NCBI GenBank assembly: GCA_937967455.1
Contig: CALCJK010000001.1
Span: 62,001 to 126,000, forward strand
Length of the DNA: 64,000 nt
From: an uncultured bacterium
GTDB taxonomy: Bacteria; Bacteroidota; Ignavibacteria; UBA10030; BY39
Reading direction: 5' to 3'
Shown here: positions 1 to 64,000 of the stretch, piece by piece
How positions within the stretch are numbered: the stretch's first letter is position 1
Layout of the letters: every line of letters begins with the position of its first letter
Program-made: the position numbers and the translations under genes
The notes under the pieces: model-generated
Databases searched by the model: none
Told to the model about the DNA's origin: nothing
The model's input: only the letters and a program-made list of their open reading frames with translations

Positions 1-2
1 TT

Positions 3-98
3 GACGATAATATAACAATTCCAATAAGTATTGGATTAACTATCTGGATTTTATATACAATCTTTTTACCAGACTATAATTTATATATTTATGGCTAA
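3..98 (+). CDS. C-terminal end of a membrane protein, possibly a dolichol/phytol kinase-like (CTP-dependent) family protein (partial, truncated by window edge)
   Basis: Open frame from base 3 to TAA at 96-98: DDNITIPISIGLTIWILYTIFLPDYNLYIYG*. The 'DDNxTIP' tail resembles the C-terminus of SEC59/VTE5-like kinases. Overlaps the next start at 91. Confidence 0.35.
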   Translation, partial: DDNITIPISIGLTIWILYTIFLPDYNLYIYG

Positions 99-576
99 AG
101 CACCTAAGGCTTATTTATCCGGCGGGATGGAATATGCGCATAACGAGGGCGCACAATGGCGTAAGGATATCGAAGCTTGGTTAAAAAAAAATCTTGGTCA
201 TTTAACATTTAATCCTAATGATGAAAGTGATAGGTTTTTTAAAAAGTACTATCCAGATATAAATTTCAGAAATATTAAGGAACAGAATATAAACCTATAT
301 AAAGAAATAGTTGAAAAACTCGTACATATTGATATCAATGAGATAGCTAAGAATACTGATTATGTTATTTGCTATTGGGATGAGGGAGCAGCAAAAGGAG
401 CTGGTACCAAAGGAGAAATTACTATAGCAAAGTATTTTAATAAACCAGTTTATCTTGTAACATCATTCCCTCCTTCCTCCATTCCTGGTTGGGTGATAGG
501 CTGTACAAATCAAATATTTAAAAGTTTTAATGAACTTAAAATTTTTCTTCTTGATAAATATCAGAATAAATTCTAG
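91..576 (+). CDS. nucleoside 2-deoxyribosyltransferase-like domain protein
   Basis: 161 aa; N-terminal 'AYLSGGMEYA' and later 'YVICYWDEGAAKGAGTKGEITIA' typical of the nucleoside deoxyribosyltransferase-like fold. Confidence 0.55.
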   Translation: MAKAPKAYLSGGMEYAHNEGAQWRKDIEAWLKKNLGHLTFNPNDESDRFFKKYYPDINFRNIKEQNINLYKEIVEKLVHIDINEIAKNTDYVICYWDEGAAKGAGTKGEITIAKYFNKPVYLVTSFPPSSIPGWVIGCTNQIFKSFNELKIFLLDKYQNKF

Positions 577-1768
577 TTTGCTTTTGCTCTTTTGAGAGAA
601 TTATAACAACAATCACAATCATCAAAGGAATTAAAGGAACTGAATATCGCCCCCAACCAATAATTAATGCATGCACTAAAGAATAATAACCAATGATGGA
701 AAGCAACATCCAGCCAAATTCGAATCTTTGAATTAATTTTCTTACTCCTATAATTATTATCAACAGCAACGGTAACTGCATTATTATAAAAAACACTGAT
801 TTCATCGCTGATTCACTAATGTACCAAAACGTAACAAAATTTATAAAACTACGCCATATAAAAAATTCAGGATTTTCAATCAAGGTCTCTAAATAATTTT
901 TGAGTAATATCCTATTTTCGTCAGCACTATATGTCTCAATTTTTGAGACAGATAAAATGGATTGAATTTTTTTATAACCTTTTTCCCATGATTCTAAATT
1001 TGAAAATGGTTTTTTTGTCCAATTTTCTGCAAGGGCATTTCCTAATATTAAGTTCTGACCTAAATTAGAATGAACAATTTCCAAAGAACCTGTCACTTTA
1101 TAATTTCTAATTATCCATGGTGATAACACTATAAACGCCACCATTATTATTGTTAATGCAGATTTAAATCCCTTGTTCCCTTTTTTTAAATAAAAATTAA
1201 ACAATAATAAAAAAGGAAAAAATAATAAAACGGCTTTTGTTAATAATGTGATACCAGTTAATAATCCTGAATAAATCGAATGGCTTAACTTTAAAGAATT
1301 ATATGTCTTAATATAAAGAATAAATGTAGCCGAAAATACAAATGTGTAAAAAGATTCTATCCATAATCGAGAAGTATACCAAATCAGAATTGGATGTAGA
1401 GCTAATATTATTTGCGCAATCAAAGCATTCTTGTAACTGGTTAAGCTCCAAACAAAATAGAATATCATTAAAGTAGTTAAAGAATGAAATAAAGCTTGAA
1501 TAATCTGAACAACATCATAATTAACGCCATTAGAAAAATAAAATATCGTTGCAAGCAAATAAGGATAAACTGGGTGTTTATCTGTGGCTTCACTTATTGA
1601 ATTAAAATATTTAAAGCCTGAGCCAGAATATATGTTACAAGCTATTTCCCCATACCGGTCTGGATCCAAACTTAAGTTTAAAGGAACCTGAATTTTGGGA
1701 AAAACATAAAATGAAAAGAATAATGCGATAACAAAACCTAAAAGTGCAACTATAAAATGAATTTTCAT
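536..1768 (-). CDS. ArnT/PMT-like (GT39-type) membrane glycosyltransferase
   Basis: 410 aa polytopic protein; 'LDPDRYGEIACNIYSGSGF...HPVYPYLLA' and 'LTKAVLLFFP' are typical of the dolichyl-phosphate-mannose glycosyltransferase superfamily. Confidence 0.65.
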   Translation of the reverse strand: MKIHFIVALLGFVIALFFSFYVFPKIQVPLNLSLDPDRYGEIACNIYSGSGFKYFNSISEATDKHPVYPYLLATIFYFSNGVNYDVVQIIQALFHSLTTLMIFYFVWSLTSYKNALIAQIILALHPILIWYTSRLWIESFYTFVFSATFILYIKTYNSLKLSHSIYSGLLTGITLLTKAVLLFFPFLLLFNFYLKKGNKGFKSALTIIMVAFIVLSPWIIRNYKVTGSLEIVHSNLGQNLILGNALAENWTKKPFSNLESWEKGYKKIQSILSVSKIETYSADENRILLKNYLETLIENPEFFIWRSFINFVTFWYISESAMKSVFFIIMQLPLLLIIIIGVRKLIQRFEFGWMLLSIIGYYSLVHALIIGWGRYSVPLIPLMIVIVVIILSKEQKQTRIYSDIYQEEKF

Positions 1769-1784
1769 TATTAAAATTTAAAAA

Positions 1785-3767
1785 CTAATCTATTAAAGCA
1801 TCTGCAACAATTTCGGCAATATCTTTAACTAAAACGCTCTCATTTTTCTGCCGATCTTTAACACCGTCAGAAAGCATCGTCAGGCAAAACGGGCAGGCTG
1901 TTCCTATCATATTAATATCTAATGATAGGGCTTCATCTGTTCTTTCATGATTAATTCTTTTCCCCGTTGATTCCTCCATAAACATACGAGCCCCACCTGC
2001 TCCACAACAAAATCCTTTATCTTTGTTTCGTTTCATCTCAACTATTTTATTAATTGAAACAGAGTTCAATATCCTTCGTGGGTAATCATAAATTCCATTA
2101 TATCTGCCTAAATAGCATGAATCATGAAATACAGTTTTTTTATCTAAAGATCTAGATATTTTTATTTTACCTGTTGATAAAAGTGTTGCTATAAATTCGC
2201 TATGATGGATAACTTCATAATTACCACCAAATGCTGGATATTCATTTTTTAAAGTATTAAAACAGTGGGGGCAGATTGTTAATATTTTCCTTATGTTATA
2301 TCTATTTAGCGTTGTAATATTTTCATTGATAAGCATCTGTGCTAAATATTCATTACCACTTCTACGAGCAAAATCACCCGTACATTTCTCCTCATTTCCA
2401 AGTATCGCAAATTTCTGATTCGACTTTTTCAATATTTTGACCATTGCTCTACTTATTTTTTTTGCCCTATCATCAAATGCTCCAGCACAACCCACCCAAA
2501 ATAATAAATCAAAATCCTTTGTGGTAGACGCAATTGGTACATCTAAATCATTTGCCCAGTCGACTCTTGAAGAAGAACTAAAAGACCATGGGTTATAATT
2601 TCTTTCAAGATTCTGAAAAGCAAGCTGAAGCTCCTTCGGAAATCTTGACTCATTTAAAACTAAATATCTTCTCATATCTACTATATGGTCAACATGTTCA
2701 ATCATTACTGGACATTCAGTTACACAGGCTAAACATGTTGTGCATGCCCATAATTCTTCTTCAGTAATATAACTATCAACTAGTTGCTTGTTAATTACAT
2801 CATCACTATTACTTGTTTTCTTACTTAAAAGAATAGGTGCTTTTTCAACCAGTCTTTTTCTTATATTTATAATAATTTCTCTTGGAGAGAGTAACTTGCC
2901 AGTAATATTTGCAGGACAGGCAGCAGTACACCTTCCACATTCCGTGCAAGTATATCCATCAAATAATTGTTTCCAGGTCAGATCTTCAATATCGGATACT
3001 CCATATTTTGTCAAATTTTCATCGTTCAAATTTAAAGTTCGTATTTCTCCATACGAATTTAACCTCGCAAAAAAGACATTTGGAATAGATGTAATTATAT
3101 GGAAATGCTTTGAGAAAGGTAGTAGATTTAAAAATATTAGAACTAATCCGATATGAATCCACCAAAATGAATAATATAAGATATTATTGTATTCAGAATT
3201 TACAAACAGATACTTCAATGAACTTGCAATGAGCCTAAAATCAGAGTATTTATCTGGATGAATTATCATTTTCACACTATTCTGTAAATACATAGATATC
3301 ATAATAAATAATATCATGAAAAGAATCAGATAAGCTTCACCAGATGAATGACCTTCAAGTCTTTTAGGTTTAGTTATAGCTCTCCTCAAAATTGCATATA
3401 ATACCGATAAAATTACGAGGAGAGCAATAAATTCCTGTGCAATAACAACTGGTATGTAAATATTTCCCAAAAAACCCATTGAAAAATTTGAACTGAAACC
3501 TTCGCTTATTGATTCAAAAATTGCTGATAGCAAGATTACAAATCCCCAGAATATAAAAAAATGCATTAATCCTGCTAAAGGTTCTCTTAATAATTTTGTC
3601 TGCCCAAAAGCTATTGTCAGGACTCTCTTCAATCTTAAAATAATCTTATCTGTTCGATTATCTTTTTTCCCGACTTTCAAAAAACCAAAAAATCTCGTGA
3701 TATTAATTGCAAAAATTGCAATAGCGACTGAAAATACAAAAACAAAAATAATATTATTTACATTCAT
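1785..3767 (-). CDS. (Fe-S)-binding heterodisulfide reductase-like protein with N-terminal membrane cytochrome-b-like domain
   Basis: Two ferredoxin motifs (CTECGRCTAACP, CTTCLACVTECP), CCG-type domains (FHDSCYLGRYN..., GFCCGAGGARMFMEE), and N-terminal transmembrane segments. Confidence 0.85.
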   Translation of the reverse strand: MNVNNIIFVFVFSVAIAIFAINITRFFGFLKVGKKDNRTDKIILRLKRVLTIAFGQTKLLREPLAGLMHFFIFWGFVILLSAIFESISEGFSSNFSMGFLGNIYIPVVIAQEFIALLVILSVLYAILRRAITKPKRLEGHSSGEAYLILFMILFIMISMYLQNSVKMIIHPDKYSDFRLIASSLKYLFVNSEYNNILYYSFWWIHIGLVLIFLNLLPFSKHFHIITSIPNVFFARLNSYGEIRTLNLNDENLTKYGVSDIEDLTWKQLFDGYTCTECGRCTAACPANITGKLLSPREIIINIRKRLVEKAPILLSKKTSNSDDVINKQLVDSYITEEELWACTTCLACVTECPVMIEHVDHIVDMRRYLVLNESRFPKELQLAFQNLERNYNPWSFSSSSRVDWANDLDVPIASTTKDFDLLFWVGCAGAFDDRAKKISRAMVKILKKSNQKFAILGNEEKCTGDFARRSGNEYLAQMLINENITTLNRYNIRKILTICPHCFNTLKNEYPAFGGNYEVIHHSEFIATLLSTGKIKISRSLDKKTVFHDSCYLGRYNGIYDYPRRILNSVSINKIVEMKRNKDKGFCCGAGGARMFMEESTGKRINHERTDEALSLDINMIGTACPFCLTMLSDGVKDRQKNESVLVKDIAEIVADALID

Positions 3768-3776
3768 ATTATTAAA

Positions 3777-4688
3777 TTAAATTTGTGGAATTATCATTTC
3801 AGTTTTAAAAATTGTAGTTGCATAACCTCCAATCTTTACAACTTTTGGTTTACCATTTTCAACTTCTAACTTTACCTGCACTCTGCCTTTTCTGCCGATA
3901 CTATCCCCCTGCTCAGCAATATATTCAAATTTATCATCTTTAACTTCAAGCATACCATTCTCAAACAAATATGCAGCTAAAGGGCTGTGAACCGATCCCG
4001 TAACAGGATCTTCGGATATACCTTCATTTGGGGCAAAGAATCTTACATGAATAAACGATTCTTTTTCAATTGTTTCAAATGTAAAAACACATAATCCATG
4101 TAAGTTCCGTTGATTCATAAAATTTGTGAGAGCAAATAAATTTGGTTTTAACGCATATAATATGTGTAACCTTCTAATTGGTACAAAAACAAAATCATTA
4201 CGCATAATTGGTGGTTTAACATCAACATCGCTTATATTAATATTTAAGATTCTTACCAAATCCAGTTTATATTGTGAGAACCTTTCATATTTATTTGATG
4301 GTGGTATTCCTATACTAATTTTTATTTCACCATCTTCTTTAAAAACCTCAGAAGATATAATTCCGGATTTAGTTTCGATATTAAAATTATACTTACCATT
4401 ATTTTTCATACCAAACAATCCATCTTCTGCCAAGGAGTGAAGAGCAGCAATAGTTGCATGGCCACAAAGTGGCACTTCACAAACAGGGGTAAACCATCTT
4501 ATTCTCATATCTGCTGAACTTACACGTGGTGGCAAAATAAAGGCAGTTTCCGAAAGATTCATCTCTTTCGCAATTATTTGCATTTGATTGTCATTTAAAT
4601 AACTAGCTTCGTTTACCACACCAGCTGGATTACCTTGAAATGGTACTTTTGTGAATGCATCTATTTGTTTTATTACTATCGTTTTCAT
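3777..4688 (-). CDS. PhzF family phenazine biosynthesis-like isomerase
   Basis: 'IDAFTKVPFQGNPAGVV', 'MNLSETAFI', 'RWFTPVCEVPLCGHATIA', 'EDPVTGSVHSPLAAYL'. Confidence 0.92.
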   Translation of the reverse strand: MKTIVIKQIDAFTKVPFQGNPAGVVNEASYLNDNQMQIIAKEMNLSETAFILPPRVSSADMRIRWFTPVCEVPLCGHATIAALHSLAEDGLFGMKNNGKYNFNIETKSGIISSEVFKEDGEIKISIGIPPSNKYERFSQYKLDLVRILNINISDVDVKPPIMRNDFVFVPIRRLHILYALKPNLFALTNFMNQRNLHGLCVFTFETIEKESFIHVRFFAPNEGISEDPVTGSVHSPLAAYLFENGMLEVKDDKFEYIAEQGDSIGRKGRVQVKLEVENGKPKVVKIGGYATTIFKTEMIIPQI

Positions 4689-4695
4689 ATAAACA

Positions 4696-5115
4696 TTATT
4701 CGCCTATAATCTTACAAATTATTTTCCTTTCCCTTGGTCTATTATCAAAATCTATAATTATAGGTTGCTGCCATGTGCCGAATTCTGCAGCACCATTCTC
4801 AATTGGCACACTTAACGAAGTACCCATTAGTGAAGATCTTAAATGTGCATATCCGTTTCCATCCTGCCAGGTATTATCATGATGATATATCTTATCTTTT
4901 GGTATTATTTTTTCCAATAATTCTGGCAAATCTTTTCTCAAACCTGGCTCATACTCAATTGTAGTAACCCCAACTGTTGAACCAACAGCAAATATTGTCA
5001 GTATGCCATCTTTGATTTTTGAATTATGAATAACTTTTTTAATTAAATTCGTAAGATCAATAATATCATTATTACCTTTTGTGGATATTAAAATATTTTC
5101 AGTATATATTTTCAT
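4696..5115 (-). CDS. YjbQ/UPF0047 family protein (secondary thiamine-phosphate synthase type)
   Basis: 139 aa; 'VGSTVGVTTIEYEPGL', 'HHDNTWQDGNGYAHLRSSLMGTSLSVPI', 'GTWQQPIIIDFDNRPRERKI'. Confidence 0.9.
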   Translation of the reverse strand: MKIYTENILISTKGNNDIIDLTNLIKKVIHNSKIKDGILTIFAVGSTVGVTTIEYEPGLRKDLPELLEKIIPKDKIYHHDNTWQDGNGYAHLRSSLMGTSLSVPIENGAAEFGTWQQPIIIDFDNRPRERKIICKIIGE

Positions 5116-5120
5116 AGATT

Positions 5121-5954
5121 TTAATGAAGATATATTCCATTTAATTCAGATTTATTTTTAATATAAATCAAATAACCATTATCAATAAAAAACCTTGGTG
5201 ATATAATTTGATACGCATTTTCTATTAATTGATCTTTAAATATTTTCCTTCCTTGATTATCTATAATACTAATATAATCATTATATAATATTTGATTTCC
5301 GCTATATTTCTCCAAACTATATCCAATAATATTATATCTTTCATTTTGTATCAAATCAACTTCTTTTACAATATTTTTTTTAATACTAAATAAATATTTA
5401 TTCACAGATTGAATTTGAATTTTTTCAAGTGAAATATATATGGGCAAAATAAAATTCTCGTAATAACATTTATTTTGAACTAATTCAGATTTAATTTCAT
5501 CAGCAGAAAGAGTTCTTATTATTTCACCTGAATTTAAATTAATCTTAAAATAATTTTTTTCTTCCTGATAATTTGAAGCTGCATAAATAAACTCATCCAT
5601 AGCAATTATAAAGCGAACATCAGATAATTGCCAAATGATAGAATGATTTATTAAATCAACTGCGATAATATTTTTATGAATCGGAAAATCTGGCCTTTCA
5701 TATTCATGAAAAATAATCACACCATTATATACTCCTTCAACACCCACCCACCAATCACTATCTAAATAAAAATTTTTCCATAAAAACTTACCAGTATTTA
5801 AATCCACTGAGTGAAATTTTGCTATTTTATTTTCAATGTCTCTTGTTTCGGTTAAAATGACTTTTTGTGAAGAAGGAAAAATTCTCCATATAGGATCTTT
5901 GAAATTCAACTTCCAATGAACTTTAAAAATATTTTTTGATATAAAATTAACCAT
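5121..5954 (-). CDS. hypothetical protein, beta-propeller/PQQ-like (possibly DUF4905)
   Basis: 277 aa; repeated 'VDLNTGKFLWKNF', 'VDLINHSIIWQL', 'INLNSGEIIRTL' blade-like segments; no signal peptide apparent. Confidence 0.5.
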   Translation of the reverse strand: MVNFISKNIFKVHWKLNFKDPIWRIFPSSQKVILTETRDIENKIAKFHSVDLNTGKFLWKNFYLDSDWWVGVEGVYNGVIIFHEYERPDFPIHKNIIAVDLINHSIIWQLSDVRFIIAMDEFIYAASNYQEEKNYFKINLNSGEIIRTLSADEIKSELVQNKCYYENFILPIYISLEKIQIQSVNKYLFSIKKNIVKEVDLIQNERYNIIGYSLEKYSGNQILYNDYISIIDNQGRKIFKDQLIENAYQIISPRFFIDNGYLIYIKNKSELNGIYLH

Positions 5955-6004
5955 CCATATTTCGTTAATAATTTAATATAAGATAATAATAATGATATAC
6001 AATT

Positions 6005-6604
6005 TCAAATTTTATCAAAATATTCCAAAATGAAAGGCTTAATATTCTTTAAAGCAATAGCTCTATGGCTTATCTTATTCTTAACTTCTTGAGGCATTTC
6101 AGCATATGTCTGCTCATAACCATCTGGAATAAATAAAGGATCATAACCAAATCCACCACTACCCCGCATTTGTCGTAAAATTCGTCCCTTGCAAATACCT
6201 TCAGCTAAAATTTCTTCATTTTTTGTTTTAAAAACAACTATGCATCTGAATTGAGCTTTGCGAAATTCATCCGGTACATTGTCTAACATCTTTAGAAGTT
6301 TCTCATTGTTTTTTGTGTAATTTGTTGGTTCACCTGCAAAGCGCGCCGACCTAATACCTGGTTGATTATTTAAAATCTCAACCTCTAAACCTGAATCATC
6401 ACTTAAGACGGGTAATTTTACAATTTTAAATACTTCTCTTGCCTTTTTTATTGCATTATCTTCAAAAGTTTCTCCATCTTCGACAATTTCAGGTATATTT
6501 GAATAATTATTTAAATCAAGTATTTCTAAGTTTAAGTCCCCAAGTATTTCTTTTATTTCTTTGACTTTATCTAAATTACGGGTTGCAAGAATAAGTTTTC
6601 TCAT
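6005..6604 (-). CDS. rdgB: XTP/dITP diphosphatase (RdgB/HAM1)
   Basis: 'ILATRNLDKVKEIKEIL', 'SDDSGLEVEILNNQPGIRSARFAG', 'GFGYDPLFIPDGYEQTYAEM', 'KNKISHRAIAL'. Confidence 0.95.
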   Translation of the reverse strand: MRKLILATRNLDKVKEIKEILGDLNLEILDLNNYSNIPEIVEDGETFEDNAIKKAREVFKIVKLPVLSDDSGLEVEILNNQPGIRSARFAGEPTNYTKNNEKLLKMLDNVPDEFRKAQFRCIVVFKTKNEEILAEGICKGRILRQMRGSGGFGYDPLFIPDGYEQTYAEMPQEVKNKISHRAIALKNIKPFILEYFDKI

Positions 6605-6607
6605 CTT

Positions 6608-7960
6608 TTATACCAGAATCTTATCCAGAGCTTCAGAAATTCCAGCTACACCAAATAATTCTATATTTATTTTTCTACTTAAATTTTTAATATTAGCTTC
6701 AGGTAAAATAACACGCTTAAAACCTAACTTAGCTGCTTCCTGTATTCTTCTTTCGGGTTGATTTATTGTACGAATTTCTCCACCAAGTCCCACCTCACCA
6801 ATTACAACAGTTTTTGGCTCAACTGGAATTTCTCTCAAACTCGAAATTATTGATGTAGCAATTCCTAAATCTACAGCAGGTTCTTCTATTTTAAGTCCTC
6901 CAGCAATATTCACAAAAACGTCATAATTTGATATTTGTACACCTACTCTTTTTTCAAGTACTGCTAGCAATAATGTCAATCTACGATAATCAAATCCGGT
7001 AGTATTTCTCTGCGGCATTCCATACTTGCTCTGTGATACCAATGCCTGAACTTCTACAAGAATCGGTCGACTTCCTTCCATACTTGCAACGATGCTTGAT
7101 CCAGTTGTGCCTGGAATTCGTTCAGAAATAAACACTTCTGATGGATTATTTACTTCTCTCAGACCTTCTTCATGCATTTCAAATATTCCAACTTCATTTG
7201 TCGAACCAAATCGATTTTTTAAGCACCTCAAAATCCTATATGCATGATGTTGTTCACCTTCAAATTGGAGAACAGTATCAACCATGTGTTCAACAATTTT
7301 GGGCCCGGCAATAATTCCCTCCTTTGTGATGTGCCCAACAATAAATATTGGTATATTTTTATCTTTAGCAATTCGGGATAAGGCAGAAGTTGATTCTCTT
7401 ATCTGATTTATGCTACCTGGAAAATTTTCCAAACTTGATCTATACATTGTTTGTATAGAGTCAACTACTACAACATCTGGTAGCCTGTCAATGATTATTG
7501 GAATTAAAAGTTCTAAGTCTGTTTCTGAAACAATTAATATATTATTATTATGTTTAATTTTTAATCTCTCAGCTCTTAATTTAATTTGTTGTAGGGATTC
7601 TTCACCGGTAATATAAAGAGAAATTTTATCATTTAAATTATCTAACATTTGAAGCATAAGCGTTGATTTACCAATTCCAGGATCGCCACCAATCAAAATT
7701 ACAGACCCCTTTACAATTCCACCTCCAAGCACTCGATCTAGTTCTATTAATTTAGTATTTATTCTTGGTTCCTCTTGAGGAATTACTTCAGCAAGAAAAG
7801 AAGTATTAATAATTGATTTATTAGAAACTCTTTTAATCTTGGGTTCTGAGATCTCTTCCAAAAATGAATTCCATTTTTCACAATTTGGACATTTACCTAA
7901 CCATCTGGGTGATTCATAACCACAATTCTGACAAATATATTTGACATTAAGTTTTTTCAT
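6608..7960 (-). CDS. radA: DNA repair protein RadA/Sms
   Basis: Zinc finger CQNCGYESPRWLGKCPNC, Walker A GGDPGIGKST, KNRFGSTNEVGIFEM, C-terminal Lon-like domain. Confidence 0.97.
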   Translation of the reverse strand: MKKLNVKYICQNCGYESPRWLGKCPNCEKWNSFLEEISEPKIKRVSNKSIINTSFLAEVIPQEEPRINTKLIELDRVLGGGIVKGSVILIGGDPGIGKSTLMLQMLDNLNDKISLYITGEESLQQIKLRAERLKIKHNNNILIVSETDLELLIPIIIDRLPDVVVVDSIQTMYRSSLENFPGSINQIRESTSALSRIAKDKNIPIFIVGHITKEGIIAGPKIVEHMVDTVLQFEGEQHHAYRILRCLKNRFGSTNEVGIFEMHEEGLREVNNPSEVFISERIPGTTGSSIVASMEGSRPILVEVQALVSQSKYGMPQRNTTGFDYRRLTLLLAVLEKRVGVQISNYDVFVNIAGGLKIEEPAVDLGIATSIISSLREIPVEPKTVVIGEVGLGGEIRTINQPERRIQEAAKLGFKRVILPEANIKNLSRKINIELFGVAGISEALDKILV

Positions 7961-8835
7961 TTCTCATGCCTAATATCTTTTCCCCAGAGTAATTTAGCAC
8001 GAAGAAGATCAAAGTAAGACGATCTTTTTTGTTTTATAAGTTTTACTGTATAATTTGTTTTTTTAATTACAATTTCACATGGGGATTTTAGAAATAGTTC
8101 ATCCTGACCATCTGCAGTTAGATGAATGTTAACCTTCGTAAGTGATTTTACTTTTATAACACTATCGTCAGGTATAATCAAAGGTCTTGCCGTTAATGTA
8201 TGAGCTGCAATTGGATTTATCATAACAACCTCAGTTCCCGGTGCAACAACCGGACCACCAACTGCGAGTGAATAAGCGGTAGAACCCGTTGGAGTAGTAA
8301 CTATCAAACCATCAGCAGCATAAGTAACTAAATACTGACTGTTCACATATACTTCTAACTCAATCACTCTTTTATAAGCGCCCCTGTCGATAACAATGTC
8401 ATTGAGACCGTAAAATATTTTTTTTCTATTCGGCACCCTTGCTTCAAGTACCATTCTATCTTCAATTATATAATTATGCTGAATTATTTCACTAATACAT
8501 GTTTTCATTTCTTCTACGGTTACTTCCGCTAAAAATCCCAATTTACCTAAATTTATACCAAGAATTGGAACCTGCTTACGACCTATCATCCTAGCAACGT
8601 TAAGGATTGTTCCATCACCACCAAATGCAATTACAATATCTGATTTTTTAAAAAGATCTTCACTATTAAGGATTCTTTTTGTAGGAACATTATCTTTCAG
8701 TTTTTCCTTCAATAACTTGGCAGAACTACTTTCTATATAATAGTTGATTTTTAAATTATCAAAATAATTCAGTATATCTACTAACACCTCTAAGAAAGTT
8801 GGTTTTCTAATATTTCCAATTATTCCAAAATTCAT
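7957..8835 (-). CDS. nadK: NAD(+) kinase
   Basis: 'GGDGTILNVAR', 'GINLGKLGFLAEV', 'TPTGSTAYSLAVGGPVV'; overlaps radA start by 4 nt. Confidence 0.96.
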   Translation of the reverse strand: MNFGIIGNIRKPTFLEVLVDILNYFDNLKINYYIESSSAKLLKEKLKDNVPTKRILNSEDLFKKSDIVIAFGGDGTILNVARMIGRKQVPILGINLGKLGFLAEVTVEEMKTCISEIIQHNYIIEDRMVLEARVPNRKKIFYGLNDIVIDRGAYKRVIELEVYVNSQYLVTYAADGLIVTTPTGSTAYSLAVGGPVVAPGTEVVMINPIAAHTLTARPLIIPDDSVIKVKSLTKVNIHLTADGQDELFLKSPCEIVIKKTNYTVKLIKQKRSSYFDLLRAKLLWGKDIRHEK

Positions 8836-8837
8836 AT

Positions 8838-9116
8838 TTAATTTGATTTTTGTTCTTTTGATACTTCATCTATATAATTCAATCTTAAATCTTTCAGTAC
8901 ATCAATAAATAATTTCTCTTCATTTTCTGAAAGATTACCTTTCATCTTTTGATGTAACATATCCAGAATATCGATTGATGTTTGAGCCATTTCAAGATTC
9001 TTTTCAATTTTATCCGTCATTGGATTTTTTAATTTACCCATTTGTTGCAATGCTGCTGTTTGAAACATTAATATCAATTGCATTAAAAGAAATTCATTTT
9101 TTTCTGATTGATCCAT
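8838..9116 (-). CDS. DUF1844-type small protein
   Basis: 92 aa; 'LLMQLILMFQTAALQQMGK...DILDMLHQKMKGNLSENEEKLFIDVLKDLRLNYIDEV'. Confidence 0.75.
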   Translation of the reverse strand: MDQSEKNEFLLMQLILMFQTAALQQMGKLKNPMTDKIEKNLEMAQTSIDILDMLHQKMKGNLSENEEKLFIDVLKDLRLNYIDEVSKEQKSN

Positions 9117-9118
9117 TA

Positions 9119-9883
9119 TTATTTCTCCTTATAATTTATAGATTTTTCCCATAATTTTGCATATTTCACAAATACATAAAATGAAGATAGAACACAAAGA
9201 ATCAAACCATGAATGCCGTCCAAAAATCCTAATTTTATAAAATACATTTTAAAGAAAGTAAATACTGGATTTAATAGCAAATTTTTATAAGAAAATTTCT
9301 TTTGCAACATCATCAGATCTTCAACTGCTAAACTTGTATAACTGTTAAATTTATGAAAGTAATGATATAGGTTACGATCTGTGTAATGTAGTAAATCATT
9401 CTTAAGCTTACCTAATTTACCATGTATAATAAGCTGCTCATGTACATTTAAATTATTATATACACCATAGCCCTTCTTGAAAAGGCGAGTTACATAATTT
9501 GGATACCACCCACAATATTTTATCCACTTACCTAAAAAATATGAACGCCGTGGAATCATATATCCAACAAGCTCACTATCTTTTTTTGATATACTTTTTA
9601 TAATTTCTTCTTTTAATTCGGATGTTACTCTTTCATCCGCATCAATGAATAAAACCCATTCGTTATTGACAAGTTGTAATGCATAATTTCTTGTATTCGC
9701 ATAGCCTTGCCACTCTTTAATAAATATTTTGTTTGTATAATCTTTTGCTATTTGAATCGTTTGATCCTTACTATGTGCATCTACAATTATAATCTCATCT
9801 GCCCATTTTACACTTTCAAGGCAGTCTTTTATATTATCTTGTTCGTTTAGTGTAATAATAATGATTGAGAGTCTATTATTCAT
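9119..9883 (-). CDS. glycosyltransferase family 2 (LPS core heptosyl/KdtX-WaaE-like)
   Basis: 'LSIIIITLNEQDNIKDCLESVKWADEIIIVDAHSKDQT', 'LFIDADERVT'. Confidence 0.9.
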   Translation of the reverse strand: MNNRLSIIIITLNEQDNIKDCLESVKWADEIIIVDAHSKDQTIQIAKDYTNKIFIKEWQGYANTRNYALQLVNNEWVLFIDADERVTSELKEEIIKSISKKDSELVGYMIPRRSYFLGKWIKYCGWYPNYVTRLFKKGYGVYNNLNVHEQLIIHGKLGKLKNDLLHYTDRNLYHYFHKFNSYTSLAVEDLMMLQKKFSYKNLLLNPVFTFFKMYFIKLGFLDGIHGLILCVLSSFYVFVKYAKLWEKSINYKEK

Positions 9884-11112
9884 ATTTTTGAATTAGAACT
9901 TTTACTTGAAATATATATAAAATTGGCTGATAATGCCAGACCAACTGTTATCCAGAGGAACATAATGACTTCTGTATCACCAAAATTCCATTCAAACAAT
10001 CCATTTATATGGAAAGCTACGAGCGAAGCTGCTGCACCTAAAATTACTGAATTTGTTAACCAATCATTTCTGGAATGGAAAGCACTTTTTATTTCTATAA
10101 CAAATATTCTTAAAAATAGAATTAAGAAAATAATTAATCCAATGATGCCTAACTTTACTAATATATTGATGAAATTATTGTGCAAATGGCCAACTGGATT
10201 TGAATCTGGTGGTCCATATATTTTATAAACTTCTTCTGTTCCAATATCTCCTATACCAACGATTGGATTGTCATAAAATATTTTCATACCAGTTAACCAC
10301 ATTTGGAGCCTTTCTACATTATTTGGATGATACGGATCTATAATACTGTAGATCCGATCCTTAATTTCAACAGGTGATATTAAAATAATAAATATTAATA
10401 CAAATATTAACATAGCAAAAATAATTTTAGATCGCTGGAACGAAATTAAAATTGAACCAGCAATAAAACCTAACCAGGAGCCTCTTGTAAATGTAAAAAT
10501 TAAACATATTATACTAAAAATAAATGCTACACTAGAAAATACCTTAATAGCTCTTGGTGTCCCTTGGTGAGTAATGAAGCTGAGTAACATTAAGCTCGAT
10601 ATCATCAATAATCCACCTGCTGTCATATAAAACGAAGTCAAATTTAACCTTCTCTCAAAATGTAAATAGTCATTCAAATTTAAAATTATATCATAACAAC
10701 CATATAAAGATATCAACAATATTGAACTAAACAATACTATTATAGATGTTTCTAACCTTTTACGTGTTCTAATCCATGAATATATAAGATAAATTATTGG
10801 AATAATTATTACTCTTTTATGCATGTAATATAATGATTGGGCAATATCTTTAGAAAATAATGTAGATATTATTTCTGCTAAAATAAATAATAAAAAATAA
10901 ATATCTAGAGGGGTAGAATTAAGATATTGCTTTTGATGCTTCAATATAATAACTAACCAAAAAAATATAGCGGTGAAATAAGCAATTTGTGTAAGAGCTA
11001 TTGAAAAAGTTGAACAAAATAGAAATATAAAAAGGAATATTATTAATAATTTTTGAAACCAATCATCAACATCTTCCAGTTCATGTTTTATTTTATTAAG
11101 TGGATATATCAT
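9880..11112 (-). CDS. O-antigen ligase / WaaL-like polytopic membrane protein
   Basis: Wzy_C-type motif 'TFTRGSWLGFIAG', 'HLHNNFINILVKLGIIGLI'. ORF track starts at 11178; the in-frame M at 11112 gives a shorter overlap with the upstream fragment. Confidence 0.82.
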   Translation of the reverse strand: MIYPLNKIKHELEDVDDWFQKLLIIFLFIFLFCSTFSIALTQIAYFTAIFFWLVIILKHQKQYLNSTPLDIYFLLFILAEIISTLFSKDIAQSLYYMHKRVIIIPIIYLIYSWIRTRKRLETSIIVLFSSILLISLYGCYDIILNLNDYLHFERRLNLTSFYMTAGGLLMISSLMLLSFITHQGTPRAIKVFSSVAFIFSIICLIFTFTRGSWLGFIAGSILISFQRSKIIFAMLIFVLIFIILISPVEIKDRIYSIIDPYHPNNVERLQMWLTGMKIFYDNPIVGIGDIGTEEVYKIYGPPDSNPVGHLHNNFINILVKLGIIGLIIFLILFLRIFVIEIKSAFHSRNDWLTNSVILGAAASLVAFHINGLFEWNFGDTEVIMFLWITVGLALSANFIYISSKSSNSKI

Positions 11113-11515
11113 TAAGAGCTGAATATTTAGTAATTCCGTGATTTGTTCTAAATCTAGATTCCAATTTTTTTGTTTCAAATAAAATTCTATTTTTTAAACT
11201 CTCCATAGTTTTGGGATGATATAGATGATATAAAACAGCCATTTGACGAACAGATTTAAATTTTACATTAATTAACTTCAAACGAAATTCTATATCTGAA
11301 TCCTCACCCACACCCGGACCTTCATACCTTTCATCAAAACCATTAATTTCCATTAGAATTAATTTTTCAATTGAAAAATTAGAACTTAACAACCTCACAC
11401 TCCTTTGCTTTAAAAATTTTCTTAAGAATTTTGACTCAATATAAAGAGCTCGTTCTAGCCTTGATGCTTTGCCACATAATGAATTAAATATAAAGAGATA
11501 TATTAAATTTCTCAT
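11096..11515 (-). pseudogene. C-terminal fragment of a GT2-family glycosyltransferase (internally deleted)
   Basis: 'NGFDERYEGPGVGEDSDIEFRLKL' is the Glyco_transf_7C/GT2 C-terminal signature, but the ORF lacks the GT-A N-terminal half, which lies in part in the adjacent 11512-11634 ORF. Confidence 0.7.
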
Positions 11516-11634
11516 TTTTTCCGTCTATAATATCTGTAATTTTTAAATGACTGTAATTCCAGAGCTCCTAAAACTAAATCAAGTTCCTTAGCTTTATTAT
11601 ATACAGAAATAATTAATGATGCCTCAAAATTCAT
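11512..11634 (-). pseudogene. N-terminal fragment of the same GT2 glycosyltransferase
   Basis: 40-aa ORF not in the ORF track: MNFEASLIISVYNKAKELDLVLGALELQSFKNYRYYRRKK*. 'ASLIISVYNKAKELDLVLGALELQSF' is a classic GT2 N-terminus. Stop TGA overlaps the next ATG (ATGA). Confidence 0.7.
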
Positions 11635-14157
11635 TCATTTAACTACTAGATTAAGTAATTTGTTTTTTATAAAAATTGATTTAATTATTTCTTTATCTTG
11701 AATATACCTTTTTACTGATTCATGATTCATAGCTAAATTCTTTACAAAATCTTCAGTAGAATCAATTGGAATCTTAAATTTTGCTCTAACTTTTCCACTA
11801 ATTTGAATCACCATCTCGACCATATCTTTTTTGGTTTTCTCTTCAATGTAATCTGGCCAGGGTTCAAAAACTATGCTTTTTGAATTTCCTAATTTATTCC
11901 ATATCTCTTCAGCTATATGCGGAGCAAAAGGAGAAAGGATTTTTATAAAATTTTTCATCGCATAAAACGGTTTTACCTTTAGATTTATAAATTCATTTAC
12001 AAAAATCATCATCTGGGAAATTGCAGTATTAAAATTCAAAGTTTCTATGTCATTAGTTACTTTTTTAATTGTTTGATGAAGTATTCTTTCCTGTTCTATT
12101 GTTAGAGGAATATCCTTAATTGATTCACTAATATTACCATTTTCATCTATAAACATTTTCCATACACGATTAAGAAATCTAAAAACTCCTTCCACACCTT
12201 TAGTTGACCAAGGTTTTGTGTCTTCTAGCGGTCCCATAAACATTTCAAATAATCGAAGTGAATCTGCCCCATAGTTTTGCACTACCTCATCAGGGTTGAT
12301 CACATTTCCTAATGATTTAGACATTTTTTGACCATCTTCCCCAAGGATTAGCCCTTGATTTACCAACTTCATAAAAGGTTCTTTAGTTGAAACGTAACCA
12401 AGATCATATAATACTTTATGCCAAAACCTTGAATACAAAAGATGTAAAACTGCGTGTTCAGCACCACCAACATATAAATCTACAGGCATCCAGTATCTTT
12501 CTTTTTCAGCATCACAGAATCTATTTGGATTGTTTGGATCAATATATCTTATGTAATACCAACAAGAGCCAGCCCATTGCGGCATAGTATGTGTTTCTCT
12601 ACGATATATCTTACCGGATTTTTTGTCCACATAATTAACCCAACTTTCGATTGTTGAAAGTGGTGATTCACCCGTACCACTTGGTTTATAAGACTCTACA
12701 TCAGGAAGCATTACTGGCAGTTCTTCCTCAGGTAAATCAATTACCCTTCCATTTTCATCGTAAATTAATGGAAATGGTTCTCCCCAATATCTTTGCCTTG
12801 AAAATAACCAATCACGCAATTTATAATTTATCATTCTTCTGCCAATCTTTTTAACCTCCAACCAGTTAATAATTTTTTCTTTAGCCTCTTTTGTTGGTAA
12901 GCCATTTAATGACACCTCATCATTAGCAGAATTTATAGCAATTCCATCTCCAGTGAAAGCACCTATTTCAATATTTCCTCCTGAAACAACCTCTCGAATT
13001 TCTAAGTTATATTTTTTTGCAAATTCATAATCTCTTTCATCATGTCCCGGAACTGCCATAATAGCACCGGTGCCATACGAAAGCAATACATAATCAGCGA
13101 TCCAGATTGGAATTTCTCTTTTTGTAGCGGGATTAATTGCAAATGCACCTGTAAATACACCATTTTTATTCTTTTCGAGTGAGGTACGTTCAAGCTCACT
13201 TTTAAGTGCAGTTTGTGCCTTATATTTAATAACTCCATCTCTATAATCTGTTGTTGTTATTTTCTCAACTAATCTATGTTCTGGAGCCAGAACCATATAT
13301 GTGGCTCCAAAAATTGTATCTGGTCTTGTAGTAAAAACTTTTATTACTTCAACATGATTCTGAATTTGGAATTCAATTTCTGCACCTTCTGATCTTCCAA
13401 TCCAGTTTTTTTGCATATCTTTAATGTTTTCAGGCCAATCGAGCTCATCTAAATCAGATTCAAGCCGATCAGCATATGCAGTAATTCTTAACATCCACTG
13501 TCGCATCATTTTTCTTTCGACTTTATAACCCTTTTCTATCCATTCATCAACTTCTTCATTTGCCAATACGGTACCTAATTCTTCACACCAATTTACTGGC
13601 ATTTCGGCAAGATATGCAAGTCTTTGATTCGCAACATACTCATATCTTTCCTGTTCAGATAAATCTTTAGGGATGGGTAATTCGCTAATTGGACGAGCTT
13701 TATTAAGTGTTTTATCGTACCAAGAGTTGTAAATTTTTAAAAATATCCATTGTGTCCACTTGTAGTAATTTGGATCTGTTGTATCAATTTCGCGAGACCA
13801 ATCGTATGATAAACCCAGCATTTTAATTTGTCTTCTGAAATTTGCTATATTTTGCTGCGTTGTAATTTTTGGATGAATACTGGTCTGCATAGCATATCGT
13901 TCTGCTGGTAAACCAAAAGCATCCCATCCCATTGGATGCAAAACATTGTAACCTTTCATTCTTTTATATCTGGCTATAATATCAGTTGCAGTATATCCTT
14001 CTGGATGACCCACATGTAAACCTGCACCAGAAGGATAAGGGAACATATCAAGAATATAATATTTTGGCTTTGATGGATCTTCGACTACTTTAAACGTTTG
14101 GTTTTGATCCCAGTAATTTTGCCATTTTTTTTCAATCTCTAAAAAAGGATATGCCAT
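11635..14157 (-). CDS. leuS: leucyl-tRNA synthetase
   Basis: 840 aa; '[23 protein letters not shown]' (HIGH-type), '[13 protein letters not shown]' (KMSKS), editing domain '[20 protein letters not shown]'. Confidence 0.98.
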
Positions 14158-14175
14158 ATAATTAAATTCGTTTGA

Positions 14176-15852
14176 TTAATTTTTAGAAAATACAACTTTA
14201 CCATCAACTATAGTATATAGTACTTCAGTTGATAAAATTTCATTTTCTGGAATTTCAAGAATGTTTTTTGAAAGTATTGTTAGATCAGCATATTTACCTA
14301 TTTCAATAGTACCTTTATTTTTTTCTTTAAAAGATGAAAATGCTGACCAGATTGTATAAGCTTTCAGTGCCTCCTCACGTGTCATACATTGCTCAGGATA
14401 CCAGGAATTAATTTGTTCTTGAAATGGATCAGAGCGTGTAACGGCTGCATAAAATCCAACAATTGGAACTAAAATATCATTTGGGAAATCTGAACCAGCT
14501 GGAATAATTGAACCCGCATCCAGCAAAGAGCGCCATGCATAAGCACCTTTAATTCTATTATTCCCCAAACGCTGTTCTGCCCAATCCATATCAGAAACAC
14601 AATGAACAGGTTGCATACTTGGTATAACTTTTAACTTTGCAAATCGAGGAATATCGTCTGGTGCAATCACCTGTGCATGCTCTATTCTAAATCTGTAATC
14701 AGAATTACCTGCTTTACGGATAATTCTTTCAAACAAATTCAACACAATATGATTTGCTCGATCACCGATTGCATGGACACAAACCTGAAAACCTATTTTA
14801 ATTGCATCCTGCGCAATTTTTTCCATTAAACTATCGCTTAACAAAGTTAATCCACGATTTCCAGGATCATCCGAGTATTCTTCAATCAGAGCCGCACCTC
14901 TTGATCCTAAAGCACCATCTGCATACATCTTTACTGCTTTAATTTTTAACATTGCTTCTGTAAAATTTAAGAGGGATGGATTTTGTACAATTTCATCCCA
15001 ATCCTTGCTTGGAGCATCTATCGCTCCATAAATCCTGATTGGTAACTTCTTTTCATTTAGTAATTTTTTGTACACACCAATTAATTGTTTATTCAAACCC
15101 ATATCATGCACTTCAGTAATTCCATACTTCACACATTCTTCAAATGCTTTGGTCAAATAAACTTCTATCTCCGAATCAGATGGAGGTGGTACAATTTTTT
15201 CAATTAATTCTGTGGCTTTATCAATCAAAATACCCGTTGGATGGCCCGATTTATCTCTGATTATTTTCCCGCCTTCTGGATCTGGAGTATCTTTATTTAT
15301 ATTAGCTAGGTCAAGAGTTTTTTGATTTACCCATATTGCATGACCGTCTATTCTACCTAAAATTACTGGATTATTCGGTGTTACAGAATCAAGCAATTTA
15401 TTTGTTGGAAACTCCTTTTTTTGCCAGAGCGTTTGATCCCAGCCACGTCCATATATCCAATCACCAGGTTTTTTATTCTTCACTTCTTCTGATACTAATT
15501 TTATAACATCCTCAGGAGAAGTAATACCTACCAAATTTAAGCTTGATAAAAGCATTCCTAATCCATAAATGTGAGCATGCGAATCAACAAATCCAGGATA
15601 AACGTGTGCATTCTCAAGATCAATTACATTTTTATAAGAATATTTTTTTTGTAAATCAATCGACTTGCCGATATCGATTATTACACCATTAGAAATAGCG
15701 ATTGCATCACCTGAAATTTCATTCTCCGCTAATGTGTGAAGTACACCATTAATTAATAATATGTCGATAGTTTTTTGAGGCATTATCAAAACATAGAGAA
15801 ATATACCAATCATTACAATAACTATTGAAATAATAATTATCTTCTTATTCAT
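14176..15852 (-). CDS. amidohydrolase family protein (YtcJ-like), membrane anchored
   Basis: 'VYPGFVDSHAHIYGLG', 'DPEGGKIIRDKSGHPTGILID', 'HAIGDRANHIVL', 'GSDFPNDIL'; N-terminal TM. Confidence 0.88.
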   Translation of the reverse strand: MNKKIIIISIVIVMIGIFLYVLIMPQKTIDILLINGVLHTLAENEISGDAIAISNGVIIDIGKSIDLQKKYSYKNVIDLENAHVYPGFVDSHAHIYGLGMLLSSLNLVGITSPEDVIKLVSEEVKNKKPGDWIYGRGWDQTLWQKKEFPTNKLLDSVTPNNPVILGRIDGHAIWVNQKTLDLANINKDTPDPEGGKIIRDKSGHPTGILIDKATELIEKIVPPPSDSEIEVYLTKAFEECVKYGITEVHDMGLNKQLIGVYKKLLNEKKLPIRIYGAIDAPSKDWDEIVQNPSLLNFTEAMLKIKAVKMYADGALGSRGAALIEEYSDDPGNRGLTLLSDSLMEKIAQDAIKIGFQVCVHAIGDRANHIVLNLFERIIRKAGNSDYRFRIEHAQVIAPDDIPRFAKLKVIPSMQPVHCVSDMDWAEQRLGNNRIKGAYAWRSLLDAGSIIPAGSDFPNDILVPIVGFYAAVTRSDPFQEQINSWYPEQCMTREEALKAYTIWSAFSSFKEKNKGTIEIGKYADLTILSKNILEIPENEILSTEVLYTIVDGKVVFSKN

Positions 15853-15902
15853 AACGTTGATTAATATAAAAAGAATTGATTAGAAATGCTAAAAAACTAT
15901 TA

Positions 15903-16292
15903 TCAATTTGTACTTTCACCAGCTATCTTTTCCAGGAATAACAGTAATTCTTTTCTATCAAAAGGCTTATGGAAATATTCATCAAATCCTGCTTTAATGA
16001 ACCTATCCTTATCATCTTGTAATATTATTGAAGTAAAGGCAACAATTTTTGTATTCAAAAAATTATAATTCTTTTTTATATCTTCTAATATTCCAAAACC
16101 ATCTTTTCCTGGCAAATTGATATCCATTAATATTATTTGCGGTTCGTTTTCTGATAACCATTTAAGTGCAGCATCTGCAGAAGAAACACAATGGGTTAGA
16201 AATTTTGTCTTAGAGAGCATTACTGAAACTAAACGTAATGCTTGTATATCATCGTCTACAACTAAAACAGTAATGGGCTGTTTTGAAATCAT
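15903..16292 (-). CDS. stand-alone response regulator receiver domain protein
   Basis: 'VLVVDDDIQALRLV', 'ILMDINLPGKDGFGILEDI', 'AFTSI', 'FDEYFHKPF'; no output domain. Confidence 0.92.
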   Translation of the reverse strand: MISKQPITVLVVDDDIQALRLVSVMLSKTKFLTHCVSSADAALKWLSENEPQIILMDINLPGKDGFGILEDIKKNYNFLNTKIVAFTSIILQDDKDRFIKAGFDEYFHKPFDRKELLLFLEKIAGESTN

Positions 16293-17779
16293 TTTGCCTT
16301 TCTAATAGTTAAACCTAATCCATATCTATATAGATCTGGTATTATATATTCGTTTGCATTATCTATTGATTTGGTGCTTGACTTTTTGAATAATCCAGCA
16401 TCATAAAAAGCTCTTACAGCATCTAATCCAGACGGTTCACAATCCTCAAATAACTTAAACATTTCTTCTTTTTTTATCCTATCATATCCAAATGCACTTA
16501 TTCTATTTAGATGTTTAGTAAGATGGGGGAATTCAGAATACAGAAATGTTTCACATCTGTATTTTGATACCGACTTAAAAGCTGCTTTAACTGCCTTCTC
16601 ACTAATCAAATAATTGCCATCTTGCAATTTAGTCTTATATAATTCTTTTTGCACTGCTACAGCTAAATTGGCCAAGTGAATAAATTCCCTTGGATATATT
16701 TTGCCTAAACCATCTGTTAGTTTTCTTATGATCCATTTATGTAAATTGGAATATCCATCACTGGTTTTATTTTGAAATATTGTATAAAATAGCTTTAATA
16801 AAAAATTATAATTACCTGTAATCACTTTATTGATATCAATACTTTCATTTAATTTTTCTTCACAGTATTGCTTTACACTACGGTCAAATATAGCTCTTGC
16901 TAATATCAATCTTAGTATTAGATCTTCTGTCCATATTAACTCAATACTGTTTGAAACAAGGTGCGATTTATTTATAATGTTTAGTTCTTTATAGATATCT
17001 GATCTTAAAAAGATTTTAAAATTTATATTAGAGAACCTGTTACTATACTCAATGATCAATTGAATTAACGCAGTTATTGCTTTATTTCTTTTATTTAAAT
17101 CATCTAAATACAATAAATCTATTTGATCAACAAGTATCCATAAATAAGAATTAGTTATCTTTAATATTTTATCAATTTTATCAAGAATAAGATTTACATT
17201 TAAATTTCTCCTAAATTGAGTATTGTAATCTGTAGATAATTTATTTGTTTTTAGTAATCTTTTTATGAACTCAAGAACACTTTTGGATTTTTGTTGGTGT
17301 TTTTTTAACAATCCAATATCATCTAATAATTTTAATAAAAACTTGTAATACAATCTCAAATCGGAGGAATTCGATTTTGATAGAACCGAATTCAAATAGT
17401 TTGAAGTTACAATTGAGAAGGATGATTTAAGGCTAAAATAAAGTTGCCAGAAATATTTAAAATCTTCTATTGTTTGAGGATTGATTTCTTTTATTTCAGG
17501 ATAAGTTAAATACTCGTCACTATTCAATCCATAAGCTGGTATGCGGAACAACTCATTGAAGGAAAAACTGATAAATGGATTAAGGCGGTCTGCTTCCTGA
17601 CTCAATATTTTAAAAATAGCACTTTTACCTGAACCTTTGCCACCAAGTAATAAAGTATGTTGTGGCGATAGAGCATATTTTAATAAATCAGTTCCGATAA
17701 AACAATTTACTAATTTATCATCAGTTTCGGCATCAACCCTCCCAAAAGAAAAATTTGATAATATTTTAAGTCGATCCAT
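16289..17779 (-). CDS. P-loop ATPase, probably Sll1717-like family
   Basis: 'FGRVDAETDDKLVNCFIGTDLLKYALSPQHTLLLGGKGSGKSAIFKIL' (DAE motif plus Walker A), 'YLWILVDQIDLLYLDD' Walker B-like; 4-nt overlap with the downstream response regulator. Confidence 0.7.
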   Translation of the reverse strand: MDRLKILSNFSFGRVDAETDDKLVNCFIGTDLLKYALSPQHTLLLGGKGSGKSAIFKILSQEADRLNPFISFSFNELFRIPAYGLNSDEYLTYPEIKEINPQTIEDFKYFWQLYFSLKSSFSIVTSNYLNSVLSKSNSSDLRLYYKFLLKLLDDIGLLKKHQQKSKSVLEFIKRLLKTNKLSTDYNTQFRRNLNVNLILDKIDKILKITNSYLWILVDQIDLLYLDDLNKRNKAITALIQLIIEYSNRFSNINFKIFLRSDIYKELNIINKSHLVSNSIELIWTEDLILRLILARAIFDRSVKQYCEEKLNESIDINKVITGNYNFLLKLFYTIFQNKTSDGYSNLHKWIIRKLTDGLGKIYPREFIHLANLAVAVQKELYKTKLQDGNYLISEKAVKAAFKSVSKYRCETFLYSEFPHLTKHLNRISAFGYDRIKKEEMFKLFEDCEPSGLDAVRAFYDAGLFKKSSTKSIDNANEYIIPDLYRYGLGLTIRKAK

Positions 17780-17803
17780 TTAACTACAGATACTTAAAAA
17801 AAA

Positions 17804-18289
17804 TTAGGATATAGCGTCTCTTAACTTCTTATATGTCTCTCTCATATCTTCTGATATAAGTTTTGTATCAGCTAATACTGGCATAAAATTCGTATCCCCA
17901 TTCCATCTTGGAACTATATGAAAGTGAATATGTTCATCTATACCAGCACCAGCACTTCTACCAATATTACTTCCTATATTGAAACCATCCGGTTTCATAG
18001 TTTTATATAAAGCATCACTCATCAACTTCAAGAATTGAAATATTTCTAAAAATTCTTCATTTGTTAAATTTGTGAGATTACCGATATGACGAAAAGGAAC
18101 TATCATTAAATGTCCGCTATTATAGGGATAAAGGTTCATAATTACATAAGAATATTTACCTCTTAATAAAATTAAATTTTTATCGTCATCATTTTCAGAA
18201 GGAGCTTTGCAAAGAATACATTCACCACCGGATGGTTCTGAAAAGGAATTAATGTATTTAGAACGCCATGGTGAATACATTCTTTGCAT
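17804..18289 (-). CDS. HIT family (Ap4A hydrolase-like) protein
   Basis: 'GHLMIVPFRHIGNLTNLT', 'HIHFHIVPRW' (HxHxH triad), 'CILC' zinc pair. Confidence 0.92.
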   Translation of the reverse strand: MQRMYSPWRSKYINSFSEPSGGECILCKAPSENDDDKNLILLRGKYSYVIMNLYPYNSGHLMIVPFRHIGNLTNLTNEEFLEIFQFLKLMSDALYKTMKPDGFNIGSNIGRSAGAGIDEHIHFHIVPRWNGDTNFMPVLADTKLISEDMRETYKKLRDAIS

Positions 18290-18295
18290 ATATTA

Positions 18296-20392
18296 TTACT
18301 CTTCCTCTTCTGTTTTACTTTTCTCGTAATCAGCGATGATTTTATCCATAATTTCTTTCGGAACCTCTTCATAATAAGCAAACTTTTGTTTATGGATTCC
18401 TCTTCCCTGTGTCATTGAACGAAGTGTAGTCGAATAACGATATAATTCTTTTAGCGGTACAAGCGCCTTAATTACTTGGTGATGAGAATGAGCTTCCATA
18501 CCTAAAATTTTACCTCTTCTACTTGAAATATCACCCATTACATCACCCATATATTCTTCTGGAACAGTAACTTCAATCTCGTATATTGGTTCGAGTATAA
18601 TAGGTTTTGCTTCTTTAAAACCTTTTTTGAATCCCATTCTGCCAGCTATTTTAAAAGAATTTTCATCGGAATCCACAGGATGTGCTGAACCATCAAACAA
18701 TGTGACTTTGACATCGACAACCTTATATCCTGCTATTACTCCACCTTCCATAGCTTCGATAACGCCTTTTTCAACAGCTGGAACAAATCTTCCAGGTACA
18801 ACACCACCTACAATTGCATCTACGAATTCAAAACCTTCCCCTCTAGGTTTTGGCTCGATCTTTAAAAATACATGTCCATATTGACCTCTACCACCGCTTT
18901 GCTTCTTATGTTTATATTCAGCTTCCTTGCAAACACCCTTGATAGTCTCTCTATAGGGTATCTTCGGTTCCACAAGCTCAACATCTACACCAAAACGAGA
19001 TTTTAGTTTATTTGCTATAATGGTTAAATGTAATTCACCCTGGCCACTTACAACAGTCTGTCTTAATTCAGGATCGACTCTCACAATGAATGTTTGATCT
19101 TCCGCGTGTAAAGTATGTAAACCATTTGCAACTTTATCTTCATCACCTTTAGATTTTGAAACAATTGCCATACTGATTACAGGTTCAGGGAAAATAATTT
19201 CTGGAACAACAACTGATAAGGCTTTGGAACTTAAAGTATTGTTGGTATGGCTATCTTTTAACTTCACTGCAGCACCTAAATCCCCTGCCATAATTTTTCC
19301 TATTTCTTTCCTTTCTCTTCCATTTAAAAGATATATTTGGCTTAATCTTTCAGACTTACTATTCGACTGATTTATTAAGTCAAGTCCAGAAGAAACTGTA
19401 CCAGAGTACACCTTAAAGAAAGATAGTTCCCCAAGGTGAGATTCTGCCAGGGTTTTGAATATAAATAATACCGGTTGCTCGTTAGGATCATATTTCAATT
19501 GAACAGTATTTGTAGAATTAGCCATTTTAACTGTAGTTTCTCCAATATCAGCAGGACTAGGACAATAATCTGTGATAAAATCCAATATTGAACTAATTCC
19601 AATTAAATGAGTTGCGGATGAACATAATATTGGGAATATTTTTCGCTGTTTCAAGGCTGCTTTTAATCCAGCTTGTATTTCGGTTTCGCTTAAAGTGCCA
19701 TTTTCAAAAAATTTATTAATTAAATTTTCATCAGACTCGGCAATCTTTTCTATAAGTTGCGTGTGAAGCTGTTCAGCTTTTGATTTTAGCTCAGGAGGAA
19801 TCTCGACTTCTACATATTTACCTCTACTATCTGTTGTGAATTTTAATAATTTCATTTTTAAAATATCAACTATCGAATCGAATCCTATTCCCTCTTTTAC
19901 GGGAAATTGAATTGGCATTACATCGTAACCAAATCTCTCTTTAGCTGAATTAACAGTTTTTTCAAAGTCCGAATTTTCATTATCAAGTTTATTAATTACA
20001 AAAAACACAGCATTATTATATTCCTTTGTATATTCCCACACTATTTCAGTACCAACTTCTACACCTTCAGCTGCTTTTAAAAAAATAATTCCTGTCTCGG
20101 ATACCTTTAAAGCACATTTAACTTCACCTGTAAAATCAGAATAACCTGGTGTATCCAAAATATTTATCTTATTGCCTTTCCATTCACTATGTAGCAAAGA
20201 AGTACTAATAGATATTTTTCTTTCAATTTCGTCAGGTTGAAAATCAGATATTGTATTTGAATCCTCAACTCTTCCAAGTCTGTTTGTTGTTCCCGTGGTA
20301 TAAAGTAATGCCTCAGCAAAAGAGGTTTTGCCGGAATTACCATGACCTATTAAAGATATGTTTCGAATATTTTCCGGACTAAATTCTTTCAT
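18296..20392 (-). CDS. elongation factor G-like protein (EF-G2 type paralog)
   Basis: 698 aa; G1 'GHGNSGKTSFAEAL', 'DTPGYSDF', 'NKLD'; switch region 'DEIERKISISTS' instead of canonical 'ERGITI', typical of EF-G-like paralogs. Confidence 0.88.
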   Translation of the reverse strand: MKEFSPENIRNISLIGHGNSGKTSFAEALLYTTGTTNRLGRVEDSNTISDFQPDEIERKISISTSLLHSEWKGNKINILDTPGYSDFTGEVKCALKVSETGIIFLKAAEGVEVGTEIVWEYTKEYNNAVFFVINKLDNENSDFEKTVNSAKERFGYDVMPIQFPVKEGIGFDSIVDILKMKLLKFTTDSRGKYVEVEIPPELKSKAEQLHTQLIEKIAESDENLINKFFENGTLSETEIQAGLKAALKQRKIFPILCSSATHLIGISSILDFITDYCPSPADIGETTVKMANSTNTVQLKYDPNEQPVLFIFKTLAESHLGELSFFKVYSGTVSSGLDLINQSNSKSERLSQIYLLNGRERKEIGKIMAGDLGAAVKLKDSHTNNTLSSKALSVVVPEIIFPEPVISMAIVSKSKGDEDKVANGLHTLHAEDQTFIVRVDPELRQTVVSGQGELHLTIIANKLKSRFGVDVELVEPKIPYRETIKGVCKEAEYKHKKQSGGRGQYGHVFLKIEPKPRGEGFEFVDAIVGGVVPGRFVPAVEKGVIEAMEGGVIAGYKVVDVKVTLFDGSAHPVDSDENSFKIAGRMGFKKGFKEAKPIILEPIYEIEVTVPEEYMGDVMGDISSRRGKILGMEAHSHHQVIKALVPLKELYRYSTTLRSMTQGRGIHKQKFAYYEEVPKEIMDKIIADYEKSKTEEEE

Positions 20393-20438
20393 AATTTATT
20401 TTATTTCTCCTTTATTTATTTTTAAATTACAAATTATA

Positions 20439-20825
20439 CTATGATTTCATTTTTAGAATAAAAGTTTTGATTCCTTTTATTATACCGCTAAAAAAAGATA
20501 TTGAATCCATAAGAGGTTCTTCAACTTTTTGTTTGATCTTTGTTTCAAATTCAATTACATCTTCAGCTATTTTTTTAAGAGAACGAATAGAGTATACAAT
20601 ACCTTCAATTTCCTTCTGAACATTTTCGGAGAGTTCGTCAATTCTTCGCATCGTATTTGATGCATTTTCTAAAATAGGTATTGTTTTCTGTGTAATTGAA
20701 TTGATGTCTTTTTGAATGGTTTCTATAGATTTGAGTAATCTTTTGATAGCAGTTATCAAATAAATTGCTAATATTGATAAACACAAAAAAAACACTAATT
20801 GCACCAAAGTCAATAACATATCCAC
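20439..20825 (-). CDS. DUF948-like membrane protein
   Basis: N-terminal TM followed by amphipathic coiled-coil segment 'IQKDINSITQKTIPILENASNTMRRIDELSENVQKEI'. Confidence 0.65.
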   Translation of the reverse strand: MDMLLTLVQLVFFLCLSILAIYLITAIKRLLKSIETIQKDINSITQKTIPILENASNTMRRIDELSENVQKEIEGIVYSIRSLKKIAEDVIEFETKIKQKVEEPLMDSISFFSGIIKGIKTFILKMKS

Positions 20826-20857
20826 TTTTTTATCTCCTTAATTACTTTTTAAAAAAT

Positions 20858-21247
20858 TTAAGAGGAGCGTTCTTGTTTATATGCATCAATACCAGCCTGT
20901 ACTGCTTCCTTAACTTTTTTCCCTTCTTCAACAGTTTTTTCTTTGACTTGAGTTATAATTTTTTCAGCATCTCCAAGGATTTCTTCAGCTTTCTTTCGTG
21001 CATCTGATAAAATCGCTTCTGATTGGTGTTTGCCTTCCTGGATAATTTTCACTGCTTTTTCTTTTGCTATTTTTAAATATTCTTCAGCATCTTTCTTTAA
21101 ATCCGAAGCTTTTTGTTTAATATCAGATCTAAGTTCTTTACCAGCTTTCGGGGCGTAAAGCAGAGCTATAACAGCTCCTATCAAACTTCCTGTTAAAAAA
21201 CCCATAAGAAAGCCTTTTGCCATTTTGTTATCATTGTTATTTGCCAT
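20858..21247 (-). CDS. YtxH domain-containing protein
   Basis: 'FLMGFLTGSLIGAVIALLYAPKAGKELRSDI' is the YtxH signature. Confidence 0.88.
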   Translation of the reverse strand: MANNNDNKMAKGFLMGFLTGSLIGAVIALLYAPKAGKELRSDIKQKASDLKKDAEEYLKIAKEKAVKIIQEGKHQSEAILSDARKKAEEILGDAEKIITQVKEKTVEEGKKVKEAVQAGIDAYKQERSS

Positions 21248-21436
21248 AACTGCTCCTATTATTTAATTTAATGTGAAAATTTATTTAAAATTACGAACTA
21301 AATGCTAAAAAAGCAAAAATTTTAATACACTCAATTATTTTCAACTATGATATTCCTAATATTTAAATTAATTTGATTATTATGAAAATTTGATGTATAA
21401 TTGTGTAATTTTCACTAAATTCTATAAAAAATTATT

Positions 21437-22540
21437 ATGTGGAAAACTGAAGATGGTTCAACAGGTCGCTTAATCCAACTTTGTTTTGGATATTTTTTAT
21501 TTTATTTAATTTTTGGTGTTGCTGTAAAGTATTTTACTGAATATCTCGTGCATCAGCTTGCTCCACCTGAGCTTTTCAAAAACTTACAGATAAAGATGAA
21601 TATGGAGTTTTTAATATTCAGTACAATTGGCGGTAATTTACTCGCTTTAACAATTGCAATCAGTCTAAAATGGTATAAAATAAAATCAAATTTTTATAAA
21701 AAGGTTTTAGGCTTAAATATTCCAATAGAGTTAATATATATTATACCTTCAGGGATATGTACAGCAATTGTAATTCCAACTACAACACTAATGTACACAT
21801 TACCTATATCTGTTATGGTAGCAATGGTTATTATGCGTGGAAGTATCATTGTAATTTCAAGGATAGTGGATGCCATCCAGATTAAACAAAAGATTTTGAA
21901 GAAAAAAGTTTACAAAGAAGAAGAGTTTGCAGTTATATTTGCAATCTTGGCAGTAAGTGTACATTTATTTTTTGACAAAGGAGGTGGATTTGATTTTCTA
22001 CATAATACAACTGCAGTCATTATCCTAATAAGTTACATAATAGCTTATACTTTAAGGTTATACATAATGAATTACTTCAAAAACACCAGAGGAAAAGGTG
22101 TACCACAGGATAATAAAGGATTCTTTGCCATTGAGCAAATCTCTGCTACATTCACAATCCTAGTTATAGGTATAATCTTATTTAGTATCGACAATCCGAA
22201 GTCATATCAAATTAATTTATTTCAAGAAGCATTAATACAGCCTTCAGCATACTGGAATTGGGAAATATTGGCTGGTTTAACTTACGGGGCAGTTGCTTTC
22301 TTTTCTGTATTTCTATTTATGTTCAAAGGCAGAACAGCAACTTTCGCCGGATTGGTAAATAGATTAACTTCATTAATCGCTGGAACGGCAGCAACCATTA
22401 CATCATATTTCCTATTCGGAGGGAAATTTCCTAAGACATCTGATTGGATATCATTAGGATTTATATTAGTTGCAGTTATTTTCCTTTCGATTGCTGAAAA
22501 GAAAAGGGTTACCGAACTTAAGAGGGAACAAAATATATGA
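21437..22540 (+). CDS. polytopic membrane protein, DMT/EamA-like
   Basis: 367 aa with many hydrophobic segments; C-terminal 'FAGLVNRLTSLIAGTAATITSYFLFGGKFPKTSDWISLGFILVAVIFLSI' resembles a DMT repeat. Confidence 0.5.
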   Translation: MWKTEDGSTGRLIQLCFGYFLFYLIFGVAVKYFTEYLVHQLAPPELFKNLQIKMNMEFLIFSTIGGNLLALTIAISLKWYKIKSNFYKKVLGLNIPIELIYIIPSGICTAIVIPTTTLMYTLPISVMVAMVIMRGSIIVISRIVDAIQIKQKILKKKVYKEEEFAVIFAILAVSVHLFFDKGGGFDFLHNTTAVIILISYIIAYTLRLYIMNYFKNTRGKGVPQDNKGFFAIEQISATFTILVIGIILFSIDNPKSYQINLFQEALIQPSAYWNWEILAGLTYGAVAFFSVFLFMFKGRTATFAGLVNRLTSLIAGTAATITSYFLFGGKFPKTSDWISLGFILVAVIFLSIAEKKRVTELKREQNI

Positions 22541-22588
22541 ATTATTATAAATTCTCTGCTTAATACGAGATTACGTTTCAATATTATG

Positions 22589-23302
22589 TTATTTCCCTAT
22601 AGTCTTCCAAAGTTTATTTGTGACTCGTTCCAGTTCTTCACCAATTAATATCGGGTCTAAAGTTTTTTCAGGTTCATTCTCAAAAACAGCATATGGAATC
22701 TTAAATCCTTTCACATCAATGTAAGTTGGATCTTTAGATTCTAATTTATCCCAATCATTGATTTTATAATAGTATTCCATTTTTTCATCTGGTAACGAAT
22801 GATATAAAATTGAATCCTCCATTCCTTTTCTTGCTCGCCGTCTGTTTTTACGTACAGATTCCTCATAGGAAACTCTGATATACATTAATACTGCTTTTTT
22901 TAATATATCTTCATGAAGATAACTGAGAGCCTCATAAATTCCATTCTCGCCTCCTCGTGCAAATTCAATTAACACAGTCTTATCCTTATGATAGTCAGGA
23001 TTGCGAGCAATTTTTTTTCTATATTCTAAGTTAATTCTCTCAATGTAAAGATTCCATATAAAATGTTCTTTAAACCAATATTTTTCATCAGTCCAGATCC
23101 TTGGGCGACCATGTTTAGTCAATATGTCATCGATTTCAAATGTTTCCCATACATAAACAAAGTCATCAATTTCTTCAAACTCGGCTATATGAAATCTATT
23201 TACTCTTTCGATTGGATCACATTTTTTTAAAAAATCAATTACTTCAGATTTACCAGCGGCAGGTCGACCAGTGATTATAATTATTGGAAAATGATTATTC
23301 AT
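22589..23302 (-). CDS. P-loop nucleotide kinase-like protein of unknown substrate
   Basis: Walker A 'IIITGRPAAGKSEVIDFL' and 'RRRARKGMEDSI' possible lid-like segment. Confidence 0.55.
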   Translation of the reverse strand: MNNHFPIIIITGRPAAGKSEVIDFLKKCDPIERVNRFHIAEFEEIDDFVYVWETFEIDDILTKHGRPRIWTDEKYWFKEHFIWNLYIERINLEYRKKIARNPDYHKDKTVLIEFARGGENGIYEALSYLHEDILKKAVLMYIRVSYEESVRKNRRRARKGMEDSILYHSLPDEKMEYYYKINDWDKLESKDPTYIDVKGFKIPYAVFENEPEKTLDPILIGEELERVTNKLWKTIGK

Positions 23303-23385
23303 AAAAATTACCTCATTTTTGATATTTTCTGTTATTATTTATTAATTTAATTTTGGATTTATTCACATCATTAGTTAGTAAAATC

Positions 23386-24876
23386 TCAAAATACTTCTTC
23401 TATTCTGTTTTCCTTTTGAGAATAAACTTTTTTAATCTTTCTTAAATATTTTTCAACCTCGTTGTACAGAGTCATTTTTAAATAAATAGCATTATTAATT
23501 TCAATACCTAAATACCTTTTTGCTTCTCCAAGCATATAATCATTAACTGTACATATATATAATTTTTCTTCATCTAAGGGTTTATTCTGAATTTCAAATT
23601 TTACAAATTCGATTTTACCATCATCCTTTTTATACTGACATTTTATACCTGATGTTTGAACTGGACTTTTAGTTAAAATTATATATTCTACTATGGATCT
23701 AATTTGTTTACCAGATAATTTAAAAGTAGTTAGAAAATTTCTAAATGGCAGTATATTAAATAAATCCATTCTTGTAATTGGACCACGGGACAAGTCCTTT
23801 CTTATACCATGATTATTCATAAAAGCAACATCAGCTTGTACAGCTATTCTTTGTGCATCTGTAATAAAATTGCCAATATTACTTTCACCATTTTCTCTCT
23901 TCCAATCAACTTCAAGTTCAGCAATTACTTTACTATAATCCTTATCGATTTCCTTTTTAAGCGAATCAATAAATTTAACTAATTTTTTATTTTCTATATC
24001 CCTTTCTGGTCTATTCCACAATTGGATCAGCGTCCCATTAAAATCTACAACTTTATCATCTTGAACTTCTATACGAATTTGACCAAGATTTTCACAATCG
24101 GAACCAGCTTGAGCAATTATAACTCCATTAATTAGACGTGGATTTCTAATTCTTGAATGGGAATGACCTCCAATTATAATGTCTAAACCTCGAACCATAG
24201 TTGCCAATATTGAATCTTCAACAAAACCCTGGTGTGTTAAAGCAATAATCAAATCTGTCTTATCATCAATTTTATTTATTACATTTTGCAGCGTTTCATT
24301 AGGAGATAAAACTTTTATTCCAACTAAATTATTTTGATTTACAAGATTATACAAATTCTGTGACATTATCCCGACAATACCGATTTTTAATCCTGCTCTT
24401 TGAATAATTACATAATCTTTATTATTTAAATGCCGTTTATTTTTATTATTGACCAAATTAGCACTTATGGTTGGGAATTTAGCAATTTTAGTTAGTTTTA
24501 CAAAGTTTTCTTGTGAAATGTCAAAATCGTGATTTCCAGGACACCAGGCATCATATCCAATCATGTTCATCATTTCGAAGAGAGCTCCACCATATGCACC
24601 TTTGTATTTATATTCTGTTATTGGATTACCAGTCATAACATCGCCAGCATCCAGAAGCAAAACATCATTAATTTTTCTGATGCTATCAATGGTTGCACTC
24701 AATTCAAGGAACCCCCCAACAAGTGGTTTAACAGAGTCACGAACCCAAAAAGCTTCGTGTGGAATAAAAGCGGCATGCATATCGTTTGTATGTAATATTG
24801 TCAAAAACTTAGATTGGCAAAAAGCTGATAAATTAAAAAATATAATTATCAGAAGTGATCTTAATAATATTTTCAT
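23386..24876 (-). CDS. secreted 5'-nucleotidase/UDP-sugar hydrolase family metallophosphoesterase
   Basis: 'LTILHTNDMHAAF', 'LLDAGDVMTGNP', 'CPGNHDFD', 'GGHSHSRI', C-terminal 5_nucleotid_C domain 'NFITDAQRIAV'. Confidence 0.93.
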   Translation of the reverse strand: MKILLRSLLIIIFFNLSAFCQSKFLTILHTNDMHAAFIPHEAFWVRDSVKPLVGGFLELSATIDSIRKINDVLLLDAGDVMTGNPITEYKYKGAYGGALFEMMNMIGYDAWCPGNHDFDISQENFVKLTKIAKFPTISANLVNNKNKRHLNNKDYVIIQRAGLKIGIVGIMSQNLYNLVNQNNLVGIKVLSPNETLQNVINKIDDKTDLIIALTHQGFVEDSILATMVRGLDIIIGGHSHSRIRNPRLINGVIIAQAGSDCENLGQIRIEVQDDKVVDFNGTLIQLWNRPERDIENKKLVKFIDSLKKEIDKDYSKVIAELEVDWKRENGESNIGNFITDAQRIAVQADVAFMNNHGIRKDLSRGPITRMDLFNILPFRNFLTTFKLSGKQIRSIVEYIILTKSPVQTSGIKCQYKKDDGKIEFVKFEIQNKPLDEEKLYICTVNDYMLGEAKRYLGIEINNAIYLKMTLYNEVEKYLRKIKKVYSQKENRIEEVF

Positions 24877-24905
24877 AACTTTACTTTTAATTTATTTTGA
24901 AGGAC

Positions 24906-24932
24906 ATGCCTCGTTTTTTCTAAACGAGGCAT
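24906..24932 (-). terminator. strong intergenic hairpin between the COX24-like ORF and the 5'-nucleotidase gene (terminator or processing site)
   Basis: 11-bp perfect inverted repeat ATGCCTCGTTT / AAACGAGGCAT with 5-nt loop; no clear U-tract on either strand. Confidence 0.5.
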
Positions 24933-24942
24933 TAATTTGATA

Positions 24943-25038
24943 TTATCTGATCTTCTTCTTGTGACGCATCTTTCTTAAGCGTTTTTTACGCTTATGGGTT
25001 GCCATCTTATGGCGCTTCCTCTTTCTTCCACAAGGCAT
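24943..25038 (-). CDS. 31-aa AURKAIP1/COX24 domain-like basic protein (putative ribosome-associated)
   Basis: Hand translation: MPCGRKRKRHKMATHKRKKRLRKMRHKKKIR*. Not in ORF track (too short). Matches the conserved Bacteroidetes-type small protein annotated AURKAIP1/COX24. Confidence 0.8.
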   Translation of the reverse strand: MPCGRKRKRHKMATHKRKKRLRKMRHKKKIR

Positions 25039-25054
25039 ATAGGTTTTCCTTTTT

Positions 25055-25648
25055 TTATTTTACTGGATTCATAATATGTTGTTGTAATATTTCCATTGCT
25101 TTTTGTGCAATTTGATTATTCGGGTTTAAAGCTATACATTCTTTAAACCATTTACGTGATACTTCCATATTTCCACTCTGTAAGTTAACAATGCCCAAAT
25201 TAAAATGCCCTAACTGATGTTTAGGATTGTATTTTAAAGCCTCTTCCATTTCAGATATTGCTTTTGAAAAATATTCGGTTTTCTTAGATTCATCTTCAAA
25301 AGCCATTTGATAATAACTAACACCAAGATCAATTCTTGCATCTGCATTATCAGGAAATTTCTCCAAATAAATTCTATAATATTCTATCGATTTTTCTAAT
25401 TGTCCTGTATCCTGATAAAGATGAGCCAATTTTAAAATTGTTTCATAATCTTTGGGATTTTTCTTTAGAACTTCTCTGTAATTTTCAATTTGTTTCAAAT
25501 CATCCGAATAATCAAATTTTTGAGCAGTTTCATCATCTTGTTGCGAATTTTTTATAGCTTCGTCTTTTCGAACCAATAGAACAATAATTACAACTATTAA
25601 TATTAATATAAGAACGTATAAGTAATGATTAGATTTTTTCGATTCCAT
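25055..25648 (-). CDS. TPR repeat membrane protein
   Basis: N-terminal TM; repeats 'ETILKLAHLYQDTGQLEKSIEYYRIYLEKFPDNADARIDLGVSYYQMAF...'. Confidence 0.88.
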   Translation of the reverse strand: MESKKSNHYLYVLILILIVVIIVLLVRKDEAIKNSQQDDETAQKFDYSDDLKQIENYREVLKKNPKDYETILKLAHLYQDTGQLEKSIEYYRIYLEKFPDNADARIDLGVSYYQMAFEDESKKTEYFSKAISEMEEALKYNPKHQLGHFNLGIVNLQSGNMEVSRKWFKECIALNPNNQIAQKAMEILQQHIMNPVK

Positions 25649-25661
25649 AAAATTATTTCAG

Positions 25662-25988
25662 TTAGTTTTCTGGGGTTTTTGGGCTCTCAATGTTAAATTG
25701 GGTTTTTTTCAAATTTTCATTAACTATGTTTTTTAATTCTCTTGATGCTTTAAATAAAGGAACAAAGTGATCATCAACTTTGACTTGTTCCCCGGTTCTA
25801 GGATTTCGAGCAATTCTAGATTTTCTTTTCTTGACTTTGAAGCTTCCAAATCCTCTAATTTCAATATATTTACCTTCCTTCAATGCATTAATTACAGTGG
25901 ATATAAATCCATCCACTACTGCTTCAGTTTCAACTTTCGTAAGACCTGTAGCGGTCGCAATTACATCAACAATGTCTGATTTTCTCAA
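25662..25988 (-). CDS. HU/IHF family DNA-binding protein
   Basis: 'MRKSDIVDVIATATGLTKVETEAVVDGFISTV...IEIRGFGSFKVKKRKSRIARNPRTGEQVKV'. Confidence 0.95.
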   Translation of the reverse strand: MRKSDIVDVIATATGLTKVETEAVVDGFISTVINALKEGKYIEIRGFGSFKVKKRKSRIARNPRTGEQVKVDDHFVPLFKASRELKNIVNENLKKTQFNIESPKTPEN

Positions 25989-26015
25989 TTTAATTCTCCT
26001 TTAATTAATTTTAAC

Positions 26016-26924
26016 TTAAGGATTAAATAATTTATACTGTAAAATTGGATGATTTAATATTTCATCCTTTAGACCAAAAAGATTTTCAAATTTAGTTTCT
26101 CCTAAAAATCTTTCAATAAACGTTTTCCGTTTCACTTCCTTGACAATTGATGGTTCACCTTTAATATTAGCAAGTTTTGCTGTGATTGATACTGCATCTT
26201 CAAAAGTTCCAAGTGTATCAACAAGTTTCAAATTATATGCTTCTTCACCAGTAAAAACTCTTCCATCCGCTATTTTTACAATTTCGTCATATTTAATATT
26301 TCTCTCTTTAGATACAATTTCTATGAATTGTTTATGTACATTGTCCATTAAATTTTGAAAATACTTTTTATCCTCATCTGTCATTCCTCTGAATGGACTT
26401 CCAGCATCTTTAAGTTTACCGCTTTTTATTACATTCATTTCGATTCCGACTTTTGCAAGCATTGGATCGAGCCTTAAAAATTGTGATATTACTCCAATGC
26501 TGCCAGTAAGTGTGCCTGGGTTTGCTACAATTCTGTTAGCACCGCAAGAGACATAATAACCACCACTAGCCGCAACAGAAGCCATCGAAACTACAACAGG
26601 TTTACCAAATTCACGAGTTTTTCTAACCTCATCATATATTTCATGACTTGCTACAACTCCTCCACCAGGTGAATCTACTCGAAACAAAATTGCTTTTATA
26701 GAACGATCGTTTCTGTATTTTTTAAATTGTTTAATAATCTTTTCCGACTCCAATATCACCCCTTTTAATTCTACAACTGCAATTTTCTCACCTTTCCCAG
26801 TTATCGTCTCAACTTCCTCTTGATCAACTGAGGTTATGAATAAACTCACAAGTATAAATATTCCAAGAGAAAATATAATCAATAACAATATGATAAAAAT
26901 AAACAATTTTGTAGACGACTTCAT
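26016..26924 (-). CDS. sppA: signal peptide peptidase SppA (S49 family)
   Basis: 'ILFRVDSPGGGVVASHEIYDEV', 'SMASVAASGGYYVSCGANRIVANPGTLTGSIGVI'. Confidence 0.94.
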   Translation of the reverse strand: MKSSTKLFIFIILLLIIFSLGIFILVSLFITSVDQEEVETITGKGEKIAVVELKGVILESEKIIKQFKKYRNDRSIKAILFRVDSPGGGVVASHEIYDEVRKTREFGKPVVVSMASVAASGGYYVSCGANRIVANPGTLTGSIGVISQFLRLDPMLAKVGIEMNVIKSGKLKDAGSPFRGMTDEDKKYFQNLMDNVHKQFIEIVSKERNIKYDEIVKIADGRVFTGEEAYNLKLVDTLGTFEDAVSITAKLANIKGEPSIVKEVKRKTFIERFLGETKFENLFGLKDEILNHPILQYKLFNP

Positions 26925-27024
26925 CTTTATAACCTATTGATTTTTTATATAATTATACGAAATTTATAATCGAAAGTCAATTATTTTATTTTTTCTTAAT
27001 TCAATATCAATAAAAATAAACATT

Positions 27025-28020
27025 TCAGCTATAAAATATTTTAAATATATCATCTTCTGTAATCATCCCTGCAAACCCACCATGCTCATCTATTACTACA
27101 GCTACAAGTACTGATGACTTTTGCATTTCTAATAATAAATCCTTTACTCTTTTAGTTTCTGGAACATAGAGTGGTTTTTCCAAAAGTTCATAATTCACCT
27201 TGGAAGCAACATGTTTACTATAAACGTTAGTTTTTAAAATATTTTTAAGCGGTATAACACCTATGATATTATCTAAACTATTTTCATAAATTGGAATATA
27301 TTTTGCTTTTGTTTTATTAAAAAGAAGACGTAGAGATTCTATAGAAGAGTTAAGTTCGATAGCTTTAAGCTTTACTCGAGGAGTAAGTATATCCTTGGCG
27401 TTCAAATTGGAAAATTCATTCAACCTTTTAAGGAAAGATTTAGTATGTGTATCTATGTTACTCTTACTATGAATTAAATCGATTACATATTTAAGCTCTA
27501 AATCAGGAGCTTTAATTTCATTGGTTTTAATTTTAAAAATAAAATTAATTGATGATGTTAAATATTCAAACAATTGAGAGATAGGCAATATAAGCAAATA
27601 AATGATAAATAGCGGTAAAGCCGCAAATCGAGAAAAATGTATCGGAAATTTTCTAGCAATTATTTTAGGAGTAATTTCTCCAAATAACAAAAGTAGAATT
27701 GTAACAAGTATTATTTCAACAAAGACAGATAACAATTCATTGGAAGAAGTGAGTTTTATAATATCAATTGTAATATATACAGCTACTATAGCGATTGAAA
27801 CATTTACAATCGTATTGCATATTAAAATAGTAACTAGAAGTTTAGAGGGATATTTAAGTAGATAAGTGGAAATCTTATGAGTTATTTTAAACCTCTCGGC
27901 AATTTGCTTTAGGTGATTTTGATTAAGTGTAAAAAAAGCTACTTCACTTCCTGAAAAAAAAGCTGATAACAATAAAAGAAGTATAAAAGTAACAAAATAT
28001 TTCAATAGATTTATATCCAA
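27025..28020 (-). CDS. CNNM/CBS-pair transmembrane protein (HlyC/CorC-like)
   Basis: 'LSAFFSGSEVAFFTLN', 'LLFGEITPKIIA', CBS 'DILTPRVKLKAIEL', 'VVIDEHGGFAGMITEDDI'. Confidence 0.92.
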   Translation of the reverse strand: MDINLLKYFVTFILLLLLSAFFSGSEVAFFTLNQNHLKQIAERFKITHKISTYLLKYPSKLLVTILICNTIVNVSIAIVAVYITIDIIKLTSSNELLSVFVEIILVTILLLLFGEITPKIIARKFPIHFSRFAALPLFIIYLLILPISQLFEYLTSSINFIFKIKTNEIKAPDLELKYVIDLIHSKSNIDTHTKSFLKRLNEFSNLNAKDILTPRVKLKAIELNSSIESLRLLFNKTKAKYIPIYENSLDNIIGVIPLKNILKTNVYSKHVASKVNYELLEKPLYVPETKRVKDLLLEMQKSSVLVAVVIDEHGGFAGMITEDDIFKIFYS

Positions 28021-28023
28021 TGA

Positions 28024-31000
28024 TTAGAATGGATTGTAACTTTGGTCTGGTTGAATTATGACTATTTTAAGAATTTTTTCACCCACTTCTGGAATTTCAA
28101 TATGAGCAATATATATTCCACTTGCTACGTAAATTCCAAAATCATTTTTTAGATCCCATTTTACAAATGGATTATTTAAATCATACTCAGTGTTGGAAAT
28201 TGTTCTTATCAAATCACCTGATAGAGAGAATATGCGAATTTTAAAATTTGATGGTAAATTCGAAAATGTTACAAATCTATCTGTATTTGATTTTTCAGCT
28301 TTGTTATATCCAAAATATGGATTAGGATAAACCTTTATACGATTGATTTGTGTTTGCATTAATAACTTGTCGTCAAATGTTTGTTTCTTAGCAACAAATT
28401 CATAAACTCTCCTGGTACTCAATGGATAATTTGGATATATAGTTAAAATATCACCCTCATTCCATCTTACAGTATCAGGACCAGCTTTGCGTAACCAAAG
28501 AACATACATCACATCAGATTCTTCGTAATGGCTTAAATCCAAATTCTTATAATATTCCTGAGCAGTATCTGTATATGTACTTTTAAATATAAATAGGATC
28601 TCTCTACCTCCCAACGTTGCAACCGTTGGATCCCACTTTCCATCTATTCTACCTCTACCTCTATATGTTCGCTCATCGCCTGGGAATCTGGGTTTAGACC
28701 ATAGTGAATCGTTAAATTCCACAAATCCTACATTTAATTGTCTGGGATTAAAATCACCATCAGTGGAATCAATTTCCCATACGGTGAATGGGACCACAGG
28801 ACCTAAATCTGGATTTTCAAATGTGGTATCCGGTTTTGGAGCTGGATATTTATTATAATCGTGATATACCCAACCACCACCACGATATTTAACATATGGC
28901 TCAAAACTCGAATCCACCACTGGATATGGTGGGAAAATTGGGACATTAGCTACATAACGATAAGCTCTTTGTGTAAATTTATTACTAAATCTTATTTCAA
29001 CTTTAAGCAATGAATCAGGTGGTACTCTGGTAGGTCTTAATAAAAAATTTGTTTCAGTTGGATATGCTAAACCAGCAGCATCTATTGCATCTAATCTAAT
29101 TGTGGTATTTCCCTGTCCCTTAAACCATGTTAAATTTGTAGCAGTGGAACTAGTTGTAGCATCTTTAACTGCATTATAATATGTCCAGCCAGGTGGGATT
29201 TGCGTATCTCTTCTAACTCCTATAGGAGGCTTCACAACCTTAACTTGAAATCCATTGTGGATGGGCGAATTCTCATCACCATTAAAATTTGTACTGGCGC
29301 GGATAATTGTGTCTCCACTTTCTTTTTCTATTAAATTCCATGACTTTACATTCATTCCTTCACCATTGAATGTTACTTGATATGTTTTCCCATCTAATAA
29401 AGTTGGCAAAAGTACAACAGGTTTAACAGCATCGTCACCAACACGATTATGCATCAATACACTCTGGTATGTTGAAGGGATTAGAGACCCTATTGGTGGT
29501 TGATGTGGAATAACTCTAATAGGTTTTATAAAGTTCTCCAATACGGTAGGTTTTATCCCGATAGAAGAAGTATCATGATTATAAGCGTAAGAAGTTATTG
29601 CAAAATAATATTCTTTACCATTTACTAATTTTGAATCTGTAAAATAGTCTTTTATAATACGCAAGTTTCTTTTGATTCCGGAATCAGTGCCAAATGCTAT
29701 TGGAACCCAGGATTTCAATCCAGTTGCGGGATCTGTTTGCCATTCATATATTTCTCTTATTCCGTCTTTTAAATCAAAAGTACTAATTCGCACCCAGGGT
29801 CCATCCTGTGTTTTTCCCTGATAAATATTATATCCCTGGAATTTATAACCAAATTGATTGAAGTTTTCTGTAGAATCATTGTTTGCCCAATCAAGTATAA
29901 CTTCATTAGATAATTCTGAATATTGGATATTTGGTTGTGGTGGCGGACCTGCAATTTTGAAATTTTGATCATATGCTTCTTGAACGATTGCATCATATGT
30001 TTTCAACAATGTCACACTATTCAAACGGTCTTTACCTTGAGCCAATATAAATGCACAAATTACTACCTGCGTATCACCTGCAGCAAAATTAAATGGACCG
30101 GATGATAATAAAAGTTTAACATTTTGTGGGTTGAGAACTGGTCGGTTATTCCTTGGCAACCAACCTTGATCTTTAACGGGATCACCACTTAATGGAAATT
30201 TAGAAGGTTGTCTTGTGATAGGATTAATGTAAGTGGTATCATACCAACCTCTTCTACCACGCATATAATCATAAGCTATTTTTGAATAATTTTTTGTACC
30301 CAATGGAGGATCAGGATCAATCCCATTTTGAATTCCAAAAAATGAAAACGATGTCATTGATAAATTCTTATATCCCTTCTGCCATACTCCTCTAATCTGA
30401 GCACTATCTGTCATTATTCCAGTTTTTACTATTCCACCCTGAAGTAAATCTATACCAACTGCTGGTGGATTACTTCCATAACCATTCAGGCCAGCATCTT
30501 CAGAACTACCATTATATACAAAAGCCATTTTTAGAACAGTATCACATCCAGGAAAATCATCTTTCGCAAATCCCAAATCAACATCTGAGAATATTGATAT
30601 ATACGCATCATGTAATGTTGTATCGCTTTTATTTATAATTTCCCATCTACAGAAAATTGTTTGACCCAATGCACCCTGTTGTTCGTAAGACCATAATAAT
30701 ACACGAACTTCTAAACCGATTGGTAGTGTTTGACTATTATTTATATGTCCTGAATAATTTAGATCATTATAGACCCAAAAAGCTTGTTTATCCCCATAAA
30801 ATTTTGGTTTATCACCCTTTTTTAAATTGTATTTACCATCATCATCAGCATCTATCCATGGTGCACCCTGAGAAACAGGCCAAGAACTCCAGGCATCGTA
30901 TTCACCATCTTTAGCTGCTGATGAATCAAATTTTGTTATTTTGTAGATCCTAAAATTTTCGCTTAAAGGATTAGATGCAACCGAAGTATTATTTAATCGT

Positions 31001-31335
31001 GTGTTATATATCCCTTGAATTGTTCCAGGTTGATATTCTGTTTGATTATTTTGTACTACTGAAAGTCGAATTTTACCATCAGCATCTTTACCACCAATCC
31101 ATAAACCTGTACTATTAACTGCAGTCTTTAACGAATTTTTTGGAAATATAAATCCAGCACTTTTATTTCCTCTATCGTAAAATAATTCACCATCATTATT
31201 AATATGAACTTTTATTTGATTTATTTCAAATGTTCTTGCATCAAGAATACTTTGCTTATTCAAAGAATTATCATCAAATGAAAATGATAAATTAAAACAT
31301 AGTAGAATTATTACAAAAAAATTGTAGAAACGCAT
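28024..31335 (-). CDS. giant secreted protein with T9SS-type C-terminal sorting domain (exoprotein 3)
   Basis: 1103 aa; signal peptide; C-terminus 'IKVYPNPYFGYNK...VTFSNLPSNFKIRIFSLSGDLIRTI...WDLKNDFGIYVASGIYIAHIE'; paralogous to 34889-38374 and 42899-45955. Confidence 0.85.
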   Translation of the reverse strand: MRFYNFFVIILLCFNLSFSFDDNSLNKQSILDARTFEINQIKVHINNDGELFYDRGNKSAGFIFPKNSLKTAVNSTGLWIGGKDADGKIRLSVVQNNQTEYQPGTIQGIYNTRLNNTSVASNPLSENFRIYKITKFDSSAAKDGEYDAWSSWPVSQGAPWIDADDDGKYNLKKGDKPKFYGDKQAFWVYNDLNYSGHINNSQTLPIGLEVRVLLWSYEQQGALGQTIFCRWEIINKSDTTLHDAYISIFSDVDLGFAKDDFPGCDTVLKMAFVYNGSSEDAGLNGYGSNPPAVGIDLLQGGIVKTGIMTDSAQIRGVWQKGYKNLSMTSFSFFGIQNGIDPDPPLGTKNYSKIAYDYMRGRRGWYDTTYINPITRQPSKFPLSGDPVKDQGWLPRNNRPVLNPQNVKLLLSSGPFNFAAGDTQVVICAFILAQGKDRLNSVTLLKTYDAIVQEAYDQNFKIAGPPPQPNIQYSELSNEVILDWANNDSTENFNQFGYKFQGYNIYQGKTQDGPWVRISTFDLKDGIREIYEWQTDPATGLKSWVPIAFGTDSGIKRNLRIIKDYFTDSKLVNGKEYYFAITSYAYNHDTSSIGIKPTVLENFIKPIRVIPHQPPIGSLIPSTYQSVLMHNRVGDDAVKPVVLLPTLLDGKTYQVTFNGEGMNVKSWNLIEKESGDTIIRASTNFNGDENSPIHNGFQVKVVKPPIGVRRDTQIPPGWTYYNAVKDATTSSTATNLTWFKGQGNTTIRLDAIDAAGLAYPTETNFLLRPTRVPPDSLLKVEIRFSNKFTQRAYRYVANVPIFPPYPVVDSSFEPYVKYRGGGWVYHDYNKYPAPKPDTTFENPDLGPVVPFTVWEIDSTDGDFNPRQLNVGFVEFNDSLWSKPRFPGDERTYRGRGRIDGKWDPTVATLGGREILFIFKSTYTDTAQEYYKNLDLSHYEESDVMYVLWLRKAGPDTVRWNEGDILTIYPNYPLSTRRVYEFVAKKQTFDDKLLMQTQINRIKVYPNPYFGYNKAEKSNTDRFVTFSNLPSNFKIRIFSLSGDLIRTISNTEYDLNNPFVKWDLKNDFGIYVASGIYIAHIEIPEVGEKILKIVIIQPDQSYNPF

Positions 31336-31392
31336 TAATAATCTCCAAAAAAGATTAAACTAACATCAATTGGTTTATTCAATTAATTCCAA

Positions 31393-31818
31393 TTAAAATG
31401 GAAGATCATCATCCTGACTTGTTTCTTGAGCAGATTCTTTAGGAATATTGTTCGTATCAGGTGATATTTCTTCAAGGCCTTTACCAGGGCTTAACATAAT
31501 TAAATCATTAGCAAATATTTCGGTAACATATCTTTTAATTCCATTTTTATCGTCATAGCTTCTGGTTCTGATACTCCCTTCAATATATACTTTTTGTCCT
31601 TTTTTAAGATACTGGTTACTAATTTCAGCGAGCTTACCGAAAGTTATAATATTATGCCATTCGGTTCTTTCCTGAATATTTCCATCAGAATCTTTTGTAG
31701 ATTCGTTAGTTGCAATCGAAAATGATGCAATAGCCAAACCATTGGCACTATAACGAAGTTCAGGGTCTTTACCAAGATTACCAATCAGTAGTACCTTATT
31801 CAAACTTTTTCCTGCCAT
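31393..31818 (-). CDS. ssb: single-stranded DNA-binding protein
   Basis: '[33 protein letters not shown]', acidic tail DDDLPF. Likely start at M7 (MAGKSLNKV) of the 31836 ORF. Confidence 0.96.
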
Positions 31819-31841
31819 TATCATTAACTCCTTCATTTATT

Positions 31842-32864
31842 TTAAAAATTTAATTGAATATTTATTATTGAATTTGATCCAAAAAACTTTACTGGCCTAT
31901 AAGCAAAATCTACTCCAATCTCTATACTATTTATTTCATATTTTAAACCAATACCATAAGTAAGTTGATATATATATGTTGTCTCTTCTGGAATAAAAAG
32001 ATAACCTGTTCTTATAAATACCACATCACTGAATGAATATTCCAAGCCAGCCTTGTATATATCATTACCATAATTATTGTTCTCGAAAGAGCAATTTAAA
32101 ACTATGTTATTATTCTTTGAGATAAGTTTCGTATATGCAAACCCCAATTCAAGTGAGGAAGGTAAATCGAAAGGTGCAGATTTAAGTATCACTGTTCTCG
32201 ATGTAGGATAAAATGGATTAGTTTGTATTTCATTTTCCAAATCTTTACCCTGGAATTCAAGAGCTGGTCCAATATTTTTTAAAACTATACCAAACATCAA
32301 ACCGGTATTTCCAGCTACATACTGAATCCCTGCATCAAATCCGATTCCTGAAGCTGAAGTTTTATATACATTTTCATATATATACTTTGTAGTTATTCCA
32401 GCAGTTAGTCGATCACTGATTCTTCTAGAATAAGATAAACCTATATTGAAAAATGTTGGAGAAAAGTAATTTCCTGTTCCCTCTGGAAAATCCTCTGTAG
32501 TTTCCTCAATATTTGCAAAATCTACAGATTTAAAGCTGAGTGCAAAGTTGCCAAGACCATTAATATTTACTTGAGCTGCAAAATAGTTAATATCAATATC
32601 AGCAATGTAACTATTATGAGAAAAAATTACCCCAAACATTTTATCCTCATAGACTAATCCTGCAGGATTCCAGCTCAATGCTTCAATACCTCTGGCAAAT
32701 GAAACTGTTGAATTACCAAGAGCTGCACCTCTTGCTCCAATTGGGATCAAAAGCTCATGCGCTCCTGCTGTACCTTTTTTACTTCCTTTGCTAGCTTTTA
32801 AATCAGATGTAAAAATAAAATTACAGATTAAAAATAATATAATTAGATAACAAAAATTTTTCAT
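31842..32864 (-). CDS. PorV/PorQ family outer membrane protein (copy 3)
   Basis: 'GTAGAHELLIPIGARGAALGNSTVSFARGIEALSWNPAGL' conserved PorV/PorQ N-terminus; terminal beta-strand '...IINIQLNF'. Confidence 0.88.
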   Translation of the reverse strand: MKNFCYLIILFLICNFIFTSDLKASKGSKKGTAGAHELLIPIGARGAALGNSTVSFARGIEALSWNPAGLVYEDKMFGVIFSHNSYIADIDINYFAAQVNINGLGNFALSFKSVDFANIEETTEDFPEGTGNYFSPTFFNIGLSYSRRISDRLTAGITTKYIYENVYKTSASGIGFDAGIQYVAGNTGLMFGIVLKNIGPALEFQGKDLENEIQTNPFYPTSRTVILKSAPFDLPSSLELGFAYTKLISKNNNIVLNCSFENNNYGNDIYKAGLEYSFSDVVFIRTGYLFIPEETTYIYQLTYGIGLKYEINSIEIGVDFAYRPVKFFGSNSIINIQLNF

Positions 32865-32898
32865 CGTATTAAAAAATTATTAATTAAGATACAACTAT

Positions 32899-33801
32899 TT
32901 ATTTTCTTTTCCAACTTAATACCTTATCTTTTGGAAAAATAACTATTGCCTCATCTGTTAATATAAAAACATTTTTATTGTTTATTGAAATATCTCTAAA
33001 ATTCTTTGAAATATATTTAAAGTCCTCTAGATCATATTTAATTATATTATTTTCCCTAATATATTCCATAAGGTCATCATTAACCCAGAGGAATAATCTA
33101 TCATCGAAGATAAAGAATGATGAAATAAATTTATCGAATTTAATTTCTTTTAACAAAAATCCCCAATTTGAATATACATATATAGAATAATCTGTCAGAA
33201 TGTAAATATTATTTTTTGAATCAAACGCTATCTTTTTGGGATACGATGATTGTAAATCAGAAAATTCTAATTCGCCAAAGGTAGTTTCTAACTTTGTTTC
33301 CTTCGAATATTTATAAAACCTCTTATTTTCTGTATCGAATACGATAAGATTCGAAAATTTATCAATCCCTATAAGAGACGGATATTTGATATTAGACACA
33401 AAATTATCAAACGAGAAACTATTTAAATAATCTAGATTCTTGTTAAACCTTTGTATTCTATTATTGTATAAATCTGTTACATATATATTTAGACCGTCAT
33501 TAGTAAAAAAAGAAGTTGGTTTATCAAAATTTAGATTTCCCCAACCTTTTCCACCGATTTGTTTAATTAAAAATCCAGATTTGTCCAATTTAATTATGAC
33601 ATTCTCCTGTGTTGATAATATAAAAAAATCGTCATCAGGTGTAGCTATTATTGATGAGGGAAATTTAATTATGGTATCGATTTTAACAATTTTGAAAGAT
33701 ATGTTCTGAGCGGGTGAATGATAAGATGTAAATAAGAACAGGACAAGTAATATAATTAGAAAAAAAATTAATGGGTTGCTCGCATGAAATGAGCAACCCA
33801 T
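32899..33801 (-). CDS. secreted NHL/6-bladed beta-propeller protein
   Basis: 'IGGKGWGNLNFDKPTSFFTNDGLNIYVTDLYNNRIQRFNKNL' NHL repeat; hydrophobic signal LIFFLIILLVLFLF. Best in-frame start near the signal peptide is M16 of the track ORF (ATG at 33801). Confidence 0.75.
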   Translation of the reverse strand: MGCSFHASNPLIFFLIILLVLFLFTSYHSPAQNISFKIVKIDTIIKFPSSIIATPDDDFFILSTQENVIIKLDKSGFLIKQIGGKGWGNLNFDKPTSFFTNDGLNIYVTDLYNNRIQRFNKNLDYLNSFSFDNFVSNIKYPSLIGIDKFSNLIVFDTENKRFYKYSKETKLETTFGELEFSDLQSSYPKKIAFDSKNNIYILTDYSIYVYSNWGFLLKEIKFDKFISSFFIFDDRLFLWVNDDLMEYIRENNIIKYDLEDFKYISKNFRDISINNKNVFILTDEAIVIFPKDKVLSWKRK

Positions 33802-33802
33802 T
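33770..33802 (-). terminator. rho-independent terminator of module 2, overlapping the start of the beta-propeller gene
   Basis: Minus strand AATGGGTTGCTC-ATTTCATGC-GAGCAACCCATT (12-bp perfect stem, 9-nt loop) followed by AATTTTTTTTC. Confidence 0.85.
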
Positions 33803-33818
33803 GAAATTATTGAATATC

Positions 33819-34859
33819 TCAAAAACCTAAGCGGATTGAGAACCATTGATTTGCATCGAAGAATTTAGCGGGTCGATATGCATAATCCACTGCCATTTCG
33901 ATACCGCTTATCTGGTATTGAACTCCAGCACCAAATGTAAAGTCATATATACCTTCAAGCGTTTCGGGAACGTCTGGAGATACGAGATAACCACCCCTCA
34001 AAAAAAATATATCTTTAAATGAGTATTCAACCCCAAATCTATATTGATCATTGGAGTAGTTATTATTAACAAATGTAGTATTGAATGACAAGTTGTGTTC
34101 GCTTGTTAAAGGATATAAATAAGATAGTCCTAACTCAAGTGTAGTTGGAAGATCAAATGCAGCTGTTCTAATAACATAAGGTTGAGGTGGAAAACCAACT
34201 GGTTGATTAGGATCATTTACAAACCTTTCAAAATCCGGTCCATCAAATCTGATTTTTGTTCCTAAATTTTTTAAAGCAATACCAAAATTAAATCCAGTTT
34301 CGCCAGCTTTATACTGTAATCCAAAATCAAATGCAAAAGCTGATGCTTCAACTCTTTGGATTGATTCATAAACTAGTTTAACATTCGTTCCAAAGAATAT
34401 TCTGTCTGTCATTCTTCTTGCATATGTTAAACCGATTGTCATATATGTCGGTGAATAATTTACACCAGTGCCTTCAGGTTTATCAATAGTTGTAACTTCT
34501 ATATCGCCAAATGATAAAGTTTTTAAACTTGCGGCAATATAACCAAAATCACCAAGGTTTCCTGATGCAGCAAAGTAATTGACCCCAATATCTGCAATAT
34601 ATTGTAGATTAGAGAACATTACTTCTGAGGTTAGACTACTGCGTGCCAAACCAGCAGGATTCCAGAACAAAGCATCCAATCCTTGAACTCTTGCTAGAGT
34701 AGAACCATTTAATCCAACTCCTGAAGATCCAATTGGAATAAGCAATTCAGTTGCAGCAGCTGTACCTCTACGATTTGGTGACCCAGCCTCTGCATCATAA
34801 AACAATCCTAAGATAAGTACTAGAATAACAACGATTTTTATTATTTTCCAGTTTTTCAT
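33819..34859 (-). CDS. PorV/PorQ family outer membrane protein (copy 2)
   Basis: 'NRRGTAAATELLIPIGSSGVGLNGSTLARVQGLDALFWNPAGLARSS'; ends WFSIRLGF. AAGGAGA lies just upstream of M10 (34859) of the track ORF. Confidence 0.9.
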   Translation of the reverse strand: MKNWKIIKIVVILVLILGLFYDAEAGSPNRRGTAAATELLIPIGSSGVGLNGSTLARVQGLDALFWNPAGLARSSLTSEVMFSNLQYIADIGVNYFAASGNLGDFGYIAASLKTLSFGDIEVTTIDKPEGTGVNYSPTYMTIGLTYARRMTDRIFFGTNVKLVYESIQRVEASAFAFDFGLQYKAGETGFNFGIALKNLGTKIRFDGPDFERFVNDPNQPVGFPPQPYVIRTAAFDLPTTLELGLSYLYPLTSEHNLSFNTTFVNNNYSNDQYRFGVEYSFKDIFFLRGGYLVSPDVPETLEGIYDFTFGAGVQYQISGIEMAVDYAYRPAKFFDANQWFSIRLGF

Positions 34860-34888
34860 ATTCTTTCTCCTTAAATAATTTTTCATTA

Positions 34889-37800
34889 TTAGAAAGTATC
34901 TAACCGCTCTTCTTGTATGAAGATGGCAAATTTTACAACTTTTTCACCAATACCTTCAGCCTCAATATGAGCAATATACATACCACTGGCTACTGGTATA
35001 CCAGCATGGTTTTTTAAATCCCACCTTGTAGAGCTGTTGTCAATGATACCCATATTATCATGTTCAATTGTTCTAATCATATCTCCTGCCAGATTAAATA
35101 TTCGTATTTTACATTTTGCAGGGAGATTTGTAAAGGTCACATAACTATCAAATGCATCTTGTTGTAATTGATGAGAAGCATAATATGGATTCGGCACAAC
35201 TTTTATTTTATTCATCTCATTTCTCATTCGAGCCAAATCAGGATTACCCAAGATAGGTGCTTTAACCTCGAATTCAAAAACATTATTGGCATTTAACTGA
35301 TAATTAGGTCGAATATAGAATATATCCCCTTCTCGGAATGTTGTATCAGGTCTCAGACGTTTCATCCATACAGCATACATTACTGGCACTTTATCAAATT
35401 TATCCAATATATTGAAATGAGGTTTATAAGTCTCCGTTGTACCACCTGTATAAATCGTTTTTGGAGTATCTGTATAAGTTGTTCCGAATATTAAAATCAC
35501 TTCATCACCTTGTTTAGAAGCCAATGGTGTTGTTGGCAATACAGGGTTAGGATAATAGAACTCAGTTGGATACCATCTTCCATCAACTTTACCATAATTA
35601 ACAAAAATTGTAGTATCAACTAATGTTGAGTCTGGTCTCATTATTTTCACGTCTTTATATAAAGTATCATTTCTTTCAATTATTGCGACATCAAGTTGTC
35701 TTTCAGTTCCATGAATTGTATCTACTTCCCAAACAGTAAAGGGAACAACATATCCGCTGTCAGGAACACCTAATCTATATTGTTCGTAGTCCTGGTACAA
35801 GAATCCACTACCAGTACTATCTTTTACAAATGGTCTGAATTCAGGATGTACAACCCTTCTCTTTATTGGTGGGAAGGGTGCAAATCCAGCTATGTAACGA
35901 TATGCTTTTTGTGTATTTTTTGTACTAAATCGGATTTCAACCCTACGTAAGCTATCGGCTCTAAGTCCACTTTCTTTATACTCAAAGTTATCAGATCTCG
36001 GATAAGCTACCAATCCATATCTTGTAGTTGTGCCAAACTCATCCATTGTTGAATTATATGCACCATTAAACCATCTACGCCCTTTATATGACCATCCTCT
36101 TGGATTTTGGGTAGCTCTACGCACACCTACTGGAAGTTTTACAACTTTTGGCATAACATTAGAAACGACTGGATAATTGTCATCACCGCTAAAATTATTA
36201 CTTTCATACACAAGACTATCGGTTGTTGAATTTATTACTCTCCATAGTTTCCAAGCAGTCACATTTGTATCAACTCCATCAAATGTAATTTTGTATTTTG
36301 CATTTTCAGTTCTCCATGGATCAATAACATAGATTTGTAAAGCATCATCAAAATGATTTTTTGATACCCATCGATTATGTGAGACAAGATCTCCGTAATT
36401 AGCTCCACTTGGGAATTCTGAACCCTGGACGGGATTTTTGGGAACGATTGTAATTGGTATTTTTGGAGATTCAAGTACTAATAGTCCACTAATTGTCTTT
36501 AATTTAGATGTATCAGTATCTTCATATTCTGCAATTGCTGTTGCAGTCAAAATAAAGTAATATGGTTTTCCAGGAATAAAAGGTTTTAAACTAATACGAT
36601 CTTCTGTTAATAAAATATTATTTACTATACCTTCAGTTCCACCTTCCCATATTTTCATTTTAACTGGTTCGTCGACATTAGGTACAGAGACCCAATCGTA
36701 AACCTTATTTCGCCCACCCTTTATATACCAGTTAGCTATTTTTTCAATTTTTGCACCAGGTCTTAACAACGGATCATTTGTTTGATATAAATCATATGCA
36801 TGGAATTTCCAGGTTGTCGAGTCGAACTTAGGATCAAAGTTTACAAAATCTTCAGCTCTTTTATCCCAAGTGAGTAATAGATTTCCATTTACAAAGCTGT
36901 ATTCAAGCTTTGGCATTGGTGGAGGTGGAGGCAGGCGAAAATTATTATTAAACAGTGTTTGAGATAAATCAGCATAATTTCTTAATACAGTAATACTATT
37001 CAATTCACTTGAACCCCTAGCTACAATGACACCTACAACTACCTGTTGAGTATCACCTGGCATCATTCTAAATGGTCCTGCTGGCATTGTAAACCTAATG
37101 TCTGATGGTGCTACATAATCCTTATTTAAGAACCCTACTCCAGTAACGGGATCACCAGCAAATACAAAACTTACTGTGTCACCAGTATGGGGATCTATCC
37201 AGGGTTTATCAGTTCTTGTTCGACCCTTCATGATATTATAACTTTGTTCATATAAACTTGGATCGTACCAATCTGGATTGGTACAACCTCCTTGTCCTGG
37301 ATTACAATAAAAATTGAACCCTGATTGGTTAAGGTTGATATATCCTGGAATTCTTAATCCGGACCATTTTGCTGTGTCTTCTATATTGCCAGTGAAAATT
37401 CTTGGACCCTGGAAATATTTATATCCAACAGATGGAGGAGCAGATCCATAGCCTGGTGGACCATCATTATTATCCCCATTGTAACAGAAGCCTAAGTTTC
37501 GTTTCTCATAAATAACACCCCTTGATGTTACAGTAGAATCGAAAATCGTAGTATCCACACCGCAATAATCATCAAAAGCATCACCTAAATCTGGATCTGA
37601 CCAAACAACCAGATAAGTTGAGTCCCAAACATTACTACTCTTATTAATCACTTCAAATCTCATAAATATCATTTGTCCAAATGGACCCGATCTATTATAT
37701 GCCCAACTCAACTGTCTCACCTCGGCACCCAATGGCAAACTACGCCCCCAAATCCAAGAGTGATACGCTGGATCAGCATCATTATATACAGCAAACATTA

Positions 37801-38374
37801 ACATATCTGGATATACTACTTGATCTCCCCAAATTAATGCGGGTTTATCGACGTATGGATTATAAGTACCATCGCCATCAATATCATGATATGGTGCACC
37901 AACATCAACTGGCCATTCTAACCAATCGGGATTGATCGGTGAATCTTCATTTGGTCGAACTTTGTAGTATCTGTACTTGGACTTTGTATAATCATCTGGT
38001 GTACCATCTTCCAAGATTATTCCCGGGCGAAGTTCAGAACCAAAATGTCCAACTGTAGCTACACGAATATCTTTTTTATTTGTATCTGTGGCAGCAGTGT
38101 CTCGAACTTTAGCACCTATCCACATTGAGGATGAGAAAATTGCATACACACCACCACCTTTTGGCCACTCAAATCCTGGACCTTGTGTACTGTGATCGCT
38201 AAAGAATTCACCGTCATTACGATACCAGGCGCTGATGGAATTTACATCCATCAGCTTCCTCTCAATTACTGTTGGCTTAAAACTTGGTAATAGATTTTTA
38301 AATTCTCTATCAACCGCAAAGCTAAAGAGTGAATACAATAACGTGATTACTAAGATTGAAATAACTTTCTTCAT
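34889..38374 (-). CDS. giant secreted protein with T9SS-type C-terminal sorting domain (exoprotein 2)
   Basis: 1161 aa; signal peptide; C-terminus 'IKVVPNPYYASHQ...VTFTNLPAKCKIRIFNLAGDMIRTIEHDN...WDLKNHAGIPVASGMYIAHIEAEGIGEKVVKFAIFIQEERLDTF'. Confidence 0.88.
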   Translation of the reverse strand: MKKVISILVITLLYSLFSFAVDREFKNLLPSFKPTVIERKLMDVNSISAWYRNDGEFFSDHSTQGPGFEWPKGGGVYAIFSSSMWIGAKVRDTAATDTNKKDIRVATVGHFGSELRPGIILEDGTPDDYTKSKYRYYKVRPNEDSPINPDWLEWPVDVGAPYHDIDGDGTYNPYVDKPALIWGDQVVYPDMLMFAVYNDADPAYHSWIWGRSLPLGAEVRQLSWAYNRSGPFGQMIFMRFEVINKSSNVWDSTYLVVWSDPDLGDAFDDYCGVDTTIFDSTVTSRGVIYEKRNLGFCYNGDNNDGPPGYGSAPPSVGYKYFQGPRIFTGNIEDTAKWSGLRIPGYINLNQSGFNFYCNPGQGGCTNPDWYDPSLYEQSYNIMKGRTRTDKPWIDPHTGDTVSFVFAGDPVTGVGFLNKDYVAPSDIRFTMPAGPFRMMPGDTQQVVVGVIVARGSSELNSITVLRNYADLSQTLFNNNFRLPPPPPMPKLEYSFVNGNLLLTWDKRAEDFVNFDPKFDSTTWKFHAYDLYQTNDPLLRPGAKIEKIANWYIKGGRNKVYDWVSVPNVDEPVKMKIWEGGTEGIVNNILLTEDRISLKPFIPGKPYYFILTATAIAEYEDTDTSKLKTISGLLVLESPKIPITIVPKNPVQGSEFPSGANYGDLVSHNRWVSKNHFDDALQIYVIDPWRTENAKYKITFDGVDTNVTAWKLWRVINSTTDSLVYESNNFSGDDNYPVVSNVMPKVVKLPVGVRRATQNPRGWSYKGRRWFNGAYNSTMDEFGTTTRYGLVAYPRSDNFEYKESGLRADSLRRVEIRFSTKNTQKAYRYIAGFAPFPPIKRRVVHPEFRPFVKDSTGSGFLYQDYEQYRLGVPDSGYVVPFTVWEVDTIHGTERQLDVAIIERNDTLYKDVKIMRPDSTLVDTTIFVNYGKVDGRWYPTEFYYPNPVLPTTPLASKQGDEVILIFGTTYTDTPKTIYTGGTTETYKPHFNILDKFDKVPVMYAVWMKRLRPDTTFREGDIFYIRPNYQLNANNVFEFEVKAPILGNPDLARMRNEMNKIKVVPNPYYASHQLQQDAFDSYVTFTNLPAKCKIRIFNLAGDMIRTIEHDNMGIIDNSSTRWDLKNHAGIPVASGMYIAHIEAEGIGEKVVKFAIFIQEERLDTF

Positions 38375-38400
38375 AATTTAAGCTCCTGATGAATTTATTT

Positions 38401-41400
38401 TTAAAATTCTAACATTAAACCAAATCTTATATGACGTGGAGGACCAACAAACCCAGGTTGAGCCTCGAACATATTATACAAACCTACAAAGACTGGAATC
38501 TCATCAGCTCTGCCTTGTTGAACTAACCTATTAAACGTCTCTTTTGCATCATCAGACGAAAGATAACCAGTTGCATCTGGTAGGCCAGAACCTGACCATA
38601 CATTAGCTGTATTTTTCCTATTAAGTAAGTTCAGTACCAAAACATAAGCATTTATTCTCATATTATAAGGCAAATCAAATGTTTTATCAACTCTAAGGTC
38701 GAACCTAAAATTCCAACCACTGTAATTTTCATTTATACCTGATTGTGGTCTGATTCTTGAATCTGTAGGTGGAATGTTTGGATCATTTAGTGTATATGGT
38801 CTGCCACTATTAGCTCTGAACAAAAGATTAACTCCTAGTTGACTTAACCATGGGTTTTCAATCTTACCTAAGCGATAATCAAGATTTGCTGATATTGTAT
38901 GTCGCTGATCGAAATCAAGCGGATTTTCAAATTTTGGTGCACGAGCGTTTAACCACACTATAACACCTAATGTACCTGGATCTGATCCAGTTCCTGTTGC
39001 ATATGATAGCGTGTAGTTAACAGATGCTGCAAAATTATTCCACCTTCTTAAATCGAATGTTACATCTAAACCACGAATTGTCGAATAATCTCCATTCTGA
39101 TATGTAGAAAATGTAGTCTTATTAAAATTCGAATTTATAAATCCAAGTTGAATCAAACCAGTAACTTCTTTATAATAAGCAGATAAGTTAACGCTAGCTA
39201 AATCACCTATTTGTTGACGAATTCCTACTTCATACTGAGTTGTTTTTTCGGGTTTTAGACGTGGATTGTTTATCGTTATATAACCTGGTTGTTTATACCA
39301 CTCAATTAAGCGGTCTTGACTGCTATATAACAAAGATAATTGAGGCATTTGTGCAAATGTTCCGTATTGCGCAAAAAACACCGTTCTATCTGATACAGGG
39401 AAAGAGAATCCTAAACGTGGACTTAACACTACAAAGGGTTTAGATTTTTCAAAACTATCTTCATCTATTGTGTTTGAATTACCCCAACCATCGCTTGGTA
39501 CAGGTTTCCCTGGATTTTTTGCTATGTAATTTTCCTTTGTTCCCCACAATTGAGTATTTTTACTATTCGATACATCGTAAAGGTCCTTTAAAACATTTGT
39601 ATTTGCGTCCCAATAATCTAGTCTGAATCCTGCGTTAAGGACAAAATCTTCTAATTCCATTTTATCTTGAATATACCATGCTCCAAAAATTGGTTCTTTT
39701 GGTCCTTCAGCCCTCTTATCCTTATTATAGCCATCATAATTTACCTCTCTACCAAAATAGTCATATCCATATGTGTTGACACCACGGCTTGCATACTCCT
39801 TGTACACATATCGTAATTGTGCCGAATCTAACAAATCGGGATTAACTTTTATGGTGTTCTTAATAGAATCAGGTAAGAGAGCTAAGCTTAATGGTCCGAT
39901 TGCGTAATTTCTTAATTCATGAATTTTATATTCTGCACCGGTTTTAAATTCATGGTTTCCAATCTGATGAGTTACGTTTGCATTAAATTGCCAAAAAGTA
40001 GTTTTATTATAACCATAATAGTTGTATACTCTGCCTGGAAATGCAAATTGACCTAAATAACTGTCCATTGGAATTCTTTGACCCATTTGTGGTGGAGATT
40101 GGTAATTCCTGAATAATGGGTTTTTACTTGTATCGCCGTAATCAAAAACACGATCTCGATGAACAGGGTCCATCAAATCATTATATGTATATAAATAACT
40201 TGCTTGGACTTCCATAAAGGTCTTTGGCTGTGGTGTCCAGGTACCTCTTAATGTAAATTGATGATTTTTTGATACACCAATTGGATTGTGGAAAGCATTC
40301 ATAAGAGCATAACTTGATACTCTGCTTCTTGCTTCCGTCCATGAGGAGATACCACTAAAATTAAAACGAAAATCTCCTAAATTTAATGTTAGTTTTTCAT
40401 TCCAAGCGTATCTTAACCTGCCACCATCTGGTAATTGTCCGGGACGTGCCGTATTCCAACTTGGTTGGTCTAACAATAATTCTTTGACTCTATTTTGATA
40501 TTCTGGAGAATTAATTTCATCTACTGAAAATATAGGTCGTCTTGAAATCAGTTGAATATAATTTACTGAAATAAATTGAAACTTGGGCCAAATATCATTT
40601 GCAATATCTCTTAACCTTTCTGAAACATAACTTGGATTTGGGTCACGATCAAAATTATATTCAAATGATCCAAAAAATTGCAACAAATTTCTATTTGAAG
40701 GTATTACCGGCCCACCAATAGATAAATTCATTAATTCATGTCCAGTGCTTCGTAATCCTTTAAAACCATCACCGATTATATTATCTGTTACATATTCTAA
40801 ACTGCCGAAATAGTTTGGTTTTCCGGAACGAGTAGAAACGTTAACGATACCACTCATAACATTTCCATATTCTGCGCTATAACCACCAGTCATAACAATC
40901 ATTTCCTGTATTGCTCGCTGACTTACAAATGCAGTTGAACCACCTGTTAGTGGATTATTTGTCCATACTCCATCAATTATATAACCAGTTTCTTCTGACC
41001 TTCCACCTCTAACATTAAGTGCACCACCTCTTTCGTCCTGAACAACACCAGCACTGGTTGCTGCGATTTCTCGGAAACCTCTAACAGGCATAAGTTGGAT
41101 TTGTTCGGTTGTAACAACTCTAACCGTGCCAGTTTGATCCTTTGGAATGATGGGCCTTTCTGCTGAAATTACAACCTCTTGTAATTCAACAGCTTCCTGA
41201 CTCATTTCCACATTTTGGGTTGTAGTGAATCCAACCAATACTTTCAGATTTTTTACCATGACTTCTCTATAACCAACATGACGTACAATGAGGTTATATG
41301 TACCAACTGGAACATTTAAGATTAAGTAATTTCCTTCTATATCGGTTGTTGTTCCAATTGTCGTACCTTCAAGTAATATGTTTGCACCAATCAATGGTTC

Positions 41401-41520
41401 TCGTGATTCTTTATCAATCACCCTACCACTAATTTTACCTGTTGTTGTTTGAGTGAAACTTATTGAGACACATAATACAAAAAGAATAAAAACAGCAAAA
41501 AACTTTTTAAAGATGTTCAT
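38401..41520 (-). CDS. TonB-dependent receptor with N-terminal carboxypeptidase-regulatory-like domain (copy 2)
   Basis: 1039 aa; 'GKISGRVIDKESREPLIGANILLEGTTIGTTTDIEGNYLILNVPVGTYNLIVRHVGYRE', plug 'LNVRGGRSEETGYIIDGVWTNNPL', 'GGYSAEYGNVMSGIVNVSTRSG', barrel terminus RFGLMLEF; AAGGAGGAG before ATG. Confidence 0.93.
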   Translation of the reverse strand: MNIFKKFFAVFILFVLCVSISFTQTTTGKISGRVIDKESREPLIGANILLEGTTIGTTTDIEGNYLILNVPVGTYNLIVRHVGYREVMVKNLKVLVGFTTTQNVEMSQEAVELQEVVISAERPIIPKDQTGTVRVVTTEQIQLMPVRGFREIAATSAGVVQDERGGALNVRGGRSEETGYIIDGVWTNNPLTGGSTAFVSQRAIQEMIVMTGGYSAEYGNVMSGIVNVSTRSGKPNYFGSLEYVTDNIIGDGFKGLRSTGHELMNLSIGGPVIPSNRNLLQFFGSFEYNFDRDPNPSYVSERLRDIANDIWPKFQFISVNYIQLISRRPIFSVDEINSPEYQNRVKELLLDQPSWNTARPGQLPDGGRLRYAWNEKLTLNLGDFRFNFSGISSWTEARSRVSSYALMNAFHNPIGVSKNHQFTLRGTWTPQPKTFMEVQASYLYTYNDLMDPVHRDRVFDYGDTSKNPLFRNYQSPPQMGQRIPMDSYLGQFAFPGRVYNYYGYNKTTFWQFNANVTHQIGNHEFKTGAEYKIHELRNYAIGPLSLALLPDSIKNTIKVNPDLLDSAQLRYVYKEYASRGVNTYGYDYFGREVNYDGYNKDKRAEGPKEPIFGAWYIQDKMELEDFVLNAGFRLDYWDANTNVLKDLYDVSNSKNTQLWGTKENYIAKNPGKPVPSDGWGNSNTIDEDSFEKSKPFVVLSPRLGFSFPVSDRTVFFAQYGTFAQMPQLSLLYSSQDRLIEWYKQPGYITINNPRLKPEKTTQYEVGIRQQIGDLASVNLSAYYKEVTGLIQLGFINSNFNKTTFSTYQNGDYSTIRGLDVTFDLRRWNNFAASVNYTLSYATGTGSDPGTLGVIVWLNARAPKFENPLDFDQRHTISANLDYRLGKIENPWLSQLGVNLLFRANSGRPYTLNDPNIPPTDSRIRPQSGINENYSGWNFRFDLRVDKTFDLPYNMRINAYVLVLNLLNRKNTANVWSGSGLPDATGYLSSDDAKETFNRLVQQGRADEIPVFVGLYNMFEAQPGFVGPPRHIRFGLMLEF

Positions 41521-41654
41521 AACTCCTCCTTTGCAGGGAAATATTTGACATATTATTAAATAAATTATTCTTGATTAAATGAATTGAAAATTTTAACAAA
41601 AAAATCTTGTCCAATAACAAATAAATTAAATATTTTATTTTAATATTTCGATTT

Positions 41655-41683
41655 AATATATATAAATGAAAATAAAAAAACAA
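41655..41683 (-). promoter_or_regulatory. candidate sigma70-like promoter for module 2
   Basis: Minus strand TTGTTT-N17-TATATT, downstream of the module 1 terminator and ~135 nt upstream of the receptor start; AT-rich context lowers specificity. Confidence 0.35.
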
Positions 41684-41707
41684 GTTTTTGATTTATTTAA
41701 GGTAAAA

Positions 41708-41750
41708 AAAATGGTACAATTTAGCAAATCCAGCTAAATTGTACCATTTT
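41708..41750 (-). terminator. rho-independent terminator of module 1
   Basis: Minus strand AAAATGGTACAATTTAGC-TGGATTT-GCTAAATTGTACCATTTT followed by T-run; 18-bp perfect stem. Confidence 0.92.
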
Positions 41751-41773
41751 AACTATCAGGTGAGCATCAATAT

Positions 41774-42805
41774 TTAGAACGAGAATTGGACAGTAAACCA
41801 CTGGTTTGCATCAAAAATATCAGTAACACGATAAGCATAATCCAAAGCAACACGAAAATTACCAAGTGGGATATTTAAACCCAGACCAAATGTTGGACCA
41901 AAAATATAGTCCGTTGTAAATTGTGACATTGCATACCCTCCCCTTAAATATAACATATTATCATAGTCATACTCCAAACCAAACCTGTATTCATCTGCAT
42001 CAAAATTTGCATTCTGGAAATTAGCCATTACCGAGATTTTATTCTTATCATTAATCAGATAAGGATATGCAATACCTATTTCCAATGTAGTTGGGAACTC
42101 AAATCCAGCAGAAACGATTCTCAAAGGTCTCTGACGGCTACCTGGTTCTACATTTGGTAAATTTACAAATCTTTCAAGATCAGGGCCATCATACTTCATC
42201 CCACCACCGATATTTTTCAGGGTCACGCCTAAGTTAATACCTGTTTCACCAGATCTGTATTGCACGCCGAAATCAAATGCTAAGCCGGATGCAGTGGATC
42301 TCATTATCTTTTCAGAGACCAGCTTTACTGTTGTACCACCATAAATCCGATCGGTGAATGCTCTTGAATATGTTAAACCAAATGTAAGATAAGTTGGAGT
42401 AAATGTTCCCCCTGTACCTTCGGGTTGAAACACAGTAGTAATAGGTATATCACCGAAACTCAGATTCCGTAGGGAAACAGCAAAAGTACCAACATCTCCA
42501 AAGTTTGAACTTACTGCAAAGTATTGTACACCGATGTCGGCAATATATGAAAGATGCGAAAACATTGCCTCAACACCAGAGCTGCGAGCAACACCAGCTG
42601 GATTCCAATATATTGCATCTACTCCAGTTGCATAAGCATTCATCGCACCTCCTAATGCAGTTCCTCTGGATCCGACAGGTATAAGCAGTTCAGTAGCACC
42701 TGCGGTTCCCATTCTATTTTTAGAGCCTGCAGATAATTGATCAAGACCAGCAATAAAAATTAATGCTGTTATTATTACTATTAAAACTGATTTTTTCGTT
42801 ATCAT
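41774..42805 (-). CDS. PorV/PorQ family outer membrane protein (copy 1)
   Basis: 'NRMGTAGATELLIPVGSRGTALGGAMNAYATGVDAIYWNPAGVARSS'; ends WFTVQFSF. AGGAGAG upstream of MITKKSV (42805) supports this start over 42859. Confidence 0.92.
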   Translation of the reverse strand: MITKKSVLIVIITALIFIAGLDQLSAGSKNRMGTAGATELLIPVGSRGTALGGAMNAYATGVDAIYWNPAGVARSSGVEAMFSHLSYIADIGVQYFAVSSNFGDVGTFAVSLRNLSFGDIPITTVFQPEGTGGTFTPTYLTFGLTYSRAFTDRIYGGTTVKLVSEKIMRSTASGLAFDFGVQYRSGETGINLGVTLKNIGGGMKYDGPDLERFVNLPNVEPGSRQRPLRIVSAGFEFPTTLEIGIAYPYLINDKNKISVMANFQNANFDADEYRFGLEYDYDNMLYLRGGYAMSQFTTDYIFGPTFGLGLNIPLGNFRVALDYAYRVTDIFDANQWFTVQFSF

Positions 42806-42857
42806 ATTTGTCTCTCCTAAATTTATTTTAGAGAATTTATTAAACTTTTTAATTAAC

Positions 42858-42891
42858 ATAGGTTCGATCTAAAATTATAGACCGAACCTGT
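42858..42891 (-). promoter_or_regulatory. intercistronic hairpin between exoprotein 1 and PorV copy 1
   Basis: AGGTTCG(a)TCTA / TAGA(c)CGAACCT inverted repeat with one mismatch and a 6-nt loop in the untranslated gap. Confidence 0.55.
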
Positions 42892-42898
42892 ATTTCAA

Positions 42899-45800
42899 TT
42901 AGAAGTTATCCAGTCTTTCTTCAGCCATGATTACGGCAACTTTTAGAATCTTAGTACCAATATCAAGCATATCTATATGAACTATGTACATACCACTTGC
43001 AACTGGTAGACCATTATTATTTTGTAAATCCCAATCTGTAGTGGTGTTTGAATCGTCCTTGTCGATCCTTCTTATTAGAGTACCCTGTAAATTGAAAATA
43101 CGAATTGTACATTTTGGAGGTAAATTAGTAAATCTCATAATACGACCGAATTGATTCCTTTCGTATTCACTTGCTCCAAAATATGGATTTGGAACAGCCA
43201 TTATCTTATCAACATCCTGTTTTGCAATCTCAATAGAAGAAGTTGGGACATAATTAGCACTACTAAAGAAAAAAGTATCCTTAGGAGCATTTACAAAGTT
43301 TGGTGTTATCGTTAACTTACCAACTGACTCATTCAAAGTATGTCCACTTCGAACCTGAGGCCAGAGGACAAATAACACATCAAACTCATCAGCATTGTTC
43401 AATAGGTCTCTACTTGTGTAATATGGATCGGGCGTAGCAGAATAATCACTCTTTAAAATAAATGTATATTCTCGACCACCTGTTGACGAATTATCTGGGT
43501 CCCAAGTTTCATTACCATTTGCAGGATTTCTATCACTCCAAGCAACATTTAATTGTCGAGGTGGGTCAGATGTGACATCCCATGCAGTAAATGGAACATC
43601 TACATAATCCTGATACAAATACCTTGTAGGTCCAGTGAATCTTACATATCTATATGCTTTTTGTGGATTAGCGGCATCAAAACGCAATTCAACTTTCACT
43701 AAATCACCCGCACCTAAATTAGAACCAAAAAAGTGGTTTCCTACAAAGATACCACCATCATCGTTGTCTCCACCTGCACCAGGCAAATCTCTCAACCAGA
43801 AATTCGTTTCAGGTGTCCAAAATGTTTGATCTACATTAATACCAGCTGGAGGACTTATAACTTTAACAAGCATCCCATCAATAATTGGGTACAAATCATT
43901 TCCTGATTGATTAGTCATATTCGAAACTTTAATTTCTCCAGTGGTTGTATTAATCAAGCTCCACACGAATTCATTAGTTACAGCATCAACTGTAAATACA
44001 ACTTTATAAGAATCACCTTTAATTTTTCTTGGATCAACCACAATCGGTACAACTTTGCCATCGCTCAAGAATGTAGCCGAACGATGCTCAACACCTTTTA
44101 CAGTATCACCGTAACTCGATGCATACCTTGTACCGGGCGTTTTAGTTGGTCTAATTCTCATAATATTTTTTGAACTTTCGAGAGTCTTTGGTACACTCTC
44201 TTTGTTGTATGTATATGTTGTGACAGCAAAATAATAATCCTTGCCGTTTACAATTGGATTATTAGTAAGGAAATCTTTTGTAATTGATATACTTCGTTTT
44301 AATCCATTATCACTTCCAAATTTTACAGGTCTATTCACAAAGGTGCCTAAGGTTGGATCGAATACATCATCATATATAATCATCACATTATTTTTAATGT
44401 CAAAAGTGGCTACAATTTTTTCATCACTTCCAGAAATATTAGAATATTGATATACAACGTAACCTTCAAATTCGTAATATGGATCTGGATCTCCTGCTGC
44501 ATCTGCCAGTGGATCAAATGTTTTTGTTTCTTCAATTGCAGATGCAAATTCGTGATCAATGCCCCAATTTAATATTATCTGATTGTCCAGAGCTATTGCT
44601 TCAGTCTTTGGAGAAACGGGTGGAGCAGCAAGTTTGAAGTTTAAATCATATGCAGTTTGTGCAACTAAATCTGCTTGTTTAAGTGCATTGACACTTTGCA
44701 AATAGTCTGAACCTAAAGCGATTAAATTTCCTGCAACAATTTCTTGCGTATCTCCGGGTGCCATTGTAAATGGTCCTGAACTCATTAAGAATCTTCGATC
44801 ACCGCCAGGCCCTTGTTCAATCCAGTTTGTAGCTGGATCATAGGGTTTAGTTGGATCACCTGGGAACATAAAATCTGCTGGATTACCAAGTGGATCTGTT
44901 ATCTTTACACCGTTGCGATCATATGCACGCATATAATTATATACCTCTTGACCAGTTTGAGGATTTCCAAGTGGTGAGGTATCATTGTTGTATTTGACAA
45001 ACGATGTCATTTTTAAATTTTTATAGTTAGGTATTAATTTCCCAGATACATACGCAGTATCTCCAGGTGATGGAACAATTGGTCCCTGGAAGAAATCAAA
45101 ACCGGTTGCAGGTGGTACTCCGTAAACACCATCAATTGCGTCATAATTGTAGGTATAGCCCAATCCAAGCGTTGTATCACAACCATCATAATCATCCCCA
45201 GAATCTCCAAGATCAATATCTGTCCATATTGTGATATAAGTGTCTTTAAGTGTTTTACCACCCTTATTAATAATTTTCCATTTATAGAATATAGTATTTC
45301 CAAGAGCGTCGGAACGAGCATATGCAAAAGCAGTTAACTGTACTTCTATACCAAGTGGAGGAGTTAACATATTTGTGTGGACAGATGGATCGTTGTCGTT
45401 AAATACACACCAAATAGTTTGATCTCCAAGAAGTTCAGGAGTATCAATACCTGGGTCCCAAACACCATTCCCATTTACATCAATCCATGGTGCACCATCT
45501 TCTACAGGCCAGTTGGCATAATCGGGATTGTTTTCAGCGTTATCACCTCTTGATATTTTATACATCTTCCATCTGTCATCAGCTGGGTTTATGCCTACAC
45601 CTATTGGACCTGCAATATATTCATACGAATATTCTGCAACAGCAACACATACCTGTCCGGTAGCACTATCAATAGCACCAACCCAGATACCTGAAGCATA
45701 ATTTGCAGTATTTCCGCTTCCTTTGGGCCATTCAAAACCCGCGTTACCTGTTCCAGGGTCACGATTAAATGAACCGTTATTACGAATAAAAGTTGAAATG

Positions 45801-45955
45801 TTATTAATATCCATTTTAATGTAATCACCCACAACACCGGGTTTTTGTTGTTTTTGACCTAATTTATCAGCAGAGGCAAGATTGTTATTTACAAGAAACA
45901 ACAAAATTGCCAGGCTTAAAAATATTGTTGCTAGATAATTAATTTTCTTTCTCAT
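42899..45955 (-). CDS. giant secreted protein with T9SS-type C-terminal sorting domain (exoprotein 1)
   Basis: 1018 aa; signal peptide; C-terminus 'IMAVPNPYFGASEYERNQFGRIMRFTNLPPKCTIRIFNLQGTLIRRIDKDDSNTTTDWDLQNNNGLPVASGMYIVHIDMLDIGTKILKVAVIMAEERLDNF'. Confidence 0.88.
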   Translation of the reverse strand: MRKKINYLATIFLSLAILLFLVNNNLASADKLGQKQQKPGVVGDYIKMDINNISTFIRNNGSFNRDPGTGNAGFEWPKGSGNTANYASGIWVGAIDSATGQVCVAVAEYSYEYIAGPIGVGINPADDRWKMYKISRGDNAENNPDYANWPVEDGAPWIDVNGNGVWDPGIDTPELLGDQTIWCVFNDNDPSVHTNMLTPPLGIEVQLTAFAYARSDALGNTIFYKWKIINKGGKTLKDTYITIWTDIDLGDSGDDYDGCDTTLGLGYTYNYDAIDGVYGVPPATGFDFFQGPIVPSPGDTAYVSGKLIPNYKNLKMTSFVKYNNDTSPLGNPQTGQEVYNYMRAYDRNGVKITDPLGNPADFMFPGDPTKPYDPATNWIEQGPGGDRRFLMSSGPFTMAPGDTQEIVAGNLIALGSDYLQSVNALKQADLVAQTAYDLNFKLAAPPVSPKTEAIALDNQIILNWGIDHEFASAIEETKTFDPLADAAGDPDPYYEFEGYVVYQYSNISGSDEKIVATFDIKNNVMIIYDDVFDPTLGTFVNRPVKFGSDNGLKRSISITKDFLTNNPIVNGKDYYFAVTTYTYNKESVPKTLESSKNIMRIRPTKTPGTRYASSYGDTVKGVEHRSATFLSDGKVVPIVVDPRKIKGDSYKVVFTVDAVTNEFVWSLINTTTGEIKVSNMTNQSGNDLYPIIDGMLVKVISPPAGINVDQTFWTPETNFWLRDLPGAGGDNDDGGIFVGNHFFGSNLGAGDLVKVELRFDAANPQKAYRYVRFTGPTRYLYQDYVDVPFTAWDVTSDPPRQLNVAWSDRNPANGNETWDPDNSSTGGREYTFILKSDYSATPDPYYTSRDLLNNADEFDVLFVLWPQVRSGHTLNESVGKLTITPNFVNAPKDTFFFSSANYVPTSSIEIAKQDVDKIMAVPNPYFGASEYERNQFGRIMRFTNLPPKCTIRIFNLQGTLIRRIDKDDSNTTTDWDLQNNNGLPVASGMYIVHIDMLDIGTKILKVAVIMAEERLDNF

Positions 45956-45998
45956 ATTTTTTTCTCCTTCAAGAAATTTTTATCTTGATACATTTTTT

Positions 45999-48818
45999 TT
46001 AGTAATACAATCTTATACCAAATCTCATCTGTGCTGGCAAACCATAATTTGCTGGGTTATTTTCCCTAGCTCTGAATATATCCACAGCTTCTTGACCATA
46101 CAACTGTGACCACTCAATACCCTCACGAGTAGAGAGCCATCCGGAATTATTTGGTTCACCTGTACCTCTATAAACACCAAATACATTCTTTGCATCTAAA
46201 ACATTGATCCACCACAGATATATATTTGCCGAGATGTTTTGGAAATTAAATGTTCTATCAATTTTTAAATCCAGGCGGAAATTCCAAGGTGTGTATGCTT
46301 GATTAACCGCACCAGTTGGTCGGATTTCTGTCACACCACCAAAGAAAGGATTGTAAATTATAGATTGTGTATAAGGCACACCGCTGTTAAATGCAAATAG
46401 TGCATTTATTCCAAATTTTTCGAGTGGATAAATATCCCCAAATTTTGGTCCCTCATTGGCTCCTAATCGATAATCTATATTCACACTACCATTATGACGA
46501 CGATCAAAATCAAGTGGAGCAATTAACTTCGGATTTTCAGTTTGTATCCACGCTATTCTCGACTGTGTAAGTGGATCAGAACCAGTACCCATTGCATAAG
46601 ATAATGTATAGTTAACAGTAGCTGCAAAATTTTTGGTTCTTCTTAATTCAAAAATTATATCAAACCCTTTGATAGTGCCATAATCAGTGTTGATATAAGA
46701 TTCGTAACCATTTGGATAGCCAGGTTGAATATTACGAGATTGGATAAGATCTTTTACTTCTTTATAAAATGCTGTAATACTTATTGCTGCTTGATCAGTA
46801 ATCATCTGGCGGAATCCAAATTCGTAAGCGATAGTTTTCTCGGGTTTTAGATTCGGATTTGGAATCTTTGTAGAAAATGGTGCATCCACAATCATTCTGT
46901 TTAACCAGGTCTTGCTTGCAAGCACATATTGTAATGGTGGTTGTGCCAGGAAGATTCCATATTGAGCATGGAAAACAGCTCTATCTGTAATTGGGAATGA
47001 GAATCCCAATCTTGGGCTGACTGTTACAGTGGCTTTTGAATCTTCAATATCATCTGGATCGAAGACACCACCACCTGGGGTTCCTCTTTGACCATAAGGA
47101 TTATATGGGTCTTTAAAAACCTTTTCATTCGCATCGAAATAATCCAAACGTGCACCAATATTTAATACTAAATCACTATACTCAATTTTATCCTGTAAAT
47201 ATAATGCACCATAAACTGGATGTTTTGGTCCCTCTTTTTTATCATTACCATCCACAAAGAAATTGTCATCACCCGACACTTCTTCAGAACCATCATAAGT
47301 GTAACCATAATATTCAACATTATTTGCCCTATACAATCTCCAGAGTGCATCAGGCGCTGTGGAAGTGGTACCTATTGCTAATCCCATCGGATTAACAGTA
47401 AATCTTCTTATGATATAATATCTATACTCACCTCCTAATTTAAGGAGATGATTACCTTGTTGACTTGTAATGTCACCATTAAATCCAATATATTCCGATT
47501 TTGATTTCGTAAAACGATCTAGTACATGTCCCTTTGGAGCAATTGTACTATAAACTGCACCAGGATTTGTAGCTTGTGAGGATAGGTAAGGATTTATTGC
47601 AGTATCACCATATGCTAATAAATTATCGAACCATCGCCCATCTCCGGATTTTAGATCTTCTCTAAAATAGCTGATCTGTGCAGTATAAAAAGTTTTAGGA
47701 TCAATATTTTGTGTAAATTTAAAATAACCCGAATAAGTAGCATTATCAAATCTTTGATGATTTTCCCAAGCTCGAAATCTTCTAAAATTATCCCAGTTAT
47801 TTCCAACTCTACCGTAATAATATCCGCCGAATAGCATTTGAATTTCCGGAATTGGTTTAGCACTCAACTTACCATTAAAATTCCAGCTTGAAAGAGAGCT
47901 ATTTGGTTTTACTCCACCTATTGCACGCGGATCATTATCTCTTAAAAATTGTCTCTCCGCTGCAATAAAAACAGTAAGGAGATCTTTACCAGGAATAATT
48001 GGACCACCAAAAGTAGCATTGTATACATTATAACCAAACGAAGTATAAGTGTTGAATATTTTTTCACCTGGTTTAATAAGGTTATCAGTAATTGCTTCAA
48101 ATGAACCGAAATAGTTTGTTCTTGCTTGTCGAGTTGTTAAACTAACTAAACCGGACATAGCAGAACCATATTCTGCATTAAATCCCCCAGTTTGAACCTG
48201 TAATTCTTCAATTGAATTAGTATTTAAGTTTGCAAAAGAGGCACTACCTGTACCGGCAAGTGGATTATTAACTGCAACACCATCAACGTAGTAGGCAACC
48301 TCATTGGGTCTCCCACCTCTTATATACAAATTATTTGAACCTTCGTTTTGCACTACTGAAGCTTGTACACCTACAACATTTACCGCACCTCTTATTGGGA
48401 GATTGGCAATTTCCTCGTAGGTTTGAGTTCTTACAGTATTTGTGTAGTCTTTTTGAATGAGTGGTCTTTCAGCAACTATTTGTACTTCCTTTAACTCAAT
48501 AGACTCTTCAACTAGGGAAAAATTAATCTCAGTTGTAAAATCTGCTGATACTTTAACATTAGAGATCGTTACTTCTCGGTAACCAACATAAGACGCACGT
48601 AGTGTATATGTCCCAGGAGGAACATTAAGAATAAAATAGCTGCCATCTACACCTGATGCTGCACCCATCGAGGTACCAACTATCAGAATATTAACTCCAA
48701 CAAGTGGTTCGCCGCTCGATTTATCAGTAACTTGACCAGCAATTTTACCGGGTCCAGCAAAAGCAAGGCTTGAAATCGTAAAGACGAGCAAACTAAATAA
48801 TAACAATTTACGTATCAT
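45999..48818 (-). CDS. TonB-dependent receptor with N-terminal carboxypeptidase-regulatory-like domain (copy 1)
   Basis: 'GKIAGQVTDKSSGEPLVGVNILIVGTSMGAASGVDGSYFILNVPPGTYTLRASYVGYRE', 'LYIRGGRPNEVAYYVDGVAVNNPL', 'GGFNAEYGSAMSGLVSLTTRQ'. GGAGG before ATG at 48818 (M5 of track ORF). Confidence 0.93.
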   Translation of the reverse strand: MIRKLLLFSLLVFTISSLAFAGPGKIAGQVTDKSSGEPLVGVNILIVGTSMGAASGVDGSYFILNVPPGTYTLRASYVGYREVTISNVKVSADFTTEINFSLVEESIELKEVQIVAERPLIQKDYTNTVRTQTYEEIANLPIRGAVNVVGVQASVVQNEGSNNLYIRGGRPNEVAYYVDGVAVNNPLAGTGSASFANLNTNSIEELQVQTGGFNAEYGSAMSGLVSLTTRQARTNYFGSFEAITDNLIKPGEKIFNTYTSFGYNVYNATFGGPIIPGKDLLTVFIAAERQFLRDNDPRAIGGVKPNSSLSSWNFNGKLSAKPIPEIQMLFGGYYYGRVGNNWDNFRRFRAWENHQRFDNATYSGYFKFTQNIDPKTFYTAQISYFREDLKSGDGRWFDNLLAYGDTAINPYLSSQATNPGAVYSTIAPKGHVLDRFTKSKSEYIGFNGDITSQQGNHLLKLGGEYRYYIIRRFTVNPMGLAIGTTSTAPDALWRLYRANNVEYYGYTYDGSEEVSGDDNFFVDGNDKKEGPKHPVYGALYLQDKIEYSDLVLNIGARLDYFDANEKVFKDPYNPYGQRGTPGGGVFDPDDIEDSKATVTVSPRLGFSFPITDRAVFHAQYGIFLAQPPLQYVLASKTWLNRMIVDAPFSTKIPNPNLKPEKTIAYEFGFRQMITDQAAISITAFYKEVKDLIQSRNIQPGYPNGYESYINTDYGTIKGFDIIFELRRTKNFAATVNYTLSYAMGTGSDPLTQSRIAWIQTENPKLIAPLDFDRRHNGSVNIDYRLGANEGPKFGDIYPLEKFGINALFAFNSGVPYTQSIIYNPFFGGVTEIRPTGAVNQAYTPWNFRLDLKIDRTFNFQNISANIYLWWINVLDAKNVFGVYRGTGEPNNSGWLSTREGIEWSQLYGQEAVDIFRARENNPANYGLPAQMRFGIRLYY

Positions 48819-48996
48819 ATAAACCTCCATTAATTTGTTAAAAGGTTAATTATTTTTTGAATTGAAAAATTTGAAATATTAAAATCGCCTATACATCTGA
48901 CGATCCCAGAAATTTTATTATGAATGGGTTTTTTTAGAATGTGTAACAATAGACTATATTTGAATCCTAAATTGTTTTACTATTTATTTCAATGAA

Positions 48997-49025
48997 AATA
49001 TAATAAATAAATTTGATTATGTCAA
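48997..49025 (-). promoter_or_regulatory. sigma70-type promoter upstream of module 1
   Basis: Minus strand TTGACA-N17-TATATT with exact -35 and 5/6 -10 match, ~170 nt upstream of the receptor start, in a non-coding gap. Confidence 0.65.
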
Positions 49026-49346
49026 GTATTTCATTAAAAAAAGTTTAGATTTAGCTTATAAATATAACAAATACACTTATAGCCAACAGCTCGAATATAA
49101 AAATTGCTTATTTTAAGAGATTTTAAGCACTTTTATATGTTAAATAATCAGCCTATTAGAATGATAGTATTTCTATCTATCTAATTTTAATTTTTAACCC
49201 AAACTGCATAGGACGATTTTCTCCCATAAACACCTTTTATTTTGATTATTTGAGGCTTTAGGTTTGTTCGATGTCAAATTCAAAAATAATTGGGCTGTCC
49301 AATTGCAATATATATTCAAATCATTTTGTCCCTTTGGAAAAATAAA

Positions 49347-49375
49347 AAGGCACAAAGAAGTTATCTTTGTGCCTT
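49347..49375 (-). terminator. rho-independent terminator after rplQ
   Basis: Minus strand AAGGCACAAAGA-TAACT-TCTTTGTGCCTT followed by TTTATTTTT; 12-bp stem. Confidence 0.9.
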
Positions 49376-49391
49376 GGTAACCAGATTAGTT

Positions 49392-49886
49392 TTAAGCTGT
49401 TTGTTCAGATTCAGTTTTAGCAGTTGATTTCTCTTTTTTCTTCCAGCCCTTCTTTTCTTGCTTTAATTTAGTTTCTGATTTAGGTTTTTCCTTTACAACA
49501 TTAAAATCGACAAGCTCAAGTATGCCAAGAGGCGCTGCATCTCCAAGGCGTTGTCCAAGTTTTATGATTCGAGTATAACCGCCTGGACGCTGAGCAACCT
49601 TTGGAGCAATTTCAGTGAATAATTCCTTAACCACTTCTCTGTCTTTAATATATTTTGAAATTAACCTACGTGCATGAATATCTTTCTTATTGTTTTCATT
49701 TTCTTTAGTAAGAGCATTCTTAGCACGTGTAATTAACCTTTCAACAAAAGGTCGGACTTCTTTTGCTTTTGCAAGTGTAGTTTGAATTTTCTTATGCCTG
49801 ATTAACTCAGTTGCAAGTGTATTTAAAAGTGCTTTACGATGACTGGCTGTTCGTTTGAGTTTTCTACCGGATTTTCTATGTCGCAT
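49392..49886 (-). CDS. rplQ: 50S ribosomal protein L17 (lysine-rich C-terminal extension)
   Basis: 'MRHRKSGRKLKRTASHRKALLNTLATELIRHKKIQTTLAKAKEVRPFVERLI'. Confidence 0.97.
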   Translation of the reverse strand: MRHRKSGRKLKRTASHRKALLNTLATELIRHKKIQTTLAKAKEVRPFVERLITRAKNALTKENENNKKDIHARRLISKYIKDREVVKELFTEIAPKVAQRPGGYTRIIKLGQRLGDAAPLGILELVDFNVVKEKPKSETKLKQEKKGWKKKEKSTAKTESEQTA

Positions 49887-49907
49887 ATATTTTCCTGATT
49901 TATTACT

Positions 49908-50882
49908 TTATTCGTTTAAATATTTGTCAACATCCATACCGAAAGTAAGTCCGTATTCTTCGACAATTTCGGTAAGTTCAGATAATGATTTTCTTCCAAA
50001 GTTTTTAAATTTCATCAATTGAGAAATATCCAAGCGTACAAGGTCGCCAAGTGTTTGAATATTCCCAGATCGCAATACATTATGGGAACGCACAGATAAT
50101 TCCAATTCTTCTATTGGAGTTTTTAAGATTGCTCTAATTCGAGCTATTTCTGCATCGCTTTCACCACTTACAGTTTCACTCATCAAACGTGTAAAATAAT
50201 CAATATGATTTTTCATTATATGAGCAGCTTCTACTACCGCATTATCTGGTGTTATAGAACCATCTGTTTGAACCTCGAGAATCAACTTTTCAAAATCAGT
50301 TTGTTGACCTACTCTTGTTGGTTCAATAGTGTATTTTACATTCACTATCGGGGAGTATATTGCATCAATTGGAATGAGTCCCAAAGTTTGTTCAGGTTGG
50401 GGGTATTCTTCTGCTGGTACAAATCCCCTACCATATCCTATATACAAATCCATTTTTAAGGTTGCATCTTTCTCTAATGTCGCAAAGTATTGTTCTGGAT
50501 TTAATATTTCAATGTCGTCAGTAAATTTTTGAATATCTCCTGCAGTAAAACTTTTTGGACCTTCCAATGAGATGGAAATCTTTGAGGTCTTTTTATTTAT
50601 TACTTTAATTCTTATAGCTTTTATATTTAGAATCAATTCAGTGACATCTTCTTTAACACCAGGGATAGTAGAAAATTCATGCAAAACACCTTTTATATGT
50701 ATCGCATTAAAGGCAAAACCCGATAAAGATGAGAGCAATACTCTACGGAGGGAATTTCCTATCGTTACCCCAAATCCTTTTTCGAGTGGTTGTAAAATAA
50801 ATTTTCCATACTTATTTGTGTATGTATTACTATCAATCTCCAGCTTATCTGGCATATGCAAATTAATTGTGGCCTTATCCAT
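49908..50882 (-). CDS. rpoA: DNA-directed RNA polymerase subunit alpha
   Basis: 'GFGVTIGNSLRRVLLSSLSG', C-terminal 'LELSVRSHNVLRSGNIQTLGDLV'. Confidence 0.98.
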   Translation of the reverse strand: MDKATINLHMPDKLEIDSNTYTNKYGKFILQPLEKGFGVTIGNSLRRVLLSSLSGFAFNAIHIKGVLHEFSTIPGVKEDVTELILNIKAIRIKVINKKTSKISISLEGPKSFTAGDIQKFTDDIEILNPEQYFATLEKDATLKMDLYIGYGRGFVPAEEYPQPEQTLGLIPIDAIYSPIVNVKYTIEPTRVGQQTDFEKLILEVQTDGSITPDNAVVEAAHIMKNHIDYFTRLMSETVSGESDAEIARIRAILKTPIEELELSVRSHNVLRSGNIQTLGDLVRLDISQLMKFKNFGRKSLSELTEIVEEYGLTFGMDVDKYLNE

Positions 50883-50906
50883 ATCAATCTCCTAATTTTC
50901 TTAATA

Positions 50907-51536
50907 TTATTTCGAATACAATTCAACAATTAGCTGAGGATTTGCATTTAATGGAACGTCAGCAATTTCTGGTATATTTAAAAAAGTACCACTCATAGTT
51001 GCTTTGTCGAGGCTTAACCAGGGCAGCATAGCATTATCACGCATTCTCTTTAATGATGAATGAATGATTTCAAGTTGTTTACTTTTTTCTCTAACTTGAA
51101 TTACATCTCCAGGATTCAATAAATAAGATGGTACATTTACTATTTTATTATTAATCATGAAATGTCGATGAGCAATTAGCTGTCGTGCAGTTTTACGAGA
51201 TGGTGCAAATCCTAATCTATACACAACATTGTCAAAACGTCTCTCTAATAATTTTATTAAAGTTTCACTGGTTCTACCCGTTTGTTTTAAAGCTTTTAAG
51301 AAATAATTATGGAACTGCGTTTCCATCAATCCATACATTCTTCTAACTTTTTGTTTTTCTCTAAGCTGAATTCCATATTCAGAAATTTTTAGTCGTCGAG
51401 ATTGTCCATGTTGACCTGGGGGATAATTTCTTTTTTCAACAGGACATTTCTCAGTGAAACACTTTGTTCCTTTTAAGAATAACTTTTGACGTTCTCTTCT
51501 ACATAATCTGCAACTTGATTCAATATATCTTGCCAT
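50907..51536 (-). CDS. rpsD: 30S ribosomal protein S4
   Basis: 'CRLCRRERQKLFLKGTKC', 'LLERRFDNVVYRLGFAPSRKTARQLIAHRHF'. Confidence 0.98.
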   Translation of the reverse strand: MARYIESSCRLCRRERQKLFLKGTKCFTEKCPVEKRNYPPGQHGQSRRLKISEYGIQLREKQKVRRMYGLMETQFHNYFLKALKQTGRTSETLIKLLERRFDNVVYRLGFAPSRKTARQLIAHRHFMINNKIVNVPSYLLNPGDVIQVREKSKQLEIIHSSLKRMRDNAMLPWLSLDKATMSGTFLNIPEIADVPLNANPQLIVELYSK

Positions 51537-51563
51537 TATCTTTTATACCTTTGTTAATTTTTA

Positions 51564-51956
51564 TTAAACTCTTCTTCTTTTAGGAGGACGACATCCGTTA
51601 TGCGGAATAGGGGTAATATCCCTAATAGATGTTATTTCCAAACCTACAGTTTGTAATGACCTTATAGCTGCCTCTCTACCTGCACCGGGTCCTTTTACAT
51701 AGACATCTACTTTTCTGAGTCCGAGATCATATGCTTCCTTTGCGGCAGCTTCAGCAGTTACCTGCGCAGCAAAAGGTGTATTTTTTCTAGAACCTTTAAA
51801 TCCGTTTTTCCCAGCGGAAGACCAGCTAATTGTATTACCATAAATGTCTGTAATGGTTACAATCACATTATTGAATGTAGCTTTAATATATACTTTGCCA
51901 CTTACATCAACTTGAATTTTCTTCTTCTTTTTTCCTGTTTGTTGGGTATTAGCCAT
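51564..51956 (-). CDS. rpsK: 30S ribosomal protein S11
   Basis: '[38 protein letters not shown]...[11 protein letters not shown]'. Confidence 0.98.
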
Positions 51957-51983
51957 TTATAACTCCAATTATTATTTTCATTT

Positions 51984-52367
51984 TTATTTCTTAGCAGTAG
52001 CTTTCTTCTTACCAGCAACTGTTTTACGCTTACCTTTCCTGGTTCTGGCATTTGTACGGGTTCTTTGTCCACGAACAGGTAATCCTTTACGATGTCTGAT
52101 TCCACGATAACATCCAATATCCATCAGACGTTTAATATTCATCTGAACTTCGCTTCTGAGGGCACCTTCTACTTTAAAATCCGAAGTAATAATGGAACGA
52201 ATTTTAGCTATTTCTTCGTCAGTTAGTTCACCTATTCGTTTGTTAAAATCCACTCCAGCTGCTGAAAGAATTTTTTGAGCACTTGTTCTACCTATACCAT
52301 AAATATAAGTCAAGCCAATTTCGGCTCTTTTATTTTTTGGTAAATCAATTCCTGCTATTCTTGCCAC
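51984..52367 (-). CDS. rpsM: 30S ribosomal protein S13
   Basis: '[34 protein letters not shown]', '[22 protein letters not shown]'. Confidence 0.98.
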
Positions 52368-52393
52368 TTATGATTCCTTTCAAATTTAATTAA

Positions 52394-52510
52394 TTATCCT
52401 TGACGTTGTTTGTGCTTTGGATTTTTTTTACATATTACATAAACTGTACCTTTTCGGCGTACGATTTTACAGTTTTCACAAATTTTTTTAATCGATGAAC
52501 GAACTTTCAT
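52394..52510 (-). CDS. rpmJ: 50S ribosomal protein L36
   Basis: Hand translation, not in ORF track: [38 protein letters not shown]. Confidence 0.97.
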
Positions 52511-52521
52511 TTTATTCTCCG

Positions 52522-52740
52522 TTATTTATACCTATAAGTTATTCTCCCCTTTGTTAAATCATAAGGGGATAGTTCAACTGTGACTTTATCACCAACTAAT
52601 ATTTTTATATAATTCATTCGCATTTTTCCAGATACATGAGCAATAATTTCGTGTCCATTTTCCAGACGTACTCTAAACATTGCATTTGGCAATGTTTCAA
52701 TGATTGTTCCGTCAATTTTTATAGGACCTTGTTTTGCCAT
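52522..52740 (-). CDS. infA: translation initiation factor IF-1
   Basis: 72 aa; '[59 protein letters not shown]'. Confidence 0.98.
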
Positions 52741-52742
52741 AT

Positions 52743-53501
52743 TTATTTAGTTAATATTTCCGGATCCGAATCTGTTATACATATCGTATGTTCAAAATGT
52801 GCAGATGGTTTTCCATCAAGTGTTTTTACAGTCCAACCATCTGAATTAAATTTTACTTTATACGAGCCCATATTTACCATCGGTTCAATAGCAAGCGTCA
52901 TACCCGGTTTTAATAATATACCTGTTCCAGGTTCTCCGTAATTTGGTATTGGTGGTTCTTCATGAAGATTTCTGCCAATTCCATGTCCTACCAAATCACG
53001 TACTACCGAAAATCCTGCAGCTTCAACATATCTTTGAACTGCTGCCGAAATATCGTGAACACGATTTCCAGCACGAGCTTTTTCAATTCCTTTATACAAC
53101 GACTCTTCAGTTATTTTTAACAATTTCATTTTCTCTTCTGAGACTTTTCCAACCGGAAAAGATTTTGCAGCATCACCGTAATAATTATTTTTTTTTACAC
53201 CTACATCAATCGAAATTATTTGTCCTTCTTCCAATCGTCTGTCATCAGGTATACCATGAACAACTTCATCATCTATCGAAGTACACAATGAAGCCGGATA
53301 TAAATTTTTTTTATCGTTTCCATAACCTTTAAAAGCAGGTTCGGCTTCCTGTGATCTTATATAATTTTCAGCTATTTCGTCCAACTCTTTTGTTGTAATT
53401 CCTGGCTTTATATACGATTCGAGTAACTTCAAAACCTCTGCAACTATTCTACAACTTTCTTTAACTAGTATGATTTCTTCCCTGCTCTTTATATTAATCA
53501 T
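52743..53501 (-). CDS. map: type I methionine aminopeptidase
   Basis: '[32 protein letters not shown]', '[18 protein letters not shown]', 'LAIEPMV'. Confidence 0.97.
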
Positions 53502-53522
53502 CTTGTGTTAAGTCTTGGATAA

Positions 53523-54860
53523 TTAATATCTTCTGCCCTTTATATGACCACTCTTGAGAAAACCATCATAATGACGCATTACAAGATGAGATTCAATCTG
53601 TTGCAATGTATCCAGACCTACACCTACAACAATCAGCAAGCTTGTTCCACCAAAGAAACTTGCAAAAGAACCAGTTACACCTAATTTCATCATAAAAGTG
53701 GGCAATATTGCAATTATTGCCAGAAAAATTGAGCCTGGTAGAGTTATTTTTGTCAGAATATTATCAATAAAATCTGATGTATTTTTACCCGGGCGAATTC
53801 CAGGAATAAATCCACCCTGTTTCTGCATAGTTTCCGCAACATCTTTTGGATTAAAAGCAATTGCAGTATAAAAATATGTAAAGAACACAATCATAATACC
53901 ATAGATAAATGAATACACAAACGAAGTATGATCAAAATATTTTGATATACTCGCCATAAATTCACTTTCCGGAAAGAATGTTAGAATTGTACTTGGTATA
54001 AACATTATGGATTGAGCAAATATTATTGGCATAACACCTGCAGTGTTCACACGCATAGGGATATATTGAGTAACACCACCATATACTTTCCGACCTATTA
54101 CTCTTTTAGCATATTGAACTGGGATTCTTCGAGTTCCCTGTGTTACCATAATTACCCCAGCGACTATTAGAACCATTGCTGCTATTATAACCAATTCGAT
54201 AATAATACTTCTGGCACCAGAACTTACAAGCTGGAATTCATCTAAAACAGCATGTGGAAAACGTGCGATAATACCTATAAATATTATCAAAGAGATCCCA
54301 TTACCAATTCCACGTTCAGTAATTTGTTCACCAAGCCACATCATGAAAATAGTTCCACTTGTTAGCACAATTATTGTACTAATGAAAAAACCAATTCCTT
54401 GAACTTCAGGAGGTACTATTGGAATACCAGCTGCCTGCATATTAACCAACCGTACACTAACACCCCATGCCTGGAGAGCTGAGACTAATACAGTACCATA
54501 TCTTGTGAGTTGTGTAATTTTTTTTCTACCTTCTTCCCCTTCTTTTGAGAGTTTCTGGAAATAAGGTACAACTGCACCTAACAATTGAATAATAATTGAT
54601 GCACTTATATACGGCATAATACCCAGTGCAAATATTGCAGCATTATGAAACGCACCACCGACAAATAAATCATATAATCCAAATATTGTATTAGATGCCT
54701 GACTTCTTACTGCCTCAGCGAGTGCTGATGCATCAACACCTGGTAAAGTGATATGAGCACCGATGCGTACCACAATTAAAAGAGCGGCAGTGAAAATAAT
54801 TCTTTGCCTGAGCTCTTGAATTTTTAAAATATTTCTAAAACTTTCACTTAGTTTAGCCAT
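53523..54860 (-). CDS. secY: preprotein translocase subunit SecY
   Basis: 445 aa; 'LGIMPYISASIIIQLL', 'RIPVQYAKRVIGRKVYGG', 'FIPGIRPGKNT'. Confidence 0.98.
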   Translation of the reverse strand: MAKLSESFRNILKIQELRQRIIFTAALLIVVRIGAHITLPGVDASALAEAVRSQASNTIFGLYDLFVGGAFHNAAIFALGIMPYISASIIIQLLGAVVPYFQKLSKEGEEGRKKITQLTRYGTVLVSALQAWGVSVRLVNMQAAGIPIVPPEVQGIGFFISTIIVLTSGTIFMMWLGEQITERGIGNGISLIIFIGIIARFPHAVLDEFQLVSSGARSIIIELVIIAAMVLIVAGVIMVTQGTRRIPVQYAKRVIGRKVYGGVTQYIPMRVNTAGVMPIIFAQSIMFIPSTILTFFPESEFMASISKYFDHTSFVYSFIYGIMIVFFTYFYTAIAFNPKDVAETMQKQGGFIPGIRPGKNTSDFIDNILTKITLPGSIFLAIIAILPTFMMKLGVTGSFASFFGGTSLLIVVGVGLDTLQQIESHLVMRHYDGFLKSGHIKGRRY

Positions 54861-54870
54861 TTTAGTTCAT

Positions 54871-55338
54871 TTAAGATATAATTTTTGTTTTTCCGCCAGC
54901 AGCTTCAATTTTTTGAACCGCAGAATTACTAAATGCGTGAGCTGTGACGTCAAGTTTTGTTTTTAATTCTCCGTTTCCTAATATTTTTATAGGAAGAGAT
55001 TTTTTAGAAACGGCACCGATTTGATATAATATTTCTGGATTAACTACACCATCAGGAAATTTATTTGATTTAGCAAGAGTTTCTAATTTGTTGATATTTA
55101 CTATTTGATATTCAGTTTTGAAAATATTTGTAAATCCAAATTTTGGAACGCGCCGAACCAAGGGCATCTGTCCGCCTTCAAACCATGGTCGGTAACTCAC
55201 ACCAGAACGAGACCCCTGACCTTTGTGTCCACGTGTGGATGTACCACCATGTCCGGAACCCTGACCCCTTCCGATTCTTTTTCTCTTTTTTCGGGAGCCT
55301 TCTTTATATTTTAAATTTGATAATAATGCTTTTTCCAT
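54871..55338 (-). CDS. rplO: 50S ribosomal protein L15
   Basis: 'KKRKRIGRGQGSGHGGTSTRGHKGQGSRSG...FEGGQMPLVRRVPKFGF'. Start at M17 (MEKALLSNLKYKEG) avoids overlap with rpmD. Confidence 0.96.
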   Translation of the reverse strand: MEKALLSNLKYKEGSRKKRKRIGRGQGSGHGGTSTRGHKGQGSRSGVSYRPWFEGGQMPLVRRVPKFGFTNIFKTEYQIVNINKLETLAKSNKFPDGVVNPEILYQIGAVSKKSLPIKILGNGELKTKLDVTAHAFSNSAVQKIEAAGGKTKIIS

Positions 55339-55357
55339 TTTCAACCTTCTTTTAAAA

Positions 55358-55549
55358 TTATCCTTCGATTTCTTCAACCTTAACAAGGTGTTTAACTTTT
55401 TCTATCATTCCACGAATTTGTGGAGTATCCTTTTTAATAACAGAGTAATTTGGCCGACCAAGGCCTAAAGCTTTAATTGTTTTTTTGTGTTTTTCGAGTG
55501 TATCAATAATACTGTAAATTTGAGTTATTTTTAATTTTTTTTCTGCCAT
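55358..55549 (-). CDS. rpmD: 50S ribosomal protein L30
   Basis: 63 aa; 'HKKTIKALGLGRPNYSVIKKDTPQIRGMIEKVKHLV'. Confidence 0.95.
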   Translation of the reverse strand: MAEKKLKITQIYSIIDTLEKHKKTIKALGLGRPNYSVIKKDTPQIRGMIEKVKHLVKVEEIEG

Positions 55550-55558
55550 ATTTTTTTC

Positions 55559-56083
55559 CTAACTAACTTGTGTATCCGTCTTCTTTCCAAAAAGTTCGTG
55601 AAGAGATATACCACGCCGCATTGCAACTTCTTTGGCATCACTCATACTCATAAGTCCGCGTAAAGTAGCCTTAACAATATTATGAGGGTTGGTTGAACCA
55701 AGTGATTTTGTTAACACATCTTTTACACCTGCTAATTCCAAAACTGCGCGGACTCCACCACCAGCAATTAATCCAGTCCCTGGGGATGCTGGTTTTAAAA
55801 GTACTTTTGCTGCTCCATATTTGGAAATAACTGGATGTGGGATTGTACCTTTATAGATGCTAACTTCTACAATATTCTTTTTTGCATCATCAGTACCTTT
55901 TGCTATAGCATCACTTACTTCATTAGCTTTACCCAATCCAACACCTACATGACCATTTCCATCACCAACAACTACAATCGCATTAAAACTAAACCTTCGA
56001 CCACCTTTAACAACCTTAGCAACGCGGTTGATGTGTACAATTTTTTCTTTTAATTCTAATTCACTTGCTTTAAGTTTTGCCAA
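55559..56083 (-). CDS. rpsE: 30S ribosomal protein S5
   Basis: '[44 protein letters not shown]'. Confidence 0.98.
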
Positions 56084-56121
56084 ATCTTATCTCCATAAAT
56101 TTTTATAAACAAAATTGACTG

Positions 56122-56192
56122 CTGCCGGGGGAGGATTCGAACCTCCTCATACGGCTCCAAAGGCCGCTGTCCTGCCATTAGACGACCCGGCA
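56122..56192 (-). tRNA. tRNA-Gln (anticodon UUG)
   Basis: Minus strand TGCCGGG TC GTCTAATGGCAGGAC A GCGGC CTTTGGA GCCGT ATGA GGAGG TTCGAAT CCTCC CCCGGCA G: 7-bp acceptor, D-arm, 5-bp anticodon stem with loop CUUUGGA, perfect 5-bp T-arm; CCA not encoded. Confidence 0.93.
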
Positions 56193-56200
56193 AAATATTT

Positions 56201-56581
56201 TTAAAATTGCAGACCACCTTCTCGGGCACCTTCTGCTATTGCTTTTACTTTGCCGTGGTATCTATATCCACTTCTGTCAAATACAACTTTAGTTATATTT
56301 TTTTCAAGTGCTAATTTCGCCAAATGCTTACCTACTATTTTCGCCTTCTCTATCTTTGATTTGATATTAGATAACTCTTCTTGCAAATCTTTCGATTTAG
56401 TGGATGCAAAGGCTAATGTATTACCTTTGGTATCATCGATTATTTGTGCATATATATGTTTCAAGCTTCGGTAAACCGAGAGCCTTGGTCTTTCAGGTGT
56501 ACCGAAAATTTTTTTTCTTATGTGCTTTTTTATTCGATCTCTTTTCTTAAATTTGGATTTATTAATCATCTTAAATTCCAT
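56201..56581 (-). CDS. rplR: 50S ribosomal protein L18
   Basis: '[20 protein letters not shown]', '[26 protein letters not shown]'. Confidence 0.97.
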
Positions 56582-56587
56582 TTATTT

Positions 56588-57139
56588 TTACTTTGTTCCA
56601 GCTGATGCAGCAGCTTTTCCTGCTTTCCTTCTAATATATTCACCTTCATATTTTATTCCTTTACCTTTATATGGTTCAGGTGGCCTGAAGGATCTTATTT
56701 TCGCTGCAACCAAACCAACTAAATGTTTATCAATTCCTGAAATTGTTATATTTGTCGGTGTAGGCACCTCTATTTTTATTCCATCTGGAGGAGAAAAATA
56801 AATTGGGTGTGAGTATCCAAGTGCTAGCTGAATACCTTTTCCTTTGGGTTCAGCTTTATAACCGACTCCAACAATTTCTAATTTTTTCTGAAATCCTTGT
56901 GAAACTCCATGTATCATATTAGCTATTAAAGCTCTCCATAATCCATGCAAAGCTTTCACTCTTTTCTCATCTGAAATACGCTTTAAAAGGATTTCGTTTC
57001 CATTTACTTCAACTTCAATCTCATTTACCTTTTCTGCTTTTAATGTTCCTTTGGGCCCAGTTACGCTTATAATATTTCCTTGGATGTTAATCTTAACATC
57101 TTTTGGAATTGGTATTGGTTTTCTTCCTATTCTTGACAC
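56588..57139 (-). CDS. rplF: 50S ribosomal protein L6
   Basis: 'MSRIGRKPIPIPKDVKINIQGNIISVTGPKGTL', 'GYSHPIYF'. Confidence 0.98.
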   Translation of the reverse strand: MSRIGRKPIPIPKDVKINIQGNIISVTGPKGTLKAEKVNEIEVEVNGNEILLKRISDEKRVKALHGLWRALIANMIHGVSQGFQKKLEIVGVGYKAEPKGKGIQLALGYSHPIYFSPPDGIKIEVPTPTNITISGIDKHLVGLVAAKIRSFRPPEPYKGKGIKYEGEYIRRKAGKAAASAGTK

Positions 57140-57156
57140 TTTAAATGCTCCTTATA

Positions 57157-57552
57157 TTACCATATATGACATATGATTTCACCACCGACTTTTTCCTGAC
57201 GAGCTTCTTGGTCAGTCATAATTCCTTTTGGTGTAGAAATTATTGCTATACCTAAACCACCTAAGACTTTTGGTAGTTCGTCAGCTTTTTTATAAACCCT
57301 CAAGCCAGGTTTACTGATTCTCTTTAATCCATTAATAACACTTTTACCTGCATTATATTTCAAAAGAATCACCAAAATACCCGATTTATTATCAGGTTTT
57401 TCAATATAATCGATAATATATTTCTTTTCTTTTAAAATTCTTGTTATTTCTCGCTTCAAATGTGAAGAGGGTATTTCAACTTTTTTTTGATTCGCTTTTA
57501 TAGCATTTCGAATTCTTGTTAAATAGTCTGCTATTGGATCTGTTACGCTCAT
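57157..57552 (-). CDS. rpsH: 30S ribosomal protein S8
   Basis: '[31 protein letters not shown]', '[31 protein letters not shown]'. Confidence 0.98.
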
Positions 57553-57589
57553 AATTATCCGATTATTTTATTTTTAACATTTTAGAATA

Positions 57590-57775
57590 CTACCAACTTG
57601 CTTTACGAACACCTGGAATTTTTCCATCAAGTGCCATTTGACGGAAACACAATCTACATATTCCATACTTTCTGATATATGCTCTTGGTCGCCCACAAAT
57701 ATTACATCTATTATGTTGACGAACTTCATATTTGGGTGTTTTCTTTGCTTTCACCCGCATTGCTAATCTTGCCAA
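57590..57775 (-). CDS. rpsZ: 30S ribosomal protein S14 type Z (zinc form)
   Basis: 61 aa; [38 protein letters not shown]. Confidence 0.97.
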
Positions 57776-57788
57776 GTAATGCTCCTTT

Positions 57789-58421
57789 TTATGTTTGTGG
57801 TTTTACAAAAGGCATTCCAAATGCTTTCAACAATTCGTATGCCTCCTGATCAGTTTTTGCAGTTGTAACAAATGTTATATCCATACCGAAAATTTTTGTA
57901 ACTTTATCAACATCAATTTCAGGAAAAATTATTTGTTCTTTAATACCGACTGTATAGTTTCCCCTTCCATCAAAGGATTTGTCAGATAATCCTCTAAAGT
58001 CACGGATACGGGGCATTGCAATGTTAATCAATCTATCAAAAAATTCATACATTCTTTGTTTTCTTAATGTTACGCGAATTCCAATTGGCATTCCAGCTCT
58101 TAGCTTAAAGTTTGATATTGCCTGTTTGGATTTGGTTACAACAACTTTTTGACCAACTATCATTTCAAGATCCTTTGCAATAACTTCTATTATTTTGGGA
58201 TCTTGAGTTGCCTGTCCTACACCAACATTTATACATATCTTATCGAGTTTTGGAACTTGTGCAGAACTTTTGTAATTGAATATTTCTTTAAGTTTAGGTA
58301 CAATTTCGTTCTTGTATAATTCGGCTAACCTAGGCGTAACACCTTTTTCTATAGCTGATTCAGCTTGGGTATTGGTTTTTTGCTCTTTTACATTTTTTTC
58401 AGATTTTTCTTTTTTTGCCAT
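57789..58421 (-). CDS. rplE: 50S ribosomal protein L5 with charged N-terminal extension
   Basis: '[25 protein letters not shown]', '[20 protein letters not shown]'; ~28 aa Lys/Glu-rich extension. Confidence 0.97.
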
Positions 58422-58437
58422 AATATTTTCTTATTTA

Positions 58438-58761
58438 TTAAAACATTTCGTTACAACTTTTACAGATGCGCATAAATTGTTTTTTATTGGTCAGAGCATC
58501 TTTAATACGTTTACGACCGATCCTTGAAGGTTCATTACATTTTGGGCAAATTACCATCACATTTGAAACATGTATTGGAGCTTCTTTTTGCACAATTCCA
58601 CCTTGTGGATTTTTTTGTGAAGGCCGAGAATGCCTTTTTGTAATATTAACACCTTCAACGATTACTCTTGACTTATCGGGAAAAACTTTTAATACTTTTC
58701 CAGTTTTACCTCTTGCGTTTCCGCTAATTACTAAAACATTGTCGTTTTTATGAACTTTCAT
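58438..58761 (-). CDS. rplX: 50S ribosomal protein L24 (zinc-ribbon form)
   Basis: KOW '[32 protein letters not shown]'; CPKC and CKSC motifs at C-terminus. Confidence 0.96.
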
Positions 58762-58771
58762 TTTTTTTCCT

Positions 58772-59140
58772 TTATAACACTTCTGGTGCTAATGAGATTA
58801 TTTTCATAAAATTTTTTTCACGCAGTTCACGGGCAACAGGTCCAAAAATTCTTGTTCCACGGGGTTCGCCCTGTGCGTTTAAAAGGACTGCTGCATTTTC
58901 GTCAAATCTAATATAAGAGCCATCATTTCGGCGAATTTCTTTTGTAGTTCTGACTATTACAGCGCGAGAAACTTCACCTTTTTTTACTGCTGCACCGGGA
59001 ATTGCACTTTTAATTGATACAACAATTAAATCTCCTACCGTTGCATAGCGCTTATCGTGCCCGCCTAAAACTCTAATACAGCGGACTTTTTTCGCGCCTG
59101 AATTATCAGCTACAACTAGATTTGTTTCTTCCTGAATCAT
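58772..59140 (-). CDS. rplN: 50S ribosomal protein L14
   Basis: '[27 protein letters not shown]'. Confidence 0.98.
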
Positions 59141-59160
59141 TTTTATAATTCCTTTTTCAA

Positions 59161-59421
59161 TTACTTAGCTTTTTCAATAATTTCAACAAGCCGCCAGCAT
59201 TTGTTCTTACTTAAAGGTCTTGTTTCCATAATTTTAACCACATCACCAATCTTAGCTTCTTGCTTTTCATCGTGCGCCATTAGTTTAGTAGTCCTAGTAA
59301 AATATTTCTTATATAAAGGATGTGGCACCTTTCTTTCAACTGCAACTACTATACTTTTTTGCATTTTATTGCTAACAACTTTCCCAATTCTAACTTTTCT
59401 CATTGATCTTTCTTGAGTCAT
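59161..59421 (-). CDS. rpsQ: 30S ribosomal protein S17
   Basis: '[41 protein letters not shown]'. Confidence 0.97.
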
Positions 59422-59639
59422 TGCTCTGCCTCTTTCATTTTTGCTTGCTTTTGTTTTTCAACTAAAACCGTTTTCAATCTTGCAATATTCCTACGGACTA
59501 ATCTAACCTGGATAGGGCTTGATAGCTGTCGAGTTGCAAGTTGAAATTTAAGATGACTCAAATTAATTTCTTCATCTTGAATTCTTTTCTTGATTTCATC
59601 AATAGATAGTTGTCTTATTTCATGTGCTTTCATTTTCAT
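59418..59639 (-). CDS. rpmC: 50S ribosomal protein L29
   Basis: '[37 protein letters not shown]'. Confidence 0.96.
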
Positions 59640-59642
59640 ATT

Positions 59643-60065
59643 TTAACCACCTTCATAACCTGGTCTAATTACCATTTTACTTTTTATTGGAAGTTTTCTA
59701 CTTGCAATATACATTGCTTCTTCAGCCAGTGCTTTTTTAATTCCGCCTAGTTCAAACATAATGGTGCCGGGTTTTACAACCGCCACCCAGAATTCAGGGG
59801 CACCTTTTCCACTTCCCATTCTAGTTTCTGCTGGTTTCTTTGTAACTGACTTATCAGGGAATATTCTTATCCAGACTTTACCTTCTCTTTTCATAAGGCG
59901 CGTAAGTGCAACACGAGCAGCTTCGATCTGTCGCTGTGTAATCCAACCTGGTTGAAGAGCTTTCAAACCAAAATCTCCAAATGCAATTGTTGCTCCACGA
60001 GTAGCTTTGCCTTTCATCCTACCTCGTTGCGATTTTCTATATTTTACTCTTTTAGGTATTAACAT
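59643..60065 (-). CDS. rplP: 50S ribosomal protein L16
   Basis: '[37 protein letters not shown]'. Confidence 0.98.
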
Positions 60066-60080
60066 TTTATATCACCATAG

Positions 60081-60719
60081 TTATATAGTTGTTCCACTTA
60101 ATATTTCACCTTTACATATCCACACTTTTACGCCGATAGCACCATAAATAGTTTGTGCTGTTGCTGTAGCATAATCAATATCAGCGCGTAATGTGTGCAA
60201 TGGAATTCTACCTTCTTTGTATTGTTCTGTTCTTGCTATCTCAGCACCACCAAGCCTGCCTGAACACATAACGCGAACTCCTTCTGCACCCATTCTCATA
60301 GCAGAAGTAATTGCGCTCTTCATTGCACGACGGAATGAGATTCTTCCTTCTATCTGCGTTGCAATTGTTTCAGCCAACAAATAAGCATCAAGTTCAGGAC
60401 GTTTTATTTCACTTATCAATAATTTTACGTCTTTGTTAGTTATTGTCTTCAATTCTTCTTCAAGTTTAGTAATTTCCTGACCGCTCCTACCAATAACCAC
60501 TCCAGGCCGAGAAGTATGTATTGTAATTTTTGCTTGTTTTGCTGTCCGCTCAATAAATATTTTTGATATACCAGCCTTCTTTAAACGAGTTCGAATATAA
60601 TTACGAATTTTAATATCTTCTAATAATTTCCCGCTGCTATTCTTTGGCTCAAACCAATTTGAATCCCAACTTTTATTGATTCCTAATCTAAGTCCTATTG
60701 GATTTGTTTTTTGACCCAT
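60081..60719 (-). CDS. rpsC: 30S ribosomal protein S3
   Basis: '[23 protein letters not shown]', '[13 protein letters not shown]'. Confidence 0.98.
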
Positions 60720-60720
60720 A

Positions 60721-61113
60721 TTACTCCTTTTCAGCTTTCTCGGTCTTTTGAGTTATTGGTTTAGTTCCTTCTTCATGCTCAGCTACTACAATTGTAAGAT
60801 GATTTGATCTTTTTAAAATTCTATATGCTCGTCCCATTGGTGCCGGCAATATTCGCTTCATTGAAGGTCCACCATCAACAAAAGCGTTTTTAACATATAT
60901 ATTTTGTGTGTCAATACGTTTTCCTTCTGCTTTGTTCTGCAAATTTGAAATAGCTGAACGTAACACTTTCTCCACCACCTTTGATGCGTGTTTAGGTGAA
61001 AAATGTAATATTGAAAGAGCTTCTTCTACATTTTTACCACGGATTAAATCTACTACCAGGCGCATCTTCCTTGGGGAGGAAGGAATATATCTATTTATTG
61101 CTTTTGCTTCCAT
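60721..61113 (-). CDS. rplV: 50S ribosomal protein L22
   Basis: '[45 protein letters not shown]'; start taken as M5 of the track ORF. Confidence 0.96.
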
Positions 61114-61136
61114 AAGATTCTCCATTCTTTATCCGC

Positions 61137-61418
61137 TTATCCTGTTGTAGCTTCTGTTTTAAGACCCGGGTGGCCACGGAATATGCGTGTTGGAGCAAAT
61201 TCTCCTAATTTGTGTCCTACCATTCCCTCATGTACATATACAGGGATAAATTTATTACCATTGTGAACTGTAAAAGTAAGACCAACAAATTCTGGAGTTA
61301 TAGTGGATGATCTTGCATATGTTTTAATTACAGATTTTTTGCCAGATTTTTGCATTTCCTGTACTTTTTTAAGAAGCTTAGGATCAACATATGGACCTTT
61401 TTTAATTGAACGACTCAT
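61137..61418 (-). CDS. rpsS: 30S ribosomal protein S19
   Basis: '[19 protein letters not shown]', '[21 protein letters not shown]'. Confidence 0.98.
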
Positions 61419-61431
61419 AGTTTCAACTTAA

Positions 61432-62265
61432 TTATTTTTTAGTTCTTCGTTTAATTATATATTTATTAGATAATTTTCTAACTTTTCGAGTTTTCTTTCC
61501 TTTTGTATGCCAACCCCAAGGCGAGACAGGATGAGGATTTCCTTGAGGAGCCTTACCTTCACCACCACCATGAGGATGATCAACGGGATTTTGAACAACA
61601 CCACGCGACTGTGGTCTTATACCTAACCATCGTGAACGACCAGCTTTTCCAATACTTATGTTTTCATGTTCAAGATTACTTACAAAGCCAATAGTTGCAT
61701 AGCACTTTGCATGCAATTTTCTGATTTCCCCAGAAGGCATTCGAACTGTAACAAAATCACCTTCTTTAGCCATAATTTGAATTGAGACACCAGCACTTCT
61801 TGCGAGTTGTCCACCTTTTCCCGGTTTTAATTCAACATTATGTACAAATTCACCTACTGGAACATTTCCAAGTGGCATTGAATTTCCTACCTTAATTTCT
61901 GCCTCTGGTCCAGAGACGAGTGTCTCACCAACTTTTAAACCATTTGGTGCAAGTATGTATCTCTTCTCACCATCTTTATAAGTTAATAAAGCGATACGAG
62001 CTGAACGGTTCGGGTCATATTCAATTGCTGTCACTTTTGCTTCAATTCCGATTTTGTCTCTCTTGAAATCGATAATTCTATATAAACGTTTATGTCCGCC
62101 ACCTCTATGACGCGAGGTGATGCGACCTGTATTATTTCGTCCACCTGTTTTTTTAAGAGGTTCGACTAGAGATTTTTCGGGAACTGTTTTAGTAATCTCT
62201 TCGAACCCTGGAACTGTCATCCAACGTGTTCCAGGTGTAATTGGTTTTAGTTTTCTTATTGCCAT
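61432..62265 (-). CDS. rplB: 50S ribosomal protein L2
   Basis: '[25 protein letters not shown]', '[26 protein letters not shown]'. Confidence 0.98.
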
Positions 62266-62281
62266 ATTTCATTTATTCCTT

Positions 62282-62322
62282 GGTCAGATAATATGAGTAT
62301 TTAAGTTACTCTTTTCCTGACC
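62282..62322 (-). promoter_or_regulatory. imperfect hairpin in the rplW-rplB intergenic gap
   Basis: Nested inverted repeats GGTCAG...CTGACC and GAGTA...TACTC in a 70-nt non-coding gap. Confidence 0.45.
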
Positions 62323-62335
62323 CGCAAAGAATGGA

Positions 62336-62629
62336 TTATATATTTTCAAAGAATTCTATCTTATCACCTTCTTTAAGTGTTACGATAGCTTTTTTCCATT
62401 GTGCGGTTCTGCCTGTAAAGCGCCCGCGGCGGGTCAATTGAGTTTTCTGTTTTCCTTTATAATTAATTGTTCTTACGCTTAATACTTTTACATTAAACTT
62501 TTTTTCGATTGCTTTTTGTATTTCAATTTTATTAGCATTTCTTTCAACTTCAAAAGCATATTGCCTTTTTGCTTCTAGCTCTGTCATCTTTTCAGTAACT
62601 ATTGGTCTGAATATTATCGTAGTATTCAT
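62336..62629 (-). CDS. rplW: 50S ribosomal protein L23
   Basis: '[45 protein letters not shown]'. Confidence 0.97.
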
Positions 62630-62644
62630 AAAATTCTCTTTGTA

Positions 62645-63268
62645 TTAAAAAGTTTTTTGCAATTCTTCAACAGCACTTTTCTGGAATAATAAAACTTTAT
62701 TATTCATAATATCATATGTTGATACTTTATTTGCTTCGATTATATTGAGATTTGGAATATTTCTTGAAGCAAGATAAAGTTTTTTATCTGTTTGTGGAAC
62801 TATAAATAATGTTTTTTTACTTTCAAGTTTTAGAGCTTTTAATATAGAGAACATATTTTTAGTTTTAGGTTCTTCGAATGTGAAATCTTCAACGATTTTT
62901 ATATCAGATTCCTTAGCTCTATAACTTAGAGCGGATTTTCTGGCTAACTTTTTTACTTTTTCTGGAAGAGAAATTGAATAATCTCTTGGAACTGGTCCAA
63001 AAATTGTCCCTCCACCTTTCCAGAGTGGAGATCTGAAACTACCAACTCGAGCTCTACCAGTATGTTTTTGTCTCCAGGGTTTTTTGCCAGTACCACTAAC
63101 TTCTGCTCTAGTTTTTGTTTTATGTGTGCCTTGCCTTTGATTTGCAAGATAAGCACGAACAGCTAAATAAATAGCATGATCATTTGGTTCAATTCCAAAA
63201 ACACTAGGATCGAGTGTAATTTTTTCGCCACTCGGAGTTCCATCTTTTTTGTAAACTTCAAGTTCCAT
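62645..63268 (-). CDS. rplD: 50S ribosomal protein L4
   Basis: 'GTHKTKTRAEVSGTGKKPWRQKHTGRARVGSFRSPLWKGGGTIFGPVPRDY'. Confidence 0.98.
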   Translation of the reverse strand: MELEVYKKDGTPSGEKITLDPSVFGIEPNDHAIYLAVRAYLANQRQGTHKTKTRAEVSGTGKKPWRQKHTGRARVGSFRSPLWKGGGTIFGPVPRDYSISLPEKVKKLARKSALSYRAKESDIKIVEDFTFEEPKTKNMFSILKALKLESKKTLFIVPQTDKKLYLASRNIPNLNIIEANKVSTYDIMNNKVLLFQKSAVEELQKTF

Positions 63269-63270
63269 TT

Positions 63271-63900
63271 TTATTTAGATTCTTTATGAATTTCTAAGTA
63301 ACAGTTAATATGACCAGGAACAGAACCTTTAACAAGTAAAAGGTTAGATTCCGGAATTACCTGAACAACTTTCAAATTTTTGATTGTTGTTCGTTTATTG
63401 CCCATACGTCCAGCCATTCGCTGACCTTTGAATACTCTAGATGGATAAGAACTACCTCCAATCGAACCAGGTGCTCTTACACGATCACTTTGGCCATGAG
63501 TCGTAGAACCGCCGCCAAAATGATGTCTTTTTACAACACCTTGAAAACCTCTTCCTTTGGAATTGCCTGAAACTGATACGATATCTCCTTTGGAGAAAAT
63601 ATTTTCCACTTTAATAACATCACCCAATTTAAAGTTAGAGATATCGAATCCTTTAAATTCACGCAATACCTTTTTTGGAGTAATTCCAGCTCTTTCAAAG
63701 TGTCCTTTTAGAGGTTTAGTAACATTCTTTGCCTTTTTATCTTCAAATCCTAACTGAATTGCGTTATATCCATCTTTCTCTGCAGTTTTGATTTGAGTTA
63801 TAAAACAAGGACCAGCTTCGATTATAGTGCATGGAATAACTTCACCATGTTCATCAAAAATACTTGTCATTCCTATTTTTTTACCTAATATTCCAGTCAT
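63271..63900 (-). CDS. rplC: 50S ribosomal protein L3
   Basis: '[36 protein letters not shown]', '[52 protein letters not shown]'. Confidence 0.98.
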
Positions 63901-63940
63901 TTTTTATCAGATGAATTTATTTTAAAATTTTCTTTAAGAA

Positions 63941-64000
63941 TTACACTTTAATTTCCACTTCGACTCCAGCTGGTAGCTCAAGTTTCATCAATGATTCAAC
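63941..64000 (-). CDS. rpsJ: 30S ribosomal protein S10, C-terminus (partial at window edge)
   Basis: Hand translation of the minus strand: VESLMKLELPAGVEVEIKV*, the conserved S10 C-terminus. Confidence 0.92.
   Translation of the reverse strand, partial: VESLMKLELPAGVEVEIKV

Follow-up and report, generated by a model that had tools for sequence, protein, structure and literature searches.

The window, by which we mean the whole 64,000-nucleotide stretch of DNA that was analysed, comes from an uncultured bacterium of the class Ignavibacteria and contains two complete modules, each consisting of a receptor (R), an exoprotein (E) and a PorV-family barrel (V). On the minus strand, R1-E1-V1 is followed by R2-E2-V2, and the modules are flanked by a ribosomal/rpoA/rplQ cluster and by housekeeping genes (Table 1). 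An earlier note on this DNA had described this repeated receptor/exoprotein/PorV-like architecture. All six reading frames are open at the places given there, on the minus strand, though with slightly different start codons for R1, V1 and V2, and a hairpin with a T-run ends each module as described. Downstream of R2-E2-V2 on the same strand lie an NHL-repeat gene, V3, ssb and E3. V3 and E3 form a third unit, absent from the earlier note, which has no receptor and has the NHL-repeat gene and ssb around and between its genes. A consensus promoter scan returned 75 matches, against 76 in shuffled sequence.

Table 1. Features of the two modules and the receptor-less third unit, in positions of the window
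Feature	Position	Strand	Remarks
R1, TonB-dependent receptor: CarbopepD_reg_2 N-domain, plug, barrel	45999..48830	-	Ton-box-like segment ELKEVQIVAERPLI
E1, 1018-aa exoprotein	42899..45955	-	signal peptide, N-domain, middle beta domains, C-terminal sorting domain
E1 N-terminal super-beta-sandwich-like domain	residues 42-446 of E1
E1 C-terminal T9SS sorting domain, ~residues 920-1018	42902..43198	-
E1 C-terminal tail MAEERLDNF, past the last strand	42902..42928	-
12-bp hairpin without T-run, E1/V1 gap	42860..42889	-
V1, PorV/PorQ-family barrel, PorV paralog	41774..42859	-	start at 42805 likely
Module 1 terminator-like hairpin, 18-bp stem then T-run, after V1	41708..41750	-
R2, TonB-dependent receptor, module 2	38401..41520	-
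E2, 1161-aa exoprotein, module 2	34889..38374	-
E2 C-terminal tail IQEERLDTF	34892..34918	-
V2, PorV/PorQ-family barrel, module 2	33819..34886	-
Module 2 closing hairpin, perfect 12-bp stem then AATTTTTTTT (T-run), after V2	~33770..33802	-
V3, PorV/PorQ-family barrel, receptor-less third unit	31842..32864	-
E3, 1103-aa exoprotein, third unit	28024..31335	-
E3 C-terminal tail QPDQSYNPF	28027..28053	-

The paralogs in the window are diverged: R1 and R2 are 43% identical, E1 and E2 36%, and V1 and V2 52%, with pairwise identities among E1-E3 of ~36%. A recent local duplication is not supported as the origin of the two modules, since they form no clade of their own in the R, E or V tree; both copies are old.

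R1 and R2 match the TonB-dependent receptor barrel (PF00593), the plug (PF07715) and CarbopepD_reg_2 well over the Pfam cut-offs. The aligned module receptors share a conserved VxIVAERPLIxK segment before the plug and a conserved RG(G/S)R within it. The first of these, which was defined by column counts in the aligned receptors (a stricter Ton-box pattern matched 10 of 83), is probably the Ton box, judging by its position and resemblance.

V1, V2 and V3 score 179, 176 and 169 bits with the PorV/PorQ family model (NF033709, cut-off 90), and V is a sequence homologue of the solved Flavobacterium PorV (6h3i, E 5e-17). With the equivalog models of canonical PorV, PorQ and PorV2 (NF033710, NF033711 and NF052325), the three proteins reach 65-91 bits against cut-offs of 220-325. 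Separate genes of the host genome pass the PorV and PorQ cut-offs, and the idea that V is the only PorV of this genome was rejected, since the canonical gene is present separately. In a tree of the family, 44 sampled module V genes form one clade (SH-aLRT 100, to be read with caution because of long branches), which is apart from the host's nine other PorV-family genes and separate from its canonical PorV and PorQ.

The E proteins have a signal peptide, as judged by inspection. Type A cargo of the type IX secretion system (T9SS) is recognised by a Sec signal peptide together with a C-terminal beta-sandwich sorting domain (TIGR04183/PF18962). The C-termini of E1 and E2 match the PorZ, PorU and type A sorting-domain models weakly, with PorZ and PorU the nearest. 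TIGR04183 gives E1 21.5 and E2 15.9 bits over the whole protein, against a cut-off of 23, and 25.2 and 20.9 bits per place; two of the three E proteins exceed the cut-off per place. The full-length PorU and PorZ profiles (NF033707, NF052228) are matched over the last ~100 residues only, the PorZ profile at 27-30 bits against a cut-off of 260. We therefore rejected the possibility that E is a PorU or PorZ paralog, the true PorU and PorZ being encoded elsewhere in the genome. Type B cargo was likewise rejected, since the host genome has no match to the type B sorting domain (TIGR04131) over cut-off and the adjoining barrel is of the PorV family.

The bodies of E1-E3 match no Pfam family over cut-off and contain no recognised enzyme or ligand domain. 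A PDB sequence search with E1 alone returned nothing, and one with a profile of the E family returned a marginal match to PorZ (E 0.25). The AlphaFold2 model of E1 has a mean pLDDT of 87 and a beta C-terminal domain, the last residues being unstructured when E1 is modelled alone, and the top Foldseek match of full-length E1 is PorZ, at low TM. The N-domain, modelled alone with a pLDDT of 95.6, resembles the super-beta-sandwich N-domains found in glycan enzymes of families GH94 and GH116 and in dextran dextrinase (TM at most 0.45, E 1e-8 to 1e-5); it lacks their catalytic barrel. The likeness is moderate, and the counterpart domain in those enzymes is not catalytic. The genes neighbouring the modules indicate no ligand.

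The host has a complete-looking T9SS, with SprA present and PorU, PorV, PorZ and PorQ over their equivalog cut-offs. Its genome contains ~85 type A sorting-domain places, 17 PorV-family places, 13 plug domains and two TonB genes. Nearly all of the ~85 other type A cargos lack a PorV gene of their own, and they have an ordinary short C-terminus where examined. Triads of a receptor, a sorting-domain protein and a PorV-family barrel with other exoproteins occur at loci L131 and L132, and a permuted triad at L130; this genome therefore employs the architecture more than two times.

E-family matches were found in 56 of 60 genomes of the host's order. In a sample of the phylum, 37 of 99 genomes had such matches, which are concentrated in the host's class and missing from several large families. 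When 84,980 species genomes were scanned, 79 loci in named organisms came up, the best-scoring of which resemble the partly V-linked seeds; 60 further loci with weaker matches were fetched as a counterweight. In both sets together, V follows a complete E gene 106 times, and in 93 of these cases R lies immediately upstream of E. Among the other 13 pairs, five are at a contig end, one follows another E-family reading frame, and seven follow another gene, these last being mostly second E-V units that resemble the third unit of the window. Going by the deposited organism names, of which some are clearly imprecise, R-E-V occurs in Ignavibacteriota, Fidelibacterota (Marinimicrobia), Kryptoniota, Latescibacterota, Calditrichota and Rhodothermota, among other phyla, and flanking genes differ between groups while the R-E-V order is kept. 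With this order present at 93 or more loci in many phyla, a chance neighbourhood of the three genes was rejected. The order is ancient and, spanning many phyla of the FCB group, is not unique to this genome. Receptor-less E-V units also exist (the third unit of the window, L114, L202 and L199), so E-V can stand without an R of its own. E proteins are often multiplied, and some arrays of them are found without V or R (six copies at L119, four at L096).

The E proteins that neighbour a V have an unusual C-terminus. Ordinary cargo ends directly after the last strand of the sorting domain (a KKMLLLK end), whereas V-neighboured E proteins continue for 7-10 residues with the consensus QEQQ-Φ-LDx-F/Y-COOH (Q/E at the third and fourth positions), the end being aromatic (Y, F or W) in 83 of 98. 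An invariant Lys near the C-terminus is kept (K1005 in E1), and the tail residues are added just beyond it. When the tail was measured by a sequence pattern for the last strand, all 100 scored V-adjacent E proteins had at least 7 residues, and the 51 without V comprised 14 with a long tail and 37 with a short one of at most 4 residues, like ordinary cargo (Fisher p 5e-24; the two-by-two table omits ten rows in which the pattern did not work). Only a V directly downstream was scored as adjacent, so that E3, whose V3 is two genes upstream, fell into the group without V, and the scoring therefore works against the hypothesis of a link between tail and V. The 14 long-tailed proteins without a V directly downstream, E3 included, make this link imperfect. 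The tail is missing from the E arrays that have neither V nor R.

When the last 25 residues are left out in building the E tree, V adjacency requires 20 changes on it and the tail 15. Among 17 independent supported contrasts, tail and V differed in the same direction in 11-14 and in opposite directions in 0, with the tail unchanged in the rest (median p ~0.0005). The earlier note's proposal of a dedicated PorV paralog for each exoprotein is thus supported twice, by the separate V clade and by the co-evolution of the E tail with V. At other host loci (PorU-PorV, L131, L132, L134 and L136), a PorV-family gene follows the gene of a sorting-domain protein that has no tail, so the tail is dispensable for pairing in general.

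The trees of R, E and V agree with each other, as the earlier note's idea of a joint machine would lead one to expect. Patristic correlations are 0.84 for R-E, 0.85 for R-V and 0.79 for E-V (shuffled maximum at most 0.28), and of 80 splits, R-E share 48, R-V 48 and E-V 40. Species history accounts for part of this congruence. In the host, its close relative and one other genome with two deeply split modules, own-module partners match better than swapped ones; in three other genomes, whose modules are closely related, the comparison is uninformative.

The earlier note also suggested that the locus may be a SusCD-like uptake or surface-assembly machine, and membership of SusCD is not supported. 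The likeness is that a TonB-dependent receptor with CarbopepD_reg_2 is encoded directly before a large extracellular partner, and that module R retains a Ton-box-like segment. However, R1 and R2 score 89 and 81 bits with the SusC/RagA model (TIGR04056), far under its cut-off of 368, and SusD/RagB (PF07980) has no match in the host genome. Among 100 E proteins paired with V, no more than 4 have a lipobox-like motif, and the predicted fold of E is mainly beta (a beta-sandwich), not helical. E is therefore not SusD, and the module differs further in adding a PorV-family barrel. Because E is not a lipoprotein, it needs another anchor.

Known T9SS components suggest what this anchor could be. PorU is held on PorV, and PorZ on PorQ, by uncleaved sorting domains (PMC5562754, PMC11285876), and extra residues are found at the C-termini of both, one in PorZ and three in PorU (PMC11285876). 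In solved structures, the type A sorting domain touches PorV via loops and a near-invariant Lys near the C-terminus, and its affinity for PorV is probably lower after release from SprA (PMC10994853); in models of PorV complexes, the end that carries the C-terminal motif faces PorV (PMC11969387). The tail of E sits just past the conserved Lys, a favourable position for giving the sorting domain both affinity for a private barrel and specificity.

On balance, we think that R, E and V form one outer-membrane unit, in which V would be a permanent private dock for E via an uncleaved, tailed sorting domain, and E would work with R. E would be exported by Sec and then by the T9SS translocon, on leaving which its sorting domain would be received by its own barrel V and not by the general PorV. 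The domain would then stay uncut and docked on V, locked by the 9-residue tail with its aromatic end, so that V would anchor E permanently in the membrane, in the way that PorV anchors PorU and PorQ anchors PorZ. E would stand with its body over the adjoining R, capturing or presenting a ligand, probably a glycan or other polymer, and R would import this ligand with TonB energy. We infer the docking and the non-cleavage from the position of the tail beside the PorV-contacting Lys and from its co-evolution with V, and the E-R contact and uptake role from the gene order and from the arrangements of SusCD and of BamG-BamH-BamA.

The proposed unit has partial counterparts among known systems. As in PorU-PorV and PorZ-PorQ, a PorV/PorQ-family barrel would hold on the surface a protein that the T9SS secretes and that keeps its sorting domain (that of E matches PorZ and PorU best), but E lacks the full PorU sortase and the full PorZ profile, V is a separate clade, the module includes a TonB-dependent receptor, and the E tail is longer, at 7-10 residues. 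In the type B pairs SprB-SprF and PG1035-PorP, too, a cargo gene stands directly before that of a barrel of its own, and the barrel retains the cargo on the surface; however, their sorting domain is TIGR04131 and not type A/PorZ-like, their barrel is PorP/SprF and not of the PorV family, and they have no receptor. BamG, a FadL-family barrel, holds the extracellular BamH beside BamA (PMC12611786), and thus over a neighbouring large barrel, but that complex folds outer-membrane proteins, and BamH is a lipoprotein and not T9SS cargo. A search of open-access journal papers found no published description of the R-E-V combination.

The earlier note had tentatively viewed V as a PorV-type shuttle for T9SS delivery of E. 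In such a scheme, V would be cargo-specific and would hand E from SprA to the PorU/PorZ complex for cleavage and then LPS linkage or release, with R a separate, co-regulated transporter. A shuttle role is established for PorV (PMC5562754), type B cargo has cognate PorP/SprF shuttles encoded adjacently (PMC12618676), and PorU, PorZ, PorQ and SprA are all available in the host genome. However, the sorting domain of E resembles the uncleaved PorZ/PorU class, the conserved extra tail is not obviously needed by a transient shuttle, and the ~85 other type A cargos, which almost without exception lack a PorV gene of their own, show the ordinary short end where examined. We therefore regard a shuttle as unlikely; the dedicated barrel of the earlier note stands, and 'permanent dock' is probably the more apt term for it.

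We give still less credence to a machine for surface assembly or adhesion, in which R would be a barrel with a role in structure or signalling, E would be an adhesin or surface-layer protein, and nothing would be imported. The multiplication of E, including the arrays at L119 and L096, is often seen in adhesins and surface-layer proteins, and the lack of a recognised enzyme or ligand domain in E would fit as well, but R retains its plug, Ton-box-like segment and full barrel, and the absence of the tail from the arrays points to a different use of the E family there. That the three genes are merely an old operon of unrelated outer-membrane proteins that form no complex is very improbable, for although congruent trees can mirror species history and co-location by itself does not prove contact, the order is kept across many phyla despite differing flanking genes, tail and V change together repeatedly, and where the modules of a genome are deeply split, partners from one module match better than partners that have been swapped.

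The permanent-dock reading retains the dedicated PorV paralog of the earlier interpretation, which neither the wide adjacency nor the congruent trees contradict, but not a place within SusCD. The module could even be a lipid-independent counterpart of SusCD across several phyla, with a T9SS-delivered subunit held beside a TonB-dependent receptor by a dedicated PorV-family barrel, an uncleaved sorting domain and a C-terminal lock peptide, a broader proposal to which we would assign somewhat less than an even chance. The three-gene unit suggests an unrecognised route to surface uptake complexes without lipid anchors.

In the current view, type A domains all use a single PorV and private barrels serve type B cargo only (PMC12618676, PMC9143113). 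If our reading is true, private barrels can also serve sorting domains that resemble type A, and there is a further way to fix T9SS cargo on the surface, besides the LPS linkage made by PorU and the docking of type B cargo on PorP. In place of the single-PorV view (PMC12618676), the module predicts private PorV paralogs for one class of cargo, and the tail would be a short sequence that may encode whether cargo is released or docked permanently. One defined unit would take in tens of giant proteins labelled 'hypothetical' and genes labelled 'PorV/PorQ family', and would be a candidate surface-uptake machine for many little-studied bacteria of the FCB group, including this host, in which SusD was not detected.

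In unit 3 of the window, the pairing of exoprotein (E) and PorV/PorQ-family barrel (V) that has no receptor, ssb sits between V3 and E3, and an NHL-repeat gene lies upstream. Three E genes with the same spacing as in the window also occur in G001, the nearest sequenced relative. At three further loci (L114, L199 and L202), a complete receptor-E-V module is followed by a second E-V unit without its own receptor, similar to unit 3. In many Ignavibacteria (L101, L115, L104, L112 and others), a similar series of genes follows the module downstream of V; at L101, this consists of a GWxTD-domain gene followed by genes for lipid A acyltransferase and heptosyltransferase. Tandem arrays of six E-family genes in Marinimicrobia (L119) and four in KSB1 (L096) were also found, from which V, the receptor and the C-terminal tail of V-paired exoproteins are all absent.

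Two elements of module 1 are listed with the other features below. The intergenic hairpin is possibly an attenuator or mRNA-processing element that fixes the E:V ratio, and the Asp-rich motif resembles calcium-binding loops.

Coordinates of additional features in the window and its genome
Feature	Location	Remarks
E-V unit (V3 and E3)	window 28024-32864	third; no receptor
12-bp hairpin between E1 and V1	window 42860-42889	no T-run
Asp-rich motif DxDLGDxxDDxxGCDT	E1 residues 205-260, N-domain	strongly conserved
Receptor/sorting-domain protein/PorV-family triad	L131:4135-10330	own genome
Receptor/sorting-domain protein/PorV-family triad	L132:6056-13589	own genome
Receptor/sorting-domain protein/PorV-family triad	L130:8583-18709	own genome

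The exoproteins of these further triads are unrelated or distant, and their sorting domains end in GKxxxIK/H, without the tail; at L130, a 594-aa lipoprotein-like protein precedes the receptor. Sorting domains adjoining PorV-family genes have TIGR04183 scores among the lowest of the approximately 85 in this genome, which hints at a separate, ‘docked’ class of sorting domain.

What the first reader, a model, noticed from the sequence alone, without database searches (positions are those of the whole stretch)
56122..56192. tRNA-Gln(UUG) embedded in the spc ribosomal protein operon between rplR and rpsE
A well-folded tRNA-Gln on the coding strand nearly fills the 117-nt gap between rplR and rpsE, which are normally adjacent. 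It has no encoded CCA. If co-transcribed, RNase P and RNase Z cleavage to release the tRNA would cut the spc mRNA in two, giving potential differential stability of upstream and downstream halves and coupling tRNA-Gln supply to ribosome synthesis.
Basis: partly seen in the sequence, partly recalled or inferred. Interest (0 to 1): 0.72.

Follow-up and report, generated by a model that had tools for sequence, protein, structure and literature searches.

The report
Glutamine tRNA inside ribosomal-protein operon
In a large group of little-studied bacteria (Ignavibacteria and close kin), the cell's only detected gene for the tRNA that reads the glutamine codon CAA lies inside a ribosomal-protein operon, so making that tRNA probably means cutting the ribosomal-protein messenger RNA in two.

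Summary
Observation confirmed. A tRNA-Gln(UUG), 56192-56122 minus strand, lies on the coding strand between rplR and rpsE of an intact S10-spc cluster: 8 nt after the rplR stop, 38 nt before the rpsE start, no encoded CCA. It is the only tRNA-Gln(UUG) found in this 99%-complete genome; CAA is 72% of Gln codons in the window.

It is not an assembly fluke. In a 149-genome class sample, 61 genomes carry this same tRNA lineage directly upstream of rpsE, and 81 carry a different, classical tRNA-Gln(UUG), elsewhere in all those examined. None carries both. The 71 slot copies inspected show compensatory stem changes; 70 keep the UUG anticodon.

There is little or no room for a private promoter (leaders as short as 4 nt) and promoter-like sites upstream are at chance level. 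Co-transcription and excision by RNase P are strongly inferred, not shown. The proposed RNase Z step is unsupported: no confident RNase Z was found, while RNase P RNA and RNase E/G are present. Differential mRNA stability and supply coupling are plausible but untested.

Verdict: a real, conserved, apparently undescribed variant of the known mixed tRNA-mRNA operon.

The parts
56122..56192 (-). tRNA-Gln(UUG), 71 nt without CCA, U1-A72 pair, discriminator G
56193..56200 (-). 8-nt leader between the rplR stop codon and the tRNA 5' end; predicted RNase P cut at 56193/56192
56084..56121 (-). 38-nt A/T-rich trailer, which becomes the rpsE 5' leader with a GGAG ribosome-binding sequence
56201..56581 (-). 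rplR (L18), upstream cistron
55559..56083 (-). rpsE (S5), downstream cistron, TTG start
56588..63900 (-). proximal part of the cluster, rplC to rplF, in usual order
49392..55549 (-). distal part of the cluster: rpmD, rplO, secY, map, infA, rpsM, rpsK, rpsD, rpoA, rplQ
   Evidence: rpmD, rplO and secY; the rest named from the translations

Best explanation
The tRNA is transcribed as an internal cistron of the ribosomal-protein transcript. RNase P releases its 5' end; an endonuclease (most likely RNase E/G in the A/T-rich trailer, then trimming and CCA addition) makes its 3' end. Each excision separates an mRNA ending after rplR from an mRNA starting just before rpsE. As the only tRNA found that reads CAA in this genome, its supply is tied to transcription of ribosomal-protein genes. 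Shown here: the gene, its slot, its conservation, its uniqueness, its mutual exclusivity with the classical tRNA-Gln(UUG). Inferred: co-transcription, the cuts, and any effect on mRNA stability or on coupling of rplR and rpsE translation.
For: Leader 8 nt here and 4-81 nt in 70 loci, trailer 20-125 nt: often too short for a private promoter outside rplR. Promoter-like matches within 120 nt upstream in 6 of 71 loci against a shuffle mean of 4.85; no minus-strand promoter-like site between 56192 and 57000 and no minus-strand terminator-like site in 55400-57000. Same strand and slot in 61 of 149 class genomes. Sole UUG tRNA-Gln found. Compensatory stem changes. RNase P RNA and RNase E/G present. 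CAA 366 against CAG 143.
Against: No transcript data. An unusual promoter inside rplR would not be seen by the consensus scans. No confident RNase Z, so the 3' step is a guess. Lineages have lost or never had the slot without any other change in the cluster, so it is not indispensable to the operon.
Confidence: 0.8

Rival explanations
1. Independent unit: the tRNA has its own promoter within rplR and comes from a short transcript; the operon mRNA is mostly unaffected.
For: Promoters of this group are poorly known. Leaders of 30-81 nt in several families leave some room.
Against: Leaders of 4-11 nt in many genomes; promoter-like sites at shuffle level; no minus-strand terminator-like site after the tRNA. 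Even then, read-through operon transcripts would be RNase P substrates.
Confidence: 0.12
2. Neutral hitch-hiker: the tRNA is co-transcribed and cut out, but this has no regulatory role; the slot was fixed by chance when this lineage's tRNA replaced the classical one, and is kept only because the gene is essential.
For: Perfect either/or with the classical tRNA is enough to explain retention. Leader and trailer lengths vary. Family f6 and others do without it.
Against: 61 slot-type tRNAs all stayed at the same junction with none found elsewhere in genomes where rpsE was located, although tRNA genes usually move readily (established knowledge). This is weak evidence for selection on position.
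Confidence: 0.5
3. Assembly error or pseudogene.
For: The window comes from a 39-contig assembly.
Against: Same junction in tens of independent assemblies, including single-contig genomes (G158 in L305, G163 in L315) and named GTDB records L153, L154, L159-L161, L164, L169, L172. Paired stems with compensatory changes.
Confidence: 0.01

Closest known systems
E. coli tufB operon (tRNA Thr-Tyr-Gly-Thr before tufB) and tRNA-Trp at the secE operon (PMC8046335)
   Same: tRNA genes co-arranged with translation genes of the same supercluster; tRNA excision creates the mRNA 5' end. This genome has comparable tRNA groups (Thr-Tyr-Gly-Thr, then Trp).
   Different: Those tRNAs lie before or between operons, not inside the spc ribosomal-protein operon; PMC8046335 lists no spc tRNA in the passages found.
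E. coli secG-leuU (Mohanty and Kushner 2008, seen only as a reference in PMC3985628)
   Same: mRNA and tRNA in one transcript, with RNase P separating them.
   Different: There the tRNA is the 3' cistron of the transcript (from memory); here it is internal and followed by essential cistrons.
Euglena chloroplast ribosomal-protein operon with an internal trnI (Christopher and Hallick 1990; from memory, not held)
   Same: tRNA internal to a ribosomal-protein operon; the closest arrangement known to me.
   Different: Organelle, other slot, other tRNA.
Mitochondrial tRNA punctuation (from memory)
   Same: tRNA excision separates mRNAs.
   Different: There it is genome-wide; here a single tRNA at one operon junction.

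Membership tests
Functional bacterial tRNA-Gln(UUG) | Cloverleaf above family threshold, UUG anticodon | tested here: met
Functional bacterial tRNA-Gln(UUG) | Weak U1-A72 pair typical of bacterial tRNA-Gln | tested here: met
   T1-A70 of the 71-nt body in all 71 slots
Functional bacterial tRNA-Gln(UUG) | Classical D-arm GCCAAGYGGTAAGGC | tested here: not met
   GTCTAATGGCAGGAC instead; the classical form is found in slot-less genomes
Functional bacterial tRNA-Gln(UUG) | Aminoacylated with glutamine in the cell | not testable with these tools
   GlnRS is encoded, GatB not detected
Mixed tRNA-mRNA operon | Same strand, between operon genes, no intervening promoter or terminator | tested here: met
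   by consensus scans only
Mixed tRNA-mRNA operon | One transcript spans mRNA and tRNA | not testable with these tools
   no RNA data
Mixed tRNA-mRNA operon | RNase P available for 5' cleavage | tested here: met
   RNase P RNA, 188 bits
   only a sub-threshold metallo-beta-lactamase-type match, 76.5 bits against 293

The most novel reading that the evidence does not exclude
The tRNA acts as an obligatory processing signal that splits the spc operon mRNA, frees the distal half from proximal feedback and translational coupling, and makes supply of the only CAA-reading tRNA track ribosomal-protein transcription; this control point replaced the classical tRNA-Gln gene across a large part of Ignavibacteria.
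Probability: 0.25. Interest if true: 0.72.

Novelty: new variant of a known kind. Interest (0 to 1): 0.56.

Why it matters
rplR and rpsE are normally adjacent in bacteria. Here many families of one class route their only detected CAA-decoding tRNA through that junction, so tRNA maturation and ribosomal-protein mRNA integrity are probably not independent there. The strict either/or pattern with the classical tRNA-Gln, and the closely related slot-positive f4 and slot-negative f6 families, give natural comparison pairs for asking what a tRNA does to the mRNA it is cut from.

Tried and rejected
1) rpsE start codon linked to the slot: TTG looked exclusive in the first loci, but the counts (slot: TTG 44, GTG 15, ATG 11; no slot: TTG 37, ATG 33, GTG 28, the latter including distant phyla) do not support a clean link. 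2) Charging route (GlnRS versus GatCAB) as the cause of the tRNA switch: both occur in both groups. 3) Remnant tRNA in the long slot-less gaps of f8 and f25: none found. 4) Slot-positive families as one clade: rejected by AU test, p 0.002 with f6 included and 5e-6 without (LG+G4, quick tree). One early gain with several losses, or transfer, both remain possible. 5) Origin from tRNA-Glu because of the similar D-arm: overall identity to Glu tRNAs only 58-64%, to tRNA-Gln(CUG) 63-76%; origin unresolved. 6) Literature: no paper found in the held library describes it; the Melioribacter roseus genome paper reports 45 tRNA genes and no such arrangement in the passages found.

Full report
What is there. 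ARAGORN and Rfam agree on a tRNA-Gln(UUG) at 56192-56122 on the minus strand, the coding strand of the S10-spc-alpha cluster at 49.4-63.9 kb. The rplR stop ends at 56201 and the rpsE TTG start is at 56083. The 117-nt gap is 8 nt of leader, 71 nt of tRNA and 38 nt of A/T-rich trailer with a GGAG ribosome-binding sequence. The bases after the discriminator are CAG, so CCA must be added after processing, as for most tRNAs of this genome. The minimum-free-energy fold of the gap shows the tRNA stems.

Is it the only one? The genome (G000, 99% complete) has 46 tRNA matches. Typing them gives exactly one tRNA-Gln(UUG), this one, and one tRNA-Gln(CUG) beside tRNA-Glu(CUC) on another contig. CAA outnumbers CAG 366 to 143 in 43 long ORFs of the window, and 101 to 42 in the ribosomal-protein cluster. 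The embedded gene therefore appears to be the sole source of the major glutamine isoacceptor.

Is it conserved? Same-order relatives show the same tRNA in the same slot in families f1-f5 but not f6. Named GTDB records with the slot are labelled Ignavibacteria, Ignavibacteriae or Ignavibacteriales, for example L153, L161 and L172. No slot tRNA was seen in the fetched Chloroherpeton, Kapaibacterium, Balneolales, Hymenobacter, Bacillota and other records. In a class-level sample of 149 genomes, 61 have the slot-type tRNA directly upstream of rpsE, 81 have a different, classical tRNA-Gln(UUG), none has both and 7 have neither. One further slot-type tRNA (G155) lies in a genome where rpsE was not found. 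The ribosomal-protein genes keep their order in both groups.

Two tRNA lineages. The slot tRNA begins TGCCGGGTCGTCTAATGGCAGGAC or a compensated variant of it, whereas slot-less genomes carry the classical TGGGGYGTAGCCAAGYGGTAAGGC form; identity between the two is 61-75% in the examples compared. So the operon copy does not look like the old gene moved; it looks like another lineage that stands in for it. Its origin is unresolved. Whether a genome has GlnRS or GatB does not explain the choice; this genome has GlnRS and no detected GatB.

History. A tree of up to 21 concatenated proteins of the cluster places f6 firmly beside slot-positive f4 and needs at least three to four changes of state. 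The AU test rejects all slot-positive families as one clade, with or without f6 (quick LG+G4 tree, so a moderate claim). The simplest readings are an early gain with several losses, or transfer of the segment. The data do not separate them.

How it most likely works. Leaders are 4-81 nt (4-11 nt in many genomes) and trailers 20-125 nt. Promoter-like matches in the 120 nt upstream are at shuffle level. No minus-strand promoter-like site lies between 56192 and 57000, and no minus-strand terminator-like site lies in 55400-57000. The tRNA is therefore inferred to be an internal cistron of the r-protein transcript. RNase P RNA is encoded, so 5' maturation is expected to cut the message 8 nt after the rplR stop. 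At that distance a ribosome terminating on rplR should overlap the acceptor stem, so translation and processing may compete (inference). RNase E/G cleavage in the trailer plus trimming and CCA addition is the more economical guess, though a divergent or missed RNase Z remains possible. The distal mRNA would start within about 38 nt of rpsE. Different stability of the halves, release from proximal feedback, and coupling of tRNA supply to r-protein transcription follow logically but are untested. Co-transcription alone does not imply a regulatory role, and a neutral reading is a serious rival.

Place among known things. [quoted passage not shown] From memory, the Euglena chloroplast has a ribosomal-protein operon with an internal trnI. 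What is unusual here is the slot inside spc, the sole-isoacceptor status, the depth of conservation in bacteria, and the strict either/or with the classical tRNA. I rate it a new variant of a known kind.

Noticed in passing
Sequencing error or a real anticodon change.
   Followed up: partly
L116 and L117 (family f8), rplR-rpsE gap: These slot-less genomes have a 137-141 nt gap without tRNA; both gaps hold a TATCTTTG stretch that resembles the Bacteroidota -7 promoter motif (TAnnTTTG, from memory), so the distal half may have its own promoter there.
   Followed up: no
slot tRNA of G076 (L127, family f14) against the window: 99% identical tRNA in a family that lies far from the window's family in the r-protein tree: strong conservation or possible transfer.
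   Followed up: no
G000 whole genome: No confident RNase Z match although most tRNA genes lack an encoded CCA.
   Followed up: partly
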